In this document: piece after piece, positions 1 to 64,000 of the stretch
Position numbering within the stretch: position 1 is the first letter of the stretch
Layout of the letters: each line of letters begins with the position of its first letter
Origin: Olsenella profusa F0195
Lineage (GTDB): Bacteria > Actinomycetota > Coriobacteriia > Coriobacteriales > Atopobiaceae
DNA length: 64,000 bases
Reading direction: 5' to 3'
Assembly (NCBI RefSeq): GCF_000468755.1
Contig: NZ_AWEZ01000062.1
Span: 1 to 64,000 of the forward strand
Notes under the pieces: generated by a model
Seen by the model: the letters and a program-made list of their open reading frames with translations, nothing else
The model's database searches: none
Told to the model about the DNA's origin: nothing
Program-made: the position numbers and the translations under genes

Positions 1-320
1 GGCACGTTCGCATTGGGTGCGTTGATCTTGGTGATGATGCCGATGAGCGGACGGTTGAGAAACGCGTTGCAGTTGGGCGCGAAGACCGTGAACGGTTCGT
101 TTGCAGCAATGAGAATGGCCACGACATCGGACTCGAACGAGAAGCAGGCCAAGCCCACACCCACCTGCTTGGACTCCGAATACTCACCAGGTGTGTCGAT
201 AGTGTCGCCATGGGCATAGGTATACTGCGTCTTGTGATAGTGCAGCTCCTCGCCACGCAAGGCCTGGATGAGGGACGTCTTTCCCGCCTCGCTACGTCCC
301 ATCAGGAACAGTCGCTTCAT
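1..320 (-). CDS. EutP/PduV-like P-loop protein of the microcompartment operon (3' end outside window)
   Basis: The minus strand opens with an ATG and encodes at least 106 residues starting MKRLFLMGRSEAGKTS, a Walker A loop right at the N-terminus. Next come a GEELHYHKTQ stretch and an IDTPGEY segment, which are characteristic of the EutP/PduV family of small Ras-like proteins found with ethanolamine and propanediol microcompartments. PduV is reported to sit on the compartment surface; the biochemical role of the family is uncertain. It is the last gene seen in the cut operon, 7 bp after an EutS-type shell gene. The reading frame runs off the left edge, so about the last third of the usual 140-160 residues is missing. 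Confidence 0.85.
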   Translation of the reverse strand, partial: MKRLFLMGRSEAGKTSLIQALRGEELHYHKTQYTYAHGDTIDTPGEYSESKQVGVGLACFSFESDVVAILIAANEPFTVFAPNCNAFLNRPLIGIITKINAPNANV

Positions 321-327
321 CTCGTAC

Positions 328-759
328 CTACCGGTATGTCATCTGGCATACGTGAAAATCGAGTTCATGACCAAAGTAGCTAAGAATCTCGTGTTGGGCG
401 CTCTCGATCTCTGTGATGGCACCACATAGGATGAGCGAGCCATTGAAACGATCCATGAAGCCCAGGTCCACCGAGCCGTGCTTCATGGCAATATCGGCGG
501 CAATCACGACGGCCTCCCATGGTGTGAAGCGCATGAAGCCAAGCGCCTCACCCGTATGGTCCTCGCCTTCGTGCGTGCCGATATCCAGATCCAAGGTCTC
601 GCATACGCGGCGACGGGAGGTTCCCATTATGTGTGCAAGGTCGATCTCGCGCCCGGGCACGCGTATACGTGTGATGCGGATCTCGCCATTCTCCCCGCGG
701 GGCGGCTCACCGTGGAAGAACTCCTCGAAGACCTGTTCCCTTGTGATTCGTTCCCTCAT
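328..759 (-). CDS. EutS/PduU-type circularly permuted BMC-H shell protein
   Basis: 143 residues. Residues about 30-143 match the permuted BMC fold of EutS/PduU, with VPGREIDLAHIMG, ALGFMRFTPWEAVVIAADIA and LGFMDRFNGSLILCG in family order. In this family six subunits form a hexagonal tile whose N-termini make a small beta-barrel over the pore. The first 25-30 residues are an extension compared with EutS (about 111 aa). AGGTGAGC lies 7 nt before the ATG and begins within the stop of the upstream gene, so the two permuted shell genes are probably translated together. The pair may form mixed hexamers or two different tiles. Confidence 0.9.
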   Translation of the reverse strand: MRERITREQVFEEFFHGEPPRGENGEIRITRIRVPGREIDLAHIMGTSRRRVCETLDLDIGTHEGEDHTGEALGFMRFTPWEAVVIAADIAMKHGSVDLGFMDRFNGSLILCGAITEIESAQHEILSYFGHELDFHVCQMTYR

Positions 760-768
760 TCAGCTCAC

Positions 769-1131
769 CTAGCGCTTCGTGACCTTGCAGGTAACGTAGC
801 CCAAGGTGTCATGGAAGAACTCGACTACCTGGGTGATGGCGGTAGTGACGTCTGCGATCTCGCCACTGATAATCATGGTACCGGTAAAGCGGTCAGCGAA
901 ACCTAGATACACGTCCGCACTCTTGATTGCAATGTCAGATGCAATGACGGCAGACTCCGGTGGCGTGATGTTCATGATGCCCAGGGCGCTGGAACCGTAG
1001 TCAACCGATGGATTGAGGCCGAGCTTGGTGTAGATGATGGGCTCGGGACCACCGATAACGTGGGCAAGGGTAATCTCCTTGCCCGAAACGGTCTCTTGGA
1101 CCACACGAATCTGATCTTGTTCGTTGCTCAC
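769..1131 (-). CDS. eutS: EutS/PduU-type circularly permuted BMC-H shell protein, second copy
   Basis: 120 residues from a GTG start. It follows the EutS pattern closely: VSGKEITLAHVIGG, ALGIMNITPPESAVIASDIA, then LGFADRFTGTMIISG. I chose this GTG because GGGGG lies 8 nt upstream and the protein then has EutS length. An in-frame start at 1206 would add 25 residues with no family resemblance. The 124 bp between it and the alcohol dehydrogenase gene is one of the larger gaps in the operon. The two EutS-type proteins of this operon differ clearly in sequence, so they are not a recent duplication. Confidence 0.9.
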   Translation of the reverse strand: MSNEQDQIRVVQETVSGKEITLAHVIGGPEPIIYTKLGLNPSVDYGSSALGIMNITPPESAVIASDIAIKSADVYLGFADRFTGTMIISGEIADVTTAITQVVEFFHDTLGYVTCKVTKR

Positions 1132-1255
1132 GTTCGTCTGCCCCCATGCGCTGAGACGATCTGGGCCCCACCCTATGTGTAGGTGCTTACATCCTGTGAA
1201 AGTCAAGCCACGGCTTGGCAGATAGTTGCCCTGCGCCGCCGAAGCGCGTATTCAA

Positions 1256-2371
1256 TCACGAGAGATGCCTCTTCTTTGCCTGGCCTCGATACGCATCACG
1301 ATAGATGTTGATAAGATCCTGCTTTGAGACTGGGCGCGGGTTGGTGGGAGTGCAACGATCGTGGGCCGCAGTCTCTGCCATCTCGCCCACAGACCGCTCG
1401 AAGTCAGAGGAGTCAATCTTGCCCAGGTCGGCCAGGCAGTTCTCGATATCCAGCTCATGACGCAGATCGATGACTCTCTGCAGCAGCTCGTCGGCATTCG
1501 CCATACCCAACTCGCACGCCAGCCGCTCATAGGGCTCGCGGTAGCGATCCTCTGCCATATGGAAACGCATGACATAAGGCAGCAGGATGGCATTGAGGCG
1601 ACCGTGGGCGATGTGGAAGCGTCCGCCCAGAGCGTGAGCGAGACTGTGGTTGATGCCCAGACCCGCATTGGTGAAGGCGATGCCCGCCACGCAGGAGGCC
1701 TCGGCCATACGGCCGCGCGCCCTCATGGCGTCACCGTCGTGAAAGACCACCGGCAGGTCCTCGAACACGATGCGCAGGGCCTTGGCCGCAAGCGCATCGG
1801 AAAAGCTGCTGGCCTTGTTGCTCACATAGGCCTCGAGGGCGTGCGTGAGGACATCCAAGCCGGTGTCTGCGGTAATGACGGGCGGGACGGAGCGGGTGAA
1901 GCTCGCGTCCAACAGGGCCCCGTCAGGGGCAAGGGCATCGTCAATCAAGGCAACCTTGGCCATCCCACGGGTGATGACGGCAAAGTTGGTGACCTCGGAG
2001 CCCGTTCCCGCCGTGGTGGGAACGGCCAGGAAATACGGTCGTCCTATGCCTTTCTGACCTGCGAAGTACAGGATGGCCTTGGTGGCGTCTATGCAGGAGC
2101 CGCCACCAAAGGCGATGACGAGATCGGGCTTTGCCTGCATGATCATCTCGACGCCCACATCCACCAGCTCCTGGCTGGGATCGGGCTGGACGTTGGAGTA
2201 TACGCTCACGTGCACACCAGTGGGAAGGTACTGGGTCATCTTGTTGACCATGCCGGACTCCTGCAGGAAGCCGTCCGTTACGACGACGACGTTTGAGTAC
2301 GTCAAGGAGCCAAGGTGCTCCACAGCCTGGGATCCGAAGAAAAGCTTCGTCTTGAGGTAGAACTCGTTCAT
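1256..2371 (-). CDS. Iron-containing alcohol dehydrogenase (PduQ/EutG type)
   Basis: 371 residues, the length of PduQ. The NAD-binding GGGSCIDATKA motif is at 90-99. The family metal ligands appear as Asp173 and His177 (GLDVLTH), His242 (GINHSLAH) and His256 (IAHGRLN). In a choline microcompartment this enzyme would reduce acetaldehyde from CutC to ethanol and regenerate NAD+ for the acylating aldehyde dehydrogenase inside the shell. The gene starts 3 bp after the stop of the MerR regulator gene, so both are cotranscribed. Substrate assignment comes from context; the sequence alone says only group III alcohol dehydrogenase. Confidence 0.93.
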   Translation of the reverse strand: MNEFYLKTKLFFGSQAVEHLGSLTYSNVVVVTDGFLQESGMVNKMTQYLPTGVHVSVYSNVQPDPSQELVDVGVEMIMQAKPDLVIAFGGGSCIDATKAILYFAGQKGIGRPYFLAVPTTAGTGSEVTNFAVITRGMAKVALIDDALAPDGALLDASFTRSVPPVITADTGLDVLTHALEAYVSNKASSFSDALAAKALRIVFEDLPVVFHDGDAMRARGRMAEASCVAGIAFTNAGLGINHSLAHALGGRFHIAHGRLNAILLPYVMRFHMAEDRYREPYERLACELGMANADELLQRVIDLRHELDIENCLADLGKIDSSDFERSVGEMAETAAHDRCTPTNPRPVSKQDLINIYRDAYRGQAKKRHLS

Positions 2372-2374
2372 CTC

Positions 2375-3238
2375 TTACTCCGTTTCTGCTTGCACGAGGA
2401 TCTCGGTTACGAAGAGGTCGGTATTGTAAGTTGTCCAATAGTCCAGGACAAAGCGTTCCATGGCAGACCCGACGACCTTGTATCCGTTCTGCTCAGCAAA
2501 GTCGATCACACGCTGGTACGCGACGGCCATGTGTTCGAACATGCCAACGTGATACGTCGACAGGTAGATGCCCTCAGGTAGGATTTGACCGTTTTCGGGC
2601 GAGATGGGGCGCACCGGCTTCTGAAGCAGCTGCACGTCGCACTCTCTGCCTTCCGACGCCGCGAGCATGGCGTCCTCGACTCCATCGAAGCCCAGGATGA
2701 CAGGACCACAGATGGCATTTCCGACCCTTTGCACATACGAGGCGAAGTCAAGGCTGACGATGGCCTCCGCAAAGCTGCCGCAGAAGCGTGAGGGTAGGCA
2801 CAGCAGCTCACGGCTAGGTAGGTACCTCACGCTCACCGCAGTCGGGCGGACCCTGAGGATCATATTTGCCTCGTTGACAAGCTCGCTCCACTCAACGATG
2901 GCCTGCCTTCGCTCGTCGAGCCGACGGGCCTCCACATCGCATTCGGTCAGATGCTTGGACAGCAGGCTCTTGGCCTCTTCCAGACTAGAGTGCTGAAGCA
3001 TCGACGCTATTTCCTCAAGAGAGAACCCCATCATCTTGAGGTAGTTGATGACGGAAATCTTGAGCATGGTCCGTAGGCTGTAGAAGCGATAGCCGTTATC
3101 GCCCACCACATCAGGCTCCATGAGACCCAGCTCGTCGTAATGCCTCAGGGTGCGCTGGGAGATGCCGCCGATTCGGCTGACCTCGCCTATTCGGTAGAGG
3201 TTGTCGCATTCGCATGCGTAGCGCTCCTTGCAATGCAT
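2375..3238 (-). CDS. MerR-family regulator with GyrI-like effector domain
   Basis: 287 residues. Residues about 15-85 are a MerR winged helix (YRIGEVSRIGGISQRTLRHYD, then NGYRFYS). A dimerisation helix follows at about 90-125, and a C-terminal domain resembles the GyrI/BmrR effector-binding fold that captures small, often cationic ligands. A strong GGAGGTGA sits 7 nt before the ATG. The first 13 residues (HCKERYACEC) are Cys-rich and unusual for the family. It overlaps the DUF4125 gene by 52 bp and is buried in the operon, which suggests autoregulation. Choline, a quaternary amine, is an attractive ligand, but that is inference. Confidence 0.9.
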   Translation of the reverse strand: MHCKERYACECDNLYRIGEVSRIGGISQRTLRHYDELGLMEPDVVGDNGYRFYSLRTMLKISVINYLKMMGFSLEEIASMLQHSSLEEAKSLLSKHLTECDVEARRLDERRQAIVEWSELVNEANMILRVRPTAVSVRYLPSRELLCLPSRFCGSFAEAIVSLDFASYVQRVGNAICGPVILGFDGVEDAMLAASEGRECDVQLLQKPVRPISPENGQILPEGIYLSTYHVGMFEHMAVAYQRVIDFAEQNGYKVVGSAMERFVLDYWTTYNTDLFVTEILVQAETE

Positions 3239-3966
3239 GCGCTCACCTCCGTTGCATCAATGAGCCGGGACGCAGGGACATAGCTCAGCGCAATGGGGTT
3301 CTCACGAGGCAGCTGACGGCCCAGTGCGTCGCGTAACCTATAGATAGTGCCAAGCGAATACCCCTCGACCTCTGCAAGGAAGTAGTCCATAGCCGACACG
3401 GTCCTGGCATTCGACCGGTCGGGGCGCGCATGAAGATGAGACTGTGGCAGCTCGCGCGCGGCGTCATCAAGCGCAGGTGAGAGGAGCGCACGGATCTGGG
3501 CAAGCGCTGCCTTCCGCACAGGTGAGGGAATGGGCAGCTTCCGCGCCCAGGTGGTGCGGTAGATCTCCGGGTCAGTCACACGCATCATGCGTGCGTACTT
3601 CTCTGCAATGAGGTTTCTACCCTCGTCATCCGCGCGCTTGAGCTCACTCAGCACAGGATGCACCAGCTCATGTGGGAAGGCCAGATACTGTGCGCTGCGA
3701 TACGCGAAAAACTGCCTGAGGTCATCTTGGCAGCTCGCGCGACCATTCATACCTAGGACCGAATCGAACTGCTTCCACTCCAAGGCGACCAGATGGCAGA
3801 GGTCCTCCCTGGATGCCTGGCCCAGACCTTCCTCGTCGAGGACCATCACGACCCCCGGAAGGGAGAAGAGCCTCTCCATATCGATCTGACGCTCGGAGCG
3901 AGAGAAGCCGGTCCCTAATGCCGTGCATGCATCACGAGAATCGGCATGGATCGAATCACAAATCAT
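3187..3966 (-). CDS. DUF4125-family protein, part of a coupled three-gene module
   Basis: 259 residues; function unknown. The core (about 55-130) shows the DUF4125 pattern: VALEWKQFD, GRASCQDD, FFAYRSAQYLAFP, then EGRNLIAEKYARMM. The 40-residue N-terminal part before MERLFSLPG is not family-like, so a later start at that Met is possible. The first ATG overlaps the stop of the DUF4037-like gene by 11 bp, and the 3' end overlaps the MerR gene by 52 bp. That is tight coupling for proteins with no known role in choline catabolism. There is no signal peptide or membrane helix, so it is cytosolic. Confidence 0.8.
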   Translation of the reverse strand: MICDSIHADSRDACTALGTGFSRSERQIDMERLFSLPGVVMVLDEEGLGQASREDLCHLVALEWKQFDSVLGMNGRASCQDDLRQFFAYRSAQYLAFPHELVHPVLSELKRADDEGRNLIAEKYARMMRVTDPEIYRTTWARKLPIPSPVRKAALAQIRALLSPALDDAARELPQSHLHARPDRSNARTVSAMDYFLAEVEGYSLGTIYRLRDALGRQLPRENPIALSYVPASRLIDATEVSACIARSATHANATTSTE

Positions 3967-4897
3967 TTGAGAATGCCCCCTCGTTCAGTGGACGCTCACG
4001 CAGATAGTCGTTGGGAATTCCCTGCCAGATGGACAACGCCGCATCCAGGAGGAAGTTGGAGTCCCCTGTGGCCCAGCCCAGTGCAAGCACACAGCGAAGC
4101 ACGATGCCGCAGAGGCTCTCGACATCCGCCTGCGAGACCCGGCTCACAGGAGCCATGGCGATCTTTCGCACCAGCTCACAGATGGGCGCGGGGACGTACG
4201 CACGCTCAGACAGCGAGCGGAAGGACCACTTGTAGAAGGGCATATAGCTACCGGACAGTAGGTGGAGTGCCGCCATTGCCGCACACAGGAACTCGGAACG
4301 AGCCACATTTGCCGCCACTACCTCATGACGGGCGAGACAGCGTTGGAGGTTGTACTGACCAGACTGCGCCATGATTGACATGTTTGCGGCAACCTTCTTG
4401 CGGATGACGGACTCAGGATAGAAGTCCTCGTACACACTGCGAATCTGGGAGAACTGGTTGCTCATGTCCTTGAAGACGGCACCTCCCGTGACGATGGCCA
4501 GAAGCTGCTCTGGAATCCTCAGCCACTCCACAACGCTTTGGGGGGCGCGGTCAAGCCCCGTGAAGTTGCGGTAGAAGGCCTCGGTCTGGAAGACGCCAAC
4601 GCGCTGGCCAGCAAGAGGCATTTCCGTGCGACGATAACCCAAGAACTCTCGCGGAAGGGACGCATAGCGATGGGAGAGCTCCTCCCCACATTCGTCCCAA
4701 AGGTCATGGGGGACCCAAACGCAGAATCCAGGGCCAAAGTCGTGGTCCTGGGACAGCTCGTCATCAAAGCCCAGACACTCCGAGCCCGGACCCACAAGGC
4801 CAAAGGCAAGCCGAGACTCGACGGAGTATGAAAGCCCAGACACGAGGACTGACCCGTACTCGCCATAGAACTTGGCTGCAAGCTCCATGCCCTTCAC
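3956..4897 (-). CDS. DUF4037-family, nucleotidyltransferase-like protein
   Basis: 313 residues from a GTG with AGGGGAGG 6 nt upstream, one base after the TPR gene's stop. The N-terminal part contains GPGSECLGFDDELSQDHDF, which resembles the nucleotidyltransferase-fold signature G-S ... D-x-D (metal-binding acids). The rest is helical, as in DUF4037. Biochemical activity in this family is not established to my knowledge. An enzyme that transfers a nucleotide to a protein or small molecule would be a plausible regulator of the cut system, but that is speculation. A much longer upstream reading of this frame runs through the TPR gene and is an artefact. Confidence 0.8.
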   Translation of the reverse strand: MKGMELAAKFYGEYGSVLVSGLSYSVESRLAFGLVGPGSECLGFDDELSQDHDFGPGFCVWVPHDLWDECGEELSHRYASLPREFLGYRRTEMPLAGQRVGVFQTEAFYRNFTGLDRAPQSVVEWLRIPEQLLAIVTGGAVFKDMSNQFSQIRSVYEDFYPESVIRKKVAANMSIMAQSGQYNLQRCLARHEVVAANVARSEFLCAAMAALHLLSGSYMPFYKWSFRSLSERAYVPAPICELVRKIAMAPVSRVSQADVESLCGIVLRCVLALGWATGDSNFLLDAALSIWQGIPNDYLRERPLNEGAFSNDL

Positions 4898-4898
4898 G

Positions 4899-5729
4899 TC
4901 ATGCCTCCCCTTCCGAGCGTTCGCACAGGCCCCCAGAAGCGAGGATGTACATGTCTCGCGCCTTCTCCTCCAGAAGCCGTGCATACGGGACGTCTCCCAG
5001 CTTTTCGCGAAGGACCTTTGCGGCCATACGGTAGAACTCCCCCGCCCGAACGTAGTCACCCCTCAAGTAGGCAATGCGAGCTGCCGTGGCCAGGGCGTGG
5101 GGGCGATGGACGTCACGGCCGGCATTGAGCGTCTCATATATCACGAGAGCGCCAACGATGACCTCGGCCGCCTCCTCGACCCTCCCCTCGTCCATGAGAA
5201 CCTGGGCCAGGTTGATGGCGTTCGTCGCACGCACGCCATCGGATCCGGGGACCGTCTCCAGAAGCCGTCCCGCCCGCCTGAGATCAGAGTGTGCCTCTGC
5301 AAATCGATTCATGCCGCGCAGTGCGCTGCTACGGTTGTTGCAGATCGCGCTCATCTCATATTGGTGACCATCCTCGTCTCCCAGCAGCGCCTCCGTGGCA
5401 TCGAAGGTGTCAACGGCGGCGGCAAAGCGGCCCCGAGCCACATAGACGTCGCCCAGGTTGACGAGCGCCCGCGCACGGTCCTCTGCGCCGACATCCATCG
5501 ATTCGAGCAGACGCACAACCGTGTCGTAGAGCCATTCCGCTTCCGCAAGGTCGCCACGTAGGCGCAGGACGCTTCCCAGTTCATTGGCTGAGGCCACCTC
5601 CGCGGGCTTGTCACCGGCGAGTCGGGCGCGTCGGAGTACCTTCCGAAGGAAGCCTTCGACGTCTGAACCCGACTCGCCATAGAGTCGATCGAGCTCCGTA
5701 TAGAAGTCCGAGAGCCCCACGCAAGTCAC
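4899..5729 (-). CDS. Tetratricopeptide-repeat protein, first gene of the DUF4037/DUF4125 module
   Basis: 276 residues built of helical pairs. At least five TPR-like units are visible, for example AEAEWLYDTVVRLLES, ARALVNLGDVYVARGRF, AICNNRSSALRGMNRFAEA, TNAINLAQVLMDEGRVEEA and AARIAYLRGDYVRAGEFY. The GTG start overlaps the acetaldehyde dehydrogenase stop by one base (TAGTG), so it is translationally coupled to a core pathway enzyme. TPR arrays usually hold protein partners; here the likely partners are the nucleotidyltransferase-like and DUF4125 products that follow at once. No DNA-binding domain is present. Confidence 0.85.
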   Translation of the reverse strand: MTCVGLSDFYTELDRLYGESGSDVEGFLRKVLRRARLAGDKPAEVASANELGSVLRLRGDLAEAEWLYDTVVRLLESMDVGAEDRARALVNLGDVYVARGRFAAAVDTFDATEALLGDEDGHQYEMSAICNNRSSALRGMNRFAEAHSDLRRAGRLLETVPGSDGVRATNAINLAQVLMDEGRVEEAAEVIVGALVIYETLNAGRDVHRPHALATAARIAYLRGDYVRAGEFYRMAAKVLREKLGDVPYARLLEEKARDMYILASGGLCERSEGEA

Positions 5730-7387
5730 TACTCCCCGCGGAATGCCGAAACCAGCTCGTTAATCATCTTGTTCAGTTCGTCGGCATCAACGACATCACT
5801 CTTGTTCGGTCCATCCTGTATGGCCTGGGGGGTGCAGCTGTTGCAGCCAACGGAATAGCTGATACCGCTCGTGTCATGGCCCACGGGGACCTCGATTCCC
5901 ACGTCACTGCCCGTGGTGGGTACAGCCGCGACATCGGCAGCCTCGGCATGGGCACAGCTGCCGCTCGTGCATCCATACTCGCCGACGAGCTCGGGATGCC
6001 ACTTGGCAAAGGTCTCGTCCACCGCAGCAACCTGGTCGGGCTCGATGATGCCGTTGGCGACGCGCTTGACGTTGATGAGATGCTGGGGGCCAACATTCTC
6101 GGAGACGGAGCTGCCGCCCCAGGTGCCACATCCTAGCGTCAGCGCAACGTCGAGACCGGTGGAGAGGCCCGTGCCACCCTGGGTGCCACCCGTGTTGATG
6201 AGGATGCGGGAAGCCGGCTTGACAGAGAACTTGCGAACGATCTCCTTGTCCTCGGTATGAATGTTCATCGTATGGCCGATGCCATTCTGGAGGAGGGTGA
6301 TGGAGAGGTCGCAGGCCTCGTGCCAGTCAGCGACGGTGTAGAAGCCGAGGACGGTCGTGAGCTTCTCGTAGGAGAGAGGCCAATCGGGACCGACGCCATG
6401 CTGCTCGCCGATGAGGACCTTGGTGTCTGCGGGAACGCAGATGCCGGCGGCCTTGGCGATGCTCTGGGCATCGTGACCAACGAAGTTGGGGCTCATCGAG
6501 TGACCGTTGCGGAACAGGATCGAACAGACCTTCTTGCACTCGTGCTCCGACATGAAGTAGCCACCCTGGGCCTTGAACTCGGCAACGACCTCATCGTGGT
6601 TCACAGTCTCGCAGATGACGCTCTGCTCGGAGGCGCAGATGGTGCCGTTGTCAAAGGTCTTGGAGGCCATGATGCGACGAACGGCGTCATGGACGTTGGC
6701 GGAACGTTCGATGTACGAGGGCGAGTTGCCTGCGCCAACGCCAAGGGCCGGCTTGCCGGAGCTGTAGGCGGCCTTGACCATGCCAGGACCACCGGTCGCG
6801 ATAATCATCTTGACCTCGGGGGCGTGCATGAGCTCGTTGGTGGCCGCGATGGTCGCCATGCTCACGCCCTGGATGACGTTCTCGGGGGCGCCCGCCGCGA
6901 CGGCGGCGTCGTTCATGAGCTTGATGGCCAGGTTGGTGCACTTGGCCGCCTTGGGGTGGGGCGAGAAGACGATGGCGTTGCGTGCCTTGAGGGCGATCAT
7001 CGACTTGTAGAGGACCGTGGAGGTCGGATTGGTGGAGGGCACGATGCCCATCACGAGACCAACTGGCTCCGCAATGGCGATGACCTGCTTCTCCTCGTCG
7101 ACATCGATGACACCGATGGTCTTGGCGTCCTTGATCTGCTCGTAGAGCAGGCCGGAAGCCATGTGATTCTTCAATATCTTGTCATGGACGTTGCCAAAGG
7201 TGGTCTCCTCGACAGCCATCTCAGCAAGCTGCCTGGCATTCTTCTCGGCAACCTCGACCATGGCACGAAGGATGCGATCGATCTGCTCTGCGCTGTAGTT
7301 TGCGATCTGGTTGGCGGCAACCTGGCCCCTGCGCGCAAGGTTGCGCACGGCCTGGATGCTCTGGAGATCGTAATCGTATTCCTGCAT
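5729..7387 (-). CDS. CoA-acylating acetaldehyde dehydrogenase of the microcompartment (EutE/PduP class)
   Basis: 552 residues. The active-site Cys251 lies in FDNGTICASEQSVI, and the conserved Asn of VPSTNPTSTVLYKS is near 120. Both are intact, unlike in the second aldehyde dehydrogenase of this operon. The N-terminal DYDLQSIQAVRNLARR forms an amphipathic helix like the encapsulation peptides of lumen enzymes. The reaction is acetaldehyde + CoA + NAD+ to acetyl-CoA + NADH. The protein is longer than EutE (about 467); the extra C-terminal 60-80 residues include a Cys-containing VGCNSCTP segment. It is followed by the TPR gene with a 1-bp overlap. Confidence 0.93.
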   Translation of the reverse strand: MQEYDYDLQSIQAVRNLARRGQVAANQIANYSAEQIDRILRAMVEVAEKNARQLAEMAVEETTFGNVHDKILKNHMASGLLYEQIKDAKTIGVIDVDEEKQVIAIAEPVGLVMGIVPSTNPTSTVLYKSMIALKARNAIVFSPHPKAAKCTNLAIKLMNDAAVAAGAPENVIQGVSMATIAATNELMHAPEVKMIIATGGPGMVKAAYSSGKPALGVGAGNSPSYIERSANVHDAVRRIMASKTFDNGTICASEQSVICETVNHDEVVAEFKAQGGYFMSEHECKKVCSILFRNGHSMSPNFVGHDAQSIAKAAGICVPADTKVLIGEQHGVGPDWPLSYEKLTTVLGFYTVADWHEACDLSITLLQNGIGHTMNIHTEDKEIVRKFSVKPASRILINTGGTQGGTGLSTGLDVALTLGCGTWGGSSVSENVGPQHLINVKRVANGIIEPDQVAAVDETFAKWHPELVGEYGCTSGSCAHAEAADVAAVPTTGSDVGIEVPVGHDTSGISYSVGCNSCTPQAIQDGPNKSDVVDADELNKMINELVSAFRGE

Positions 7388-7430
7388 ATTGCCTCTTTTC
7401 GCTTAGCTCGTAAGGAATCTAGTCGCTTCG

Positions 7431-8042
7431 CTACTCGGCGCTGGGCAGGATGGACTCGACCATGCCGTCCGGGCGCGGGATGACGTGGACGCTCAGGAGC
7501 TCGCCCACGCGCTGGGCCGACGCCGCGCCGGCGTCAGTGGCGGCCTTGACGGCCCCCACGTCGCCGCGGACGAAGACGGTGACCAGGCCGCCGCCCACGC
7601 GCTCCTTGCCGATGAGGCGGACGTTGGCCGCCTTGACCATCGCATCGGCCGCCTCGACGGCGCCGACCATGCCCTTGGTCTCGATCATTCCGAGTGCCTC
7701 AGTGACGTTTGCCACTGTGATAACCTCCTTGCTGCTGGGTGCGACCTCTGCAGGTCGAACCGCGGTCTTGGATGCGTCATGTGCAGATGCCTCTGCAGCG
7801 GATTCGCCCTTTGCCACCGGGACGGCAGAGACGCTGGGAGCAGGCTTTGTCGCACGGGCAGCAGAAGTTGTCGACTTCTTATGAGAGGTGGACATGCGGC
7901 CCGCACTCCCTCGCCCCGTCTCGCCCCTTGGATGATTCACTGGGGTCTGGGCAGCCTCAGACGCCTTGCCCCTCCCACCAGAAGGACGAGAGGGCGGCAT
8001 GACCTTGCCATCGCCCTCTTGTCCCGACTTCTTCGTGGCCAT
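7431..8042 (-). CDS. BMC-H shell protein with long disordered N-terminal extension; internal start gives a short form
   Basis: 203 residues. Residues 110-203 are a canonical BMC-H domain ([20 protein letters not shown] ... [20 protein letters not shown]). The first 109 residues are low-complexity, rich in Ala, Ser, Thr, Pro and Lys ([28 protein letters not shown]). A GTG at 7715 starts the domain itself and has a perfect AAGGAGG 8 nt upstream, so a 94-residue short form is very likely made from the same mRNA. The long-form ATG has only a weak Shine-Dalgarno and lies 4 bp after the upstream twin gene. The domain is a near-perfect copy of that twin (2 differences in 281 bp). Confidence 0.85.
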
Positions 8043-8333
8043 GTGCCTAGGCCTCGGCGCTGGGCAGGATGGACTCGACCATGCCGTCCGGGCGCGGGAT
8101 GACGTGGACGCTCAGGAGCTCGCCCACGCGCTGGGCCGACGCCGCGCCGGCGTCGGTGGCGGCCTTGACGGCCCCCACGTCGCCGCGGACGAAGACGGTG
8201 ACCAGGCCGCCGCCCACGCGCTCCTTGCCGACGAGGCGGACGTTGGCCGCCTTGACCATCGCATCGGCCGCCTCGACGGCGCCGACCATGCCCTTGGTCT
8301 CGATCATTCCGAGTGCCTCAGTGACGTTTGCCA
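7434..8333. repeat. Tandem direct duplication of a 281-bp BMC-H coding segment
   Basis: Positions 7434-7714 and 8053-8333 are the same 281 bp at an offset of 619 bp, with only two mismatches that I can find. One is a silent Thr codon change and the other an Ile/Val change (RLIGKE versus RLVGKE). The sequence between the copies encodes the disordered extension of the downstream gene. The identity implies recent duplication or ongoing gene conversion. Confidence 0.9.
7715..7730 (-). promoter_or_regulatory. Strong internal ribosome binding site and GTG start inside the extended BMC-H gene
   Basis: On the minus strand AAGGAGG (7730-7724) is followed after 8 nt by GTG GCA AAC GTC, which begins the BMC-H domain in frame. 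The same bases encode Ser-Lys-Glu-Val-Ile-Thr-Val in the long form. The site matches the position of the start of the twin gene, so it is probably a retained ancestral start. Confidence 0.7.
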
Positions 8334-8334
8334 T
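8047..8334 (-). CDS. BMC-H hexameric shell protein (PduA/EutM class)
   Basis: 95 residues, a minimal BMC-H domain: [20 protein letters not shown], then [20 protein letters not shown] and a short C-terminal tail [14 protein letters not shown]. Proteins of this class form the hexagonal facets of the compartment and let substrates through the central pore. GGAGGAAACATC precedes the ATG. Its domain is practically identical to that of the following extended gene, so the two products should assemble together. Confidence 0.95.
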
Positions 8335-8376
8335 GATGTTTCCTCCTTGGAATTGCTGTCTAACCCGCTACCTTGT

Positions 8377-9276
8377 CTACCTAACGACCCGAAGGGTAGA
8401 GCCACACTTGATGTGGAGCGCGTTCGCCTCCTCGGTGTCGATGTGACAGTCGAGGTTGCCGCTCTTGGTCACGCGAATGATCACGTTGTCGAGCTGACCG
8501 CCACGATCGCCCTCCACCTTGAGTGAGACGACCTCTCCGTCATAGAAGCCGCGCTCGGCCGCCTGGGCAGGGTTCATGTGAATGTGACGGGCGGCCACAA
8601 TGACACCCTCCTCAAGGGTCACGGAACCCTTGGGACCAACGACGGTCACGCCAGGGGTTCCCTCAAGATGCCCAGAAAGGCGAACCGCCTGGGGAATACC
8701 AAGCCTAAAGGTGTCGCCAGCCAGAACCTCGATCTGAGTCTGGGAACGAACGGGTCCCAGCACGCGGACCCTCTCGATGACACCGTTGGGTCCCGCAAGA
8801 GTCACGCACTCCTGAGCGGCGAACTGACCGGGCTGGCTCAGGTCCTTCAGGGGTGTGAGCTGATAGCCCGTGCCAAACAGACGGTCCAGATCGTGCTGAG
8901 ACAGGTGGATGTGACGGCCAGAGATGCCAACCGGAACGACATCGGGGTCAATGGTCGAGTCCCTCTTACCAAGCAAGGGCTCGATGTCGTCCTGCGTCCA
9001 GATGCCCTTCGCGAAGGCGGCGGAGATAAGATGCTCGAGTTCGTCGGCAGAGAAGACTGGCTCTGCGTCCTTTGTATCATGCCGCCCGCAGCCCTCCTCC
9101 TGTGTGGCCTCATGCGCGGCATGGTCGTGCCGCCCGCTCTTGTCGAGAACGGCCACGCCATGCTCCTTTGCAACGTCGAGCGCCTGGGCCGTCACGATGG
9201 TGTTTTCATCAACATAGATGTCCTCATGCCCACGTGCGGCTGTCATAACGTCCTGCGAACTTATAAGTCTCTTCAT
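8377..9276 (-). CDS. pduL: PduL-type phosphate acyltransferase
   Basis: 299 residues. It converts acetyl-CoA plus phosphate to acetyl phosphate plus CoA, recycling CoA in the lumen and conserving energy. The two metal-binding His motifs of the PduL double beta-barrel are visible as ISGRHIHLS (about residue 118) and AARHIHMNPAQA (about 227). The first 60 residues (MKRLISSQDVMTAARG, TIVTAQALDVAKEHGVAV) resemble the N-terminus of EutQ and of other long PduL proteins and probably include the encapsulation helix. It sits between BMC-H and the BMC-P gene eutN. Confidence 0.93.
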   Translation of the reverse strand: MKRLISSQDVMTAARGHEDIYVDENTIVTAQALDVAKEHGVAVLDKSGRHDHAAHEATQEEGCGRHDTKDAEPVFSADELEHLISAAFAKGIWTQDDIEPLLGKRDSTIDPDVVPVGISGRHIHLSQHDLDRLFGTGYQLTPLKDLSQPGQFAAQECVTLAGPNGVIERVRVLGPVRSQTQIEVLAGDTFRLGIPQAVRLSGHLEGTPGVTVVGPKGSVTLEEGVIVAARHIHMNPAQAAERGFYDGEVVSLKVEGDRGGQLDNVIIRVTKSGNLDCHIDTEEANALHIKCGSTLRVVR

Positions 9277-9290
9277 GTTGTCCTCCCTTC

Positions 9291-9560
9291 CTAAAGACTC
9301 ACGTCTTCGTCAATGATTCCTACTATCACCGCGTCTACCGGGACGCTCCTCTGGAACTTGTCCCTCACGAACAGGTATGCGGAGGCACCCGTGGTGACGA
9401 TGACCCTGTCTCCGACTCCCGCACTGATGGTATCGATGCAGATGAGCTGTTTGCCGGCCTCACCCCCCGTGATGGCCTCGACTTGCATGAGCTTCATGCC
9501 ACTCAGCTCGTCGTACTTGCGCGTGGCCCAGATGGAGCCCAGGAGCTTACCGACAATCAT
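9291..9560 (-). CDS. eutN: EutN/CcmL-type pentameric vertex protein (BMC-P)
   Basis: 89 residues with the BMC-P pattern: MIVGKLLGSIWATRKYD, then MKLMQVEA, AGVGDRVIVTTGASAYLF and DAVIVGIID. Pentamers of this family cap the vertices of the icosahedral shell. It begins inside the preceding BMC-like gene (14-bp overlap), so it is translationally coupled, which would help keep vertex protein low compared with facet proteins. Confidence 0.95.
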   Translation of the reverse strand: MIVGKLLGSIWATRKYDELSGMKLMQVEAITGGEAGKQLICIDTISAGVGDRVIVTTGASAYLFVRDKFQRSVPVDAVIVGIIDEDVSL

Positions 9561-9852
9561 GGGCGTCGTCCTTTCCCTCGCGAATCCGCCTTAGGCACTC
9601 CATGACCTCGGCGGTCTCCCCCGCGATGGCGAGCATCACCATGTTCTGCGGGCAGGATCCACGTACGTCAGTGACGATCACGCCGGCCGTCTTCTCGGCG
9701 ATGTCGCTTGCGACGACCATCTCGATCAACTTGCCCTGGACAAGTCCCACGGCAGCAGGTCTGAAGTCCTCTGGCCACCGGACTCCGCTCCTCTGGCGAA
9801 TGATCTGCATGGTGCCGGGCGCCGGTGCCTTGATGACGCTGATATCGATCAT
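9547..9852 (-). CDS. Small divergent BMC-like protein, uncharacterised
   Basis: 101 residues. The middle, VGLVQGKLIEMVVASDIAEK followed by AGVIVTDVRGSCPQNMVMLAIAG, can be laid over a BMC domain (GLIET..., EAADAM..., VRGD... positions), but the pore loop and the usual Gly-Gly motif are missing. It overlaps eutJ by 4 bp (ATGA) and eutN by 14 bp. It may be a degenerate shell subunit or a ferredoxin-like-fold assembly factor. Family membership is my reading of the pattern and should be tested by profile search. Confidence 0.6.
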   Translation of the reverse strand: MIDISVIKAPAPGTMQIIRQRSGVRWPEDFRPAAVGLVQGKLIEMVVASDIAEKTAGVIVTDVRGSCPQNMVMLAIAGETAEVMECLRRIREGKDDAHDCR

Positions 9853-10694
9853 GGGTGCGGCCCCCTTGCCTCACGCACGCAGCCCAATGCGATGCCTAGG
9901 GGCGTGACGAACGACGGGTGGTTGGGCTTGCGGACATCAATGCCAAGCTCGCGTTGTATCCTGTCCTCGATGCCGTTCAGCTCTGCCGTGCCGCCCACAA
10001 GGATGACCTCGTCCACGCCGTAGCCCTCGCAGGCACGCTGGATGATCGACGTCACCTTGTCGATGGTGGGCGAGACGATGGGAAGGATCTCCTTGTGATG
10101 CTCGGGATCCCGCTTATAGAGTTCCGCATCGCCAAAACTCATCCCTTTTGCGCCGGCAAGCACAAGCGAGAAGTGTGTACCACCGGTAGACTCGTCGACG
10201 CACTTGATGGCCCTGCCATCCTTGAAGACGGAGACACCCGTCGTACCACCACCGATGTCGACGACCGCTCCGTTGTCCGTGCCGATGAGCAGGTTGGCAG
10301 CTGTAGGCTCATCAAACACCGCGGTGCAGGTAAGACCTGTGCTCTCTGCGACGTTGCGCACCGCACCACCATCGAGCGCCTCCGTCTCTGGCGGGATCGC
10401 CACCGCACATCGGTCAAGCTCCACGCCTAGCTCCGACTCGATCCGCGCCTTGAGGGATGCGGCGATATCGCAGGCACCGATGTAGTTAACGACCATGCCA
10501 TCCCTGACGACGTCTGCGAACTGGTACTTGCAGTCAATGGGGTTGCCGCTCTCGTCCAACACGACCAGGACGATGAAGGCGGTGCCAAGGTCGAGTCCGC
10601 AATAGAGCGGCTGACCCTCCTTGACCTTCTTGGGATGGTCGACGCAGTCCACAAGCTCTTGGAGCCTCTGGTTTGTCAGCTCGAAGTCGACCAT
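9849..10694 (-). CDS. eutJ: EutJ-like actin/Hsp70-fold ATPase
   Basis: 281 residues. The ATPase motifs of the actin/Hsp70 superfamily are all visible: phosphate-1 GLDLGTAFIVLVVLD near residue 29, phosphate-2 VVDIGGGTTGVSVF near 140, and adenosine loop VILVGGTAELNGIE near 238. EutJ-type proteins occur in many metabolosome operons and are thought to act as chaperones or reactivation factors, although no target is firmly known. The lid domain of true Hsp70s is missing. It lies between the EutT-like gene and the small BMC-like gene. Confidence 0.92.
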   Translation of the reverse strand: MVDFELTNQRLQELVDCVDHPKKVKEGQPLYCGLDLGTAFIVLVVLDESGNPIDCKYQFADVVRDGMVVNYIGACDIAASLKARIESELGVELDRCAVAIPPETEALDGGAVRNVAESTGLTCTAVFDEPTAANLLIGTDNGAVVDIGGGTTGVSVFKDGRAIKCVDESTGGTHFSLVLAGAKGMSFGDAELYKRDPEHHKEILPIVSPTIDKVTSIIQRACEGYGVDEVILVGGTAELNGIEDRIQRELGIDVRKPNHPSFVTPLGIALGCVREARGPHP

Positions 10695-10697
10695 CCG

Positions 10698-11321
10698 TTA
10701 CACCTCCTCTTCCGCACGAGAAATGGCCCCTTCTATCAACTTGCAGGCAAACGTCGCCTCGGCGATCCATGCCCTGACGCACTCGGACTCGTCTGGACCC
10801 AACGTGGTCTGGAGATGCCCCCAGGCGTGTGCGCAACGCCTGATCTCCGCATGGACGCACGCCATATCGAAGAAGATGGGGCATATCGTCGCCTCAAGCG
10901 CTGGGGCTGGGGTGGGGCCAGGCGAGCCCTCGCCTGCTCCCGACCCCGTTGCGTCCTTGGGCAACTCGCCGAGCATGTGTGCTGACTGCCAGCTGCAGCC
11001 AAGCTCGTCGGCCCGATGTGCGAACGCGTTGTCGACGCCGAGCGCCCCGCGAGCAAGCCGCCTCAAGCGGGTACCAAGGAGATTGACGTCGTGCACGAGT
11101 CCATCAAGGGAGTCGACAGTGGTCTGGGGCGCACGACAGAAGACCTGGTGACCTAGGGCATTCGGCGACGGTTCGTCCTTGCCGCCCTCGAAGCTCACCC
11201 TGAAGTCAATCAGGAACTGGCGGGCGCTCGGCGTAAGACGGGTGTCCGGGGAAAGCCTGTAGGAGCTGAAGGGCTCACGCCCATAGGCTGCACGCAGCTC
11301 GTCCTCGGTAACGTAGCGCAT
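10698..11321 (-). CDS. Protein with EutT-like N-terminus, function unclear
   Basis: 207 residues from an ATG with GGAGGG 5 nt upstream. The first 40 residues (MRYVTEDELRAAYG, LSPDTRLTPSARQFL) closely resemble the start of EutT, the ethanolamine-pathway cobalamin adenosyltransferase. The Cys-rich metal motif of EutT is not seen. The remainder, after a Gly/Pro-rich linker near residue 125, is helical with scattered Cys (ACVHAEIRRCAHAWG). CutC uses a glycyl radical and no B12, so an adenosyltransferase is not expected here. The EutT-like segment may instead be a targeting or assembly module. An in-frame Met 12 residues upstream lacks a good ribosome site. Confidence 0.65.
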   Translation of the reverse strand: MRYVTEDELRAAYGREPFSSYRLSPDTRLTPSARQFLIDFRVSFEGGKDEPSPNALGHQVFCRAPQTTVDSLDGLVHDVNLLGTRLRRLARGALGVDNAFAHRADELGCSWQSAHMLGELPKDATGSGAGEGSPGPTPAPALEATICPIFFDMACVHAEIRRCAHAWGHLQTTLGPDESECVRAWIAEATFACKLIEGAISRAEEEV

Positions 11322-11379
11322 GACACCCTCCTCTCTGTCTTTCTCGTCTCTCCACATGTCAAACGATCTCCCAGGCCTC

Positions 11380-12327
11380 TCAGTGCTTCACAAGGCGTAC
11401 CTTGAAGTCCGCCGCCTCGATCCACCCTTCCAGGCGGTCCAGGTCACCATCGCTCAGCGAGGGATCGCCCTCTATCTCGTAGTCGCGACCAAGCGATGCG
11501 TACTTTCCGACCCCAAGCTTGTGATAGGGCAATAGATCGACGCCGTCGAAGTTCTTCTGGTACCGGTACGGCTTGAAGAAGGCGATCACCGCATCGATCT
11601 CTTCCTTCGAGTCGTTCACCCCCTTGAGCAGGGGCATGCGCACGCGGACGTTGAACCCGTTCTCCAGGAGCGTCTGGACATTAGCGAGGATCAGCTCGTT
11701 GTTCACACCCGTCCAGTACTTATGCCTGACGGGATCCATCTGCTTGATGTCGAACAGGAACAGGTCGACGTACTGTGCGATTCTCAAGATCGTGGGCATG
11801 GGAGCATATCCGCAGGTCTCGATTGCGGTGTGATGGCCACGTGTCTTCGAGGCCATGAGGATGGAGAGGGTTGCCTCCGGTTGGGCGAGCACTTCTCCAC
11901 CAGAGAGAGTGATGCCGCCGCCAGACATGCGGTAGAAGTCGACATCCTCGTCGAGGAAGTCCATGATGTCATCGATCGAGCGGTCGTCGCCCATGATCTC
12001 AAGGGCATGGTACATGCAGGCCTTCTCACACGCACGACAACCGATGCACTGGACGCTGCGGTCGACCTCATGAACGCCATCGGCCATTCTGTGGACGCCG
12101 ACCGGACAGGCTGCGGCACAGGCACCGCAGCTGACGCAGTTCGCACGCTTGAACATGACCTCATGCCCACGCTGCTGGCTCTCCGGGTTGGAGCACCACT
12201 TGCAACGTAGGGGGCAACCCTTGAGGAAGGCCATGGAGCGCACGCCCGGGCCGTCGTACATGTTGTACTTCTGGAGGTTGAAGACGCGTACCGTACGCTC
12301 GACGCTGCCTTGCTCGTGGTCCGTCAT
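11380..12327 (-). CDS. cutD: Glycyl radical enzyme activase CutD (radical SAM)
   Basis: 315 residues. The radical SAM cluster ligands are in GCPLRCKWCSNPE (CxxxCxxC). Two further ferredoxin-like clusters, CVSCGACAAACP and CIGCRACEKAC, mark it as a glycyl-radical activase of the CutD/PflA type. The SAM-binding GGE motif is in TLSGGEVLAQ. It would cleave SAM and abstract H from Gly822 of the adjacent CutC. I chose the second possible start (ATG, GGAG 9 nt upstream); a GTG 6 nt earlier is possible. It follows cutC after an 81-bp gap that contains a hairpin. Confidence 0.95.
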   Translation of the reverse strand: MTDHEQGSVERTVRVFNLQKYNMYDGPGVRSMAFLKGCPLRCKWCSNPESQQRGHEVMFKRANCVSCGACAAACPVGVHRMADGVHEVDRSVQCIGCRACEKACMYHALEIMGDDRSIDDIMDFLDEDVDFYRMSGGGITLSGGEVLAQPEATLSILMASKTRGHHTAIETCGYAPMPTILRIAQYVDLFLFDIKQMDPVRHKYWTGVNNELILANVQTLLENGFNVRVRMPLLKGVNDSKEEIDAVIAFFKPYRYQKNFDGVDLLPYHKLGVGKYASLGRDYEIEGDPSLSDGDLDRLEGWIEAADFKVRLVKH

Positions 12328-12358
12328 CGTCACTCACTCCTTTCGTACGGCATGTCGC

Positions 12359-12383
12359 GGGAAGCTGACTCGGTGACCTTCCC
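12359..12383 (-). other. Hairpin between cutC and cutD
   Basis: GGGAAG (12359-12364) and CTTCCC (12378-12383) form a 6-bp perfect stem in the gap after the cutC stop. No U-tract follows, so it is not an intrinsic terminator. It may be an RNA-processing or stability element that lets much more CutC than CutD be made. Confidence 0.4.
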
Positions 12384-12408
12384 AGTGGTTGGCTGACCCA
12401 TATGACTG

Positions 12409-14952
12409 TTAGAACTTCTTCAGCACGGTTCGGCTGATGATCTCGTCCTGGACGTCCTTGCAGAGCTCGTTGAAGAACGCAGAGTAGCCAGCGACGCGGA
12501 CGACGAGGTCACGGTGGTTCTCGGGATGCTTCTGGGCGTCAATGAGCGTCTTGTTGTCGAGGTAGTTGAACTGCATTTCGCCATTGCCGAACATCGATGC
12601 GGTGCGTAGCAGGGTGACGAGTCCGTCCTCACCCTCACGTGTGTCAAGCAGACCGCTCATGAGCTTGAAGTTATGGACCATGCCGATATTCATCGAGTCG
12701 TTGGCGAGCTTGGAGACCGACTTGATGATGGCAGTTGGGCCGTTGTGGTCGGCCCCCTGGCTTGGGCTGATGCCGTCGGAGAGGGGCGTCCATGCCTTGC
12801 GGCCATTCGCAGACGCACCGGTCATCTCGCCGAAGGGCGTATTGTTGGAGATGGAAAGCGTGCCGGTCGACATGTGCGAGTACAGGGTCTTGAACTTCAC
12901 GTGGATGCTCTCCGTGTAGTAGAGCAGATCGGCCGCGATCCCGTCGGCATAGTCGTCATCGTTGCCATACTTCGGCGTATCGATGCAGTCCTGGCGCATG
13001 CACTCGAAGCCGACGAAATCCGCCTTGAGTCCCTCGTTAAGCTGCTCGAGCGTGTACTTGTGCTCATCGAACACGAGCTTTTTGATGGCAGCCATGGAGT
13101 CGGTGTAGGTGCCCAGGCCCGTCCACACGACGCCGGGACCATAGTTGTACATGGCACCGCCAGCCGAGACGTCCTTGCCGCTCTCCATGCAGCCCTCGTA
13201 CATGATCGACATGAGGGGCTTTGGGGCCACATCGCGGGCCACGCGCTGCGAGATGACCGTCGCGACGTCAGTCCACTTCGTGACGTAATATATGGTCTTC
13301 TTCACGGCAGCGTCGAACTCCTCGTACGTCTTGTACTGGGAGAGGTCGCCGAGGTCGGGGGTAACCTGCTTGCCGTACCAGAGGTCGACGCCATGGTTGA
13401 GCGTGAGCTCGATGCAGATGGGCCACTGCGTATAGGACGTGGAGGTCCACTGATAGAGTCGGCCGGACTTCTGGGGCTCGACGCACCCCATCATGCAGTA
13501 GTCGCGAGCGTCCTCGACGCTGACGCCCTTCGCAAGCATCATCTTGATGTGCGTGTCGTCAAAGTGACAGGCGGGAAAACCCATGCCCGAGCGCACGAGG
13601 TCAACGATCTTGCGCATGTACTTCTCGGGAGACTTGTTATGGATGCGGCAGGCAATGGTGGGCTGGTAGATCTTGACGTGACGCGCGGCATCCATCAGGA
13701 GGTAGGTGAGCTCGTTCGTCGCGTCGTCACCCTTGCGCGTGACGCCTCCGAGCGTCATGTTGATGAAGGGTTGGTACCCCGCGAAGAACTCGGATTGGCC
13801 ACGGGACGTGACCCACATCATCTCGCTCATCTTGATGAGCATGCAGCCCGCGATGTCGAAGGCCTGATATGGCGTGATGCGGCCGGCCTCGACGTCGGCC
13901 TTGTAGAAGGGGTACATGTACTGGTCGACGCGACCGATGGACATCCCCGTCTGGTTCTCCTCGACGGGGAGAAGGCTCTCGATGACGAAGACGGACTGCA
14001 CGGCCTCCCAGAAGGTGCTGGGCTTGTGGGCGGGAACGTGCATAAGGATGGTGGAGATCTGCTCGAGCTCTGCCTTGCGCTTCGCGTCATGACACTCGCT
14101 CGCAAGCTGTGCCGCATAGTCGCTCATGCGCTTGGCGTAGGTCATGACGCCCTCGGTGGTGTCGATGACGCTCTTGTAGAAGTAGATCTTGTCGAGGTCC
14201 TCGGGATTGGCATAGTCGAGCTGCTCCAAGTGCCGCTTAGCCTCCTCCTGGATGTCGACCATACCCTTCCTCATGAGGATGACGTCGTAACCGGGGTTGG
14301 AGTCACCACCGCCACTCATGGCATGGTAGGAGCAATCGGAGACGAAGGACTCACCGGAGAGCTCCCAGACGCCCGCCTCACGATACTGGTCCTCGCAGAT
14401 CTCGTCCTGGGACTTGCCCTCCCAGAAGGGAAAGAGGACGTCGCGACAGTACTGCTTGTCCTCCTCAGAGATGTAGAAGGGGTCCTGCGGACGGGTGCCG
14501 ATGGTGTCAAGCTCGTCACGCAACCAGCGCCACGCGAGGTCGGGGGAGAACGCTCCGGCGCGCGGAGCGCCGCAGGGGGCGCCAACGATGAGTTCGTCAT
14601 CCTGGATGACCAGCGGTGCGGTCTCGCAGCAGCGACGGAACGCCTTGGCGCGCAGCTCGATCTTCGGCATGCCAGGGTTGGCCTTCATGATCTCGGTAAC
14701 CGCACGTGCGCGATACATCGTGATGCTGGGGACCTGCTTGAGGAAGTTGTCCTTCAGACGAGCCTGGCGCTCGGTGGGACCATCGGGCACGTCGTAGGGC
14801 TCGTTGCCACTCACATGTACGGGATTGGAGGTGTCAGGCGCATCGAGCTGGTCTGCCACCTTCTCGAACATCTTGCGGACGGTCGCGCGCTGCTCCTCGG
14901 ACATGTCCCTGGTAGCATCGGACAGCTCCTTTGCAAACTCCTTGATGTCCAT
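12409..14952 (-). CDS. cutC: Choline trimethylamine-lyase CutC (glycyl radical enzyme)
   Basis: 847 residues; cleaves choline to trimethylamine and acetaldehyde. The published active site of Desulfovibrio alaskensis CutC maps here with a constant +1 shift: Tyr209, Asp217 (YHAMSGGGD), Phe396, thiyl Cys490 and Glu492 ([10 protein letters not shown]), Thr503, Tyr507, and glycyl-radical Gly822 (RVAGYSAFF). Length matches the short type I form (846 aa), without the N-terminal extension of the enterobacterial type. ATG with GGAG 5 nt upstream is preferred over the GTG 6 nt earlier. This is the signature enzyme of the operon and makes the strain a predicted trimethylamine producer. Confidence 0.97.
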
Positions 14953-14954
14953 TC

Positions 14955-16499
14955 TCACTCCTCTTCACTAGCGCCCTGCATGGCCTTGACGACACCGGAG
15001 AACCAGCTCTCCGGATCCATACCTTGTTTCGTACGTTCACGCTTGGAAGCAGGCTCCGCGCGGCTCGCTGTCGTGCTGTCTGGGATGCGGATCCGCACGG
15101 TTACGGGCGTGTGGTCGCACGCGCTGGCCTTATCGAGAAGTTCGCGCTCCACGGTTCCCGCACCTATTCCCACCTGTCGCCTGCGGACGAAGTCGCCGTA
15201 GGTGACACCCAGCTCGGACGTGGTCGCGCAATCCCAACCCGTGACCGTGAGCGTCTTGGGAAGGTCGCTGTGGCAGCCGATGCAGCCGAGCCCCGTGCTC
15301 ACATTGACCAATACCCTTCCCACGGGCTTCTTCAGGATGAACTGGCGGATGACCTCGGGATCCCTTGAGAAGATCGACAGCGCGTTACCATGACCGCTGT
15401 TCAGGATGAGCTCGATGCACTTCTCGCAGGCCGTGCGCCAGCTGTCTTCCACGTAGTACGAAAGGACGGGGCCGAACTTGGCCTTCGAGAAGAAGCTGTA
15501 CTCGCTGACATAGGGCTTCTCCACCACGAGCACCTTGGTGCCCTTGGGTACCGTGATGTCCGCACGTCGTGCGAGGTCGAAGGCACTCTTCGCGATCAGC
15601 TCGCGATAGGGCGTCCCATCCTTCGCGAAGAGCGTGCCAACCAGGCGATCAGCCTGCTCGTCGGTAAGGAAGTGGCACCCCCGCTGGCGAAGCTCCTCTT
15701 GGAAGCGCTCATCCACATCGCGCTCGACCACCACACTCTGCTCCGCACCGGGAAGCATGCCGCAACAGAACGACTTGCCCAAGACGACCTCGTCCGCGCA
15801 GGACGCAAGGTCGGCCGTGGACTCGACGAAGACGGGGTTGTTGCCCAAGGTCGCGTGGTAGACGTCCTTGCCGGCACCGTCGACGGCACGGGAGGAATGC
15901 TCCTCGCGCGAGTCGATGACGACGTGGACGCACGACCGCGAGCAGACCCATTCCTCACCCTCTGCGCAGAAGACACTCAGAAAGCCGATGGCCTCTGCGG
16001 GGTAGTGGCAGAAGTCCGCTATCTCGAGGATGTCGTTCATGACCCTCTCGCACGTGGAGTGAATGCGCGAGCTGGCAGAGAAGACGATGGGGCTCTTCGA
16101 GCGCACCGCCATGAAAAGCTGGCTCAACATCGTGGGGACCGCAAGCCATTCCGGAAGCAGCGAGACAACCACGCCCTTGGAGAGGCAGACCTCGGCCGAC
16201 CCCCTGCGGGAACGGATGATCTTCTGGACTGGCGCCTCGGCACACACGTCGGCCATCAGGTCCGTGAGAACCCACTTGGTGAGGGCTGCCTCGTCATACG
16301 GAGAGCAGTAGTCGCTTTCGGCGTAGGATGCCTCGGCGTATTCCTCCGCCCGGGGCAGCAGACGCTCACCTAGGTGGTGCAGGAAGTCATCGACCAGCGA
16401 CGCCGGCAGTCCCTCGAGTACCTCAACGGACTCGTTGGCATGCTCCAGGAGGATGCGTGCCTCCTGAATCGAGAGAAGGTCATTGTCTATGAGAGACAT
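14955..16499 (-). CDS. Aldehyde-dehydrogenase-fold protein lacking the catalytic cysteine (probable pseudoenzyme)
   Basis: 514 residues with the overall CoA-acylating aldehyde dehydrogenase layout. The active-site motif reads [16 protein letters not shown]: Pro250 occupies the place of the nucleophilic Cys251 of the operon's other dehydrogenase, with two Cys (245, 246) displaced by four and five residues. The Asn motif is also lost ([12 protein letters not shown] instead of VPSTNPTSTVL). The C-terminus, [16 protein letters not shown], is an amphipathic helix like an encapsulation peptide. It is placed directly upstream of cutC. I expect a structural, cofactor-binding or CutC-partner role, but a novel Cys arrangement cannot be excluded. 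Confidence 0.85.
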
Positions 16500-16510
16500 C
16501 CGACGCCTCC

Positions 16511-16822
16511 CTAGTAGGGCAGGAGCTTCTCGACGGTGTACTTATCGGTGATCTTCCGCAGATCGGGATGTGGTCTTGGGATGACCACAGAGCTGTAGAC
16601 CTCGGCACCCAGGGACTCGACGGCCCTGACACCGGCCGCGACGGCGGCCTTGCAGGCCGCGACGTCACCCTGGACGAGGATGGAGATGTAACCGGATGCG
16701 GTATTCTCGTACCCAATGAGCTCGACGTCGCCGGCCTTGCACATGGCATCACCGGCCTCGAGGACCCAAACCAGGCCAAAGGTCTCGATGGCGCCAAGCG
16801 CGTCCATGCCCTCACCTGCCAT
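16511..16822 (-). CDS. BMC-H shell protein
   Basis: 103 residues: ALGAIETFGLVWVLEAGDAM, ELIGYENTASGYISILVQGD, then AVAAGVRAVESLGAEVYSSV and a tail ending YTVEKLLPY. It is more divergent than the duplicated pair: the pore segment reads TASGY in place of VGGGL, so permeability should differ. AGGAGG precedes the ATG. It begins 11 bp after another BMC-H gene. Confidence 0.93.
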   Translation of the reverse strand: MAGEGMDALGAIETFGLVWVLEAGDAMCKAGDVELIGYENTASGYISILVQGDVAACKAAVAAGVRAVESLGAEVYSSVVIPRPHPDLRKITDKYTVEKLLPY

Positions 16823-16833
16823 GATCCAGCCTC

Positions 16834-17133
16834 CTAGTTGTAGTCCACATCGTGGACAGAGACAACGTCACCGATGGGTGGTACGGGTCTCCTCATGACA
16901 TTCGCGGCAGTAAGTTTGCCGATGCTGGAGGCCGCTGCCTTGCCGGCCTTGACGGCGGCCTCGCAGGCGGCAACATCACCCTTGACGATGATGGTGACCA
17001 ATGTCGATCCGATATTCTCGTAGCTGACCAGCTCGGTGTCGCCAGCCTTCAGCATCGCATCGGCGGCATAGATGGCAGGGACCATCCCGATGGTTTCGAT
17101 GAGACCGATGGCCTCTCCTCCCCGGTAGCGCAT
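16834..17133 (-). CDS. BMC-H shell protein
   Basis: 99 residues starting MRYRGGEAIGLIETIGMVPA, followed by ELVSYENIGSTLVTIIVKGD and a C-terminal VHDVDYN. The start has GGGGGG 6 nt upstream; a longer upstream reading has no BMC character. With the pore segment IGSTL it is a third type of facet protein in this operon. It is cotranscribed with the 87-residue protein gene, 10 bp upstream. Confidence 0.93.
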   Translation of the reverse strand: MRYRGGEAIGLIETIGMVPAIYAADAMLKAGDTELVSYENIGSTLVTIIVKGDVAACEAAVKAGKAAASSIGKLTAANVMRRPVPPIGDVVSVHDVDYN

Positions 17134-17143
17134 GACAACCCCC

Positions 17144-17407
17144 CTACTTGATGTACGAATTGATCGTGTCGCGCTGCTCGGCATTGGCGCTGTAGAACAC
17201 GCGGAGTTCGCCATTGTCATCGAGGTCGACGCGTGACTCACCGATGAGTCCGTTCTTTTCGGCCGTCATGAGGGCCTCCTGCATCTTGTCGCGCTTGAAG
17301 GCGGTGAAGGCTGAGTAGTCGGCCTCAAGGTCGTTCATCACATCGTCGACGCTTGCCTCCTCGACGGTCGTAAAGTACTTGAGCATCGCGTAGTTGAGCG
17401 GGCGCAT
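17144..17407 (-). CDS. Small conserved-looking protein of the cut operon, function unknown
   Basis: 87 residues, starting MRPLNYAMLKYFTTVEEASV. The pattern of three helices (Val-Glu-Glu-Ala..., MNDLEADYSAFTAFKRDKMQ) and then a hairpin (SRVDLDDNGELRVFYS) suggests a winged-helix or related small fold. I do not recognise a family. Its ATG overlaps the transporter stop (TGATG), so it is translated with the transporter. It could be a small regulator or a shell-associated adaptor; the sequence does not decide. Confidence 0.7.
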   Translation of the reverse strand: MRPLNYAMLKYFTTVEEASVDDVMNDLEADYSAFTAFKRDKMQEALMTAEKNGLIGESRVDLDDNGELRVFYSANAEQRDTINSYIK

Positions 17408-18501
17408 CAGGCCGTCTCCTTTTCTCCGAACAGCTCCTTGGGGTCAACGGCAATGACAACGATTCCAAGGATCATCACGAGGGCAGCGATCCAGGCAATC
17501 GGGGGAAGTGCGTAGCCATCGATGCCCATAACCACGCCAACGATGATCCAGGTGACAAGCGGGGCGACGAAGGTGTAGGTACCGTTGCAAGCCATGCCAA
17601 GGGCGGTGCCACACATGGAGTTACCGCGATACCAGCTTGCGAAGGACTTATAGGCAGAGAAGCCAGCGACAATGAAGCAGGCGATGGTGGGAAGGTCGGT
17701 GACAGCTGCGCCAACGTACCCAAAGGCCTGACCAAGAGAGATGCCACCAAACAGGGAGAGGATGGGAAGGATGACGAGAAGCTCGACGACACCAGAGACG
17801 CACTGGCGGATGGTGATGCCAATCTGGGTATCGATCATGCACGAGGCGTAGCCGGCGATGCAACCCTCGGCACCCCAGCCGAGCGCCGCGATGAACGCGA
17901 GCACAAGGCCAAGGACCATGTTGGACGAGGAGTCTCCGGTAAGGCTTGCGGAGCCGATCATGAGGCCCGCAGCGACGCAGATGGCGATGCCCAGGAGCTT
18001 GCGGGGACCAAGCTCCTGCTTATAGAGGATGCGGGAGAGAATCGAACCGATCGCAGGATTGAGGGCCGCAATGGGAACGACGATGGTGCCCGCCTGAGAG
18101 AGGGCGATGATGTAGGCGACCGTTGCGATGGGGCCACCAACCAAGGCGCTGAGGATCAGGATGACGCCAGGCCTGGTATTGACAGTTCGGCCGAAGTCGT
18201 TGAGCTTGCCTTGCTTCGCGGTGATGGCAAGCGCCCAGATTGCACTACAGGTATCATTGATCGCGCTGGCGACTGTGGGGAGAATAAACACGACAAGAAA
18301 TGCCGTCGGATCTATGGCATCCATCCACCCGAACCATAGCGCCGAGCTCTGGCCCGCTGTGACAAATGCCGTATAGAAGCCATACATGAGACTCGAGAAC
18401 AGGGCAACCAGGATGCCCCTCCTGAAGAAGCTCGCATCAAGCGCCCTCTTCTTTTGCCTGGCCACGCTCACGCTTGACGAGGCCGCAGACATTGCTTGCA
18501 T
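17407..18501 (-). CDS. DMT-superfamily (EamA-like) membrane transporter, first gene of the cut operon
   Basis: 364 residues with about ten hydrophobic helices, from GILVALFSSLMYGFYTAF to AALVMILGIVVIAV, and the internal-repeat arrangement of drug/metabolite transporters. As the promoter-proximal gene of a choline operon, it probably imports choline or exports trimethylamine or another product. No BCCT-type choline carrier is in the window. I chose the ATG at 18501 because GGGGG lies 5 nt upstream; frames open further upstream (to 18600) contain no membrane segment and poor start signals. The last base of the stop overlaps the next ATG. Confidence 0.82.
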   Translation of the reverse strand: MQAMSAASSSVSVARQKKRALDASFFRRGILVALFSSLMYGFYTAFVTAGQSSALWFGWMDAIDPTAFLVVFILPTVASAINDTCSAIWALAITAKQGKLNDFGRTVNTRPGVILILSALVGGPIATVAYIIALSQAGTIVVPIAALNPAIGSILSRILYKQELGPRKLLGIAICVAAGLMIGSASLTGDSSSNMVLGLVLAFIAALGWGAEGCIAGYASCMIDTQIGITIRQCVSGVVELLVILPILSLFGGISLGQAFGYVGAAVTDLPTIACFIVAGFSAYKSFASWYRGNSMCGTALGMACNGTYTFVAPLVTWIIVGVVMGIDGYALPPIAWIAALVMILGIVVIAVDPKELFGEKETA

Positions 18502-18600
18502 GCCATCCCCCACTCCGGACGAACCTGACTTCATGGTGGTGCAATGGTGCAAGACTCCCGTTATGTGAAAGAAAGGGTACCTATGGGCACGGATACGCAA

Positions 18601-18872
18601 AACGGGTAAACGGTTCGAAAGTGTCAGGCGAACGGAAGCACAAACACCCGTGAATGATCTTTCATATACGACTCCGGGCTTACGATTTCTCTTTTACGTT
18701 CTTTTTACATTATTTATCGAATATATTTACATCCACTGAAAAGATTTATCGAACAATGATGATATCGCTATTTTATGGTATATATTTCATAAATATATCG
18801 GTTATTTCTTAAATATAGACAATTTAATATATAATATATTCAAAATAATGAAATTGTTTGCATTGCTAACAA
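18601..18872 (-). promoter_or_regulatory. AT-rich promoter/leader of the cut operon with paired direct repeats
   Basis: About 220 bp (18661-18880) is strikingly AT-rich compared with its surroundings. On the minus strand a possible promoter is TTGTCT (18822-18817), 17 bp, GATATA (18799-18794), which would leave a leader near 290 nt. Within the leader TTCGATAAAT occurs twice, at 18753-18744 and 18721-18712, 32 bp apart (three helical turns), as expected for a cooperative DNA-binding protein. Promoter assignment is weak; the repeats are exact. I see no gene between 18502 and 19160. Confidence 0.45.
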
Positions 18873-19160
18873 ATGGAGAAACAACCAAGTATCGATGCAC
18901 ATCTCAGACCCTCACACGAGGTCTGCGTTTACTGTTTATGGGTAATTTTATTTATTTCTCCAGGTGATGACGTAGTAGCCCACCGCTGGAGGAAGCACTT
19001 CCTTTCAGCCGCACGAACCTGGCAAGGGCACACGCACCCAAGTGGAAGCGCAGATCATTCCAAGCGCAGGAGACATGTCATGCGCAAGATTGGCAGCGGG
19101 AAACCGTTGGGGCAAGTATGCGAGCCATCGCGTATGACCCATCCCGATAGGGCCAAGTCC

Positions 19161-19502
19161 TCACGATGTCCGTGCGCTGTTCCATATGGCCATGCGCACG
19201 GCTTCGTCATAGGCAACAAACTCATGCCCCGCATCCCGGGGGTGGGCGACCAGCCTGTCCTTCTGGGAGCGCGTCATGTGGTGCAGGCGCCATTCCAGCC
19301 TGCTGGCGGAGGAGCGGTCCGGAGCCTCCCACAACGCCGCAACCCCCGTGACCGGATGCGAGCGCGTATAGCGGGCGGAACGTGTCCCGCGGCTCAGGTG
19401 CTCCCGCACACGCCGGACGGCATCGGTCGTCATGCCGCTGTAGAGGGAACCGTCGGCACAGGTCATCACATACACATAGTAGTGTCCGGCACCCTCGTCC
19501 AC
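19161..19502 (-). CDS. GIY-YIG domain protein (UPF0213 type)
   Basis: 113 residues. The GIY-YIG motif is YYVYVMTCADGSLYSGMT with the catalytic-type Arg in DAVRRVREHLSRG and Glu in ASRLEWRLHHMTR, followed by a short basic tail. Small stand-alone proteins of this type are related to UvrC and homing-endonuclease nuclease domains, but their cellular role is unclear. It is the most promoter-distal gene after a minus-strand XRE regulator, with an 81-bp gap between. Confidence 0.88.
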   Translation of the reverse strand: MDEGAGHYYVYVMTCADGSLYSGMTTDAVRRVREHLSRGTRSARYTRSHPVTGVAALWEAPDRSSASRLEWRLHHMTRSQKDRLVAHPRDAGHEFVAYDEAVRMAIWNSARTS

Positions 19503-19583
19503 ACGCGTTCCCTCACGCCGTCCCCTCCCAGCCAGTGTAGCGCTGGCGTGCAGCGCCCGGCGCGCGCGGCAGGCCGGCTGGTG

Positions 19584-19931
19584 CTAGTGGTGGCGTGGAA
19601 CGCGCGCCTTGGCGGCGTCCTCCAGGATGACGCGCACGGCGGCCCGCACGTTGCGCGGCGTCCGGGCGTACAGGCCATACCAGTCCAGATAGGCGTCATC
19701 AAGCTGGATGGACGACACACCGTCATCGGGATAGCCAAAGAGGTCGTTGGGCGAGCAGGACAGGCTCTTGCACAGGGGCACCACGAAGCTTCCGCGCAGC
19801 TCGTTGCGACCGGTCTCCCACGAGCTATACGTCGCCTTCGAGATGCCCAGCTCTGCGGCGATCTCCGCCTGCGTCTTGCCGACGAGCTTGCGCAACCGGC
19901 GCAGGCGCGCCGTGAGCTCCGCATCAGACAT
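19584..19931 (-). CDS. XRE-family transcriptional regulator
   Basis: 115 residues. The HTH occupies about 7-60 (RLRRLRKLVGKTQAEIAAEL, GISKATYSSWETGRNELRG). The C-terminal half (LDDAYLDWYGLYARTPRNVR) is probably for dimerisation. GGGAGGGGAG precedes the ATG. A dyad overlaps the leader, so the gene may regulate itself. Longer in-frame starts, back to 20363, run through the intergenic region and are not supported. Confidence 0.88.
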   Translation of the reverse strand: MSDAELTARLRRLRKLVGKTQAEIAAELGISKATYSSWETGRNELRGSFVVPLCKSLSCSPNDLFGYPDDGVSSIQLDDAYLDWYGLYARTPRNVRAAVRVILEDAAKARVPRHH

Positions 19932-19943
19932 GGCATCTCCCCT

Positions 19944-19972
19944 CCCTACTCGAAAGTCGATTCTGAGTAGGG
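19944..19972. promoter_or_regulatory. Dyad in front of the XRE gene, possible operator
   Basis: CCCTACTC (19944-19951) and GAGTAGGG (19965-19972) are perfect 8-bp inverted arms with a 13-bp spacer, directly upstream of the start codon of the XRE gene. The spacing suits one dimeric HTH regulator. No binding evidence beyond symmetry. Confidence 0.4.
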
Positions 19973-20084
19973 TGAGGGACCGGTCGTATATGATACGTAT
20001 CCTTCCTGACCAGTTCGCGGTAGTATCTACCTTGCGTAGACTTCTCATGCACAGAGTATAGTTCCCGGCGATCTGGAGCTGCAT

Positions 20085-20276
20085 ATGGACGACACGCCAT
20101 TCGAAGAGGAACCGTTCGTGCCACCCCATCCCGAGACGCCCTATCTCCTGCTCGATTCGGGCACGACGATAACCTACCGCGAGATGTGCGCCGGCATCGA
20201 CCCGAGGCTTCTCCCCACCGACGAGACCTCCCTCGAGGTGCTTCTGGACACCTTCGGGGCTGCAGAGGTCTGGTAG
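20085..20276 (+). CDS. Small acidic hypothetical protein
   Basis: 63 residues starting MDDTPFEEEPFVPPHPETPY and ending LLDTFGAAEVW. Its base composition by codon position looks coding (GC-rich third positions), and it fills the gap between a minus-strand XRE gene and a plus-strand LysR gene. No family recognised, no clear Shine-Dalgarno (only GGAGCTGCAT upstream). It might be a real small cytosolic protein or a chance open frame. Confidence 0.4.
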   Translation: MDDTPFEEEPFVPPHPETPYLLLDSGTTITYREMCAGIDPRLLPTDETSLEVLLDTFGAAEVW

Positions 20277-20307
20277 CCGTCGTCGCGCGGCGCGCATCGT
20301 CCTCCCT

Positions 20308-20336
20308 TTGACAGGCCACGCCAGTATAGGCAGAAT
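20308..20336 (+). promoter_or_regulatory. Candidate sigma-70 type promoter of the LysR gene
   Basis: TTGACA (20308-20313), 17 bp, CAGAAT (20331-20336), 29 bp before the LysR start codon. The -35 box is perfect, the -10 box has four of six consensus bases. Confidence 0.5.
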
Positions 20337-20365
20337 CGATGCGTGCCTACCCGAGGGGGACATCC

Positions 20366-21358
20366 ATGCGACTCCAGCAGCTCCGCTACATCATCGCCAT
20401 CGCCGAGAGCGGCTCCATCAACGCCGTGGCCCACAGCATGTTCATCTCGCAGTCGAGCCTCTCGGTTGCCGTGCGCGACCTCGAGCGCGAGATGGGCATC
20501 AGGATCTTCAACCGCTCCACGCGCGGCATCTCGCTCACCAGCGACGGCGTCGAGTTCCTCAGCTATGCACGCCAGGTGGTCGAACAGGCCGACCTGCTGG
20601 AGAGCCGCTACGCATCGGGCGAGCCCACGGGGGGGAGGCTCTCGGTCTCATCCCAGCACTACGCCTTCGCCGTGCAGTCCTTCATCGACTTCGTGGCGCG
20701 GCACGATGCCCCCGGCGTGCAGTTCACGCTCCGCGAGACCCGCACGGCCGACATCATCACCGACGTCGGCAGCTTCAGGAGCGACCTGGGCATCCTGTAC
20801 CTCTCCACGAGCAACGAGCGCCCCCTGAGGGGGCGCCTGCGCGAGGCTGGCCTCACGTTCACGTCACTCTTCCGCTCGCGCCCGCACGTGTTCGTGCGTG
20901 AGGGGCACCCCCTCGCGCACCGCGACCACATCGAGGTCAAGGACCTCGAGCCCTTCACGCGCTATACCTTCGAGCAGGGCATGGAGAGCTCGCTGTACTT
21001 CTCCGAGGAGCCGCTGCCCACCCTCCCCCACGACCGCCAGATCGTGGTGAGCGACCGTGCGACCATGACGAGCCTGCTCAAGGGCTATGATGGCTACCTC
21101 ATCTCCACGGGCGTGCGCTCGGACGAGATGTTCAGCGGCATCCGCTCCATCCCGCTCGACACCGACGAGGTCATGAACGTGGGCTACGTGATCCATGGCG
21201 AGCGCAGGCTGAGTGCGCTGGCTCTTGACTATCTCGACCTGCTCACCGATCGCATCATCGGCTTCAAGGACGAGTCGGTGGTCGTGCCCGCACGCCATGC
21301 GCTCAAGCGCACGCTGCGCCAGCAGGGTGATGTCACGGATGACAGCGAGGAGACATGA
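20366..21358 (+). CDS. LysR-family transcriptional regulator
   Basis: 330 residues. The winged HTH is at 1-60 (MRLQQLRYIIAIAESGSINA, SQSSLSVAVRDLEREMG, then FNRSTRGISLT), and the rest is a periplasmic-binding-like effector domain. The ATG with GAGGGGGA upstream is preferred over an in-frame start 27 bp earlier. The usual LysR arrangement, a divergent target gene, is absent; the next gene overlaps it in the same direction. The target is unknown. Confidence 0.93.
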   Translation: MRLQQLRYIIAIAESGSINAVAHSMFISQSSLSVAVRDLEREMGIRIFNRSTRGISLTSDGVEFLSYARQVVEQADLLESRYASGEPTGGRLSVSSQHYAFAVQSFIDFVARHDAPGVQFTLRETRTADIITDVGSFRSDLGILYLSTSNERPLRGRLREAGLTFTSLFRSRPHVFVREGHPLAHRDHIEVKDLEPFTRYTFEQGMESSLYFSEEPLPTLPHDRQIVVSDRATMTSLLKGYDGYLISTGVRSDEMFSGIRSIPLDTDEVMNVGYVIHGERRLSALALDYLDLLTDRIIGFKDESVVVPARHALKRTLRQQGDVTDDSEET

Positions 21359-21609
21359 CGATGGACGAGAGCGACGCGTCGCTTGCCGAGGCGCTCAGAA
21401 GGGAGCTCGTAGGATCGGGCAGGAGGACGGCGTTCGGCCCGGGCGATGCGAACCCAAAGGACGACGAGGGTGGTGCCTTCCTCGCGGCGCTCGAGGCCTT
21501 CCGTGCGGCCAAGCGCTCCGGCGACACGGCCAGGACCGCCGCGGCGGAGCACGCGCTCCAGGACGTGGTGCGCGCCGAGATGGCACGCGACGAGGGATGC
21601 GACCTCTAG
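21355..21609 (+). CDS. Hypothetical small protein coupled to the LysR gene
   Basis: 84 residues, starting MTMDESDASLAEALRREL; Ala-, Asp- and Glu-rich and probably all helical. Its ATG overlaps the LysR stop (ATGA), and its stop overlaps a possible GTG start of the helicase gene, so the three genes form one operon. No family recognised and no membrane segment. Confidence 0.7.
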   Translation: MTMDESDASLAEALRRELVGSGRRTAFGPGDANPKDDEGGAFLAALEAFRAAKRSGDTARTAAAEHALQDVVRAEMARDEGCDL

Positions 21610-21629
21610 TGGAGAGACGACGGGAGACC

Positions 21630-24224
21630 ATGGGACACGATGGGAGCGCGCGACAGGAGGAGGCACGCGACGCCGCCGACGAGGCGGGCCTGGGCCAGCT
21701 CATTCCCTGGCCCGACGACGAGCACTTCCCCAACATCGCGCCGGAGGACGCCCTCGAGCTCTTCCTGGGCTGGGTGGAGGCGCGCGGCATCACCCTCTGG
21801 GAGCACCAGGATGAGGCGCTGCTCACGCTGGCGGCGGGGGACAGCCTCATCCTAGGGACCCCCACGGGATCGGGCAAGAGCCTCGTGGCGCTGGGCCTGT
21901 GCTTCATGGCCTGCTGCACCGACCGGCGCAGCTACTACAGCGCCCCCATCAAGGCCCTGGTGAGCGAGAAGTTCTTTGCCATGGTGGACATCCTGGGCCG
22001 GGACAACGTGGGCATGATCACGGGGGACGTCACCATCAACCCCCAGGCGCCCATCGTCTGCTGCACGGCGGAGATCCTCGCCAACAAGGCGCTCGCCGAG
22101 GGGGAGCATACCGACATCGGCGCCGTCGCCATGGACGAGTTCCACTTCTTTGGCGATCGCGAGCGCGGCTGGGCGTGGCAGGTGCCCCTGCTCACCCTCC
22201 CCCACGTGCAGTTCCTGCTCATGAGTGCCACGCTCGGCGACATGGGCGCCATCGCCCGGACGCTTGCCGCCAAGAGCGACCGCGCCGTGGAGCAGATCCT
22301 CGATGCCCCGCGTCCCGTGCCCCTCTCCTGGCACTTTGTTGACACCGCGCTCGAGGCGACCGTGAAGGTGGCCCTCGAGGCGGGCGCGGCACCCCTCTAC
22401 ATCGTGCACTTCGCCCAGGACGCCGCCCTTAAGAGCGCCCAGGGGCTCGCGAGCTTTGGCGTCTCCACCAAGGAGCAGCGCACGGAGATAAAGGAGGCCA
22501 TCACGGGCACGCGCTTCACCACCACCTTCGGCAAGACGCTGCGCCGCCTCCTGCTCACGGGCGTGGGCGTGCACCATGCGGGCATGCTGCCACGCTACCG
22601 CCTGCTCGTGGAGCGCCTCGCCCAGCAGGGCCTGCTCCCCGTCATCTGTGGCACGGACACGCTCGGCGTGGGCATCAACGTGCCCATCCACACCGTCATC
22701 CTCACGCAGCTCACCAAGTTCGACGGCCGCCGCATGCGCAGGCTCAACGCGCGCGAGTTCCACCAGATCGCGGGGCGCGCCGGGCGGGCGGGCTTCGACA
22801 CCGAGGGTGTCGTCATCGCCCAGGCCACCGAGTACGACATCGAGAACGCCCGCGCGCTGGCCAAGGCGGGAGGCGACCCCAGGCGCGCCCGAAAGGTAAA
22901 GACGAGGAAGCCTCCCGCGGGCTTTGTGGGCTGGAACGAGCAGACCTTCCGGGGGCTCATCGAGGCCACGCCCCAGACGCTGCGCCCGCGCATGCGCATC
23001 TCGCACGCCATGGTGCTGAACGAGGTGGAGCAGGGCGGCGACGCCCGCGAGCGCGTGCGGCGGCTCATCGAGGACTCCCTCCAGACACCCGAGGAGAAGC
23101 TCCGCCTCCAGACCCGCGCGGACGAGATCTTTGCCACCCTCATCGATGCGGGCGTGGTGGAACGCACGGTGGGAGAGGATGGCGCCGACACCTACGCCAC
23201 CACCGTCGACCTACCCGAGGACTTCGCGCTCGACCAGCCCCTCTCCCCCTTCCTGCTGGCGGCGCTCGAGCTCCTCGACCCCGAGGACGAGCACTACGCG
23301 CTCGACCTCATCAGCATGGTGGAGGCCACGCTCGAGGACCCGCCGCAGATCCTGCGCGCCCAGGAGCGCGAGGCGCGCGACAGGGCCATGGCTGCGATGA
23401 AGGCCGAGGGCGTAGACTATGACGAGCGCATCGAGAGGATCCAGGAGGTCACGTACGCCAAGCCCCTCGAGGGGCTGCTCGGCGAGGCCTATGAGCGCTA
23501 CGTGGCCGAGGTGCCCTGGGCGGCGGACTTCTCCCTCTCGTGCAAGTCGATCCTGCGCGACATGGTGGAGAGCGCCGCGGACTTCAAGGGCTACGTCCAA
23601 CGGCTTGGCATCGCCCGCAGCGAGGGCACACTCCTGCGCTACCTCTCCGACGCCTACCGCGTGCTCTCACGCACCGTGCCGGCGGAGCGGCTGGACGAGC
23701 GGCTCGAGGACATCGTCTCGTGGCTGGGCATGGTCGTGCGCACCGTGGATTCCAGCCTCGTGGATGCCTGGGCCGGCACGGACTCGGAGGAGGTGGACGC
23801 TGGCAGAGCCCCCGAGGCGGCCGATGTCGTCGTGCACGACCGGCGTGCCGTCACGCTGCTCGTGCGCAACGCCCTCTTCGCCCGCGTGCGCCTGCTCGCC
23901 CGGAGGGATGCCGATGCCCTCGGCGACCTCGACGGCGGGTGGGGCTGGCGCGCTGCGCGCTGGCGACAGGCCATCGACGCCTACTACGGGACGCACGATG
24001 AGGTACTGCTCGACGGCGATGCCCGAAGCTGGGACTTCCTCACCATCGATGACGCCGATGAGAGGGCCGACCATGTGTGGCACGTGCGGCAGATGGTGAA
24101 GGACGCCGAGGGCGACCGCGACTTTGGCCTCTCCGCCGACGTGGACCTCGACGCCACCCAAGAGGAGGGGGAGGCCATGCTCAAGGACCTCCGCGTGGGC
24201 TTCATCGAGGAGCTCATGCCGTAG
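21630..24224 (+). CDS. Superfamily II DEAD/DEAH-box helicase with C-terminal DUF3516 domain
   Basis: 864 residues. Motif I GTPTGSGKSL is at 77-86, motif II AVAMDEFHFFGD follows, motif III is LLMSATLG, and motif VI is HQIAGRAGRAG. The C-terminal 350 residues have the DUF3516 pattern, including IERIQEVTYAKPLEGLLGEA and a terminal LKDLRVGFIEELMP. Such large helicases are typical of Actinomycetota and are presumed RNA or DNA helicases; the substrate is not known. The ATG with GGGAG close by is preferred, but a GTG at 21609 overlapping the previous stop is also possible. Confidence 0.92.
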   Translation: MGHDGSARQEEARDAADEAGLGQLIPWPDDEHFPNIAPEDALELFLGWVEARGITLWEHQDEALLTLAAGDSLILGTPTGSGKSLVALGLCFMACCTDRRSYYSAPIKALVSEKFFAMVDILGRDNVGMITGDVTINPQAPIVCCTAEILANKALAEGEHTDIGAVAMDEFHFFGDRERGWAWQVPLLTLPHVQFLLMSATLGDMGAIARTLAAKSDRAVEQILDAPRPVPLSWHFVDTALEATVKVALEAGAAPLYIVHFAQDAALKSAQGLASFGVSTKEQRTEIKEAITGTRFTTTFGKTLRRLLLTGVGVHHAGMLPRYRLLVERLAQQGLLPVICGTDTLGVGINVPIHTVILTQLTKFDGRRMRRLNAREFHQIAGRAGRAGFDTEGVVIAQATEYDIENARALAKAGGDPRRARKVKTRKPPAGFVGWNEQTFRGLIEATPQTLRPRMRISHAMVLNEVEQGGDARERVRRLIEDSLQTPEEKLRLQTRADEIFATLIDAGVVERTVGEDGADTYATTVDLPEDFALDQPLSPFLLAALELLDPEDEHYALDLISMVEATLEDPPQILRAQEREARDRAMAAMKAEGVDYDERIERIQEVTYAKPLEGLLGEAYERYVAEVPWAADFSLSCKSILRDMVESAADFKGYVQRLGIARSEGTLLRYLSDAYRVLSRTVPAERLDERLEDIVSWLGMVVRTVDSSLVDAWAGTDSEEVDAGRAPEAADVVVHDRRAVTLLVRNALFARVRLLARRDADALGDLDGGWGWRAARWRQAIDAYYGTHDEVLLDGDARSWDFLTIDDADERADHVWHVRQMVKDAEGDRDFGLSADVDLDATQEEGEAMLKDLRVGFIEELMP

Positions 24225-24262
24225 CGATGCGGCAGGCCCGCGAATGACGTCCGAGGCCTGCA

Positions 24263-24691
24263 TCAGGCTCCCAAGAGCCTTCCCCGTGGACGGAAGTAGG
24301 CAGCCACATCCCAGCCATGGTCGTTGGTCACCATGCCCATGGCCTGGTAGAACGCATTCGCTCGTCCGTCGGCCTCATCGGTCAGGAGCAGGAAGTGAGG
24401 GACCTGCGAGAAGCGCTGGGATGCGTGGGCAAGCAGCGTGCCCCCGATGCCCTGGCGCCAATACGAGGGGTCGACGATAAGGTCCTGGACCAGCACCACA
24501 AACGTCCCATCGCCCACACAGCGTACGAAGCCCGCGAGCCTTCCCCCATCGAAGGCACCCAGCGTATAGAGCGATGCGTCGAGCGCCCTGCCGATGAGGT
24601 CACGCTGTGACAGGTAGTCCTGCCAGCCGTTGCGTCCGTAGATCTCAATCGCCTCAAGCGCACGCTCCGGGCCGAACTCCTGATAATCCAT
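24263..24691 (-). CDS. GNAT-family N-acetyltransferase
   Basis: 142 residues. The acetyl-CoA-binding region is visible as VVLVQDLIVDPSYWRQGIGG (motif A, Q/RxxGxG/A), preceded by LGAFDGGRLAGFVR and followed by ANAFYQAMGM. The acceptor substrate is unknown. It is a single minus-strand gene between two plus-strand genes and reads convergently toward the helicase. Confidence 0.9.
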   Translation of the reverse strand: MDYQEFGPERALEAIEIYGRNGWQDYLSQRDLIGRALDASLYTLGAFDGGRLAGFVRCVGDGTFVVLVQDLIVDPSYWRQGIGGTLLAHASQRFSQVPHFLLLTDEADGRANAFYQAMGMVTNDHGWDVAAYFRPRGRLLGA

Positions 24692-24784
24692 GGGGTCACC
24701 TCTCGTCAGCCATGGGCCTCAGATACGATACAGTCAGCATATCGCACCATTTTCTGCCCCAGAGCCATCTCACGAGGAGGACCC

Positions 24785-25375
24785 ATGCCAGCCAGGCTCA
24801 GGTACGAGACCGCCCGCTACGTCGCCGCCTACGGCACGCCCGAGCAGCTGCCCGAGCCCATCACCCCCGAGGTGGCCTTCGTGGGCCGTTCCAACGTGGG
24901 GAAGTCGTCCCTGCTCAACAAGCTCGTCGGCCGCAAGGCGCTGGCACACGTCTCGAGCCGGCCAGGCAAGACGGCCAACATCAACTTCTATGACGTGGAT
25001 GGCGTGATGTTTGTGGACCTGCCCGGCTACGGCTTCGCCAAGGTCTCCCAGGAGGAGAGGCGGCGATGGGCCAAGCTCATCGCAGGCTACTTCGATCAGG
25101 AACGAAGCTTCAACCTCGTCGTGGCACTCATGGACATCCGCCACGACGCACAGCGGATCGACCTCGAGACCATGGACTTCCTCACGAGCAGGGAGCTGCC
25201 CTTCGTGATTGCCCTCACCAAGGCGGACAAGCTCAACAAGACGAAGCAGGAACGGCAGACCATGCTCTTGGCCAGGCAGCTTGGCGTCGCCCGCTCTCGG
25301 ATGACCGTGACCTCTGCCGAGACGGGCATGGGCATCAAGGACTTGCGCCGCCACATCGAGGGGGCCTGCCTCTAG
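24785..25375 (+). CDS. engB: Ribosome biogenesis GTPase EngB (YsxC/YihA)
   Basis: 196 residues. G1 is GRSNVGKSSLLN near 33, G2 region SSRPGKTANINFY, G3 DLPGYGFA, G4 ALTKADKLNK and G5 VTSAETGMG, all in EngB order and at normal length. EngB is needed for assembly of the large ribosomal subunit. GAGGAGGACCC precedes the ATG. A strong intrinsic terminator follows, so it is a single-gene unit. Confidence 0.96.
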   Translation: MPARLRYETARYVAAYGTPEQLPEPITPEVAFVGRSNVGKSSLLNKLVGRKALAHVSSRPGKTANINFYDVDGVMFVDLPGYGFAKVSQEERRRWAKLIAGYFDQERSFNLVVALMDIRHDAQRIDLETMDFLTSRELPFVIALTKADKLNKTKQERQTMLLARQLGVARSRMTVTSAETGMGIKDLRRHIEGACL

Positions 25376-25406
25376 GCAGGCCCCGTAGATCGCTCATCCA
25401 TAACAA

Positions 25407-25432
25407 GGCGGGCGACCCCATTGTCGCCCGCC
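25407..25432 (+). terminator. Intrinsic-type terminator after engB
   Basis: GGCGGGCGAC (25407-25416), loop CCCATT, GTCGCCCGCC (25423-25432): a perfect 10-bp GC-rich stem starting 31 bp after the stop. The tract behind it (TCACCTCTTCT) is only partly U-rich. Confidence 0.75.
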
Positions 25433-25878
25433 TCACCTCTTCTATCCGTACCTCCTCGGGAAATTCTCTAGCCCTTCGGACTCACTCCCTCACATGAGAA
25501 CTGCCAGCACCTTATCGGTTGGTGCTCCTGCTTGAACGCGAAGGCACCGGTTCTTCCGTCTGTCCCTTGGACTGCTGCGGTGCCTGTACCGCCTACGAGA
25601 CCCTAACGAGTGGTCTGGCTAAAAGAGACGGGACACGCGATGCCATACGCGCAAGCCATCGAATCCGACTCTTCCCTGTCCACTGGCATCACCTCCCCTG
25701 CCGGCCGCTGACTTCGGTGCGGCTCCTTCACCTATGCCCATCATACCCGGTCATGACGTGCGTGCATGCAGCCCTCTCAACCATGTCGCGAGTGGTCGTT
25801 TTTGGGCGCGAACGGCAGGCAGTGCTGAGGGTAGAATGGTCGGATACCGGAATGGATGACGCACGAGCAAGGAAGACC
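25433..25878. other. 446-bp interval without a recognised gene
   Basis: Between the engB terminator and the HelD start no convincing open frame or tRNA is seen. The sequence is less GC-rich than neighbouring genes and has several short inverted pairs, for example GGTGC ... GCACC near 25520-25552 and GCGGT ... ACCGC near 25576-25590. It might hold a structured leader or a small RNA, but it does not match the tmRNA, RNase P or T-box signatures I know. Confidence 0.4.
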
Positions 25879-28077
25879 ATGCCACACGCAAGCCCCCAGA
25901 CCCCCCAGACAAGCCTTGACCCCATCTACCAGGAAGAGCAGGGCCATCTCTCCGACGTGTACCAGAAGCTCCTGGCGCTAAGAGACGAGCTCACGAAACG
26001 CATCGAGGTCGGGCATAAGGCGGCCGCCCGGGATCTGATCAGCATGTCCGAAGAGGTCACCCAGGACTTTGGCGGCGCAGACGAGACCATGGAGACGCTC
26101 GCTGCCATCGAGACGCTCAACTCCGTGATCGATGCCTACAACCAGGCGCACGACTTCGATGTCGAACGCCTGGGCCGTGTGATGCTCCTGCTGAGCCAAC
26201 CGTACTTTGCCAAGGTGCGCCTGCGCATGGCGGCCGACAGAGAGCCACGCGACATATACATCGGAGCCGTGGGCGTGACGGACGAGCACCACACGCCCCT
26301 GGTGGTGGACTGGCGCAACCCCATCGCCGAAACCTACTACAACCAGCAGATGGGCCCCTGCTCCTACATCGTCAACGGCAACGTGCGTACCGCCGAGATG
26401 CTGTTGCGTCGCCAGTTTGACATCACGAAGGACCATCTGAACGGCTACTTTGACACCACGGTCGCCATCCAGGACTCGCTGCTGCTCTCGGCGCTTCGGC
26501 ATGGCCATACCGAGAAGCTCCGCGCCATCACCGCCACCATCCAACGCGAGCAGAACGCCGTGGTACGCCACGAGGACGTGCCCGTGCTGCTTGTGGGCGG
26601 CATCGCCGGCTCGGGCAAGACCTCCGTGCTCCTGCAGCGGGTCGCCTTCCTGCTGTATCAGGAGCGTGGGACGCTTGACGCCAGTCAGCTCTACCTCTTT
26701 ACGCCCAACGACGTGTTCCAGCGCTACATTGACACCGTGCTCCCCTCCCTCGGCGAACGCAACCCCCAGACCTTCACCTGGCGGCAGTTCTTCGAGAGCC
26801 TGGGCCAAGCCGAACGTCCCATGGGCGAGGACACCGACCCCGTCGCCTTCACGCAGCTCGAAGGGGCCCTGCGCACCCTCGAGCTCAATGCGGACGACTT
26901 CAGCGACATCCGCGTGGATGGTCTCACGCTGGTACGGGCTGCGCAGATCAAGCGCAGCTGCGACAAGTTCCCCCGTGCGGCCATGGGCCCTCGGCGCATG
27001 GCGCTCGTGAAGGAGGAGCTGCACGAGAAGCTCGACCGCAAGCTCACGCAGATGGCCAAGGACGAGGATGTGCAGAACGAGCTCTTGGCCCTCGACCTCG
27101 ACGAGCAGCTGCGCATCTTTGGCGAGATGATCGATCCCGACCCGGCAGACCAGAAGAGCGTGATCGCCTTCACGAGGCGCTATGTGGGACACAGGTATGC
27201 CGCGGCGCACGACGTCATCGAATCCAACCAATGGCTGCGCATCGACCACATCGGCCAGCGCATCCTGCACGAGGGGACGCTCACTGCCGTCGAATGGCTC
27301 TACCTCGAGCTGCTGCTGACGGGCGGAACCGCGCGTGATGCCCGCTTCGTGATGGTCGACGAGGTGCAGGACTACGCCGTCGCCCAGCTCATGCTGCTGG
27401 CACGCTACTTCGCCGGTGCGCACTTCCTGCTGCTGGGAGACGAGAACCAGGCCATCCGCGAGGGCACGGCCACGTTCGCACAGATACGCGAGATATTTGA
27501 GCGCACGCATGGCAGCGTGGACGAGCTGAGCCTGCGCACAAGCTATCGCTCGAGCCCCAAGATCACGGAGCTGTTCTCCGGCCTCTTGGACGAGTGCAAG
27601 CGCGGCCAGCCGAGCTCGGTCCAGCGCGACAGTGACGACCCCGTCATACGCTCGTGTCCGTCTGACGGCGAGGGTTACGTGAGGGAGCTGAAGGCACACA
27701 TAGCTGCGGCGCAGGCACGTGTGGGCGAGGCGGCCGCCCGAGGCGAGGACTACCTCGCCGCCGTGATCGCCGCCGACAGGCCTCGCGCCAACTGGCTGCG
27801 CAAGCAGCTGGGCGAGCAGGTGCTTGCGCTGCGCAAGGGCGAGGGGCTTCCCTCCTCGGGTGTTATCCTGCTCGACCTGCATCTTGCCAAGGGTTTGGAG
27901 TTTGACGAGGTCATCGTACCGGATGCGCAGGCAGGGGCCTATCCTGACACACCCCTGGCCCGCCGCAGGCTCTACACCGCCATCAGTCGTGCTATGCACC
28001 GCGTCTGCGTTCTGTCTCAGGGCGCGATGACGCCGCTGCTGGATGGCGTCTCCCACGCGTCGGCTGACAACCGGTAG
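25879..28077 (+). CDS. helD: HelD-like UvrD/SF1-family ATPase (RNA polymerase recycling factor type)
   Basis: 732 residues. An N-terminal helical segment (about 20-60) is followed by the HelD-like region LVVDWRNPIAETYYN, Walker A GGIAGSGKTSVLLQRVAF near 240, Walker B MVDEVQDYAVAQ, motif IV-like SYRSSPKITELF, and LHLAKGLEFDEVIVPDA with YTAISRAMHRV at the C-terminus. HelD proteins bind RNA polymerase and release it from stalled or DNA-bound states by ATP-driven movement. I chose the ATG with AAGGAAG 4 nt upstream; an ATG 27 bp earlier is in frame, and everything before that is non-coding. Confidence 0.9.
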   Translation: MPHASPQTPQTSLDPIYQEEQGHLSDVYQKLLALRDELTKRIEVGHKAAARDLISMSEEVTQDFGGADETMETLAAIETLNSVIDAYNQAHDFDVERLGRVMLLLSQPYFAKVRLRMAADREPRDIYIGAVGVTDEHHTPLVVDWRNPIAETYYNQQMGPCSYIVNGNVRTAEMLLRRQFDITKDHLNGYFDTTVAIQDSLLLSALRHGHTEKLRAITATIQREQNAVVRHEDVPVLLVGGIAGSGKTSVLLQRVAFLLYQERGTLDASQLYLFTPNDVFQRYIDTVLPSLGERNPQTFTWRQFFESLGQAERPMGEDTDPVAFTQLEGALRTLELNADDFSDIRVDGLTLVRAAQIKRSCDKFPRAAMGPRRMALVKEELHEKLDRKLTQMAKDEDVQNELLALDLDEQLRIFGEMIDPDPADQKSVIAFTRRYVGHRYAAAHDVIESNQWLRIDHIGQRILHEGTLTAVEWLYLELLLTGGTARDARFVMVDEVQDYAVAQLMLLARYFAGAHFLLLGDENQAIREGTATFAQIREIFERTHGSVDELSLRTSYRSSPKITELFSGLLDECKRGQPSSVQRDSDDPVIRSCPSDGEGYVRELKAHIAAAQARVGEAAARGEDYLAAVIAADRPRANWLRKQLGEQVLALRKGEGLPSSGVILLDLHLAKGLEFDEVIVPDAQAGAYPDTPLARRRLYTAISRAMHRVCVLSQGAMTPLLDGVSHASADNR

Positions 28078-28261
28078 CCACTCCGTGCCGGAGCCCCGGT
28101 CGAGCGCGCTCCCCGACCTGCTCTGTCCCCATGGCCCCGCCCAAGCGCGGCGCTCGCGCCCGACGCGAGCGCCGCATGCGCTTTGGGTATAAGGCACGCT
28201 GCCACGCGCAGGCCGCTCTGGCTGTCCCCACACGCCCACTGCCATCAAGGGAGTGCACACC

Positions 28262-28867
28262 ATGGCCCATATGGACTACGACAGCGGCAAGGACCGCCTC
28301 GCCGCCTTCTTTGACGCGGTGCTCGCCATCGTCATGACCATCCTCGTGCTGGAGCTGCAGATTCCCAGCCCCATCTCCCTGCAGGGCTTCTGGGGCATCC
28401 GCGACGGCCTGCTCACCTACTTTCTCACCTTCTTCTGGCTGGGAGCGCTGTGGGCCGCTCATCATGCGGAATGGCGCTTCGTGCGCGACATCGACCACGG
28501 CGTCGTATGGTCGATGCTCGTGCTCCTCTTCTTCACATCGCTGTTCCCCTATGCGGCACGCCTGGTCTCCCTCGACTTCTGGTCGCGCTCCGCCCAGGGG
28601 TTCTACGGCATCGTCACCATCTGCACCACGGCCGCCAACATGGCCTCGTATACCTCTATCGTCAGGGCGGACCCAGATAACAACACCCTCAAGCACTATG
28701 TGCACTACAACCGCCAGATGATGCCCATCGACCTCGTCGTCAAGGTCATCGGGCTGGTGGTGACCATGGTCGCCTGGCCGCCCGCCATGATGGTCTCCAC
28801 GCTCGTTGCCGCAGCGTTGGTGCTTTTCTCCCAGGTGCACCATCGCAGAAGCTCACGGCTGCGCTAG
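28262..28867 (+). CDS. TMEM175-family (DUF1211) membrane protein, possible potassium channel
   Basis: 201 residues with about six hydrophobic helices. The first helix carries the family signature RLAAFFDAVLAIVMTILVLE (consensus RxxxFxDxxxAIxxTxLxL), whose Phe and Asp line the pore in bacterial TMEM175. The later helices include GIVTICTTAANMASYTS and VIGLVVTMVAWPPAMM. The start has AAGGGAG 8 nt upstream. It stands alone between HelD and a long hairpin. Channel function is by family only. Confidence 0.85.
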   Translation: MAHMDYDSGKDRLAAFFDAVLAIVMTILVLELQIPSPISLQGFWGIRDGLLTYFLTFFWLGALWAAHHAEWRFVRDIDHGVVWSMLVLLFFTSLFPYAARLVSLDFWSRSAQGFYGIVTICTTAANMASYTSIVRADPDNNTLKHYVHYNRQMMPIDLVVKVIGLVVTMVAWPPAMMVSTLVAAALVLFSQVHHRRSSRLR

Positions 28868-28927
28868 GGGCACAGGGCCCGTGCCTCCCAAACGTGGGAC
28901 AGGGTCTCTGCACCAACCATAGCGAGT

Positions 28928-28975
28928 GCCTCAGACACAGGGCCTTGGCTCGTCCCAAGCCCCTGTGTCTGAGGC
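28928..28975. terminator. Long hairpin, probable bidirectional terminator
   Basis: GCCTCAGACACAGGG (28928-28942) pairs perfectly with 28961-28975, and CTTGG (28944-28948) with CCAAG (28955-28959) extends the stem, giving 20 pairs with small internal bulges. It lies about 60 bp after the TMEM175-like gene. There is no clean U-tract, so factor-dependent or RNA-stabilising action is possible. I see no gene between 28868 and 29255. Confidence 0.5.
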
Positions 28976-29255
28976 CAAGGCAGCTCCCAGAATCTCCTGG
29001 GAAAGGAATCGCATAGCGACCTCTCGACAGTCAGCGTACGAGATTCTGTTCCAGCCATGCCTCCGCATGGCCACGCATGGCAGTGCGGACCTACGTTGGC
29101 GGCACCCGTCGCCGACAGTCGCCCATCTCCCATGCACGGCGCCACCGCTCTGGTATATGTTGGGAGCAGGAGCAATTCTATCGGCCTGAGCACGGAGCGC
29201 ATGCCGTTGGGTCACAGGCGGCCGTTGCGTTCTTGGGCCCATCGAGGAGGCACCC

Positions 29256-30962
29256 ATGCCATCACAGAGCCCCAAGAAGGTTGCGCAGCGGACGAGCGCC
29301 AAGAAGAGGCCTACGAAGAAGCCTGTGAGGGAGAAGTCTCCCCAGGGCAAGCCCACGAGCCCCACATTCGCCGCAGCGGAGAAGGCAGGGGCGCCCACCG
29401 CAGCAGCGGACGAGCGACCCGTCTCCCCTGCCACGGGAAGACCCCAGAAGAGCGAGACGGAGCCCGCCGCCGCCATGCCACCCACAGAGTCTGCCGCACC
29501 CCTTCCCGAGCCACGGCGCAGCATTACCTTCATTGGCTCCGAATGCTGGCCCTTCGTGAAGACCGGCGGCCTCGGGGATGTGATGTATGCCCTGCCCAAG
29601 GCTCTCATCAAGCAAAACTGCGACGTGAAGGTCATCCTCCCCAAGTACGGCTGCATCCCACAGGAGCACAAGGACAGGATGGTCTATCGCGGTTCCTTCG
29701 ACATGGACCTCTGCTCGGACGGGCGCAGGTTCTATGTGGGCATCATGGAGTACGTCTGGGACGGTGTGGTCTATGACTTCCTTGACAACGAGGAGTTCTT
29801 CTCCTGGGGCGATCCCTACACCAACCTCGTCGACGACATTCCCAAGTTCTGCTACTTCGGCAAGGCGGCGCTCGCGGCCCTGCTCTACATGGACTGGATT
29901 CCCGACGTCATCCACTGCCATGACTGGCAGGCGTCACTCGTTCCCATCTACCTGTGTACGCTCTTTGCCGGCACACGGCTCGCAGGCGCCAAGTCCATCC
30001 TCACGATTCACAACCTGCGCTTCCAGGGCAAGTACAACATCCCCACCCTCAAGTACTGGACGGGCCTGCCGGATTCCGCCTTCACCATGGGTGCCCTCCA
30101 GGAGCGGTGGACCGAGGCCAACATGCTCAAGGGCGGCATCGCGTACGCCGACACGGTCACCACGGTGAGCGGTACCTACGCCGGAGAGATCCAGACGCCC
30201 GAGTATGGCGAGGGGCTCGACGAGCACCTGCGCTTCCACTCGTACAAGCTGCGGGGCATCGTCAACGGCATCGACTGCGGCGTCTGGGATCCCGCGCGGG
30301 ACGAGAGGATCGATGCGCCGTACGATGCCTCCAGCGTGATCGAACGCAAGAAGGAGAACAAGCGCGCGCTGCAGGAGGAGCTCGGCCTCGAGCAGGACGA
30401 CGACAAGATGGTCATCGGCCTCATCTCACGCCTCACGAGCCAGAAGGGCCTCGACCTCGTCAACGCCATCGTGCCACAGCTCGTTGACGGCAACACGCAG
30501 CTCGTGTTCCTCGGAACGGGCGAGAGGCAGTACGAGGACTCGTTCCACTACTACGAGGGAGCCTACCGCGGCACCATATGCTCCAGCATCATGTACGACG
30601 AGACCAGATCGCATAGGGTCTATGCTGGCAGTGATGCGCTGCTGGTGCCGTCGCGCTTTGAGCCCTGCGGCCTCACGCAGCTCATCGCCATGCACTATGG
30701 AACCATCCCCATCGTACGGGAGACGGGCGGCCTCAAGGACACCGTCGAGCCCTATAACAGGTTCAGCAACAGGGGCAATGGCTTCACGTTCGACCGCTAT
30801 GACGCCGGCCTGCTGCTCGACACCATAAACCGAGCCAAGACGCTGTACTTCACCAATCGCTGGCGCTGGGATGAGATGGTCCGGCGTGACATGGCCAAGG
30901 ACGTCTCGTGGGAGAGCTCTGCCGCGCAATACCGCGCACTCTACCTGGAGCTCACGCAGTAG
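29256..30962 (+). CDS. glgA: Glycogen synthase GlgA with long N-terminal extension
   Basis: 568 residues, about 90 more than typical GlgA. Residues 1-88 are a Lys/Pro/Ala-rich low-complexity tail (KKVAQRTSAKKRPTKKPVRE). The GT5 catalytic domain starts at SITFIGSECWPFVKTGGLGD, where KTGGLGD is the ADP-glucose-binding loop. Further family motifs are HCHDWQASLVPIYL, TIHNLRFQGKYN, GLISRLTSQKGLDL and PSRFEPCGLTQLIAMHYGT. It extends alpha-1,4-glucan from ADP-glucose. GAGGAGG precedes the ATG. The extension may serve in localisation or binding of polymer; nothing shows which. Confidence 0.95.
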   Translation: MPSQSPKKVAQRTSAKKRPTKKPVREKSPQGKPTSPTFAAAEKAGAPTAAADERPVSPATGRPQKSETEPAAAMPPTESAAPLPEPRRSITFIGSECWPFVKTGGLGDVMYALPKALIKQNCDVKVILPKYGCIPQEHKDRMVYRGSFDMDLCSDGRRFYVGIMEYVWDGVVYDFLDNEEFFSWGDPYTNLVDDIPKFCYFGKAALAALLYMDWIPDVIHCHDWQASLVPIYLCTLFAGTRLAGAKSILTIHNLRFQGKYNIPTLKYWTGLPDSAFTMGALQERWTEANMLKGGIAYADTVTTVSGTYAGEIQTPEYGEGLDEHLRFHSYKLRGIVNGIDCGVWDPARDERIDAPYDASSVIERKKENKRALQEELGLEQDDDKMVIGLISRLTSQKGLDLVNAIVPQLVDGNTQLVFLGTGERQYEDSFHYYEGAYRGTICSSIMYDETRSHRVYAGSDALLVPSRFEPCGLTQLIAMHYGTIPIVRETGGLKDTVEPYNRFSNRGNGFTFDRYDAGLLLDTINRAKTLYFTNRWRWDEMVRRDMAKDVSWESSAAQYRALYLELTQ

Positions 30963-30987
30963 ACGGCATCCCGTGGCCGCACAAAGG

Positions 30988-31017
30988 CCCCGCATCGCAT
31001 GCTCGCGATGCGGGGCT
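30988..31017. terminator. Intrinsic terminator shared by glgA and the ancestral tRNA-Phe
   Basis: GCCCCGCATCGC (30988-30999), loop ATGCTC, GCGATGCGGGGC (31006-31017): a perfect 12-bp stem followed by TGTCGTTTCT on the plus strand and CTTTG on the minus strand. It lies just past the displaced 3' end of tRNA-Phe, so before the element inserted it probably ended the tRNA transcript too. Confidence 0.85.
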
Positions 31018-31025
31018 GTCGTTTC

Positions 31026-31070
31026 TGGTGGCGGGGAAGGGAATCGAACCCCTGACACGGGGATTTTCAG
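31026..31070. repeat. attL: displaced 3' fragment of tRNA-Phe
   Basis: The 45 bp is identical to 51103-51147 and runs from the CCA end to the anticodon loop of tRNA-Phe (CTGAAAATC on the minus strand). Identity stops sharply at 31071. The fragment has no 5' half and cannot make a tRNA. The original tRNA terminator lies just beyond it, at 30988-31017. Confidence 0.92.
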
Positions 31071-31230
31071 CGCTTTCGTCCACCATCCCAGGATTTGCCA
31101 TCCTAGCTGCCCAAAGCCAAGCCGCGAACCAGGATGCCAGATCAGCCGGTAGAGTACTTGGGCACATTTCCTACACTCAGCTCATATCACATCCATTCCA
31201 TGCATAACTCTCCCTGTCTTCCCCAGTCCT

Positions 31231-31261
31231 GCGCGCGTCACGCACCCAGCGTGACGCGCGC
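31231..31261. repeat. Perfect hairpin in the integrase upstream region
   Basis: GCGCGCGTCACGC (31231-31243), loop ACCCA, GCGTGACGCGCGC (31249-31261). It lies in the 250-bp gene-free stretch between attL and the integrase gene. It could insulate the integrase from read-through from glgA or be an arm-type protein site; there is no U-tract. Confidence 0.6.
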
Positions 31262-31321
31262 CTTGTGCCTATGATGCATGTGAGTGGATGTTCCATGCAT
31301 GCCTTGGGAGGGAGCGAGGGA

Positions 31322-32578
31322 ATGGGGGCCATGAGGGACTACTCGTCCGGCACCGTACGCAAGATGAGGGGCAGGTGGCAGTGCGTCCTGCGCTACCGGG
31401 AGGGCGGCGAGTGGAGGACGGTGACGAGCATGACGGACGTCCCCTGCCCTGCGGGGGACGAGGGGAGGCGCGCGGCCGAGGAGAGGCTGAGGCGGTGGCG
31501 CGACTCCCTCATAGTCGAGGAGACGGCCCGCGTGGTCGCGGCCCGCTACGAGGCGAAGCTCTCCTCCCTCGCGAGCGGCCAGCCGACGGGTGGCGCCCTC
31601 TCGGAGCCCTTCGCCGACTACGCCGTGGCGTACGTCGAGGCGGACCACGTGAGCCGGAGGACGGGGAGGCCGATCGAGGAGTCCACCAGGGCCCAGTACC
31701 TGGGACTCGTCAGGAACTGCATGGTTCCCGCCCTCGCGGAGGGCGTGACGGTCGCCGGCGTGACCCCCGGGATGGTGGAGGGCGCCCTCGTCTCCCTCCA
31801 GAGCCGCGGGCTGTCGGCCTCGACGGTGAGGAAGGCCTTCAACCTCATGTCCTCCGTCTTCGCCCACGCCTGCTCCTGCGACGGGCTGGCGAGGAACCCC
31901 TGCGAGGGCCTCCGTGCGCCCAGCCCCGGCAGGCCACGCCTGAACTCGCTGGCGGTCGCGGACGCCGACCGCCTCGCACGGGAGCTCTCGGAGATGGCCC
32001 CGACGAGGGGCGTCGCGGCAGCGCGGATCGTCCTGGCCTGCGGCCTCAGGGAGGGCGAGCTCGCCGGCCTGCAGCTCGGCGACATAGACCGGGAGAGGAC
32101 GGGGTGCCTGCACGTCGAGAGGGCGATCGGCTCGTCCAAGGGGCGCGGCAGGACCTACGTCAAGCCGCCGAAGTCCTCCGCGGGGACGCGGCAGATCCCC
32201 CTCAACGGCGAGCTGCGCTCGGCCATCCATGACGCGACCGCGACGCTCACGGCGGCCTGCGAGCGCGAGGGCGTCCCGCTCTCCGACGGGCTCTACCTCC
32301 TCGGGCACGTCGACGGCACGTGGACGTCCCCCACGAGCCTCGGCAGGGAGTGGGCCGCCGTCTCGCGCTCGCTCGGGCTCGTCGGCCTCGCCGGCAAGGG
32401 CGTGACGCTCCACGACCTGCGGCACACCTTCGCCACCTGCGCGCTCGCGCGTGGGGCCAGAGTCAAGGACGTGCAGGCGATCCTCGGGCACAGCTCCGCC
32501 CAGATGACGCTCGACGTCTACGCCTCCTCCGACCCGGCGGAGCGGGCCAGGACGATGGGGGAGATCAGCCGGCTGTAG
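31322..32578 (+). CDS. Tyrosine-recombinase integrase of the element
   Basis: 418 residues. The N-terminal arm-binding domain begins YSSGTVRKMRGRWQCVLRYR, and a core-binding SAM-like domain spans about 95-190. The catalytic residues are Arg243 in ACGLREGELAGL, His-x-x-Arg in LHDLRHTFAT, His in ILGHSSAQMT and Tyr in LDVYASSD. It sits beside attL, as usual for tRNA-integrating elements, and should recombine in the tRNA-Phe anticodon-stem region. The start (ATG after GGGAGGGAGCGAGG) is chosen for its ribosome site. Codons 220-245 are also present as an exact inverted copy just after the stop, see the inverted-repeat entry. Confidence 0.93.
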   Translation: MGAMRDYSSGTVRKMRGRWQCVLRYREGGEWRTVTSMTDVPCPAGDEGRRAAEERLRRWRDSLIVEETARVVAARYEAKLSSLASGQPTGGALSEPFADYAVAYVEADHVSRRTGRPIEESTRAQYLGLVRNCMVPALAEGVTVAGVTPGMVEGALVSLQSRGLSASTVRKAFNLMSSVFAHACSCDGLARNPCEGLRAPSPGRPRLNSLAVADADRLARELSEMAPTRGVAAARIVLACGLREGELAGLQLGDIDRERTGCLHVERAIGSSKGRGRTYVKPPKSSAGTRQIPLNGELRSAIHDATATLTAACEREGVPLSDGLYLLGHVDGTWTSPTSLGREWAAVSRSLGLVGLAGKGVTLHDLRHTFATCALARGARVKDVQAILGHSSAQMTLDVYASSDPAERARTMGEISRL

Positions 32579-32666
32579 GGGCGGGCCCGCCCTCCCTGAG
32601 GCCGCAGGCCAGGACGATCCGCGCTGCCGCGACGCCCCTCGTCGGGGCCATCTCCGAGAGCTCCCG
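31979..32666. repeat. Perfect 79-bp inverted repeat flanking the integrase catalytic core
   Basis: Positions 31979-32057, inside the integrase coding sequence and including the codon of catalytic Arg243, are repeated exactly but inverted at 32588-32666, ten bases after the stop codon. Base-by-base comparison shows no mismatch, and identity ends abruptly on both sides. The 530-bp segment between the arms encodes the rest of the catalytic domain. Inversion would leave a 252-residue protein ending GGPAPTAG without the His-x-x-Arg and Tyr. Confidence 0.92.
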
Positions 32667-32752
32667 GGGTCGCAGTGGCCACGTCCCATGCCCACGGTGG
32701 ACCCCGGATGTCACCACCCGCCCGTCGCGATCATGCCCCGTGGGGCCCGATG

Positions 32753-33106
32753 CTAGCCTTCGGATGAAATCGCAGGATGTGCGGGGTGAAACCTCTCCAA
32801 GGTCGCGAAGTCCTGCGCGGTCGCGAGGAGCGTGTCCCTCCGCTCCTCGCTGCATGCGTCCCAGCAGTCAAGGAGTTCTGCTCGCTTGGGATCTGTGACT
32901 ACATGAGGGGAATGGTCACGACCCACCAGTTCATCGAGGGTACAGTCAAATTCGTCCGCAAAGTCACATGCCCGCTCAAGAGAGAAGACATGCTTGCCCT
33001 GTTCGTAGTCGGTATACGTGGGCAGCGGTATGTTCATATGCTCCGCGAATGCCCTTGCTGATTTATAGCCGGCCTTTTTCCTCAACTCTTGCAGCCTTGT
33101 CTTCAC
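32753..33106 (-). CDS. XRE-family regulator of the element
   Basis: 117 residues. HTH at about 3-58 (LQELRKKAGYKSARAFAEHM, PLPTYTDYEQGKHVFSLERA). The C-terminal half, DPKRAELLDCWDACSEERRD, resembles that of the next XRE gene (DPYQAELNRCWNAMGERRKA), so the two are paralogues. It has its own good promoter next to a large inverted repeat. It probably keeps the transfer or excision genes silent in the integrated state. The region 32667-32752, downstream, holds no gene. Confidence 0.88.
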   Translation of the reverse strand: MKTRLQELRKKAGYKSARAFAEHMNIPLPTYTDYEQGKHVFSLERACDFADEFDCTLDELVGRDHSPHVVTDPKRAELLDCWDACSEERRDTLLATAQDFATLERFHPAHPAISSEG

Positions 33107-33149
33107 ACGGGATCCAATCGAAAGAATTTAGGCTTTGCTCATGAAAAAA

Positions 33150-33228
33150 ATTATGGGCTGCCCCTCATGCGTTGACAATAATGACTAAAGCATTAATATT
33201 GTTGTTGACATTAATGCTTTAGTCATTA
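33150..33228 (-). promoter_or_regulatory. Promoter of an XRE gene with adjacent paired operators
   Basis: On the minus strand TTGTCA (33178-33173), 17 bp, CATAAT (33155-33150) reads toward the XRE gene. Touching the -35 box are two perfect 19-bp inverted arms, TAATGACTAAAGCATTAAT at 33179-33197 and its complement at 33210-33228, 12 bp apart. Each arm has its own AATG...CATT symmetry. The region is very AT-rich. On the plus strand a weaker promoter (TTGACA at 33172-33177, AATATT at 33195-33200) overlaps the first arm, so the site may control both directions. Confidence 0.7.
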
Positions 33229-33269
33229 AAACCACTACGTCAGGAATCTAGAAATCAAAGAGCCTTAGG

Positions 33270-33620
33270 TTACGCAACTCCTTCCCCCAGGGAATTACGT
33301 TGTGCATCCCCCCGTTCTGCCATGACGGCATCCCTTGCGGTCACAAGAAGCGCAGCCTTTCGTCGCTCTCCCATGGCGTTCCAGCATCGGTTGAGTTCCG
33401 CTTGGTATGGATCCTCGTAGATCTTCTTAGTATTGTGGCCGGCTATTTCATCAATCGAACAGCCAAGTACCTCTGCGCATTCATAGGCTTGTGCCAAGCT
33501 GATCGAATGTGCCCCTCTTTCCCAAGCCCCATATGTGCGCCAGTCGACGTTTAGCTTCTCTGCCATGACCCGCTGCGTGAGGCCTCTTTCCTTCCTGATC
33601 CTTTTCAGCTGCAGGCTCAT
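33270..33620 (-). CDS. XRE-family regulator of the element, paralogue of the preceding one
   Basis: 116 residues. HTH at about 3-60 (LQLKRIRKERGLTQRVMAEK, LNVDWRTYGAWERGAHSIS). A conserved C-terminal part is shared with the XRE protein at 32753-33106. AGGAGAGAAC precedes the ATG. It is transcribed away from the operator-bearing promoter of the divergent XRE gene, in the manner of a phage-like switch. Confidence 0.88.
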   Translation of the reverse strand: MSLQLKRIRKERGLTQRVMAEKLNVDWRTYGAWERGAHSISLAQAYECAEVLGCSIDEIAGHNTKKIYEDPYQAELNRCWNAMGERRKAALLVTARDAVMAERGDAQRNSLGEGVA

Positions 33621-33678
33621 GTTCTCTCCTCGTCATGGAATCCTGTAATGAAAGTTATCAGAGGAGAGTTTTTTGGTC

Positions 33679-33707
33679 TTGAAATACTCTTTTAAAGAGT
33701 TTAATAT
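33679..33707 (+). promoter_or_regulatory. Promoter with an operator palindrome in its spacer
   Basis: TTGAAA (33679-33684), 17 bp, TAATAT (33702-33707), 37 bp before a divergent XRE gene. The 15-bp palindrome ACTCTTTTAAAGAGT (33686-33700) fills the spacer almost exactly, so a bound dimer would block polymerase. This is the likely start of the plus-strand regulatory, replication and perhaps transfer transcript. Confidence 0.7.
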
Positions 33708-33744
33708 GTGTAAAACTACTTATAGGAGTTTTTAGGAGCAACTA

Positions 33745-34017
33745 ATGTCATGGAATCAAGGCCTATTCTCTCGGCGTTTGAAACTACTGCGCATCAGTAA
33801 GGGGTTAAGCCAGGCGCGCCTCGCCGGTCTCGCTGGGGTGTCCCAGTCGACACTGAATAAATGGGAATTAGGTCTGTCGATCCCCTCCTTGGACAGAGCA
33901 TTCGAAGTTGCCGAATCCCTTGGGTGCTCTCTTGCTCTTTTGTGCGGAGAGGGCTCTCTTGATGAGGCGTTTGCCTCCATGGCAAGTGGAGTAGGTGGCC
34001 ATCATGCAGACGACTAG
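33745..34017 (+). CDS. XRE-family regulator, first gene of the element's plus-strand operon
   Basis: 90 residues, nearly all HTH: FSRRLKLLRISKGLSQARLA, LAGVSQSTLNKWELGLSIPS, then AFEVAESLGCSLALLCGEG. AGGAG is 7 nt before the ATG. It is divergent from the XRE gene at 33270-33620 with a shared 124-bp AT-rich control region. A pair of opposing XRE proteins at the head of an element usually forms a lysogeny-like switch; that is inference from layout. Confidence 0.88.
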   Translation: MSWNQGLFSRRLKLLRISKGLSQARLAGLAGVSQSTLNKWELGLSIPSLDRAFEVAESLGCSLALLCGEGSLDEAFASMASGVGGHHADD

Positions 34018-34162
34018 GGAACCGATGAGCTGGGTCGTGACCATCGCCGCCGAGGCCCAGCCCGTCCGCAGGACCGGCAGGGAGAGGTGCAGGCCCAGGG
34101 CCTGCTACAGCGTGGACCTCTCCGACCTCCTGGCGCGGGCGCATGGGGGTGACGAGCGATGA
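34004..34162 (+). CDS. 52-residue protein with C-terminal YSVDLSDLL motif
   Basis: Starts inside the end of the XRE gene (14-bp overlap) and ends in the start of the next gene (ATGA overlap). AGGTGG lies 6 nt before its ATG. The sequence is basic in the middle (RRTGRERCRPRAC) and ends YSVDLSDLLARAHGGDER. The nine residues YSVDLSDLL recur near the end of the excisionase-like protein of this element. The overlaps on both sides strongly suggest that it is translated. No family recognised. Confidence 0.6.
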   Translation: MQTTREPMSWVVTIAAEAQPVRRTGRERCRPRACYSVDLSDLLARAHGGDER

Positions 34163-34863
34163 CCGCCCGCGAGCAGGCCGTGGGGCGCGTGCGTAAGCTC
34201 CTCGAGCTAGGCAGGGGAAACTCCAGCGCCCAGGAGGCCACGGCGGCGGTCCTGGCCGCCCAGCGGCTCATCGTGCGGTATGGCATTGGTGATGACGAGC
34301 TGAGGGACACGAATGACGACGTGCGCATCGTGCAGATGCGCACCCGACCGCTCAGCGACTTCAGGACGTGGAGGTGGCCCCTCGCCGTCCTGGTCGCGAG
34401 GTCGTTCAGATGCAGGTTCTGGCAGGACGAGGCCCGCAGGGGCGCCCGACGCCTCCCCGCCTTCGTCTTCTATGGCTACGAGCTCGACGCCCAGGCCGCC
34501 ATGCTGGCGTACGATCGCCTCTACGCGACGGGCAACAGGCTCGCGAGGAGGCGCGTGCGCGCCCTGGCGGCCCGTGCGTCGACCACAGGGGCCTACAACT
34601 CCTACATCACGGGCTTCCTCAGGGGTGTCACGGACGAGCTAGAGAGGCAGTCGAGGGAGCTCATGGTCGTGGTTCCCAGGTCCGTGTCGGACAGGTACGA
34701 GGCCGAAGTGGAGCCCTGCCTCCGTGACGCCAGGGTGCGAGGCCTCTCGTGCGACATGAGGATGGAGGGGCTCATCCGGCGGGGGATCGAGGACGGTCGC
34801 GATGCCGTGAGATCACGACGCCTGGGCAGCCGTCCGGCCCTGGACGGGCACGGGGAGGGGTGA
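34159..34863 (+). CDS. DUF2786-domain protein of the element
   Basis: 234 residues. The N-terminus (EQAVGRVRKLLELGRGN, SAQEATAAVLAAQRLIVRYG) is the DUF2786 helical motif found in phage and mobile-element proteins. The rest contains PLAVLVARSFRCRFW and AYNSYITGFLRGVTDELERQ, common to longer DUF2786 proteins of unknown function. No enzymatic motif is visible. It overlaps the preceding small gene by 4 bp. Confidence 0.8.
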   Translation: MTAREQAVGRVRKLLELGRGNSSAQEATAAVLAAQRLIVRYGIGDDELRDTNDDVRIVQMRTRPLSDFRTWRWPLAVLVARSFRCRFWQDEARRGARRLPAFVFYGYELDAQAAMLAYDRLYATGNRLARRRVRALAARASTTGAYNSYITGFLRGVTDELERQSRELMVVVPRSVSDRYEAEVEPCLRDARVRGLSCDMRMEGLIRRGIEDGRDAVRSRRLGSRPALDGHGEG

Positions 34864-34877
34864 CGGCCATGGGCGCC

Positions 34878-35126
34878 TCACCCCCCGTACCTCTCGGCGA
34901 GGGCGATCAGCTCGTCCACGGTGCACCCCATCGCATGCGCTATGGCATGGACCTTCTTGACCTGGGGGTCGTCTATCTTGGAGTTCATGAGCATCGACAT
35001 GTAGCCATCGGAGAGGCCGGTCGCCCGGCACAGCTCCGCCTGGGTGACCCCAGCCTCCCTCGCCTTGTCCCTGATGGCGCGACCTATGTCCATGCCATGT
35101 CCTCTCTTCGCCGTGCGGGTGCCCAT
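34878..35126 (-). CDS. Small XRE-family regulator
   Basis: 82 residues. HTH GRAIRDKAREAGVTQAELCR, ATGLSDGYMSMLMNSKI, then VHAIAHAMGCTVDELIALAE. A GGGAGGTGA is 6 nt before the first ATG; a second ATG at residue 12 is also plausible. It is the only minus-strand gene in this part and faces the DUF2786 gene; it is divergent from the next regulator-like gene, again a possible switch pair. Confidence 0.87.
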   Translation of the reverse strand: MGTRTAKRGHGMDIGRAIRDKAREAGVTQAELCRATGLSDGYMSMLMNSKIDDPQVKKVHAIAHAMGCTVDELIALAERYGG

Positions 35127-35252
35127 GGTGGGTCACCTCCCATTCTAGGGCATTCCATGGACGAAGAAAGTCCGTCCAATCCTCAATGAATTGAGGTATC
35201 ATCGTGACAGAAGCTAAGCCAGTTTAGGATTGTGCGCACCGGGGTGGTTCCC

Positions 35253-35519
35253 ATGAAGGAGATAGAGACGCTCGAGGGATACGTGGCTGCCCGCTGTGCC
35301 GAGCGGGGCACGAAGAGGAAGGACCTTGCGGCGCTCCTGGGCATCAGCTCGACCTGGACCCTGAGGAGGAAGCTGAGGGGCGAAAGCCCCCTCTACCTCA
35401 AGGAGAGCAAGAGGCTTGCCGACTACCTCGGGATCACCGTGGAGGAGCTCATCGACTCCTTCCTCGATTCAGCCCCAGACGACGGCACCGTTGGCGAGGG
35501 TGGCGGATATGACACATGA
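35253..35519 (+). CDS. Small HTH-like regulator
   Basis: 88 residues starting MKEIETLEGYVAARCAERGT. The middle, KRKDLAALLGISSTWTLRRK followed by SKRLADYLGITVEELIDS, fits an XRE-like helix-turn-helix of the phage-repressor type. GGGGTGG is 6 nt before the ATG; a start 21 bp earlier is possible. It overlaps the excisionase-like gene by 11 bp, so the two are coupled. Confidence 0.75.
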   Translation: MKEIETLEGYVAARCAERGTKRKDLAALLGISSTWTLRRKLRGESPLYLKESKRLADYLGITVEELIDSFLDSAPDDGTVGEGGGYDT

Positions 35520-35829
35520 CATCCCGACCATGACCACTGGCGACCTCCTCGGCCTCCCACCCCTCATCAGGCCGGCGACCGCGGCGCGCATCGCCGCCGT
35601 GTCCGAGGAGACCATCGTCCGGCTCTGCAGGCGCGGGGCCATCAGGGCCGGCAAGGTGGGCGGCCGCTGGCGCGTCAACACCGCCGCGTTCCTCGCCTAC
35701 GTCGGCGTGGTCGCCGACGCGGCGGGCGGGCCCATGGCGGAGGGGGCGCCCGAGGCGGGCGGCCCGCTCCCGGGCCGCTACTCGGTGGACCTCTCCGACC
35801 TGCTGGGAGGTGAGGGACTGCATGGATGA
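35509..35829 (+). CDS. Excisionase-like HTH protein
   Basis: 106 residues. The segment RPATAARIAAVSEETIVRLC, RRGAIRAGKVGGRWRVNTAA is the MerR-like HTH of the excisionase/helix-turn-helix_17 family, in which a small winged domain binds and bends DNA. It could be the recombination directionality factor of the integrase, although it is 3 kb away. The C-terminus carries GRYSVDLSDLLGGEGLHG, sharing YSVDLSDLL with the 52-residue protein. It overlaps the next gene by 8 bp. Confidence 0.75.
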   Translation: MTHDIPTMTTGDLLGLPPLIRPATAARIAAVSEETIVRLCRRGAIRAGKVGGRWRVNTAAFLAYVGVVADAAGGPMAEGAPEAGGPLPGRYSVDLSDLLGGEGLHG

Positions 35830-36988
35830 CGGATGCACCGCCGTCGAGGACGGCCTCTCGGTCGTCGTGCACGAGTGGATGTGGTCCGGGGACGGCCTCG
35901 CGCTGGCGCCGGGGCCCGAGCTCATGGTCTACGCCCTCGTCTACCAGGTGACGGCCCACGGCCTCGGCGGCCTCTACGCCTCGAACTCGGCCCTGGCGGC
36001 GTCCCTCGGCCTGAGGCGCGAGACCGTGAACCGCGCCCTCAGGCGCCTGGGTGACGAGGGGCTGGTCTACGTCTGCGGCAGGGCCCAGGGGTCTCACGGC
36101 GGGATCCCCGTCAAGGTGTGGGCGACCTGCCAGCCCCCGGTCGACCGCGCCGTGAGGGGGCTCCGCCCTAGGGCCGCCGCCCAGCTCGGCGGAGCGCCGG
36201 AGGGGGTTTTCGACAGCGGCGGGCGTCCCGGCGCGGCGGAGGGGGGAGTTTTCGACAGCGGCGGCGCCCCCAATGTGACCGGGAGTCACATTGGGCCCTC
36301 CCAATGTGATCGAGAGTCACATTCCCAATGTGACCGAGATGCCAATGTGACCGAGGGTCACATTGGGAAACACCCCGCCACAACAGGCGAAACGGCACTT
36401 TTCGACAACGCCTCTCCTAGTCCTAGTCCTAGCGTTAGAAACAACAAGGACAAGGACGGGGACGCCCCACGGCCACTCACAGGCGAGGAGGGCCGTGCCT
36501 TCGCGCTCCTCTGGTCCATGAACCGGCGGAAGCCGAAGCCGGGCTTCGAGGCCTCGGACCGCGGCGAGGCGCTCGACGCCTGGCGCGAGGCGCTCGGGCG
36601 GCGGCTCACGCCGGACGTGCTCCTCGCGGCCTACCGCTCCTACTCCGGATGGCTCGACGACCTGAGGGCCCGGACGGGACGGTTCCCCGTCAAGTCCCTC
36701 GCGTCCTGGCTCCACGAGGGGGCGGACAACAAGTTCGTCGCCGCCGCCTGCGACGACGCCGCGGACCGGAGGGCACGGGAGGCCGTCGAGGTCAGGCGCC
36801 ACGGCCGCCCCGTCGTGACGCTCGGGCGGACCGCCGAGGGCGACTGGGTCTGGTCGGCCCCCGGCCACGCCGTCTCCTACGTGGCCCAGGGCGGCGGCAG
36901 GGGCATGACGAGGGAGCAGGCGATGGAGTCCGTCCGCAGGGAGGCGGGCACGGGCGTCATCTTCGAGGACGAGGAAGTGGAGGAGTAG
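35822..36988 (+). CDS. Replication-initiator-like protein with N-terminal winged helix
   Basis: 388 residues. Residues about 25-95 form a winged helix (GGLYASNSALAASLGLRRET, NRALRRLGDEGLVYV), as in plasmid and phage replication proteins. A low-complexity middle (about 115-225) is where the DNA carries iteron-like dyads. The C-terminal part (RAFALLWSMNRRKPKPGFEA, FPVKSLASWLHEGADNK) is typical of element-encoded replication or helicase-loader proteins. GGAGGTGA precedes the ATG. It may allow the excised circle to replicate. No polymerase or Rep endonuclease motif is visible, so the role is inferred. Confidence 0.65.
   Translation: MDDGCTAVEDGLSVVVHEWMWSGDGLALAPGPELMVYALVYQVTAHGLGGLYASNSALAASLGLRRETVNRALRRLGDEGLVYVCGRAQGSHGGIPVKVWATCQPPVDRAVRGLRPRAAAQLGGAPEGVFDSGGRPGAAEGGVFDSGGAPNVTGSHIGPSQCDRESHSQCDRDANVTEGHIGKHPATTGETALFDNASPSPSPSVRNNKDKDGDAPRPLTGEEGRAFALLWSMNRRKPKPGFEASDRGEALDAWREALGRRLTPDVLLAAYRSYSGWLDDLRARTGRFPVKSLASWLHEGADNKFVAAACDDAADRRAREAVEVRRHGRPVVTLGRTAEGDWVWSAPGHAVSYVAQGGGRGMTREQAMESVRREAGTGVIFEDEEVEE
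36270..36366. repeat. Iteron-like cluster of AATGTGAC dyads inside the rep-like gene
   Basis: Three 21-bp dyads of the form AATGTGAYCGRGRGTCACATT start at 36272, 36303 and 36344, with a further half-site (AATGTGACCGAGATG) at 36327. The dyad arms match exactly. They are read as protein in the low-complexity middle of the rep-like product (NVTGSHIG, QCDRESHS, NVTEGHIG). Clusters of this kind bind replication initiators or repressors. Two copies of TTTTCGACAGCGGCGG lie just upstream. Confidence 0.8.
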
Positions 36989-36991
36989 GAC

Positions 36992-37747
36992 ATGGCGACA
37001 GACGCGGGAGAGGAAAGCGTCGACCGGGCCACCCGCCTCATGGGTGAGCTGTTGAGGCTGCGCAGGGAGTACGACACGAGGCGCCAGGCGGGAGCCCGCG
37101 CCGGACGGGAGGAGGGGGCCCATGCCGGGGCCAGGCCCGTGGCCCAAGGCGGGACGGGCACCCGTCCCGCCACGGAACGCCAGGTCGCGTTCATAGACAG
37201 GCTGGTCGGACGCGGCGAGATAGACCCGGAGGAGGTCGCCTCCCTCGGCAGCAATCCGACCGTGGCCCAGGCGAACGCCCTGTTGAACGCCCATCGGGAG
37301 GCAGCGGGATACCTCGACCTGCACCGCGCGGGTGCCACGTCGAGGGCGGCGATCCGCTACGACGTGGGCGACCCCGCCGACGCGGCCTGGATATCGGAGC
37401 AGATGCGCATGCGGGGCGTCGACTGCGTCGTCGGCGAGGGGACCTCGGAGGTCCTCTACATGGACGCGGACGGCCGCGGCACCGACGCCCTGCGGGAGAT
37501 GGCCGACGGCCTGCGACACGAGCTCGATGCCATGGACGGCACCCATGACGGCCCCGTCGAGAGCGGGGTGGAGGACCAGGGGCGCGGCACGGAGGGACCC
37601 ACCCCCGAAGGCGGCGGGGGGCGCGACTACACGTTCGAGGAGGTCGCCAGCGAGTGCGAGCGGGAGTCGGCGCGCATGGCCGCCTCCATGGAGCATGACA
37701 TGGCACGCGCGGTGCCCACGGCGCTGCCCACCGAGAGGTCCCGATAG
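36992..37747 (+). CDS. Hypothetical protein of the transfer operon
   Basis: 251 residues. The segment ATERQVAFIDRLVGRGEIDP followed by NPTVAQANALLNAH resembles the short Q-x3-I-x-L ... A-x2-LI helical motif common in mobile-element proteins. It is followed by a mixed alpha/beta part (AAWISEQMRMRGVDCVVGEG) and an acidic tail. Function unknown. It is 3 bp after the rep-like gene and directly before VirD4, so it may be a relaxosome or coupling accessory. Confidence 0.65.
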   Translation: MATDAGEESVDRATRLMGELLRLRREYDTRRQAGARAGREEGAHAGARPVAQGGTGTRPATERQVAFIDRLVGRGEIDPEEVASLGSNPTVAQANALLNAHREAAGYLDLHRAGATSRAAIRYDVGDPADAAWISEQMRMRGVDCVVGEGTSEVLYMDADGRGTDALREMADGLRHELDAMDGTHDGPVESGVEDQGRGTEGPTPEGGGGRDYTFEEVASECERESARMAASMEHDMARAVPTALPTERSR

Positions 37748-39733
37748 ATGGGCGGGAAGCGACACTCCAGGATCGTCGCGGCCGCGGCCGCCTCCTCCCT
37801 CGCACTCGCCTACCTCGGCGACCGATGGGGCGAGCTGGTGGAGGCCCTGGGAGGGCCGTCATCGGCCCTCGTGGCGACCCTCCGGCTCCCGTCCGCCATC
37901 CTCGCGCTCCCCCTCCACGTCTCGGACGCGCCGATCGCCCTGCTCGCAGGCATAGTGGGGTTCTCCCTGCCCTGGGTCGTGGCGTCCCTCGGCCTCGACG
38001 AGAGGGCGCAGACCCTCTCCGGCAGGGAGTATGGCAGCGCGCGCCGCGGCAGGCTGTCGGACGGGCGCGGGTTCGCGGACACGCGTGACCCCCGCAACAA
38101 CACGATCCTGACCAGGCACCTCGGCATCGCCACCTCGGAGTCGCCCGGCGTCAGGCGGGCCCTCCCCAACCGCAACGTCCTCGTCATCGGGGGGCCTGGC
38201 TCGGGAAAGACGGCGAGGTTCGTGGAGCCGAACGTCCTGCAGCTCGGGGACCAGGACATCGTCGTCACCGACACGAAGGGGATGACGCTGCGCCGCTGCG
38301 GCCAGGCGCTCGCCGAGGCCGGCTGCGACATACGGGTCTTCAACACCGTCGACCAGGGCATGAGCGACCAGTTCAACCCCTTCGCGATGATCCGCGGCCA
38401 CGCGGACATCCCGAAGGTGGCGAGGGCCATCATCGACAACACGAACGGCGGGAGGAGGAGCAGGGAGCCCATCTGGGACAATGGCGAGGAGCTCCTGCTC
38501 GAGACGGCCCTGACGCTCCTCTACGACTGGTTCCCGCCGGAGAACCTGACCATGGCGAACGTCATCCACGTCATAGACATGATCGAGATCGACGACGAGG
38601 GCCACCGTGGGCCCTGCCCGCTCGAGGTGCTCCTGGGGCAGATCGAGACCGGCCGCGCGCCCGCCGAGGAGCCTCCCGCGCTCGCGGGAGGCGCCCCACG
38701 CCCGCGCCAGGGCGACCTGGTCCCATCGAGGCTCGTGCGCCGCGATGGGGTGCGTGCGGCAGGATGGGTTGACGCCGGTGGCAGGGCGCGCGTGGGGCTC
38801 ACCACGTCCGAGGACAGGACTCTGGAGCTCTGGCACGAGTTCAACAGCGGCGCCGCACGTACGCTCAGGAGCTTCCTCATCTCCATCCACACGAGGCTCG
38901 CGCAGATCAACCAGGAGGGCGTGCTGGGCATCCTCGCCTCCGAGAACGGACGCGACGACATGGACTTCGAGCACCTCGGGTGTGGCGAGCGCCGCCGGGT
39001 GACCTTCATCATCACGAGCGACTACGACACCAGCCTGAACGCGCTCCTAGCGCTCGTCACCTGGCAGGCCGCCAGCCTCCCTGTGCGCCATGCGGACGCC
39101 ACCACGGGCAGCCTGCCCCGTCCCGTCCACCTCGTCTTCGACGAGTTCAGGAACATAGGCAGGCTGCCGAACTTCCCGGGCATGATCTCGACGGTGCGCA
39201 GCCGCAACATCTCGATCTCGGTGATCCTGCAGGACCTCTCGCAGCTCGTCGAGGTCTATGGGGAGCATGACTCCGACGCCATCCGGGCATGCTGCACGAC
39301 CCTCCTCTACCTCTCGGGATCCACCTCCCTCGCGACCGCCAAGCCCCTCTCCGAGGAGTTCGGCACGCGGACCATCACCAAGCTGAGCTCCAACACCACG
39401 CCGGGAACCCTGCTCCCCACCACCTCTCGCGGGAGGGACGTCATCGGCCGCGCGGTCTACACCCCCGACGAGATCATGGGGCTCGCCCGCGACCGCGCCC
39501 TCGTGAGGTTCGCGGGCGAGCCCGTGATAGAGGATGCCAAGTCCGCCGTGTGGGAGCACCCGCTCTACGACGATCGCTACATGTTCCGGCCCGGCCGCGC
39601 ACCGAAGGGGGCCCGTTACTTCGACTACGTGGCATGGCGCGCCGCCGGGCGCCCCACCGGGGCGGCCGCTGCGAGATGGGCCGACGCCTACTGGTCCTCG
39701 CGCGAATACGAGGGAGGAGGAGCGATGACGTAG
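37748..39733 (+). CDS. VirD4/TraG-type coupling ATPase
   Basis: 661 residues. Two N-terminal membrane segments (about 9-25 and 48-81) are followed by Walker A GGPGSGKT (148-155), DIVVTDTKGMTLRR, and Walker B VHLVFDEFRNIGRLPNFPG. It is a membrane-bound hexameric ATPase that hands the relaxase-DNA complex to the transfer channel. The start is immediately after the previous stop. The length and motif spacing are normal for the Gram-positive VirD4 class. Confidence 0.93.
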   Translation: MGGKRHSRIVAAAAASSLALAYLGDRWGELVEALGGPSSALVATLRLPSAILALPLHVSDAPIALLAGIVGFSLPWVVASLGLDERAQTLSGREYGSARRGRLSDGRGFADTRDPRNNTILTRHLGIATSESPGVRRALPNRNVLVIGGPGSGKTARFVEPNVLQLGDQDIVVTDTKGMTLRRCGQALAEAGCDIRVFNTVDQGMSDQFNPFAMIRGHADIPKVARAIIDNTNGGRRSREPIWDNGEELLLETALTLLYDWFPPENLTMANVIHVIDMIEIDDEGHRGPCPLEVLLGQIETGRAPAEEPPALAGGAPRPRQGDLVPSRLVRRDGVRAAGWVDAGGRARVGLTTSEDRTLELWHEFNSGAARTLRSFLISIHTRLAQINQEGVLGILASENGRDDMDFEHLGCGERRRVTFIITSDYDTSLNALLALVTWQAASLPVRHADATTGSLPRPVHLVFDEFRNIGRLPNFPGMISTVRSRNISISVILQDLSQLVEVYGEHDSDAIRACCTTLLYLSGSTSLATAKPLSEEFGTRTITKLSSNTTPGTLLPTTSRGRDVIGRAVYTPDEIMGLARDRALVRFAGEPVIEDAKSAVWEHPLYDDRYMFRPGRAPKGARYFDYVAWRAAGRPTGAAAARWADAYWSSREYEGGGAMT

Positions 39734-39792
39734 GGAGACGGCCCGAGGGCAATCGGTTTTCAGACATGGCAACTATGAGATAGGAACATGAC

Positions 39793-40005
39793 ATGCTTAA
39801 TGAGGTCTTGGCCAGGGTAGCGGGAGGCGTCGGGTTCCTCGGGGGAGCCGGCATCGTCTTCGGAGTGGTGCAGCTCGGTCTCGCGGGCTCGGACGGGCCC
39901 GGGGGCGCCCGGCTCCATCAGGCCATCGCGGCGATCGTCGGCGGCGCCATCATCGCCGGCGCGGCGATCTACTTCAAGAGCCTCGACACGAGCTGGGCGG
40001 GCTAG
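39793..40005 (+). CDS. Maff2/VirB2-like small membrane protein
   Basis: 70 residues with two hydrophobic helices (GGVGFLGGAGIVFGVVQLGL and AIAAIVGGAIIAGAAIYF) joined by a Gly/Asp loop. This is the pattern of the Maff2 family found beside PrgI and VirB4 in Gram-positive conjugative elements, a candidate for the channel or pilin-like subunit. It is 4 bp before the PrgI gene. Confidence 0.8.
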   Translation: MLNEVLARVAGGVGFLGGAGIVFGVVQLGLAGSDGPGGARLHQAIAAIVGGAIIAGAAIYFKSLDTSWAG

Positions 40006-40009
40006 GGCG

Positions 40010-40465
40010 ATGCTCTCCTCCCCCGTACACAAGGACCTGACCAAGTACAGGCCCAAGATTGTCGCGGGACTGTCCTCGCGCACGCTCTCGTGCGTGGCGC
40101 TTGCGGTGGGCGTCGCCGTGGGCCTCGGGTGCTACTTCTGGTTCGTCCTCGGCATCCCCTACGACAACGTCTCCTTCCTCGTCTACGCGGCCTCCATGCC
40201 CTTCTGGGGGCTCGCCTTCTGGCGCCCCTCGGGCATGACCCCCGAGGAGTGGCTGCCCCTCTGGTGGCGCCAGGGCAGGCCCACGAACCGCCTTTCCTAC
40301 GACAACGCGGAGCGGTACCGCTCCTGGGGGCTCCTCGGCGGCCACGAGGACGCCGCCGAGGACGAGTCCCCGTGGCGGCACGGCTACCTGCGATTCGCGC
40401 GCCACCAGCGGGGCATCGAGCTCTGGGAACCAAGCCAAGGCCATCGAGGAGAGGAACATGGATAG
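40010..40465 (+). CDS. PrgI-family conjugation protein (VirB3-like)
   Basis: 151 residues. The start VHKDLTKYRPKIVAGLSSRT and two membrane helices at about 25-65 (LSCVALAVGVAVGLGCYFWF, FLVYAASMPFWGLAFW) match the PrgI family. PrgI-like proteins anchor VirB4 to the membrane. The C-terminal 60 residues are soluble and charged. It overlaps VirB4 by 8 bp. Confidence 0.85.
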   Translation: MLSSPVHKDLTKYRPKIVAGLSSRTLSCVALAVGVAVGLGCYFWFVLGIPYDNVSFLVYAASMPFWGLAFWRPSGMTPEEWLPLWWRQGRPTNRLSYDNAERYRSWGLLGGHEDAAEDESPWRHGYLRFARHQRGIELWEPSQGHRGEEHG

Positions 40466-43139
40466 GGACACGACCACGCCGGCCGGGGGGCCGACGCCAC
40501 TCTCGGACGAGCTCCGCAAGAGGGCAGGGGAGATGCTCGCCACGAACGCCTCGCGGCTGCGCCTGAGCCTCAGGGAGCGCCGTGCCGCGCTGCGCGAGCT
40601 CAGAAGGGCCAGACGCGACGCGCAGGAGGCCATCAGGGCCTCCAAGAGGGAGAGCGCGAAGGCCTCGGCCGATGCCGCGCGGCGCTACAAGAGCGTCGCA
40701 CAGCAGCTCAGGGACCGCGACAAGGCCCTCTCGGACCGGACCCGGCGACAGAGGGCGGCACGTGCGCGTGCCAGGGACGTGTACGGGGCGATCGGGTTCG
40801 ACCGGATGTTCAGGGACGGGATCTGCGAGGTCGAGGAGGGCCTCTACTCGGAGACCATGCGCTTCACCGACGTGAGCTACCAGTCCGCGCGCGAGGACTC
40901 GCAGACGGGCACCTGGAAGTCGATGTGCAGCCTGCTGGACTGGTTCGGCGCCTCGAACCTCGTCCAGTACACCATCACCAACACGCCCCTCCCCCCCGAG
41001 GAGATCGGCAGGAGGAGGTTCTTCGATCCCGACAGCTGTGGTGACAACGCGGGGCTCGCGATCCAGTACAACCGCATCCTCAACGACAAGCTGCGCGAGG
41101 GGTGCTCCAACCTGAGGCGCGGCCTCTACGTGACGTACTCGGTGGAGGCGCCGGATCCCGACCACGCCGTCCGCGAGCTCGCGGCCGCCCGAAGCCACGT
41201 CAGGCAGGAGCTCGCCTCCGTGCGCTCCATGCCGTCGGTGCTCGACGGGCGCGCGCGCCTCGAGCTCATCTCGAGCCTCACCCGCCCGGGCAAGCCCTTC
41301 GACTTCGACTACGACCGCGACCTCTCGATCCACTCGCCGCTCACAGCCAAGGACTGGGTCTGCCCCCAGACGCTCGACTTCCACCCGGCGGGGCCGGACG
41401 CCACGTGCTTCAGGTCCGACGACATGTGGTGCCAGGTCCTGGTGATGAGGGAGTCCTTCTCGTCGGAGCTCACGGACCGCTGCATATCGGACCTCCTCGA
41501 CCTCGCCATCCCCATGGCGGTGAGCTGGAACCTGCAGCCGATAGACTCCACGAAGGCCGTGCAGATGGTCAAGCAGCAGGCGGCATGGGTGCAGAAGGAG
41601 ACCATCGACCATCAGCAGCGCGCCCTCAGGAGCGGATACGACTACACCCTCATCCCCCCTGAGCTCAAGGAGATGACCTCGGAGAACGACAAGCTGCTGC
41701 ACTACCTCCTCCATGGCCAGCAGCACCTCTACCTGATGTCGGGCGTGGTGTACACCTACGCCCCCACGCGGGACCAGCTCAACGAGCAGGTGGTGAACAT
41801 CATCGGGACGGCGCAGGCGGCAGGCATACCGCTCTCGACGTTCGACCTCAGGCAGCGCGAGGGCCTCAACACGGTCCTCCCGCTCGGGCACAACCACGTG
41901 AACGTCTACCGCGACCTCATAACCGCCGAGGCGGCCATCATGATGCCGTTCACCACCCAGGAGCTCGACCAGCAGGGCGGCGGATACTACGGGCAGAACC
42001 GCATCTCGAACAACCTCGTGGTCTGCAACCGGAAGGCCCTCATGAGCCCCCACGGCTTCATCTGCGGCATGTCGGGGTCAGGCAAGTCCTTCGCCGTCAA
42101 GCGCGAGATAGAGAACACGATCCTCTCCGAGCCACGCTCGGAGATCAACATCAACGACGTCACCGGGGAGTACGAGTACCTCACCGCGGCGAACCATGGC
42201 CAGGAGCTCAGGCTCGGCCCCGACGCCAGGATCTTCATCAACCCCTTCGACATGTCGGACGCCGAGGGCCTCTCCTGGCCGGCCGCCCTCGCAGGGAAGG
42301 TGGACGCCATCTCGGCCATGACGAGCGCAATCATGGCCGAGGGGGGAGAGGCGCTGTCGATGAAGCAGCGCACCGTCATCTCCAGGTCCGTGGACGCCGC
42401 CTACCGCCAGGCGCACGAGCGATCAGGGCCGGATGCGGCACCCACGCTCGAGGACTTCTGCCGGATGCTCGAGGAGACGCCGGGGGACATGGGGCGCTCC
42501 GAGGCGCTGGAGCTGCGCGTCGTATACGACCGCTTCGTCTCGGGGCCGATGAGCTTCCTGAACCACCAGAGCAACATCGACTACACGAACCGCATCATCT
42601 CATGGGACACCAGGGACGTTCCCGCCGACATGCGCGTCTTCGTCATGCTCGCCACCCTCGAGGCCCAACGCAACCGCATGTTCTACAACTACTCCCGCGG
42701 AGTCCCCACCTACATATACATCGACGAGGTCCAGTCGCTCTTCGAGCACCCGGCCATCATCACCTACCTCGCCCGCCTGTGGCGCGAGAGTCGCAAGTTC
42801 GGCGGCATCATGACCGGCATGACGCAGGACGCCACCGCCATAGCGAACCACAAGGAGGCGAGCGCCATCCTCAACCAGAGCGGCTTCTTCCTCCTACTGA
42901 GGCAGCCGGACGCGGATAGGGCGTTCTGGGCCGAGTCCCGCGGTCTCTCGGACCGCGAGGTCGAGGCGATAGACGACACCTGCCGTCCCGGTCAGGGGCT
43001 GCTCATCGCCGACGCCGCGCGCGTCCCCATCACGGATGACTTCCCCACCGGCAACGACCTCTATGACATGTTCGACACGAGCCCGGAGGAGTACGCCCGC
43101 AGGCTCGCCGGGCTGAGGCAGGCAGGCCGTGCAAGATAG
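40458..43139 (+). CDS. VirB4/TraE-type secretion ATPase
   Basis: 893 residues. An N-terminal charged coiled coil spans about 25-110, followed by the VirB4 N-domain. Walker A CGMSGSGKSFAVKREIEN is near 537, INDVTGEYEYL follows, and Walker B TYIYIDEVQSLFEHPA lies near 755. The C-terminal TGMTQDATAIANHKEASAIL is typical. It powers channel assembly and substrate transfer. It overlaps both neighbours in the operon. Confidence 0.93.
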   Translation: MDRDTTTPAGGPTPLSDELRKRAGEMLATNASRLRLSLRERRAALRELRRARRDAQEAIRASKRESAKASADAARRYKSVAQQLRDRDKALSDRTRRQRAARARARDVYGAIGFDRMFRDGICEVEEGLYSETMRFTDVSYQSAREDSQTGTWKSMCSLLDWFGASNLVQYTITNTPLPPEEIGRRRFFDPDSCGDNAGLAIQYNRILNDKLREGCSNLRRGLYVTYSVEAPDPDHAVRELAAARSHVRQELASVRSMPSVLDGRARLELISSLTRPGKPFDFDYDRDLSIHSPLTAKDWVCPQTLDFHPAGPDATCFRSDDMWCQVLVMRESFSSELTDRCISDLLDLAIPMAVSWNLQPIDSTKAVQMVKQQAAWVQKETIDHQQRALRSGYDYTLIPPELKEMTSENDKLLHYLLHGQQHLYLMSGVVYTYAPTRDQLNEQVVNIIGTAQAAGIPLSTFDLRQREGLNTVLPLGHNHVNVYRDLITAEAAIMMPFTTQELDQQGGGYYGQNRISNNLVVCNRKALMSPHGFICGMSGSGKSFAVKREIENTILSEPRSEININDVTGEYEYLTAANHGQELRLGPDARIFINPFDMSDAEGLSWPAALAGKVDAISAMTSAIMAEGGEALSMKQRTVISRSVDAAYRQAHERSGPDAAPTLEDFCRMLEETPGDMGRSEALELRVVYDRFVSGPMSFLNHQSNIDYTNRIISWDTRDVPADMRVFVMLATLEAQRNRMFYNYSRGVPTYIYIDEVQSLFEHPAIITYLARLWRESRKFGGIMTGMTQDATAIANHKEASAILNQSGFFLLLRQPDADRAFWAESRGLSDREVEAIDDTCRPGQGLLIADAARVPITDDFPTGNDLYDMFDTSPEEYARRLAGLRQAGRAR

Positions 43140-44778
43140 CCTCCCCATACGACACACACGAAGCCTCAGGGCCGACGACCTCATCCGCACCTCCTCCGAG
43201 TCCAAGAGCCTCGCCCAGAGCATCATAAACACCGCCGCCATGCGTGGGAAGCTCCTCGAGGAGGCCCTCTCGCCAGCCCTGTCGGAGGAACGTGATGAGG
43301 CGGGCGACGACGCGGCGAGGACCGCCGGGAAGGCGATTGCGTCCCCTGCGAGGAGGTGGGCGCGCGCCGGGCGCACTGCGACCCGTAGCCCATCCACCCA
43401 CGGGATTCCGTCCCCCCTCCCAACCGCGGCACCGCCCGGGACGATAGCGGCGGAAGGGGGTGACGGGCCCGCGGGACGCGTGCTCAGGGGCCGGAGGAGA
43501 CCCCTCGCGGGCGGCGCGGGGGCGCCCGTGCCGTCGCGATCGCATGGTGCCGGTGGGCTCAAGGCCGTCCAGGACGTGCGGAACAGGAGGATCGCAGGTG
43601 ACGTCGCGCGGGCTGGGGCATCCGCCACGGCCAAGGAGGCGGGAGGCGTGGTGGGCAGGGCGGCGGTCGGCGAGAAGGCCAAGCTTCTCCTCGCGACCGC
43701 CTCCTCGACGCTGTTGGAGGCCGTCGCGCCCATCCTGCTCCCCGTCATTGGCCTTCTGATCGTCGTGGCCGTCCTGGCGTCCGCCGTCGGGGGCGCGTCC
43801 TCCTCCCCCACCTCGGCGGGTGTGGGCTCGCTCACCGGCGTCGAGGCCGAGGTGGCCAGGTCCCTACAGGGATACGGGTTCTCCAACCAGGCCATCGCGG
43901 CCGTGCTCGGCAACCTCAGGGCCGAGAGCGGCATGGACCCGGCCTCCGACGTGGTCATGGACGGACAGTTCAACTATGCCTACGAGCGTGCGTGCGGACT
44001 GTTCCAGTACACGTCCACCAGCCCAGGCACCGGCGAGTACTGGGCGTTCAGGAACTGGGCCGCCGCGAACGGAAAGGTCTGGTCGGACGTCGCGACGCAG
44101 ATGGAGTGGACGTTCTCCCGTAGTGGCGGCGGCTACTATGGCGCTCGCTGGGGAACCGCCCTCGCAGCTTCTGGCTACTACAGCAACTGCCCGGGCTATG
44201 CCGGAAGCGGCTACGACACGGCCGACGAGTTCAGGACCGATGGTGACGTGACGAGGGCCACCTACTCCTGGATGGCCTGCTACGAGAGGCCCGCCAACGG
44301 GCAGTTCGCGCACCTCGACCGGCGCATAGAGTACGCGCGTGAGTACCTCTCCCTGCTCAACGCAAGGGCGGGAGGCACCGCGGGCGGGCAGACATCCCCC
44401 CGCCAGCAGGCCATCCTCTCGGCCTGCGGCAGCACGCCAAGCCCCGGCGCGGGATGGTGCGCCGCGTGGGTGTCGGCCGTCTACAGGAACGCGGGGATCG
44501 GCACGTGGTCGGGAAACGCCTGCGACATGTACGAACGGTGGTGCACGAGCTCAGACCCCGCGGATCTCAGGCCCGGCATGATTATCGCCGTGTCGAGTCA
44601 CAGCCACACCGCCGCGGGGCGGGCCTACGGGCACGTCGGCATATACATAGGCAACGGCCAGGTCATGCAGAACGTCGGGGCCATAACCACCCAGAGCCTG
44701 GACAGCTGGATCGCCTACTACGGAACGACGGTCACCCCGCGCTGGGGATGGCTCGGTGGCACCGACCTCTCCCAGTAG
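43129..44778 (+). CDS. VirB1-like cell-wall hydrolase with lysozyme-like and CHAP-like domains
   Basis: 549 residues. A cytosolic Arg/Ala-rich N-terminus (1-195) precedes one membrane helix (ILLPVIGLLIVVAVLASAVG, about 204-224). A lysozyme-like phage-tail domain follows (about 238-405; QAIAAVLGNLRAESGMDP with a catalytic-type Glu), and then an NlpC/P60-CHAP-like domain (about 425-549; GAGWCAAWVSAVYRNAG with Cys, YGHVGIYIGNGQVMQNV with His). It would open peptidoglycan for the transfer channel. Both domains are outside the membrane. Confidence 0.88.
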   Translation: MQDSLPIRHTRSLRADDLIRTSSESKSLAQSIINTAAMRGKLLEEALSPALSEERDEAGDDAARTAGKAIASPARRWARAGRTATRSPSTHGIPSPLPTAAPPGTIAAEGGDGPAGRVLRGRRRPLAGGAGAPVPSRSHGAGGLKAVQDVRNRRIAGDVARAGASATAKEAGGVVGRAAVGEKAKLLLATASSTLLEAVAPILLPVIGLLIVVAVLASAVGGASSSPTSAGVGSLTGVEAEVARSLQGYGFSNQAIAAVLGNLRAESGMDPASDVVMDGQFNYAYERACGLFQYTSTSPGTGEYWAFRNWAAANGKVWSDVATQMEWTFSRSGGGYYGARWGTALAASGYYSNCPGYAGSGYDTADEFRTDGDVTRATYSWMACYERPANGQFAHLDRRIEYAREYLSLLNARAGGTAGGQTSPRQQAILSACGSTPSPGAGWCAAWVSAVYRNAGIGTWSGNACDMYERWCTSSDPADLRPGMIIAVSSHSHTAAGRAYGHVGIYIGNGQVMQNVGAITTQSLDSWIAYYGTTVTPRWGWLGGTDLSQ

Positions 44779-44794
44779 GCAGAAGGGAACGAAG

Positions 44795-45658
44795 ATGAAG
44801 GAAATCATACGCGTGCTCAAGGGGCACAGAAGGCTTGCGCTGTGGACGGCCGCTGTCATGCTCGCAATCGTCGCGGGGTCGGTGGCCCGATGCCGCGCCA
44901 TCCACCCGTCCTCGGCCAGCAGTGGGGAAGCAGGCGCAGCCGCCGAGCCGGACGCCATGGACAGCCAGCAGCAGAGCGACGAGGACGAGGCGGACGCCAG
45001 GCTCCCCGAGGCGGCGCTCGCCCTCAGGGCGAGCTACCCGGATGGCACGAGACAGCTCGTGTCACTCCTCACCGCCCATGAGTGGACGGCGCTCTCCGAG
45101 ACGCTCACGCTCTCCTTCTCCGAGCGCTGCATGCGCGAGACCAGGGAGGGCACGACCACCCTCACCGCCTACGTAATCACGGCAACCTCGACGAAGACGA
45201 CGAGGGAGACCACAGAGACGGGAGAGGTCGTCGAGAGCAAGGTCACGACCTTCTCGATCGAGACGCCGGATGGGTCCTATATCGGCACCCTCACGCAGCC
45301 GCAGTTCGACGGTGGCACGGCGACGCTCAGCTGTGACGCCTTCACCAACGCGAAGACGTATGACATGGCGGAGCCAAGCGGGAGGATCTCGGTAGGCGTG
45401 CCGGATGACTCCTGGTGCGACTCCGTGGGCTGCAAGAAGGAGGACATCGTCGAGGCAATCAACGACTACGCGTCGGCGCACTACCCCACCGCGACGAGCG
45501 CCACGTGGCTCTGCACGGCCTACTTCGACTACAGCACGGATGACGGGATGGGAAGCGTCCAGCTCGTATATGCGCTCGACAACCAGGCAAGTACCCATCT
45601 CACGGTGACCATCAACCTCTCTGACAAGACCGTGTCCGTAAGTGAAGGAGGCAACTGA
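44795..45658 (+). CDS. Conjugation-operon protein with N-terminal anchor, unknown
   Basis: 287 residues. One membrane helix (RLALWTAAVMLAIVAGSVAR, about 13-32) is followed by an acidic linker and a beta-rich external domain (TSTKTTRETTETGEVVESKV, SYIGTLTQPQFDGG, LVYALDNQASTHLTVTIN). Position between the hydrolase and VirB6 is where Gram-positive systems often encode a TcpC/VirB8-like protein, but the sequence does not clearly show that fold. It is joined to virB6 by a one-base overlap (TGATG). Confidence 0.65.
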   Translation: MKEIIRVLKGHRRLALWTAAVMLAIVAGSVARCRAIHPSSASSGEAGAAAEPDAMDSQQQSDEDEADARLPEAALALRASYPDGTRQLVSLLTAHEWTALSETLTLSFSERCMRETREGTTTLTAYVITATSTKTTRETTETGEVVESKVTTFSIETPDGSYIGTLTQPQFDGGTATLSCDAFTNAKTYDMAEPSGRISVGVPDDSWCDSVGCKKEDIVEAINDYASAHYPTATSATWLCTAYFDYSTDDGMGSVQLVYALDNQASTHLTVTINLSDKTVSVSEGGN

Positions 45659-46656
45659 TGAGCAGGTCCGTGCCGCGCATGGCGGAAGCCGCGAGGAGAC
45701 TCCGCCTGACGCGTTTCCTGATCGCCTTCGCGGGGTTGGCACTCGTGCTTGCCGTTGCCGCACCCACTCCCGCCCTCGCCGCCGACCTCCTAAGCGATCC
45801 GGCGGGGTGGTTCGCCGAGCTCCTCTTCGGCGGGTGGGCCAGGGGCCTCCTCAACGCGACCGTCGACACTTGCAACAGCATCTCCGGCTCGGGACTCGTC
45901 CTCACGCACTTCGCGGACCTCTTCGGGACGAACTCTGCCATCTATCAGCTCATGATGTCAGTCAACAACTCCGTCATCAAGCCGATCGCAGGATCCGTCC
46001 TTGCCCTCGTCATGCTCACCCAGCTCGTGAAGATAAGCGAGCGCGTGGACGGATCGGCCACGATGCCCACGGTGAGGGAGGTGCTGTCCCTGGCCGTCTT
46101 CTTCACGATCTTCTCGTGGCTCATCACGAACTCGGCGGACATCCTCATCGCCGTCTTTGACACGGCCGGCAGCATCATCGAAAAGATGGGCAGCCTCACG
46201 GGCACCGTCGACTTCACCAGCGGAGCCGACGGGCTCACGCTGACCTCCGGCTCCGCCGTGCCGGTCCTGCTCGTCTGCCTGCTGTGCTTCGTCCTCTCAC
46301 TCGTCGCGTTCCTCGTCGCACAGTTCATGACGTACGCAAGGGCGCTCCAGCTCTACATATACACGATGCTGTCGCCCATACCCCTCGCCCTCCTCGGGAG
46401 CGAGTACACGCGGCAGATGGGGATCGGCTTCCTCAAGAACTACGTCTCCGTCTGCCTGGCGGGCGTGATCATCGCCTTCATCATCGCATGCTTCCCGATG
46501 CTCGCAGGCGTGTTCGTGAGCGACATCAACGTCGGGGCCGGGGACAGCCTGGTCGCCGTCCTCACCGCCCCCCTCAAGCTCGTCGTTCTTCTGCTGCTCT
46601 TCACCTTCGGCATCATCAAGAGCGGGTCATGGGCAAGGGACATCCTCGGTGGGTAG
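45658..46656 (+). CDS. VirB6/TrbL-like polytopic membrane protein
   Basis: 332 residues. A signal-like first helix (FLIAFAGLALVLAVAAPTPA) is followed by about six membrane helices, among them SVLALVMLTQLVKISE, VFFTIFSWLITNSADILIAV and LIVLLLLFTFG-like C-terminal segments. The motif YARALQLYIYTMLSPIPLAL near 222-241 is characteristic of the VirB6-like proteins of Gram-positive elements. It forms part of the inner-membrane channel. Confidence 0.85.
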   Translation: MSRSVPRMAEAARRLRLTRFLIAFAGLALVLAVAAPTPALAADLLSDPAGWFAELLFGGWARGLLNATVDTCNSISGSGLVLTHFADLFGTNSAIYQLMMSVNNSVIKPIAGSVLALVMLTQLVKISERVDGSATMPTVREVLSLAVFFTIFSWLITNSADILIAVFDTAGSIIEKMGSLTGTVDFTSGADGLTLTSGSAVPVLLVCLLCFVLSLVAFLVAQFMTYARALQLYIYTMLSPIPLALLGSEYTRQMGIGFLKNYVSVCLAGVIIAFIIACFPMLAGVFVSDINVGAGDSLVAVLTAPLKLVVLLLLFTFGIIKSGSWARDILGG

Positions 46657-46683
46657 TAGCGTGGAGGAAGGAGAGGTGAGGGC

Positions 46684-47520
46684 ATGAGGGAACGCGAGAG
46701 GGAGGACGCCCGCGCCACCATAGCGCGGTACGAGGACAGCGTGGCCCGCCCCGCAAGGCAGAGGTTCCGCCCCGCGAGTGATGAGGCCCTCCTCGCCTAC
46801 AGCAGGCGATGCGCCGAGTGGCTGCGCTTCGGCCGCGAGGTCGCCTCCGCCCTGGACGGGTCGGCATCGCCGTATGACGCGGTGCTGGTGAGCGGTCACA
46901 CCCCGCCGACCCTCAGGGCCGTCGGCCTCGAGGACAGGCCGATCCTGCACACCCAGTCGCACGTCAGGGCGGAGATGGCCGAGAAGGACGACCTCCTGCA
47001 CCACCATGGCATACCGCTGCGCGAGTTCCTCCAGGTGCCCGAGAAGCTCGAGCGCCCATGGCTCGTCTTCGACAGTCCGCAGCGCGACCGTCGGGGGAAC
47101 CTCACCCACAGGGGGATAGTCGCCATGCTCGACGTCTACGACGTGGACGGCATACCCCTCTCTGCCTACCTGCTCCCCAACGGGACGGGGCAGTATCGCT
47201 TCGAGAACGTCACGTCGAACTTCATGACGAGCGTCTATGGGCGCGACCATCTGGAGGACTACATACGGAGGGCGGCCGACCTCGGCCTCATCCTCTACGT
47301 CGATGCCAGGCAGTGGGACAGGATAGAGGGAGACCCTCGCCGTGTCCCGGGGACACGATGCCTCGGGGCGTTCGAGGGCCTCGATGGCATTGTACATCGA
47401 ACCGGGTCCATAGGGGTGAGTGCGCCGCCTGCGTCAGGCCGAGTGGCCGCGCCTCGGCGGACGTACAGCTTCGGGGACATCGCGAACGAGTGCGAGGGAC
47501 GCGACGGCGGCCGATGCTGA
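46684..47520 (+). CDS. MuF-C / PBECR-like protein, candidate nuclease effector
   Basis: 278 residues. The central part fits the phage MuF C-terminal / barnase-EndoU-colicin-RelE-like (PBECR) pattern: DRPILHTQSHVRAEM, HHHGIPLREFLQVPEKLERP, WLVFDS, GIVAMLDVYDVDGIPLSAYL, NFMTSVYGRDHL, then LGLILYVDA. In mobile elements these domains occur in polyvalent proteins carried into the recipient. There is no signal peptide. It is the last plus-strand gene of the transfer operon, with GAGAGGTGAGGGC before the ATG. Family assignment is from pattern memory; toxicity is not shown. Confidence 0.6.
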   Translation: MREREREDARATIARYEDSVARPARQRFRPASDEALLAYSRRCAEWLRFGREVASALDGSASPYDAVLVSGHTPPTLRAVGLEDRPILHTQSHVRAEMAEKDDLLHHHGIPLREFLQVPEKLERPWLVFDSPQRDRRGNLTHRGIVAMLDVYDVDGIPLSAYLLPNGTGQYRFENVTSNFMTSVYGRDHLEDYIRRAADLGLILYVDARQWDRIEGDPRRVPGTRCLGAFEGLDGIVHRTGSIGVSAPPASGRVAAPRRTYSFGDIANECEGRDGGRC

Positions 47521-47556
47521 GCCCATCGCGCCGCCACCGGCTACCCCATATATGTG

Positions 47557-47616
47557 CTATATCCTGCAGAAGAGCCTCCACAGGACCTTGATGATCTTCA
47601 CGACAATCATGGCCAT
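47557..47616 (-). CDS. Tiny hydrophobic cationic peptide, possible type I toxin-like product
   Basis: Encodes MAMIVVKIIKVLWRLFCRI (19 residues). GGGAGG lies directly before the first ATG and 6 nt before the second, so the 17-residue form starting MIVVKIIK has a very good ribosome site. The peptide is a single amphipathic/hydrophobic helix with four basic residues, like small membrane-active toxins. A hairpin (GTCGGCCTCGCCGAGGCCGGC on the minus strand, slightly imperfect) lies between it and the upstream gene. No antitoxin RNA can be proven from sequence alone. Confidence 0.4.
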   Translation of the reverse strand: MAMIVVKIIKVLWRLFCRI

Positions 47617-47677
47617 CCTCCCTCGGATACTGTCGAGATTACTTCTTGCCGGCCTCGGCGAGGCCGACAGGGCTCTT

Positions 47678-48442
47678 TCATGAAGAATCTGTGTAGGATT
47701 CGGCAAGATCCTCCGCCGCATCCCAGGATTCCTTGATGGTGTCCATCGCAAAGGGAAGTGCACGGTATGCCTCCGCCATCGTACCGTCCCGGTTCCGGGC
47801 CCGCCATCGCGCCACGGCGGCAGCGTAGTTGGGCGACGAGACCCCCGCCGGGCTGTCTGCACACTCCCCCTGCCTCGCCGCAAGCACGCGCTCATAGGCC
47901 ATGACAGGCCAGCCATAGCTCCCGGCAATCCTCTCGTCGTCCCATTCTCCTCCCCTCGTCCCCTGGCTAGAGAGGCGGATGGCCTCGTGCAGGTCTACCA
48001 CCTGGGCCACGAGCGGCCTCCCGCTTGCCCCGGATCCCAGCCACACGCGGCGCTCCCTCTCGAAGTGCTCCATGTCAACGAGGCACCCGAACATCCTTCT
48101 CATCCTCCAGAAGCCATCTATGTCCAGGGAGACGATGCGGGCCACCTTCTCGGGGGGGATGACGTGCCAGACGCGACCCTCCTCGAGGGCCAGGTCGGAC
48201 ACCCGGCGGTCATACTCCCGCACGAGCGTCGTGGTCGTCTGCGAGTCCTCGCGCACGTCGTACCAGTAGATGTCTATGCGCAGCCCCTCGCTCTCGATGA
48301 GGTCGAGCCGGGGGACGAAGCGCGTGGCGATGTTGGCAGACCTGCCGTCCCGGAAGTCACCCCTGAAGGCATCCAGCGTCGTGGCATCGGACGTGCTGAT
48401 GTCCTCACCGCTCCCATCCTCATAGCGCACGAGTATCCTCAT
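47678..48442 (-). CDS. Hypothetical protein of the mobilisation operon
   Basis: 254 residues starting MRILVRYEDGSGEDIS. A mixed alpha/beta first half (LIESEGLRIDIYWYDVREDS) and a second half with DLHEAIRLSSQG and MAEAYRALPFAMDTIKESW. No membrane segment, no known motif; LPFAMDTIKESWDAAEDLAE is a helical tail. It starts 4 bp after the relaxase stop, so it belongs to the relaxase operon and may act in conjugation or be element cargo. Confidence 0.7.
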   Translation of the reverse strand: MRILVRYEDGSGEDISTSDATTLDAFRGDFRDGRSANIATRFVPRLDLIESEGLRIDIYWYDVREDSQTTTTLVREYDRRVSDLALEEGRVWHVIPPEKVARIVSLDIDGFWRMRRMFGCLVDMEHFERERRVWLGSGASGRPLVAQVVDLHEAIRLSSQGTRGGEWDDERIAGSYGWPVMAYERVLAARQGECADSPAGVSSPNYAAAVARWRARNRDGTMAEAYRALPFAMDTIKESWDAAEDLAESYTDSS

Positions 48443-48446
48443 GCCC

Positions 48447-49727
48447 TCACCGCCCCCTCTCACGCGCGCGGTTCCCGCCCGTCATGACCTCGGGGGCCAT
48501 CTGTCGCGCGTCCTCGTCCACGACGGCATGGCCGTGGTCCATGCCATGCCCTCCTCGTCCCTCAACGGGATGGCCCACGCGCGTCCCGTCCCCTTCCGAC
48601 CCCGACGGCCTCTCCTCGGGCAGGATATCCATGGCCCTGGCCACCTCGACGAGGTGCGAGACCCTGCCACGGCTCCCCTTGGGGGCTCGCACTGCGGCAT
48701 CTCGCAGGTCTCCCATGGAGCGGACCCCCTCCTTTGCACAGAGGTCGAGGAGGTCGGAGACGTCCCGGGCAGAGATGCCCATGTCATGGGTGACGCCAAT
48801 CACCTCCGGGGGCGTACCCCCTCCCCGCGAGAGGCCGGCCATCGCCCTCACCAGCGCCTCGCGCACGGGATCGGGAACCACGGGGACGCGCCCGGCGCGG
48901 GCATTCGCGATGCGGCGGACAACGGAGAAGCGCGTCCAGGAAGGGCCCAACCTGTGGCCCGTTATCCGCCATGCCTTGTGCCCATCGAGGGAGTAGACGA
49001 AGTCCCCATGGTTGCGACCCTGGGCCATCTCCGCGCTCACCCCCATGTGTGCGCAGGCCATCCTGAACTCATCCTCGCTCCTCGCCATACGGACGGCGCA
49101 GCCGACACGGCGACGTATGTCCTCGACCCATGAGTAGCGTCCGGAGGAGTCGATCTCGCGCGTGGCCATGGAGCGCGATCCGCGTGAACGATTGCCCCGT
49201 GGCCCCTGTCCCCTCCCCTCTTTGAACGCGCGGAGCCCATGACGTCGGGCACGGGCCTGCAGGTCGTCGAACATCCGGGCGTTGGCCCTCCTCGTGAGGG
49301 TCGGCGCGAGGCGCCTGCCCGTCACGAGGTTGGTGTTGTTCACGATGACGTGGGCATGGGGGATGTGTGCCTCGTTGTCGTCGTGGTAGTAGATGGCGAC
49401 CTCGTAGTCCCCGAAGTTCTGCCTCGCCCACCCGCATGCGATCTCCCGCAGCGTGTCGAGGCTCACGACGTCGAGGGGGTCGGGAGAGAGGATGAAGTGC
49501 TCGTACGTGCGGCAGCGCAGGGAGCCGCGTCCGGAGTCGTTACCGAAGTTCGCGCGCGTGTCGTCCATTTGCCTCCAGACGGGGCGTTTCCCCCACACGT
49601 CGTCGCATGGCTCCACCAGGTTGATGAGGTCGTGGGCGAGCTCCCTCCCCTCTTTCGTGAGGTAGCGGATCACGCCACGGCAGGAGGTATGGCCACTAAT
49701 GGACTTTAGGACGGGCATGCCCATCAT
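48447..49727 (-). CDS. MobA/VirD2-type relaxase
   Basis: 426 residues. The nucleophile motif region is RGVIRYLTKEGR (Tyr22), and the metal-binding His triad is in EAHIPHAHVIVNNTNLVTGR near residue 120-140. Both are typical of MOBP-like relaxases. It nicks oriT, stays covalently attached, and is moved through the channel by VirD4. The C-terminal 80 residues are low-complexity. The start is uncertain among three close Mets. It overlaps MobC by 32 bp. Confidence 0.9.
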   Translation of the reverse strand: MMGMPVLKSISGHTSCRGVIRYLTKEGRELAHDLINLVEPCDDVWGKRPVWRQMDDTRANFGNDSGRGSLRCRTYEHFILSPDPLDVVSLDTLREIACGWARQNFGDYEVAIYYHDDNEAHIPHAHVIVNNTNLVTGRRLAPTLTRRANARMFDDLQARARRHGLRAFKEGRGQGPRGNRSRGSRSMATREIDSSGRYSWVEDIRRRVGCAVRMARSEDEFRMACAHMGVSAEMAQGRNHGDFVYSLDGHKAWRITGHRLGPSWTRFSVVRRIANARAGRVPVVPDPVREALVRAMAGLSRGGGTPPEVIGVTHDMGISARDVSDLLDLCAKEGVRSMGDLRDAAVRAPKGSRGRVSHLVEVARAMDILPEERPSGSEGDGTRVGHPVEGRGGHGMDHGHAVVDEDARQMAPEVMTGGNRARERGR

Positions 49728-50172
49728 CCATCTTAAGCGTGGGAGTCCCCCTCAGCCCCTCGAGCATGGTGACGATGGAGTCCAGCCGCCTCCCCCTCTC
49801 CTGGGCCTGCTGGCCTATGGACTCGGCCTGCCGTGACAGAAACTCGACGGTGTCAGGCGGGAGGTTGAGGGTGGCCGTGCTGAGGACGTGGGCGATCGTG
49901 TTTGCCGCGCGCGCCTCCTGATTGAGGTTCACGCCCCACCGGTTGAGCTCCCGCTGGATGCCATGCCAGGTTCCATGGTCGAGGATGAGCACTGTCGTGC
50001 CACCCCGGAGGTCTGCGCCATTCACGCCCGCGCGGTGCACCGCAAGTGCCGAGAGGCGCATGAAGGAGCTCACGGTGAGGCCGGCCTCCGCGGCCGCCCA
50101 CCTGATTTCCCTGTGCTCCTCGGGCGTCATGCGGACGTAGCACCGCTCGGTCCGCCGATGGGACTTCCCCAT
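49696..50172 (-). CDS. MobC-like relaxosome accessory protein
   Basis: 158 residues. A ribbon-helix-helix-like N-terminus (CYVRMTPEEHREIRWAAAEA, GLTVSSFMRLSAL) is followed by the MobC motif RELNRWGVNLNQEARAANTI and a coiled-coil tail. MobC proteins bind oriT and help the relaxase nick. GAGGAGG precedes the ATG. The gene-poor, palindrome-rich region upstream is the natural place for oriT. Confidence 0.88.
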   Translation of the reverse strand: MGKSHRRTERCYVRMTPEEHREIRWAAAEAGLTVSSFMRLSALAVHRAGVNGADLRGGTTVLILDHGTWHGIQRELNRWGVNLNQEARAANTIAHVLSTATLNLPPDTVEFLSRQAESIGQQAQERGRRLDSIVTMLEGLRGTPTLKMDDGHARPKVH

Positions 50173-50182
50173 GCCCGCCTCC

Positions 50183-50404
50183 TCAAAGACGCACGCCGCC
50201 CGCTGGCCCGGTGACGGGGCCGAAACTGACCACGTTCAGCACGACCGCCCTCTCAAGCCCCTGGTCGCGCGCGATGTCCTCTCCCATCTCGGTCACCTCG
50301 CCCGGGCTAGCGAGCGGAGACGGGCGCGAGACCTCCACCGACCCGAAGCCGATGCCGCCGCTGCGGCTGAGGCACACGTAGGCGACGTGATACTGATAGC
50401 CCAT
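50183..50404 (-). CDS. Small conserved-looking protein beside the oriT region
   Basis: 73 residues starting MGYQYHVAYVCLSRSGGIGF and continuing to VLNVVSFGPVTGP. GGAGGGAGCGGCC precedes the ATG. The alternation of hydrophobic residues suggests a small beta-rich protein. It starts the mobilisation operon, 10 bp before MobC. No family recognised; a role in transfer is likely from position only. Confidence 0.6.
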   Translation of the reverse strand: MGYQYHVAYVCLSRSGGIGFGSVEVSRPSPLASPGEVTEMGEDIARDQGLERAVVLNVVSFGPVTGPAGGVRL

Positions 50405-50660
50405 GGCCGCTCCCTCCTGGGGGCTGGCGCTCCCGTCCCCCTGTCCCTCTCGCCCTGCGCCCTTGGGGCCGTCCCCCCGCGCCAGTTCCGCGTCTCGGAC
50501 GCGCCCGATGGCCGGGAGTGTGCACCCCACGGCGCGCGTATCAGCCACCTCGCCCCCCTCGTCACTGGGCCTCATCGCTTGGCCCTCCTCTCCGTCACGA
50601 CCTTCTGGCGCGCAACAGAACTCATATGCGCGTCTCCCGCCCGACTCGGGCGGGACAAGA

Positions 50661-50720
50661 CGGCTGCCGCGGCAGCCGGTGGTTTGTACGTACGCCCCAA
50701 GGGGCGTACGTACAAACCAC
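50661..50720. repeat. Two adjacent perfect palindromes upstream of the mobilisation genes
   Basis: CGGCTGCCG/CGGCAGCCG (50661-50678) abuts a 42-bp palindrome (50679-50720) with 20-bp arms, the left one GTGGTTTGTACGTACGCCCC, and only AA between the arms. Such near-zero-loop palindromes can extrude as cruciforms. Their place 260-310 bp before the small mobilisation gene suits oriT or a relaxosome binding site. Confidence 0.9.
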
Positions 50721-50773
50721 GAATCTTGCTTCCCTTCGCCACCCACGATTCTATACCAACTTATTCATCCGGT

Positions 50774-50879
50774 GTGGGACGGATCCCCACGTCGGAGTTT
50801 TCAATGGCGCGAGGATAGGGGACCCCTAAAATCCCCGGCGCAGCGGTGTTGTAAACTCCGACGTGGGGATCCGTCCCAC
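50774..50879. repeat. 27-bp perfect inverted repeat with 52-bp spacer
   Basis: Arms 50774-50800 and 50853-50879 are exact complements (ends GTGGGACGGATCCCCACGTC and the reverse). The spacer contains a smaller AGGGG/CCCCT dyad. Layout, two long arms around about 50 bp, is that of an invertible or cruciform element, oriT arm or strong RNA structure. No gene lies between 50405 and 51102. Confidence 0.9.
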
Positions 50880-51055
50880 TGGGAGGAGGTGGACCTCCCG
50901 GGTCCCATGTGTAGGTCCTGTGCTCCCCTCTTCTGATATTATGAATAATATCAATATATAATCGCATATATCAATATAGTGAGGGGACACGTTCGGGCAT
51001 GCGCGCCGCCGATGCCGTTGCGCATGCCCCCGCCTGGCACCAGGACGCCGTTGCG

Positions 51056-51093
51056 CAAAAAAGAACCCGCCCACCTCTTCGCAGGTGGGCGGG
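51056..51093 (-). terminator. Intrinsic terminator of tRNA-Phe supplied by the element
   Basis: On the minus strand CCCGCCCACCT, loop GCGAAG, AGGTGGGCGGG, then TTCTTTTTT: an 11-bp stem (51066-51076 with 51083-51093) with a good U-tract, 10 bp past the tRNA 3' end. It replaces the original terminator that was displaced to 30988-31017. Confidence 0.9.
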
Positions 51094-51102
51094 TGTTTCT
51101 GG

Positions 51103-51147
51103 TGGTGGCGGGGAAGGGAATCGAACCCCTGACACGGGGATTTTCAG
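51103..51147. repeat. attR: element-borne 3' half of tRNA-Phe
   Basis: 45 bp identical to 31026-31070. Crossing over inside this core, probably near the anticodon stem-loop, rebuilds a full-length tRNA on this side. Confidence 0.92.
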
Positions 51148-51178
51148 TCCCCTGCTCTACCAACTGAGCTACCCAGCC
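51103..51178 (-). tRNA. tRNA-Phe (GAA)
   Basis: A complete 76-nt cloverleaf with encoded CCA: D-arm GCTCAGTTGGTAGAGC, anticodon arm GGGGA CTGAAAA TCCCC (anticodon GAA), T-loop TTCGATT. The acceptor strands GGCTGGG and CCCCGCC pair at six of seven positions; U4 faces C69. The 3' half (51103-51147) is shared with the 31026-31070 fragment, so it came with the integrated element; the 5' half is chromosomal. Confidence 0.95.
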
Positions 51179-51239
51179 GACATGCTGCTATGCAGCTTGC
51201 TAAGTGTAGCAAAGATTTGGTGGACGTCAACGCTCTTTT

Positions 51240-51430
51240 TCGAATATGGAGCTGCGCAGGAAGGCCGGCTACAAGCCCAGGAGGCGCTCGGCGCCGCGGT
51301 GGGCGACCCGGGCATGCGGCTCATGTTCGACGCCATGCCCGCCGACAACGGCGGCGAGTTCGTCGGCGGGCCGGCGGAGCATGCGCACCGGATCCAACAC
51401 GACGCCCCGACACGGAGTCTACAACGGCGT
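51240..51430 (+). pseudogene. Transposase-like remnant
   Basis: One frame reads GDPGMRLMFDAMPADNGGEF, which resembles the DDE-transposase segment with Asp-Asn-Gly-x-Glu-Phe seen in IS30- and IS3-like enzymes. The similarity is short, and no intact frame or terminal repeats are visible. It lies just outside the integrated element. The rest of 51179-51561 holds no recognisable gene. Confidence 0.3.
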
Positions 51431-51561
51431 TCCCACCCACGGGGGCGGACTCAAGGCCACGCGGTGGCGTGTCGATAGCTGCAGAATCATGGAATCAGAT
51501 CAGGGCGTTGCGCTGAGCTCGCGCATCAACCCTTTTCAAACTCTCCAGATGCAATCCGACG

Positions 51562-53481
51562 CTAGAATGCCCCGCCGCCGCCACCGCCGCCGAAGCCGCC
51601 GCCACCACCGCCGGAGAAGCCACCTCCGAAGCCACCGCCGGAACTCCTGGAAGAGGATGCGAGGGCTGCCGTGCTCACCTGATGGGCCGATGAGACGGCA
51701 GAGTCGAACACCCGGGCAGGTGACCCATAGACGCCACCGTAGTAGTACCAGCCGTACACCGGGGCAAACGTGGGGTCGCTCAGCAGCTCCGGGGCGGCCA
51801 CCTGCAGCTGTTTGATGACCTCGTCCGCAACACCAAGGACCACGGCCATGACCAGCAGGCGGTTCCACAGCACCACATCATGCGGAACGGCCTCCCCCAG
51901 ACGCGTGAAGTCCTTGAGCCAGCGCTTGAGCGCCTTGGACTTCGCCTGGATCTCCACCGCCTCGCGCGAGAGGCTGCGAAGCGTACGGGCGCACAGGAAG
52001 CAGACGAGTCCCCCTGCCAGGAGGAGAACGAGGGAGAGGACACCCAGCTGGGCCATCAGGGTCCCACTCGCGATGAGGATGACCGAGACAAGGCAGAGGA
52101 GGACATCAAGTATGCCGATGCCCACGAGGGCGCCCCTGCCCGTCGGACGGTCATCCACCATAAAGCCGCGGCGGTCGCACTGCCCCCGCACGGTTGCCAC
52201 CCACCTGTCCCAGGCATTGGAATACGCCTTCGCATCGTGCTTGGCGACGACCTCCACCTCGTCGAAATCCAGGAGCCGATCGCTACCGGCAGAGGAGTGC
52301 GGGGCGATGTCCCTGAAGAGGAAGTCCAGCGTGCCGTCATCCACGACGCCCCACTGGCTCGGTCCCGACACGCCAAAGTCGGTAAGGCGCGTGAGACGAT
52401 AGCCGTGCTTGGCTGCCGTGTCGTCAAGACGCACCTTGCGTTCGTTGGTGAGCCACATGAGGGATGCCGTGAGCTCGTTGGACGTTACCGCACCACCGTT
52501 GAGGAAGGCGCCGATGACGGCCGGATGGTCCTGGGAGGGGACGTCGCGGAAGTAGGTATCGGTGAAGAGGGGCGCGTGCGTCCTCTGGTAACGCCGTCTC
52601 AGCACGATGGCGATAACGATGCTTGCCAGGGCAAATGCGGCTGCCACGCCCACACACGACCAGTTGATGATCCGTGCGCGCGCACGCTGTTGGTTTGCTT
52701 GGTCGGCATAGCTCTGCTCCTCTGACAGGATGGAGCCAAGCCGGCTGCCGGGGGTGATCTGCGTGTCGGAGAGCCACTCCGCCGGAAAGGTGACGCGCAT
52801 CTCGGCGAACTCGCTGGTGCCCACGCCAGGGGCTCGGTAGACGACGTCGTTGCCATCGAAGCTCACGGTGCCGTCCAGCGGGCCGTGACCCCAGGCACGC
52901 ACGTTGTCGCCCGACGCCACCGTCTCCCCTGTGGGAACGGGCAAGTGGAGGCGGCAGGTGACGTTCTGGGACTCCTTGTCCCATCCGTCGGACACGAACT
53001 TCCAGTAGAGCTCCGCCGTGTCATCGTAACGCGCGGCCAGATTGCTCAGGGAGTAGCTGATCTGAAACTGGGCCTTCTCGTCCTCATGCGCGGAGTAGAT
53101 CTTGATGCGCACGTTGGAGCCCTCCTGCGTGACGCTATAGGTGCCATCACCTCCGGCGCTGGACTCCCTGAAGGGGACAAGGGTCCCATCCCTCACCTCG
53201 CCGATGCCCAGGACGGAGACCCGTATCGTCCTGCCCTCGTACGTCCCCTCTGGGATCTCCCAGTACACGCCATGAAAGGATCCGTCAAAGTCGAACTCGC
53301 GCGTCTCGCTGACATCGAGCGAGCCGTCCGTGTTGACGGTCGCATCCATATCGACACGATCGATGCTGTAGTCGCCGTCTGCCAACGCCCGCGCGGGGGC
53401 AAGGATGGCAGCCAGCGCAATGGCCATCATGACGAGGGCAACCCGCACCCACCGAAGACGAAACGACATGCGTCGCACCAT
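51562..53481 (-). CDS. DUF2207-family membrane protein with glycine-rich tail
   Basis: 639 residues. Signal peptide VALVMMAIALAAILAPARAL, then an extracytoplasmic beta domain (YSIDRVDMDATVNTDGSLDV, FHGVYWEIPEGTY), a membrane helix near 245-265, a cytosolic part, two more helices (VLLCLVSVILIASGTLM, GVLSLVLLLAGGLVCFL) and a C-terminus of Gly/Phe repeats (GGGFGGGFSGGGGGGFGG). This is the standard DUF2207 architecture; function unknown, thought to be an envelope protein. GGGGAG is 5 nt before the ATG. A degraded paralogue lies at the right edge of the window. Confidence 0.92.
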   Translation of the reverse strand: MVRRMSFRLRWVRVALVMMAIALAAILAPARALADGDYSIDRVDMDATVNTDGSLDVSETREFDFDGSFHGVYWEIPEGTYEGRTIRVSVLGIGEVRDGTLVPFRESSAGGDGTYSVTQEGSNVRIKIYSAHEDEKAQFQISYSLSNLAARYDDTAELYWKFVSDGWDKESQNVTCRLHLPVPTGETVASGDNVRAWGHGPLDGTVSFDGNDVVYRAPGVGTSEFAEMRVTFPAEWLSDTQITPGSRLGSILSEEQSYADQANQQRARARIINWSCVGVAAAFALASIVIAIVLRRRYQRTHAPLFTDTYFRDVPSQDHPAVIGAFLNGGAVTSNELTASLMWLTNERKVRLDDTAAKHGYRLTRLTDFGVSGPSQWGVVDDGTLDFLFRDIAPHSSAGSDRLLDFDEVEVVAKHDAKAYSNAWDRWVATVRGQCDRRGFMVDDRPTGRGALVGIGILDVLLCLVSVILIASGTLMAQLGVLSLVLLLAGGLVCFLCARTLRSLSREAVEIQAKSKALKRWLKDFTRLGEAVPHDVVLWNRLLVMAVVLGVADEVIKQLQVAAPELLSDPTFAPVYGWYYYGGVYGSPARVFDSAVSSAHQVSTAALASSSRSSGGGFGGGFSGGGGGGFGGGGGGGAF

Positions 53482-53560
53482 ACCATCTCCCCGTGACTCG
53501 CAACAGAACAGGTACGCGTGAATATAGCAGAGTTGCGACGCAGCCGTTTGGGCGCCCCAG

Positions 53561-54172
53561 TTACCGCGTGGGCCCCAGCAGGGTGAGGAATGTGCCACAG
53601 ACATCCAGGGTATCGCCCACACGCAGGCGCTCCCTCGTCTGCAGGCTCCTCCCACGCAGGCGCGCGGGATTGGTCGCCCCCAGGTCCTCCACCATTACCT
53701 CACCCCCCTCCCGACTCACGCGGACGTGCTCTCGCGAGACCGCCGTGCGGCGCAGCACGATGTCGCATGCCGAGTCGCGCCCCACGATCAGGGAGCCCTG
53801 GGGAAGGGGAACGGACAGCTCCACATCTGCCGCGCGCACGAGCAGGGAGAGGCCATGCGGATCCGCAGAGGGCGATAGGGCGGCTGTGTCCTGCTTCCGC
53901 ACGGTCCGACTCCCACCAGATCGTGCCGGGAGGAAAACGCCATCGGGCTCCTCCAGGTCGTCTACACCGACGCCGAACGAGGGCTCCACGGGAGGTCGGT
54001 CGAAGTCGTAGAGGCACTCGTAGCATACGCCCATGTCGCTGAAGAGCTCCGCTCCGCAGCGTGGGCACACCTTGGTTGCCGGCAACTCACGCAGGTCGGA
54101 TTGCTCGGACGTCGGAGAGGAGGTCGTATCCCCCTCGTCCGCCTGCGTCCCAAAGGACCATGTCACACCCAT
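53561..54172 (-). CDS. FHA-domain protein with N-terminal zinc ribbon
   Basis: 203 residues. A zinc ribbon with CPRCG and CYECL is at about 34-55. The FHA domain is at about 120-200: SLIVGRDSACDIVL, TAVSREHVRVS, VEDLGATNPARLRGRSL. FHA domains read phosphothreonine peptides, so this protein implies Ser/Thr-kinase signalling near the pilus system. Its ATG overlaps the DUF192 stop (TGATG). The longer upstream frame lies antisense-like across DUF192 and is rejected. Confidence 0.9.
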   Translation of the reverse strand: MGVTWSFGTQADEGDTTSSPTSEQSDLRELPATKVCPRCGAELFSDMGVCYECLYDFDRPPVEPSFGVGVDDLEEPDGVFLPARSGGSRTVRKQDTAALSPSADPHGLSLLVRAADVELSVPLPQGSLIVGRDSACDIVLRRTAVSREHVRVSREGGEVMVEDLGATNPARLRGRSLQTRERLRVGDTLDVCGTFLTLLGPTR

Positions 54173-54501
54173 CAGAACTCCAATCTCTCCGATTCCCTCA
54201 CCCAAATACCGCTGTGGCTTGGTCGCTCGAGCACGCACCGTGCGCCATGGCAGGACACCACCTTGCCCGGCATGAGGCCCCTGTGCACCCCGCACACGAC
54301 TCCCCGCCCATCCACGAACGCGACGTCGATGGGATAGCCCATGCCCACGGTATGGATCGAGGAGCAGCGGCATATGAGCACGGGCAGGGTGCTCGCGTTG
54401 GTGCCCAAAAGCCCCCGCAGCCGCTGGCTGAAGGTGTCGAGCACACGAACGTCCCCCGACCACGTGGGCGTCCGCACGTGCCGCACGACCGTCGCACTCA
54501 T
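54172..54501 (-). CDS. DUF192-family protein in the Tad operon
   Basis: 109 residues. DUF192 pattern: RVLDTFSQRLRGLLG, SIHTVGMGYPIDVAFVDGRG, GLMPGKVVSCHGARCVLERP. Family function is unknown; small secreted or soluble DUF192 proteins are often found beside Tad genes. Here there is no signal peptide. It is coupled on both sides, by ATGA with the TadE-like gene and TGATG with the FHA gene, so it is an integral part of this operon. Confidence 0.88.
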   Translation of the reverse strand: MSATVVRHVRTPTWSGDVRVLDTFSQRLRGLLGTNASTLPVLICRCSSIHTVGMGYPIDVAFVDGRGVVCGVHRGLMPGKVVSCHGARCVLERPSHSGIWVRESERLEF

Positions 54502-54989
54502 ACGACCACCCCCGCCCTGAATCGGTCGACCACCAGAGAGCGCGTATGGTCGATGGTGAGGGGCGTCCCCACGCGCACCCCCGCAAACGAGTCGACCTGT
54601 GGCCATGGCCGGTAGTGCATGGTGCAGGTGAAGCGCGTGAGCAGGGGCGAGACGGGAAACCCCACGCCCCTGCCGCCGCTGACGTCACCCGCGCCACCGG
54701 AGAGCTGCTCGGCAGACACCTCGACGGCAAGATCATCGTCCTGGAGCGCGCCCTGGATGCAGGACCTCACCTCGTCCACCGCTGCCGCACGGTTCTGGTC
54801 GCCTGCCGGTGCCACTCCCTGAGAGACCACCGCATCGAGCGCCACGCGGTCAAAGCTCGCGCAGGCGGCGGAAAAGCGCAGCAGGTTGATGGCCACGAGC
54901 ACCACCGCGATGGTCACAGGCAACACCACGGCAAGCTCGACGGTCATCTGCCCGCCCTCGCGCCAGCCCTCGCCCAGGGTCCCATCCAT
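54498..54989 (-). CDS. TadE-like pseudopilin
   Basis: 163 residues. Class III prepilin-like N-terminus: REGGQMTVELAVVLPVTIAV, with Glu five residues after the presumed cleavage Gly, followed by one hydrophobic helix. The rest is a soluble domain with several Cys. GGGGTG precedes the ATG, which lies 4 bp after the previous stop. Confidence 0.85.
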   Translation of the reverse strand: MDGTLGEGWREGGQMTVELAVVLPVTIAVVLVAINLLRFSAACASFDRVALDAVVSQGVAPAGDQNRAAAVDEVRSCIQGALQDDDLAVEVSAEQLSGGAGDVSGGRGVGFPVSPLLTRFTCTMHYRPWPQVDSFAGVRVGTPLTIDHTRSLVVDRFRAGVVV

Positions 54990-54993
54990 GCGA

Positions 54994-57051
54994 TCACCCC
55001 GATTCCAAGAGGTCGTCAAGACGTATCGTCAGGGGTATGCTCATGCCGGGAACACCGGGAATGGGCACCTCTGCGATGGTGAACTCCGCGCCGCCAAGCT
55101 CCTCGAGCGCGCGGCCGAGGCAGGCCTTTGCCTGTCCCTCCGGATCCTGTGGGAGCGATTCCAGAAATGACCTCAGCTCCGTCGCACTGCTGTTGCCCGC
55201 CTTGTCCATGATGGTCTGGCTGTTGACGAGCACCGGCTTTCTGAGGCGCATGTCCGCAGGGGCGAACCCACCTGCCTCCACGATGGAGGAGATCCTGTCC
55301 CTCAGCCAGCCTGCGACCTTCTCGCCACCCATGCCCCCTATGCCGTCGAGGAAGCCATCCACCGAGCCTGATACGCTCTCATAGGAGCTCCCATAGCCCA
55401 CCAGCAGCCTGCCCCACAGGTCCGTGATGCCTCCCACCAGCGAGAGTGCGATTGGCTGGCCGTCTCCCTTCAGGCCGTCGAAGACGCTCGAGAGCACATT
55501 GTGCCCGTCGGTCGCCTCATCGGGCGCCAAGGTGGCGCCCGCGACGGCAACGCCCGCGGGAAGCGTTCCCTCCTCGAGAAAGGCAGAGGTGAGCTGGGAG
55601 GGGACCTCCGTGTCGCCACGCCACACGAAGGCGATGCACCCATAGGAGCCTGGCGGGGTGAGCTTGGGTCGATCAACGGACAAGAGGTCGATCGCCTTCT
55701 GAAAGGCGGATGCCGAACCCTCGGCCTTCTCCTGCATCTCTCGCTCGTAGCGCTGGGCATCCTTGCACGCCACAGCGTACTCCTTGGATGCCTCGACGAC
55801 CACGCGCCAGTAGTGCTCGAAGCCATTGTCGATGTTCGTGGAGGCGTTGGCCACGTTGCCCATGGCCACCACATCCATCTGACAGGTCTCACAGCGCCTC
55901 ACCGCACCGGCATCGACGTCCGCAAGGGATGCCATGCCCGAAGGGGCCCCCGTCGCTCCCGGACAGACGGACGAGGCGTGCAGCGTCCTGCCTTCGGGCT
56001 CGTCGGTGCAGGGCCAGATGGGATCGGTGCAGAGCGTCGTCTCACGCACCATGTCGGCCTTATGGGGAAGATCAGGCAGGTCAATGACCACATCATCGCC
56101 CTCACGACAGGTGGCGTCCCTCACCTTTTCCCACGCATAGTGGTAGAACACCTTGCGGGCACAGGACCTCTGCAGCTCGTCTGGCGTGTTCCCAGACGCC
56201 GCCTCACGCTGCCAGCGTACGTAGTAGTAGTTCTCCGCCCGCGCGCGGGCATACTCGAAGCGCCACTCGGCAACGCTCGGATAGGCGGGGTTCTGTGCTC
56301 CCGAGAGGCCTGCCAGGCTCTCGGCACGGCTCCGCATGCACAGTGGGTCATCCACCGTGTCCGCACGCCAGGCGCGTTCCTTGGCGGCGCTGACGCGCCT
56401 GTCCGCCTCCGCCTTCCTGGCGCTGGCCTCCTGCAGCTCCTTGGCCTGCCGCTCCATCTCCTCTCCATCCAGCCCATCATCCAGACAGGAGAAGTCGCTC
56501 TGGGAGTCCAGGGGCATGGGCAGGGCCGTCCCCGCATACCTCATCGATGCGCCCGAGTTCGCCGAGGCCGTCGAGGCGGCATTGGCCGCCACGAGTGCGG
56601 GAATCGCCCGCTCGAGCCTCTGGAGCCCCTCTGCGGCGGACGTGGCAAAGCTGCGCCGCGCATCCAGGATCTTCCGGCCCATGTCCAAGATCCTCGGTGC
56701 GGCCTCCTGCAGAAGCGGTATGGCCGAGACCACCATGCCCGCAGCCATCACCGAGGCACCCGTAAGCCCCATGCTGAGCACGCAGGCATCCAGCACCTGC
56801 GCGACCGTGGAATAGCCGGCGACCACATTCGCGCCCGACATGGCAGCCGCATCCGCCACCGTCTGGACGTCACTCGATCGGCTGCTCGTCCAGACGGCAG
56901 CCGCCGTCGAGCACACGAGCGCCAGACTGACGAGGAGCGCGCAGGCGACGGCGACGGTCGTGTAGCCCCCATCATCGTCAATGAACGTGTCAAGACGGGG
57001 CAGCAGGGAAGCATGCCTCTCCCTACCCCCACATCTGCTGCCATTCGCCAT
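54994..57051 (-). CDS. Large TadG-like pilus protein with N-terminal membrane helix
   Basis: 685 residues. A Tad-type N-terminal helix (GYTTVAVACALLVSLALVCS, about 29-48) follows a charged start. The long body has a helical/coiled-coil portion (about 190-250), a Cys-rich part (SVCPGATGAPSG, RRCETCQMD) and a C-terminal domain ending IPLTIRLDDLLES. It probably is the tip or large minor pseudopilin of the apparatus. GGGAGG is 5 nt before the ATG. No known enzymatic motif. Confidence 0.7.
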   Translation of the reverse strand: MANGSRCGGRERHASLLPRLDTFIDDDGGYTTVAVACALLVSLALVCSTAAAVWTSSRSSDVQTVADAAAMSGANVVAGYSTVAQVLDACVLSMGLTGASVMAAGMVVSAIPLLQEAAPRILDMGRKILDARRSFATSAAEGLQRLERAIPALVAANAASTASANSGASMRYAGTALPMPLDSQSDFSCLDDGLDGEEMERQAKELQEASARKAEADRRVSAAKERAWRADTVDDPLCMRSRAESLAGLSGAQNPAYPSVAEWRFEYARARAENYYYVRWQREAASGNTPDELQRSCARKVFYHYAWEKVRDATCREGDDVVIDLPDLPHKADMVRETTLCTDPIWPCTDEPEGRTLHASSVCPGATGAPSGMASLADVDAGAVRRCETCQMDVVAMGNVANASTNIDNGFEHYWRVVVEASKEYAVACKDAQRYEREMQEKAEGSASAFQKAIDLLSVDRPKLTPPGSYGCIAFVWRGDTEVPSQLTSAFLEEGTLPAGVAVAGATLAPDEATDGHNVLSSVFDGLKGDGQPIALSLVGGITDLWGRLLVGYGSSYESVSGSVDGFLDGIGGMGGEKVAGWLRDRISSIVEAGGFAPADMRLRKPVLVNSQTIMDKAGNSSATELRSFLESLPQDPEGQAKACLGRALEELGGAEFTIAEVPIPGVPGMSIPLTIRLDDLLESG

Positions 57052-57481
57052 AGCCGCCTCCCACCCACTCCGCTCGAACCTGCTCGGCACAGGTGGCCTC
57101 AAGCACCACGCCCGTGCCATCCGACTGACCAAACGCCGACGCGGCGACCCCAAGCAGGGGAAGCGGTCGCACATGCCCCCGGATGCTCACGGTCACGCGG
57201 GAACCGTCGCGTGCCATCTGGCAGTTCCAGTCCTCGGCCCCTCCCACATGGAAAGGCGCCAATTCGGGCACGGCCGCGAGACGACGTCTCGCATACTGTG
57301 CGCAGTCGCCCAGGCTCCCGTCGTAGTCCGTTGCGACGGCACGCGCCGTCTGGGCGGCCACGGCCCGCATGGTCGCATAGGTGTAGCCCATGCACGCAGG
57401 CTCCAGGACCAGGGCGAGCACGAGCATGACCGCAGGCAGCAAAAGTGCCGCCTCGACCGTCGCCTGACCCCCCTCCCCCAT
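57023..57481 (-). CDS. TadE-like pseudopilin, second copy
   Basis: 152 residues starting MGEGGQATVEAALLLPAVML; cleavage-like GGQATVEAAL with the Glu at +5 and a hydrophobic helix up to about 30. The soluble part contains AAQTARAVATDYDG and VSIRGHVRPLPLLGV. It overlaps the large TadG-like gene by 29 bp, so both are made together. Confidence 0.85.
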   Translation of the reverse strand: MGEGGQATVEAALLLPAVMLVLALVLEPACMGYTYATMRAVAAQTARAVATDYDGSLGDCAQYARRRLAAVPELAPFHVGGAEDWNCQMARDGSRVTVSIRGHVRPLPLLGVAASAFGQSDGTGVVLEATCAEQVRAEWVGGGYGEWQQMWG

Positions 57482-57488
57482 ACGCTCC

Positions 57489-57725
57489 CTAGAAGAGCAG
57501 CACGTCCTGCAATGCGTCGACCAGTCCCGCATCAATCGAGTGCGAGGCGCTGCCCAGGGCCGTGCCCAAGAGCCCTCCCGCCGAGAGCCACCTCCACAGG
57601 GCAATGAGCGCCACCACCATTGCAAGAAACGCGCAGAGCACGACGACGTATTCCAAGCTCGCCTGCCCCGTCTGGTCGCGCGGAAACGGCCTATGCCACG
57701 TCCCCGTCCGCTCCATTCGATGCAT
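57489..57725 (-). CDS. Flp/TadE-like small pilin
   Basis: 78 residues. DQTGQASLEYVVVLCAFLAM resembles the Flp prepilin motif G/QxxxEY, followed by a helix and a short amphipathic tail (LVDALQDVLLF). GGAGGAGG precedes the ATG. It could be a second major or minor pilin. Confidence 0.8.
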   Translation of the reverse strand: MHRMERTGTWHRPFPRDQTGQASLEYVVVLCAFLAMVVALIALWRWLSAGGLLGTALGSASHSIDAGLVDALQDVLLF

Positions 57726-58176
57726 CGACCTCCTCCTCCCACGATGATGCCTCCATCCTCTGCACGCTCACGTCACTCCCACCATCTTCGTTGGCGCGCA
57801 CCACGCACAGGTCAACCCATCCGTCCCCCGTCACCACGCAGCTCCAGACCCTTCCTGCAAGGTCGATGTAGCCGGCCTGTGTAAGGACGCAGCGTCCCTC
57901 GTCGCGATAGTCTGCGAGGAGCTTCTGGGCCTGCTGCCCAAGGGTCCGCTCGCTCTTCCAAGACCCCGTGCGCTGGGGGTCGTCCACATCCCCAGGGGCG
58001 GGGGTGGCAGGCTTTCCGTCGGAGTCGCTCGACGGCGAGGCAATGCCCGCTTCCCCCTCCGCACCAGGGCGCATGAGTGTGACCCTCGCCACGAGGGCGA
58101 GCACCACCACGACGAGCATGCCAACCAACACCCATGCCCTGTGACGTGTGAGGCGCCCGTGTCCTCCCTGACCCAT
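57691..58176 (-). CDS. Pilus-operon protein with one membrane helix, unknown
   Basis: 161 residues. A membrane helix at about 15-34 (AWVLVGMLVVVVLALVARVT) is followed by an Asp/Pro-rich linker and a small domain (GQQAQKLLADYRDEGRCVLT, WSCVVTGDGWVDLCVV) with three Cys. The end overlaps the next pilin gene by 35 bp. Membership of the Tad machinery is likely from position; the start codon choice is not strong. Confidence 0.65.
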   Translation of the reverse strand: MGQGGHGRLTRHRAWVLVGMLVVVVLALVARVTLMRPGAEGEAGIASPSSDSDGKPATPAPGDVDDPQRTGSWKSERTLGQQAQKLLADYRDEGRCVLTQAGYIDLAGRVWSCVVTGDGWVDLCVVRANEDGGSDVSVQRMEASSWEEEVDASNGADGDVA

Positions 58177-58183
58177 GCCCGAC

Positions 58184-58393
58184 CTAGAGCGACCCGATGC
58201 CACTGGCGATGGCATCCCAGAGCTCCTGGATCTTGCCTCTGAAGGTGATGATCGAGAGGATTGCGATGACCACGAGCACGCCTACGAGGATGGCGTACTC
58301 CGTCGTCCCCTGGCCGCTCTGGTCGTGTGCCTCCGTAAGCACCTGTCGCACCCCATCCATCGCACCCCACACAACGAGATTGAGACGTTCCAT
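58184..58393 (-). CDS. flp: Flp major pilin
   Basis: 69 residues. The signature SGQGTTEYAILVGVLVVIAI contains the prepilin cleavage Gly and Glu+5/Tyr+6, then a short C-terminal part (TFRGKIQELWDAIASGI). It is the size of type IVb Flp pilins, the main subunit of tight-adherence fibres. Prepilin peptidase (TadV) is not found in the window. Confidence 0.93.
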   Translation of the reverse strand: MERLNLVVWGAMDGVRQVLTEAHDQSGQGTTEYAILVGVLVVIAILSIITFRGKIQELWDAIASGIGSL

Positions 58394-58428
58394 ATCCCTT
58401 CCCTTCATCCATGGGCGCTCACGCCCAC

Positions 58429-59082
58429 CTAACCGGCCAAGAGGGTCCCGCCAAGGAGCGGACCCAGTATCGCCAGCAGCATCGCCGGCACCACCAGTGT
58501 CCCCAGGGGGATGAGCATGCGCACGGGGACGCGCTCGATCTCCTCCTCGAGCTCGCTGCGCTGCTCTTCCCTGATGGCATGGGCCTGTCGCTCCAGCGCC
58601 GCTGCCAGAGGGGAGCCAAAGGTCAGCGCCTGTGACACCGTCGCGGCAAAGCTCCTGAGCGCCGCCACGTCCATCTCCTCGGCCAGCGACGCAAGCGCCC
58701 CGTCACGCGTGCAGGTGCCCATGCGCCAGCTCAGCAGGCACTCCCTGAACGAGGCCGCAGTGGGCGTATGGAAGTGCTCGCAGTAGAGCTCGAGCGAGGC
58801 GTCGAACGAGAGGCCCGAGAGCAGCCCGAGATTGACCACGTCGAGCATCTGGGGAAGCTCGCGCAGGCACGTCGTGCGCCGACGCGCACGGGCGGCGCGC
58901 TCGCGCAGGCGGCGCACGGCAGGCACTCGTCGCCCCACGTCCCGGAGCGCCTCGTCCACACGATGCCCCCATCCCGAGTCGGCCTGTCTCCCCCGTACGG
59001 GACGCGTGCCCATGAGCACGAACACGCAGGCGAATGCAATGACGCCACAGGCCGCAGGGTATGCCATCTCCGCCGCGCTCAT
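58429..59082 (-). CDS. tadC: TadC-like inner-membrane platform protein
   Basis: 217 residues. GspF/TadC-type: helix at the N-terminus (YPAACGVIAFACVFVLMG), a cytosolic part with LRELPQMLDVVNLGLLSGLS and VSQALTFGSPLAAALERQA, and a C-terminal helix (MLIPLGTLVVPAMLLAILGP). Shorter than typical TadC. Starts in the tadB stop (ATGA overlap). Confidence 0.88.
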   Translation of the reverse strand: MSAAEMAYPAACGVIAFACVFVLMGTRPVRGRQADSGWGHRVDEALRDVGRRVPAVRRLRERAARARRRTTCLRELPQMLDVVNLGLLSGLSFDASLELYCEHFHTPTAASFRECLLSWRMGTCTRDGALASLAEEMDVAALRSFAATVSQALTFGSPLAAALERQAHAIREEQRSELEEEIERVPVRMLIPLGTLVVPAMLLAILGPLLGGTLLAG

Positions 59083-60008
59083 GAGAGCACCCCCGCGAGG
59101 AGCCTGCGCACGATGAGGATGGCGCACAGGTCCATGGCAGTCGCAAGGCCCAGGCTCACCATGCCCGGCATCGTCATCAGACCGGCGCGAAAGTCGGCGG
59201 ACAGCAGGGCGAGGGTGCCCACCAACACGGGCGGCATGAGCGTCACGATGCGTACCGAGAGCCTCACCTGGGCCGTCTTGACGGCGAGGAGTCGCTCCGA
59301 CTCTCCGCGGCTCTCCAGCAGCTCCGCCGCATAGTCAAAGAGTCCCTTGAGCGGGCTGCCCGTCCTCTGCGAGACGACCAGCGCCGTGGCGAGCAGCCCC
59401 ACCCCTGGGGTGTCCAGCTCCCCCCGCAGCGCCTCGATGGCCTCCGCCACCGTCGCCCCACAGCCCAACCGCAGGCTGCAGCGCGAGAACGCCTTGCCCG
59501 CCGGTCCCTGGGCATGGGTACCGACATATCCGATGGCCTGCGCAAGCGTCTGCCCGGATCCCAGTGCCAGCGCAAGCGTGCGGAAGACCTCGGGCATCTC
59601 GCGCGAAAGCTCCTTCGCACGAGCACGGCAGCGCCCCTCATGCCATGCGGGAATGCCTCCCGCGAGGACGGCGACCACCGCAACGAGGCCAAGCGGGCTA
59701 TGGAGCACCCCCACCAGAAGTAGCGCAGCGGCCAGCAGAAACGCGCACCCCTCCTCCCGCTCGAGGACGATGCCATGTCGTCCGAGCACCGTCGCCACCT
59801 CATCGGAGGCCTCCCGCCACGAGGGGAGCCTCAGAAGCCAGCGCACGGGCTGCGTTCGTGCCATCTGCCCCAGCAGGCGGTACAGCAGGCGCAGGACACG
59901 GGCCGCACGCAGGGCGGGCGAGTGCCCACCCATGCCCAGTGCGCCCACAAGGGAGAAGGCGCCAAGCCACGATGCGGCGGCGATCCCTAGGAGACGGACG
60001 ACTTCCAT
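59079..60008 (-). CDS. tadB: TadB-like inner-membrane platform protein
   Basis: 309 residues. Membrane helices near 5-25, 90-120 and at the C-terminus, with the GspF-like cytosolic segment ELSREMPEVFRTLALALGSG, QTLAQAIGYVG, VVSQRTGSPLKGLFDYAAEL. TadB and TadC together form the platform for the TadA motor. Overlaps tadA by 22 bp. Confidence 0.9.
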   Translation of the reverse strand: MEVVRLLGIAAASWLGAFSLVGALGMGGHSPALRAARVLRLLYRLLGQMARTQPVRWLLRLPSWREASDEVATVLGRHGIVLEREEGCAFLLAAALLLVGVLHSPLGLVAVVAVLAGGIPAWHEGRCRARAKELSREMPEVFRTLALALGSGQTLAQAIGYVGTHAQGPAGKAFSRCSLRLGCGATVAEAIEALRGELDTPGVGLLATALVVSQRTGSPLKGLFDYAAELLESRGESERLLAVKTAQVRLSVRIVTLMPPVLVGTLALLSADFRAGLMTMPGMVSLGLATAMDLCAILIVRRLLAGVLS

Positions 60009-61324
60009 GCGTCCACCTCCCCACGACTCAGTGCGCCCGCCGTGAGCGCCGCGTCCACGAATGCCGGCAGGTGCTCCAGGTGCCAGCTGCGCTGCGCACT
60101 GTCAAAGGTCACGCAGGTCGCCAGCCTCACGCCACCCCCATCCGAAGGCGAGACCTCCGAGAGCGAGCCGATGCACCGCGTTCCGTCGTACAGGCGGTGG
60201 CTCATGACCAGCAGGTCGAGCGCCGTCGCAATCTGTGCCTCGATGACATCGGTGGGCAGATCCATGCCAAAGCGCGCCATGAGCACGAGACGCAGGATCG
60301 CCTCATGGGGGGTACCGGCATGCAGCGTGGTCATGGAGCCGTCGTGCCCCGTGTTCATGGCCTGCAGCATGTCGATGGTCTCCTCCGAGCGGCATTCGCC
60401 CACGATGATGCGGTCGGGACGCATGCGCAGCGAGTTCTTGACCAGGTCGCGAATGCTTACCGCACCGGTCCCCTCTATCGATGCCGCACGCGCCTCAAGG
60501 CGCACCACGTCTGGATGGGACCGGAAGCGCAGTTCGGCGGAGTCCTCGATGGTCACGATGCGCTCCTCGAGGCCAATCTCGCAGGAGAGGGCGTTGAGCA
60601 GCGTCGTCTTGCCAGATCCCGTACCTCCTGCCACGGCGATGTCCTTGCGCAGGGCAACCGCCCACGAGAGCAGCCGCGCATACCATGTGGGAAGTGACCC
60701 CAGGGCTGTCAGCTCGTCAAGGGACGTGATGCGGTTGGAGAACTTCCTGATGGTAATGGCCGGCCCATCCACGGCGACGGGCGGGGCCACGGCGTTCACG
60801 CGGTCACCGTTGGCAAGGCGTGCGTTCACGATGGGGCTTGCCTGGTCGAGCCTGCGTCCCAAGGGCGCCAGGATCTTGTCGACCACCGTGAGGATCTGCT
60901 CGTCCGAGTCAAACACGAGCGGTGCCGTGTACAGCTTGCCGTCCCGCTCGAAGAAGAGCCCGTGCGTCCCGTTGACGACCACCTCGGTTATCGCATCGTC
61001 CTCAAGCAGGCCTTGCAGGGGCCCAAGGCCGCACACGTCATCCAGGGCCTGTCTCACCAGGGCCGCGCGCTCGTCGTCAGCAACGTCCTCGTATCCACCA
61101 GAGTTGAGAATCGCACGACAGGTGACGGCAAGCTCTGCCCGGGAACGCTCGACGTCACGTCCCGTGGCGATACGTGCCACCACATCGAGGCCCAGGCGCT
61201 CCACCAGCGCCTCCTTCAGCCGCGAGCGCAACGCGGCCTGACGCGCACGTCCCTCGGTAGCCTCCATGCCCTCGGACGAAGGACCCTGCCCATCCTGCGC
61301 GCGAACCATATCGAGCAGGGACAT
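59987..61324 (-). CDS. tadA: TadA/CpaF secretion ATPase
   Basis: 445 residues. Walker A VAGGTGSGKTTLLNALS near 236, Asp box IEDSAELRF, Walker B DRIIVGECRSEETIDMLQAM and His box TTLHAGTPHEAILRL match the CpaF/TadA class of hexameric assembly ATPases. GGAGG is 6 nt before the chosen ATG; in-frame upstream codons lie in tadZ and are rejected. It powers Flp assembly. Confidence 0.95.
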   Translation of the reverse strand: MSLLDMVRAQDGQGPSSEGMEATEGRARQAALRSRLKEALVERLGLDVVARIATGRDVERSRAELAVTCRAILNSGGYEDVADDERAALVRQALDDVCGLGPLQGLLEDDAITEVVVNGTHGLFFERDGKLYTAPLVFDSDEQILTVVDKILAPLGRRLDQASPIVNARLANGDRVNAVAPPVAVDGPAITIRKFSNRITSLDELTALGSLPTWYARLLSWAVALRKDIAVAGGTGSGKTTLLNALSCEIGLEERIVTIEDSAELRFRSHPDVVRLEARAASIEGTGAVSIRDLVKNSLRMRPDRIIVGECRSEETIDMLQAMNTGHDGSMTTLHAGTPHEAILRLVLMARFGMDLPTDVIEAQIATALDLLVMSHRLYDGTRCIGSLSEVSPSDGGGVRLATCVTFDSAQRSWHLEHLPAFVDAALTAGALSRGEVDAWKSSVS

Positions 61325-61325
61325 G

Positions 61326-62654
61326 TCAGGCCTCCTTCCTGCGTCCAAAGAGTAGGAAGCGCCTCGGGCGCTCACGCCTGTCGGCATCCGCGCGTGCCGC
61401 ATCGCAATCCGGCAGCTTGCCCAGCTCCGAGAGCATGTGGGCAAGCATGAGGCCTATGGCATTCCCAAAGGCGCCCTCATCCGTCGCGAGGGCGCACACC
61501 TCCCCCGCCGCAGTGAGGTCATCCACATCGGCCCCACCATCGGGCATGTGGAAGACCCGTGCACCCTCTAGGCCCACCTCCGCGCGGCCCAGGGCCAACC
61601 CCTCCTCCCCGTGTGCGGCCGACCAGTTCTCGAGCCGTATGAGCCTGGTGCGCGCGACACCCAGCCGAATGGCCAGGGCACTCACGCGCGCAACCGACGC
61701 AATGGCACGGCTGCCAGGTGGCGAGACCAGCACCAGGCGATCCGTCAGCTGCACCGCCTTGGCAACCGCCACGGTGAAGGTGACCGGGCAGTCAACCAGC
61801 ACCAGATCGAAGCGCTCACGCAGGTAGCCGATGAGGGTTCCGACCTGTGCCATGAGTCCCTCGGCCTCCTCGGGACGCTCGCAGGGACCCCAGAGGAAGA
61901 CGTTCTCCGCGACGCGGACATTCGTGCGTCCCATGGCCTCCCTGGTCAGCTCGCTTCCCGCCAGCTTGCCGAGGTCGCTCCCATGGGCAACGCCAAAGAG
62001 GCTGTTGAGGTTGCCACTGGTGAAGTCGAGGTCGACGAGGGCCACCCGCATGCCCCATGACGAGGCACGGGCCGCGCAGGAGGCGACGACCGTGGTCTTT
62101 CCCACGCCACCCCGCCCCGAGACGAACGTGACCACGGCACCGCCTTGCCGTGTCACGCGTGCCTGCTGGGATTGGGCGAGGGTCTCCCTCACGCGAGATG
62201 CCTTCGTAGGCTGCAGGGCCATCGTCTTGTCTGCAGGGCTCCCTTCCTCCCCCGTTCGCTCCGGGGGCGCCATCGGATGCCTCCGTGCGCGGTTGTGTTG
62301 GTCGTCACCCGTACGAACGGGGGAGCTCGGTGCCGCTGCGTCGATGACACGCGAGATGCCTGCCCGTGCGGCACGTGATCTCAACGAGCCCGAGGGATGC
62401 CTGCACACCAGCACGATCTCGCTCGCACGGCCGTCATGCGCGATGGCGGCGGCAAGGTTGACGTCAGAGATGCCCCGCTCGCTCATGCCCACGATGGCTC
62501 CGACGGAGCCTGGCTCCTCGTCCCTGAAGGCATCACGGAGCTCGCCTGGGCCGCCAACCAGGCAGAGCAGGGAGCCGGGGGAAATGGACCTGAGACTCTC
62601 GCGCAGCTCGCGTCGAGCGGCTGCAGCCGCATATCCCATCCATATGTCAGTCAT
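61326..62654 (-). CDS. tadZ: TadZ/CpaE-like ParA/MinD-fold ATPase
   Basis: 442 residues. The first 120 residues form a receiver-like domain, followed by a polar linker (SPVRTGDDQHNRARRHPM). The ATPase domain has VTFVSGRGGVGKTTVVASCA near 178 (deviant Walker A) and LVDLDFTSGNLNSLFG. TadZ localises the Tad machine to the cell pole in other bacteria. AGGAG is 6 nt before the ATG. Confidence 0.9.
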   Translation of the reverse strand: MTDIWMGYAAAAARRELRESLRSISPGSLLCLVGGPGELRDAFRDEEPGSVGAIVGMSERGISDVNLAAAIAHDGRASEIVLVCRHPSGSLRSRAARAGISRVIDAAAPSSPVRTGDDQHNRARRHPMAPPERTGEEGSPADKTMALQPTKASRVRETLAQSQQARVTRQGGAVVTFVSGRGGVGKTTVVASCAARASSWGMRVALVDLDFTSGNLNSLFGVAHGSDLGKLAGSELTREAMGRTNVRVAENVFLWGPCERPEEAEGLMAQVGTLIGYLRERFDLVLVDCPVTFTVAVAKAVQLTDRLVLVSPPGSRAIASVARVSALAIRLGVARTRLIRLENWSAAHGEEGLALGRAEVGLEGARVFHMPDGGADVDDLTAAGEVCALATDEGAFGNAIGLMLAHMLSELGKLPDCDAARADADRRERPRRFLLFGRRKEA

Positions 62655-62663
62655 GCCCATCTC

Positions 62664-63434
62664 CTACTCCGCCGAGCCCAGCTCGACCGTCGCATGCGAT
62701 TGGATGGAGGGCTCGTCGGCCGCAGCCACCCCCTCCACGGGCTCAGGTGCCCGTGCGTCCCCAGACGTGGCGCTCGCATCCGGCAGCACGGCATCATCGG
62801 CAGGAAGAACGAACTTGAGCGTGCCTGCAGCACTGGCGGCAAGCAGGGCGTCCACATCGTCCGAGGGGGCAGCGACGGTCAGCTGTGCCTGCGCGGCGGA
62901 AGCCGCAAGGCCACTTGCGGAGGGGCCACTCGGCACGCTCAACACCACCACCCCCTCGGCCAGGAGCCGTGCGCTCTCCTTGTCCACCTGATAGGCCCTA
63001 AGGTGTGTGCCAACGGGCACGCCACGCTGTATGCCCAGCTTGTCGGTTACGGGAAGCGTTATGGCAACCATGCCAGAGGGGACCTGTGCCATGGCCTCGT
63101 CCGTACGGAAGCTCGAGTCCGCAACGACGGCGTTCTTGGGAATGGGGCTTGTGACCTCGTGTCCCAGCACGGCATCCAGACTCGTGCAGGCACCCTCGGG
63201 AACAAGGTCCGCTATCCAGTCGCGCATGCCCACATCGGACGCCTCCACGACGTCTCCGGGCTCTAACGCCGCAGTGGCAACCACCACGCTCGCCACATCC
63301 CCGCCGTAACGCGCCACGGCGTCGTTATGCTCCTGAAGTGCCGCAGCGCGAATCGTGTCCGCATAGCCAACGGCCAGCATCGCCACGAGCACCGCACAGG
63401 CACTGGCGAAGACGATCCGAAACCTGAGTGACAT
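62664..63434 (-). CDS. cpaB: CpaB/RcpC-like pilus assembly protein
   Basis: 256 residues. One N-terminal membrane helix (FRIVFASACAVLVAMLAVGY) is followed by a SAF domain (VVVATAALEPGDVVEASDVG) and the CpaB middle (SGMVAITLPVTDKLGIQRGV). It is the first gene of the tad operon. The usual partner secretin is absent, as expected for a single-membrane cell. GGGGGGG is 6 nt before the chosen ATG. Confidence 0.9.
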   Translation of the reverse strand: MSLRFRIVFASACAVLVAMLAVGYADTIRAAALQEHNDAVARYGGDVASVVVATAALEPGDVVEASDVGMRDWIADLVPEGACTSLDAVLGHEVTSPIPKNAVVADSSFRTDEAMAQVPSGMVAITLPVTDKLGIQRGVPVGTHLRAYQVDKESARLLAEGVVVLSVPSGPSASGLAASAAQAQLTVAAPSDDVDALLAASAAGTLKFVLPADDAVLPDASATSGDARAPEPVEGVAAADEPSIQSHATVELGSAE

Positions 63435-63754
63435 GCCCATCCCCCCCGTCATCCCCTGACCACGGTGCGACTCCCCTGCGTGGGAACATTCTCGTAGGCA
63501 GGGGGCCTTGTCAGGAGAGGTTTCTCGGACTTGCTGGCAGCCGTGTCACGCATATCTGCACACGTCTGCGACAAACGAGGGGAAGACCAGGCAGGAACCC
63601 CTACCCGGAGATGTAGGCCACAAAAAACGCCAGGCGCACCTACCGGTGGCGTCTCCATCGGGCAAGGTGACGATATGGGACGCCTCCAGGGCAGCGCGCC
63701 CCATGCATCGGGGCAAACGATCCCGCACGTTCCGTCGCGGCGTGAGTCACATCG
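63435..63754 (-). promoter_or_regulatory. Upstream region of the tad operon with a probable terminator
   Basis: No gene seen in these 320 bp. At 63622-63652 the minus strand reads ACGCCA, 14 nt, TGGCGT followed by TTTTTG, an intrinsic-terminator shape that would close transcription from the DUF2207 fragment. The promoter of the tad operon must lie between that and cpaB, but I cannot pick convincing boxes (a weak TTGTCG occurs near 63574). Confidence 0.45.
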
Positions 63755-64000
63755 CTAGGACGCACCACCGCCGCCGAAGCCATCCTCACCACCGCTGGAG
63801 AACCCACCGCCCCCGCCGGCGTTGGACTCGAATTCGAGGGCGCCTCGTCCGTGATGTCGTGCGCATGGCCTGCCGTGTCATCGGACGCCTGTACCGGCGA
63901 CGTCGAGCTGCCATCCGTGCCGCACCAGACATAGATGGCCATGAGCAAAGGCCTGTTCCAGAGCATGACGTCCTGGGGCGCGGCCTCGCGCAGGCGCGCC
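63755..64000 (-). pseudogene. C-terminal fragment of a second DUF2207 protein, apparently frameshifted
   Basis: Reading in from the right edge, ARLREAAPQDVMLWNRPLLM matches TRLGEAVPHDVVLWNRLLVM of the intact DUF2207 protein. The Gly-rich end expected for the family (AGGGGGFSSGGEDGFGGGGA, then TAG) is present only in another frame, about 90 bases on, and the region between is shorter than in the intact gene. So at least one frameshift and a deletion have occurred, unless the frame in use simply reads on to a TAG at 63640. The 5' part is outside the window. Confidence 0.55.

Follow-up and report, generated by a model that had tools for sequence, protein, structure and literature searches.

An exact 79-bp inverted copy of integrase DNA in a putative conjugative element of Olsenella profusa, probably the scar of a replication template switch

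The window, a stretch of 64,000 nucleotides from the genome of Olsenella profusa F0195 (contig NZ_AWEZ01000062.1, positions 1 to 64,000), carries between 31026 and 51147 a segment of about 20 kb that gene content, att repeats and an empty site lead us to regard as a probable integrative conjugative element with a tyrosine integrase. Its genes code for a coupling protein, a VirB4-like ATPase, a relaxase, a NikA-like protein and Xre-type regulators, with Pfam matches to Phage_integrase, Relaxase, T4SS-DNA_transf and P-loop_TraG. The 3' part (51103-51147) of a tRNA-Phe gene on the minus strand (51103-51178), recognized by ARAGORN, by att identity and by the empty site, forms attR, and the same stretch is present as the 45-bp core of attL at 31026-31070. 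In another genome of the same species, G109, the tRNA-Phe site is uninterrupted, giving a precise empty site, and its flanks match window positions 23990-31070 and 51103-58066 at 99.5 and 99.6%, respectively. The att identity and the empty site with matching flanks therefore indicate a unit of 20,077 bp integrated in tRNA-Phe. Near attR, a perfect 27-bp inverted repeat with a 52-base spacer (50774-50879) and an 18-bp palindrome (50661-50678) were also observed.

The integrase gene (Pfam Phage_integrase, E 4.7e-16) lies on the plus strand at 31331-32578 and codes for 415 amino acids when read from its ATG at 31331; a GTG further upstream, at 31265, is a possible alternative start. Its open frame carries R240, H361, R364, H387 and Y397 in their usual motifs, which we take to be the catalytic residues. 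The frame is intact in the integrated element, the att core being located upstream of the gene, and the surrounding element has the look of an ordinary integrative conjugative element. A convergent gene for an Xre-type regulator follows on the minus strand (32753-33106; Pfam HTH_3, E 2.2e-7). Further along, two perfect 19-bp inverted arms separated by 12 bases (33179-33228) overlap promoter-like sites, predicted on either strand next to the Xre-type genes, and look like a candidate regulator operator.

The longest exact inverted match at the locus is 79 bp long and links the integrase gene to the DNA just behind it. Arm 1 (31979-32057, plus strand) lies within the gene; arm 2 (32588-32666, minus strand), its exact reverse complement, adjoins the regulator gene and starts at the tenth base past the integrase stop codon TAG (32576-32578). 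The spacer of 530 bp (32058-32587) contains the catalytic part of the integrase, the stop codon and nine more bases. At 98% identity the repeat extends to 87 bp (31979-32065 and 32580-32666) with two mismatches. Arm 1 includes the first catalytic Arg codon, AGG at 32048-32050, numbered residue 240 if counted from the ATG (31331) and 262 if counted from the GTG (31265). The original prediction, made by reading the DNA without database searches, had described an exact 79-bp inverted copy including this codon, beginning 10 bases past the stop and enclosing a middle of 530 bp. The exact match and its coordinates bear this out; the Arg codon is inside the arm as claimed, but the number 243 given to it hinges on the start codon chosen (240 or 262). 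The repeat is a real feature and stands out in the DNA of its own species: in 438 kb (the window, 100 kb more of its contig, and thirteen 20-kb pieces and one 14-kb piece from the same-species genome), no more than two further perfect inverted repeats of at least 25 bp with a spacer of at most 3 kb were found, one of 30 bp and one of 27 bp.

Two other sources of arm 2 were considered. The genome is a draft of 73 contigs, which would leave room for an assembly artefact built from chimeric reads; however, arm 2 is inside a 165-kb contig, away from its ends, and the repeat, at 79 bp shorter than usual sequencing reads, is easy to span, so that we regard an artefact as extremely improbable. Arm 2 might also be the last remnant of a second, oppositely oriented integrase copy, and it does fall, in frame, within an ORF on the minus strand (32565-32855). 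Open frames are frequent in DNA as GC-rich as this region. Against such an origin, a protein search gave integrase similarity only for residues 216-244 (32583-32669), that is the arm itself, and the DNA flanking arm 2 on its outer side (32660-32760) is single-copy in its own genome and unmatched in five others. Since none of the six genomes holds another match to this flank, arm 2 looks like an isolated patch, and its descent from a second integrase gene is very improbable.

The consequences of an inversion between the arms were computed. A flip of the 530-bp middle would give a 249-aa product ending in GGPAPTAG and devoid of the later H, R, H and Y residues, in agreement with the claim that it joins the Arg to GGPAPTAG and a stop, with loss of the rest of the active site. 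The flip would also lengthen the minus-strand ORF at 32565-32855 to 262 aa by adding the integrase's catalytic part, placing the catalytic half in frame with an ORF on the strand of the convergent regulator. Such a product is what would be wanted of a reversible lock, in which inversion of the middle, by homology or through a recombinase, would toggle the integrase between off and on and be maintained by selection. The assembly shows only one orientation of the 530-bp segment, which speaks against this reading.

The same repeat was sought in relatives. All integrase loci returned by protein-query searches were tested, 48 with the window included, which is not a random sample; 23 of them lie on the minus strand, and only exact inverted matches were counted, from the stop codon onward. 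Between gene and downstream flank the match is 79 bp in the window and at most 13 bp (median 10) at the 47 others, of which 44 have at least 1000 bases of downstream sequence and the remaining three 449, 206 and 20. Against the upstream flank, the same 47 loci give at most 15 bp (median 11). Some loci are near-identical (L008/L128, L011/L133, L021/L022 and L135/L136/L137), leaving about 42 distinct ones. The nearest integrase, in genome G031, shares 55% of residues; its longest exact inverted match is 12 bp, and no imperfect two-arm repeat was found there either. When imperfect two-arm repeats were looked for in 22 loci, only L094 and, weakly, L155 had any.

Locus L094 (genome G040 of the same family, contig 38) deserves separate mention. 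Between positions 2360 and 6235, inverted repeats of 98 bp at 94% (62 bp exact), 89 bp at 90% and 94 bp at 84% link hsdS-like genes on opposite strands, and a second recombinase-like gene (3682-4485) lies between these genes, all names being read from translations alone. This is likely a type I restriction shufflon beside a related integrase. Partial alternative modules with a recombinase lying between them are thus features of L094; the window locus has neither the modules nor the recombinase.

Relatives of the element backbone were reached through the VirB4-like ATPase, which has a match at E 1e-150 or better in 77 of 392 genomes, its own included. The surroundings were examined in five of these 77; their VirB4 proteins are 53-64% identical to that of the window over the aligned part, and three of the elements carry an integrase (L155, L156 and L158), L155 and L156 being near-identical over 10 kb (98.6%) and hence roughly one locus. 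An inverted copy of integrase DNA was found in none of the five backbone-related elements; a single weak repeat in L155 (52 bp, 77%) spans 13 kb between its arms and falls outside the integrase match of that locus. In a DNA search of 140 genomes of the family and 395 of the order (overlapping sets that include the genome itself, two candidates being scored in most genomes in the first search), the sole full-length integrase match among those listed was that of G031, at 65% of bases. Among the matches listed, arm 2 had one outside its own genome, 47 bases at 83% on contig 3 of G031. This candidate second arm was rejected: it lies inside another integrase gene (173905-175113) and reflects homology to arm 1. 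In genome contigs and viral contigs, the integrases retrieved were all at 25-35% identity; every match among phage and plasmid proteins was below 60%, and a 41-base arm pattern had no match in viral contigs.

The search for the same repeat in related elements, by which the original prediction proposed to check its lock, was thus negative at the 47 other integrase loci and in the three integrase-carrying backbone relatives. What had been named there as refuting a lock, a single orientation ever being seen together with absence of the second arm from sister elements, is borne out by half: the arm is absent from relatives, but these are all distant (nearest integrase 55% of residues), and the single orientation is that of the assembly. 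A role of the arm as recombination site for the element's own integrase was considered and rejected: its similarity does not rise above that of shuffles, 282 of 300 of which score equally high against the att core and 280 of 300 against the att region. The same comparison counts against the lock. With one orientation, an arm absent in relatives and no likeness to the att core, the reversible lock has gained no positive evidence.

Known invertible loci offer partial precedents. In pneumococcus, the 85-bp inverted repeat of spnIII, of nearly the same length as that of the window, is described as recombining independently of RecA and of CreX loss; knockouts of other known site-specific recombinases changed nothing, and the mechanism is called unknown by the authors (PMC6620402). 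The same source cites RecA-independent recombination in E. coli for direct repeats, the lengths being 80 and 200 bp in cells that lack single-strand exonucleases. However, the repeats of spnIII share a 10-bp recombinase consensus, so the precedent is not purely homology-driven, and they shuffle hsdS specificity domains, whereas a flip in the window would only truncate the integrase. A second partial gene copy with another module, as in hsdS-type systems, is not present here, the copy being of 79 bp only.

Invertons and intragenic inversions resemble the window in that inverted repeats flank a coding segment whose flip alters the protein, and one group of gut invertons is enriched near genes for tyrosine recombinase, relaxase and MobC, the recombinase being possibly under inverton control (PMC11892184). 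Yet invertons are described in the same account with repeats of 10-40 nt. The window has the flanking inverted repeats, but its arms are longer, at 79 bp, it shows one orientation, no invertase site was found in it, and the repeat is not conserved at the loci tested. The suicidal (SSV-type) integrases of archaea are comparable in that a rearrangement would split the integrase and detach its catalytic part, but theirs, as portrayed in the source, carry att within the gene and are split by integration (PMC8371274), while in the window the att core (31026-31070) is upstream, outside the gene, and the frame is intact. No phase-variable or invertible integrase was found in the literature as judged by titles and abstract openings, which does not prove absence. 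By analogy with spnIII and with the gut invertons near tyrosine recombinases, flipping at some rate is possible. Inversion maintained by selection as an off/on device is improbable.

An indication of how arm 2 arose comes from the inner ends of the arms. A perfect 12-bp palindrome (GGCGAGCTCGCC, 32054-32065) stands at the inner end of arm 1 and a perfect 14-bp palindrome (GGGCGGGCCCGCCC, 32579-32592) at that of arm 2. The two are in exact register with the arms, the sum of their centres equalling that of paired arm ends (64645), and they are the sole perfect palindromes of at least 12 bp within 31790-37777; palindromes of this size make up 1.9% of the integrase gene. Past the 79 bp, both mismatches fall at symmetrical positions inside the palindrome. 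Reverse-complement repeats and perfect hairpin stems are described as outcomes of a single template-switch event (PMC8794818), and the features looked for in such events, a reverse-complement copy near its source and an inner switch point at a palindrome, are both present. We consider it probable that arm 2 is a one-time inverted duplication produced by replication template switching at a palindrome. With palindromes in register at the inner ends of both arms, this origin fits better than a reversible lock, and what the original prediction had offered as its alternative has become the preferred reading.

In the proposed course of events, a nascent strand past the integrase stop would have stalled in the GC palindrome at 32579-32592 and re-annealed to the matching palindrome at 32054-32065 inside the gene. 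It would then have copied about 80 bases of integrase DNA backwards before going back to its own template, and flipping or an RNA hairpin, if either occurs, would follow passively from the copy. We infer the stall, the switch and the return, and with them the origin of arm 2, since neither a sister with an alignable 3' flank nor a pre-event sequence was found in the 140 family and 395 order genomes or in the five backbone relatives. Either the strand switch was guided by two similar palindromes already in place, or copying went on through the palindrome, with later correction to symmetry; both routes, which we put forward as possibilities, are replication errors at a palindrome.

Some qualifications apply to the template switch. 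If the copy truly spans 87 bp, palindromes and copy are in part not independent evidence. A length of 79 bp is perhaps long for template switches of the quasi-palindrome type. The absence of differences between the arms (0 of 79) bounds their divergence below 3.7% at 95%, and the two genomes of the species differ by about 0.4-0.5% on the flanks of the element. Perfect arm identity is no proof of youth, nor does it separate a scar from a switch, because frequently inverting arms would also stay identical. The window agrees with the template-switch mutations described in PMC8794818 in having a nearby reverse-complement copy attributable to one event, here with one end at a palindrome, and differs from those set out there in that source and copy are 530 bp apart and that no ancestor was found.

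A template-switch origin can be combined with an effect at the RNA level. In this model, integrase mRNA reaching past the stop would pair arm 2 with arm 1 in a stem of about 80 bp, at which RNase III would cut or ribosomes would slow, keeping expression low. The predicted fold of 31950-32700 has a long unbroken stem joining the arms and a folding energy of -528.7 kcal/mol, against a shuffle mean of -403.1 (sd 7.2, n=20; z -17.4). The strength of this fold is, however, due to the inverted copy itself, and any inverted copy would fold likewise; moreover, such a copy is absent at the other integrase loci tested, and there is no Rfam match within 31000-34000. A terminator scan of 31000-33800 gave a single site, at 31002-31014, and none near arm 2. 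A precedent is icaR, the 3'-UTR of which pairs with the Shine-Dalgarno region of its own mRNA and creates an RNase III substrate (PMC3868564). The pairing of an mRNA with its own 3' part is common to both, but in icaR, as presented in that work, the ribosome-binding site is covered by a short motif, with regulation tested, while in the window the pairing is with coding sequence and is predicted only. An RNA brake of this kind is unlikely.

A scar of this origin might nevertheless have turned into a working brake. The arms would then flip the catalytic 530 bp without a dedicated recombinase, or the hairpin would silence the mRNA, and in some cells the element could not excise. We give this only a slim chance. 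If flipping were true, it would provide a self-contained, recombinase-free means to park a conjugative element. If arm 2 is a scar, as seems probable, the locus offers, within a bacterial mobile element, a clear natural candidate for a long template switch whose anchors are two matching palindromes.
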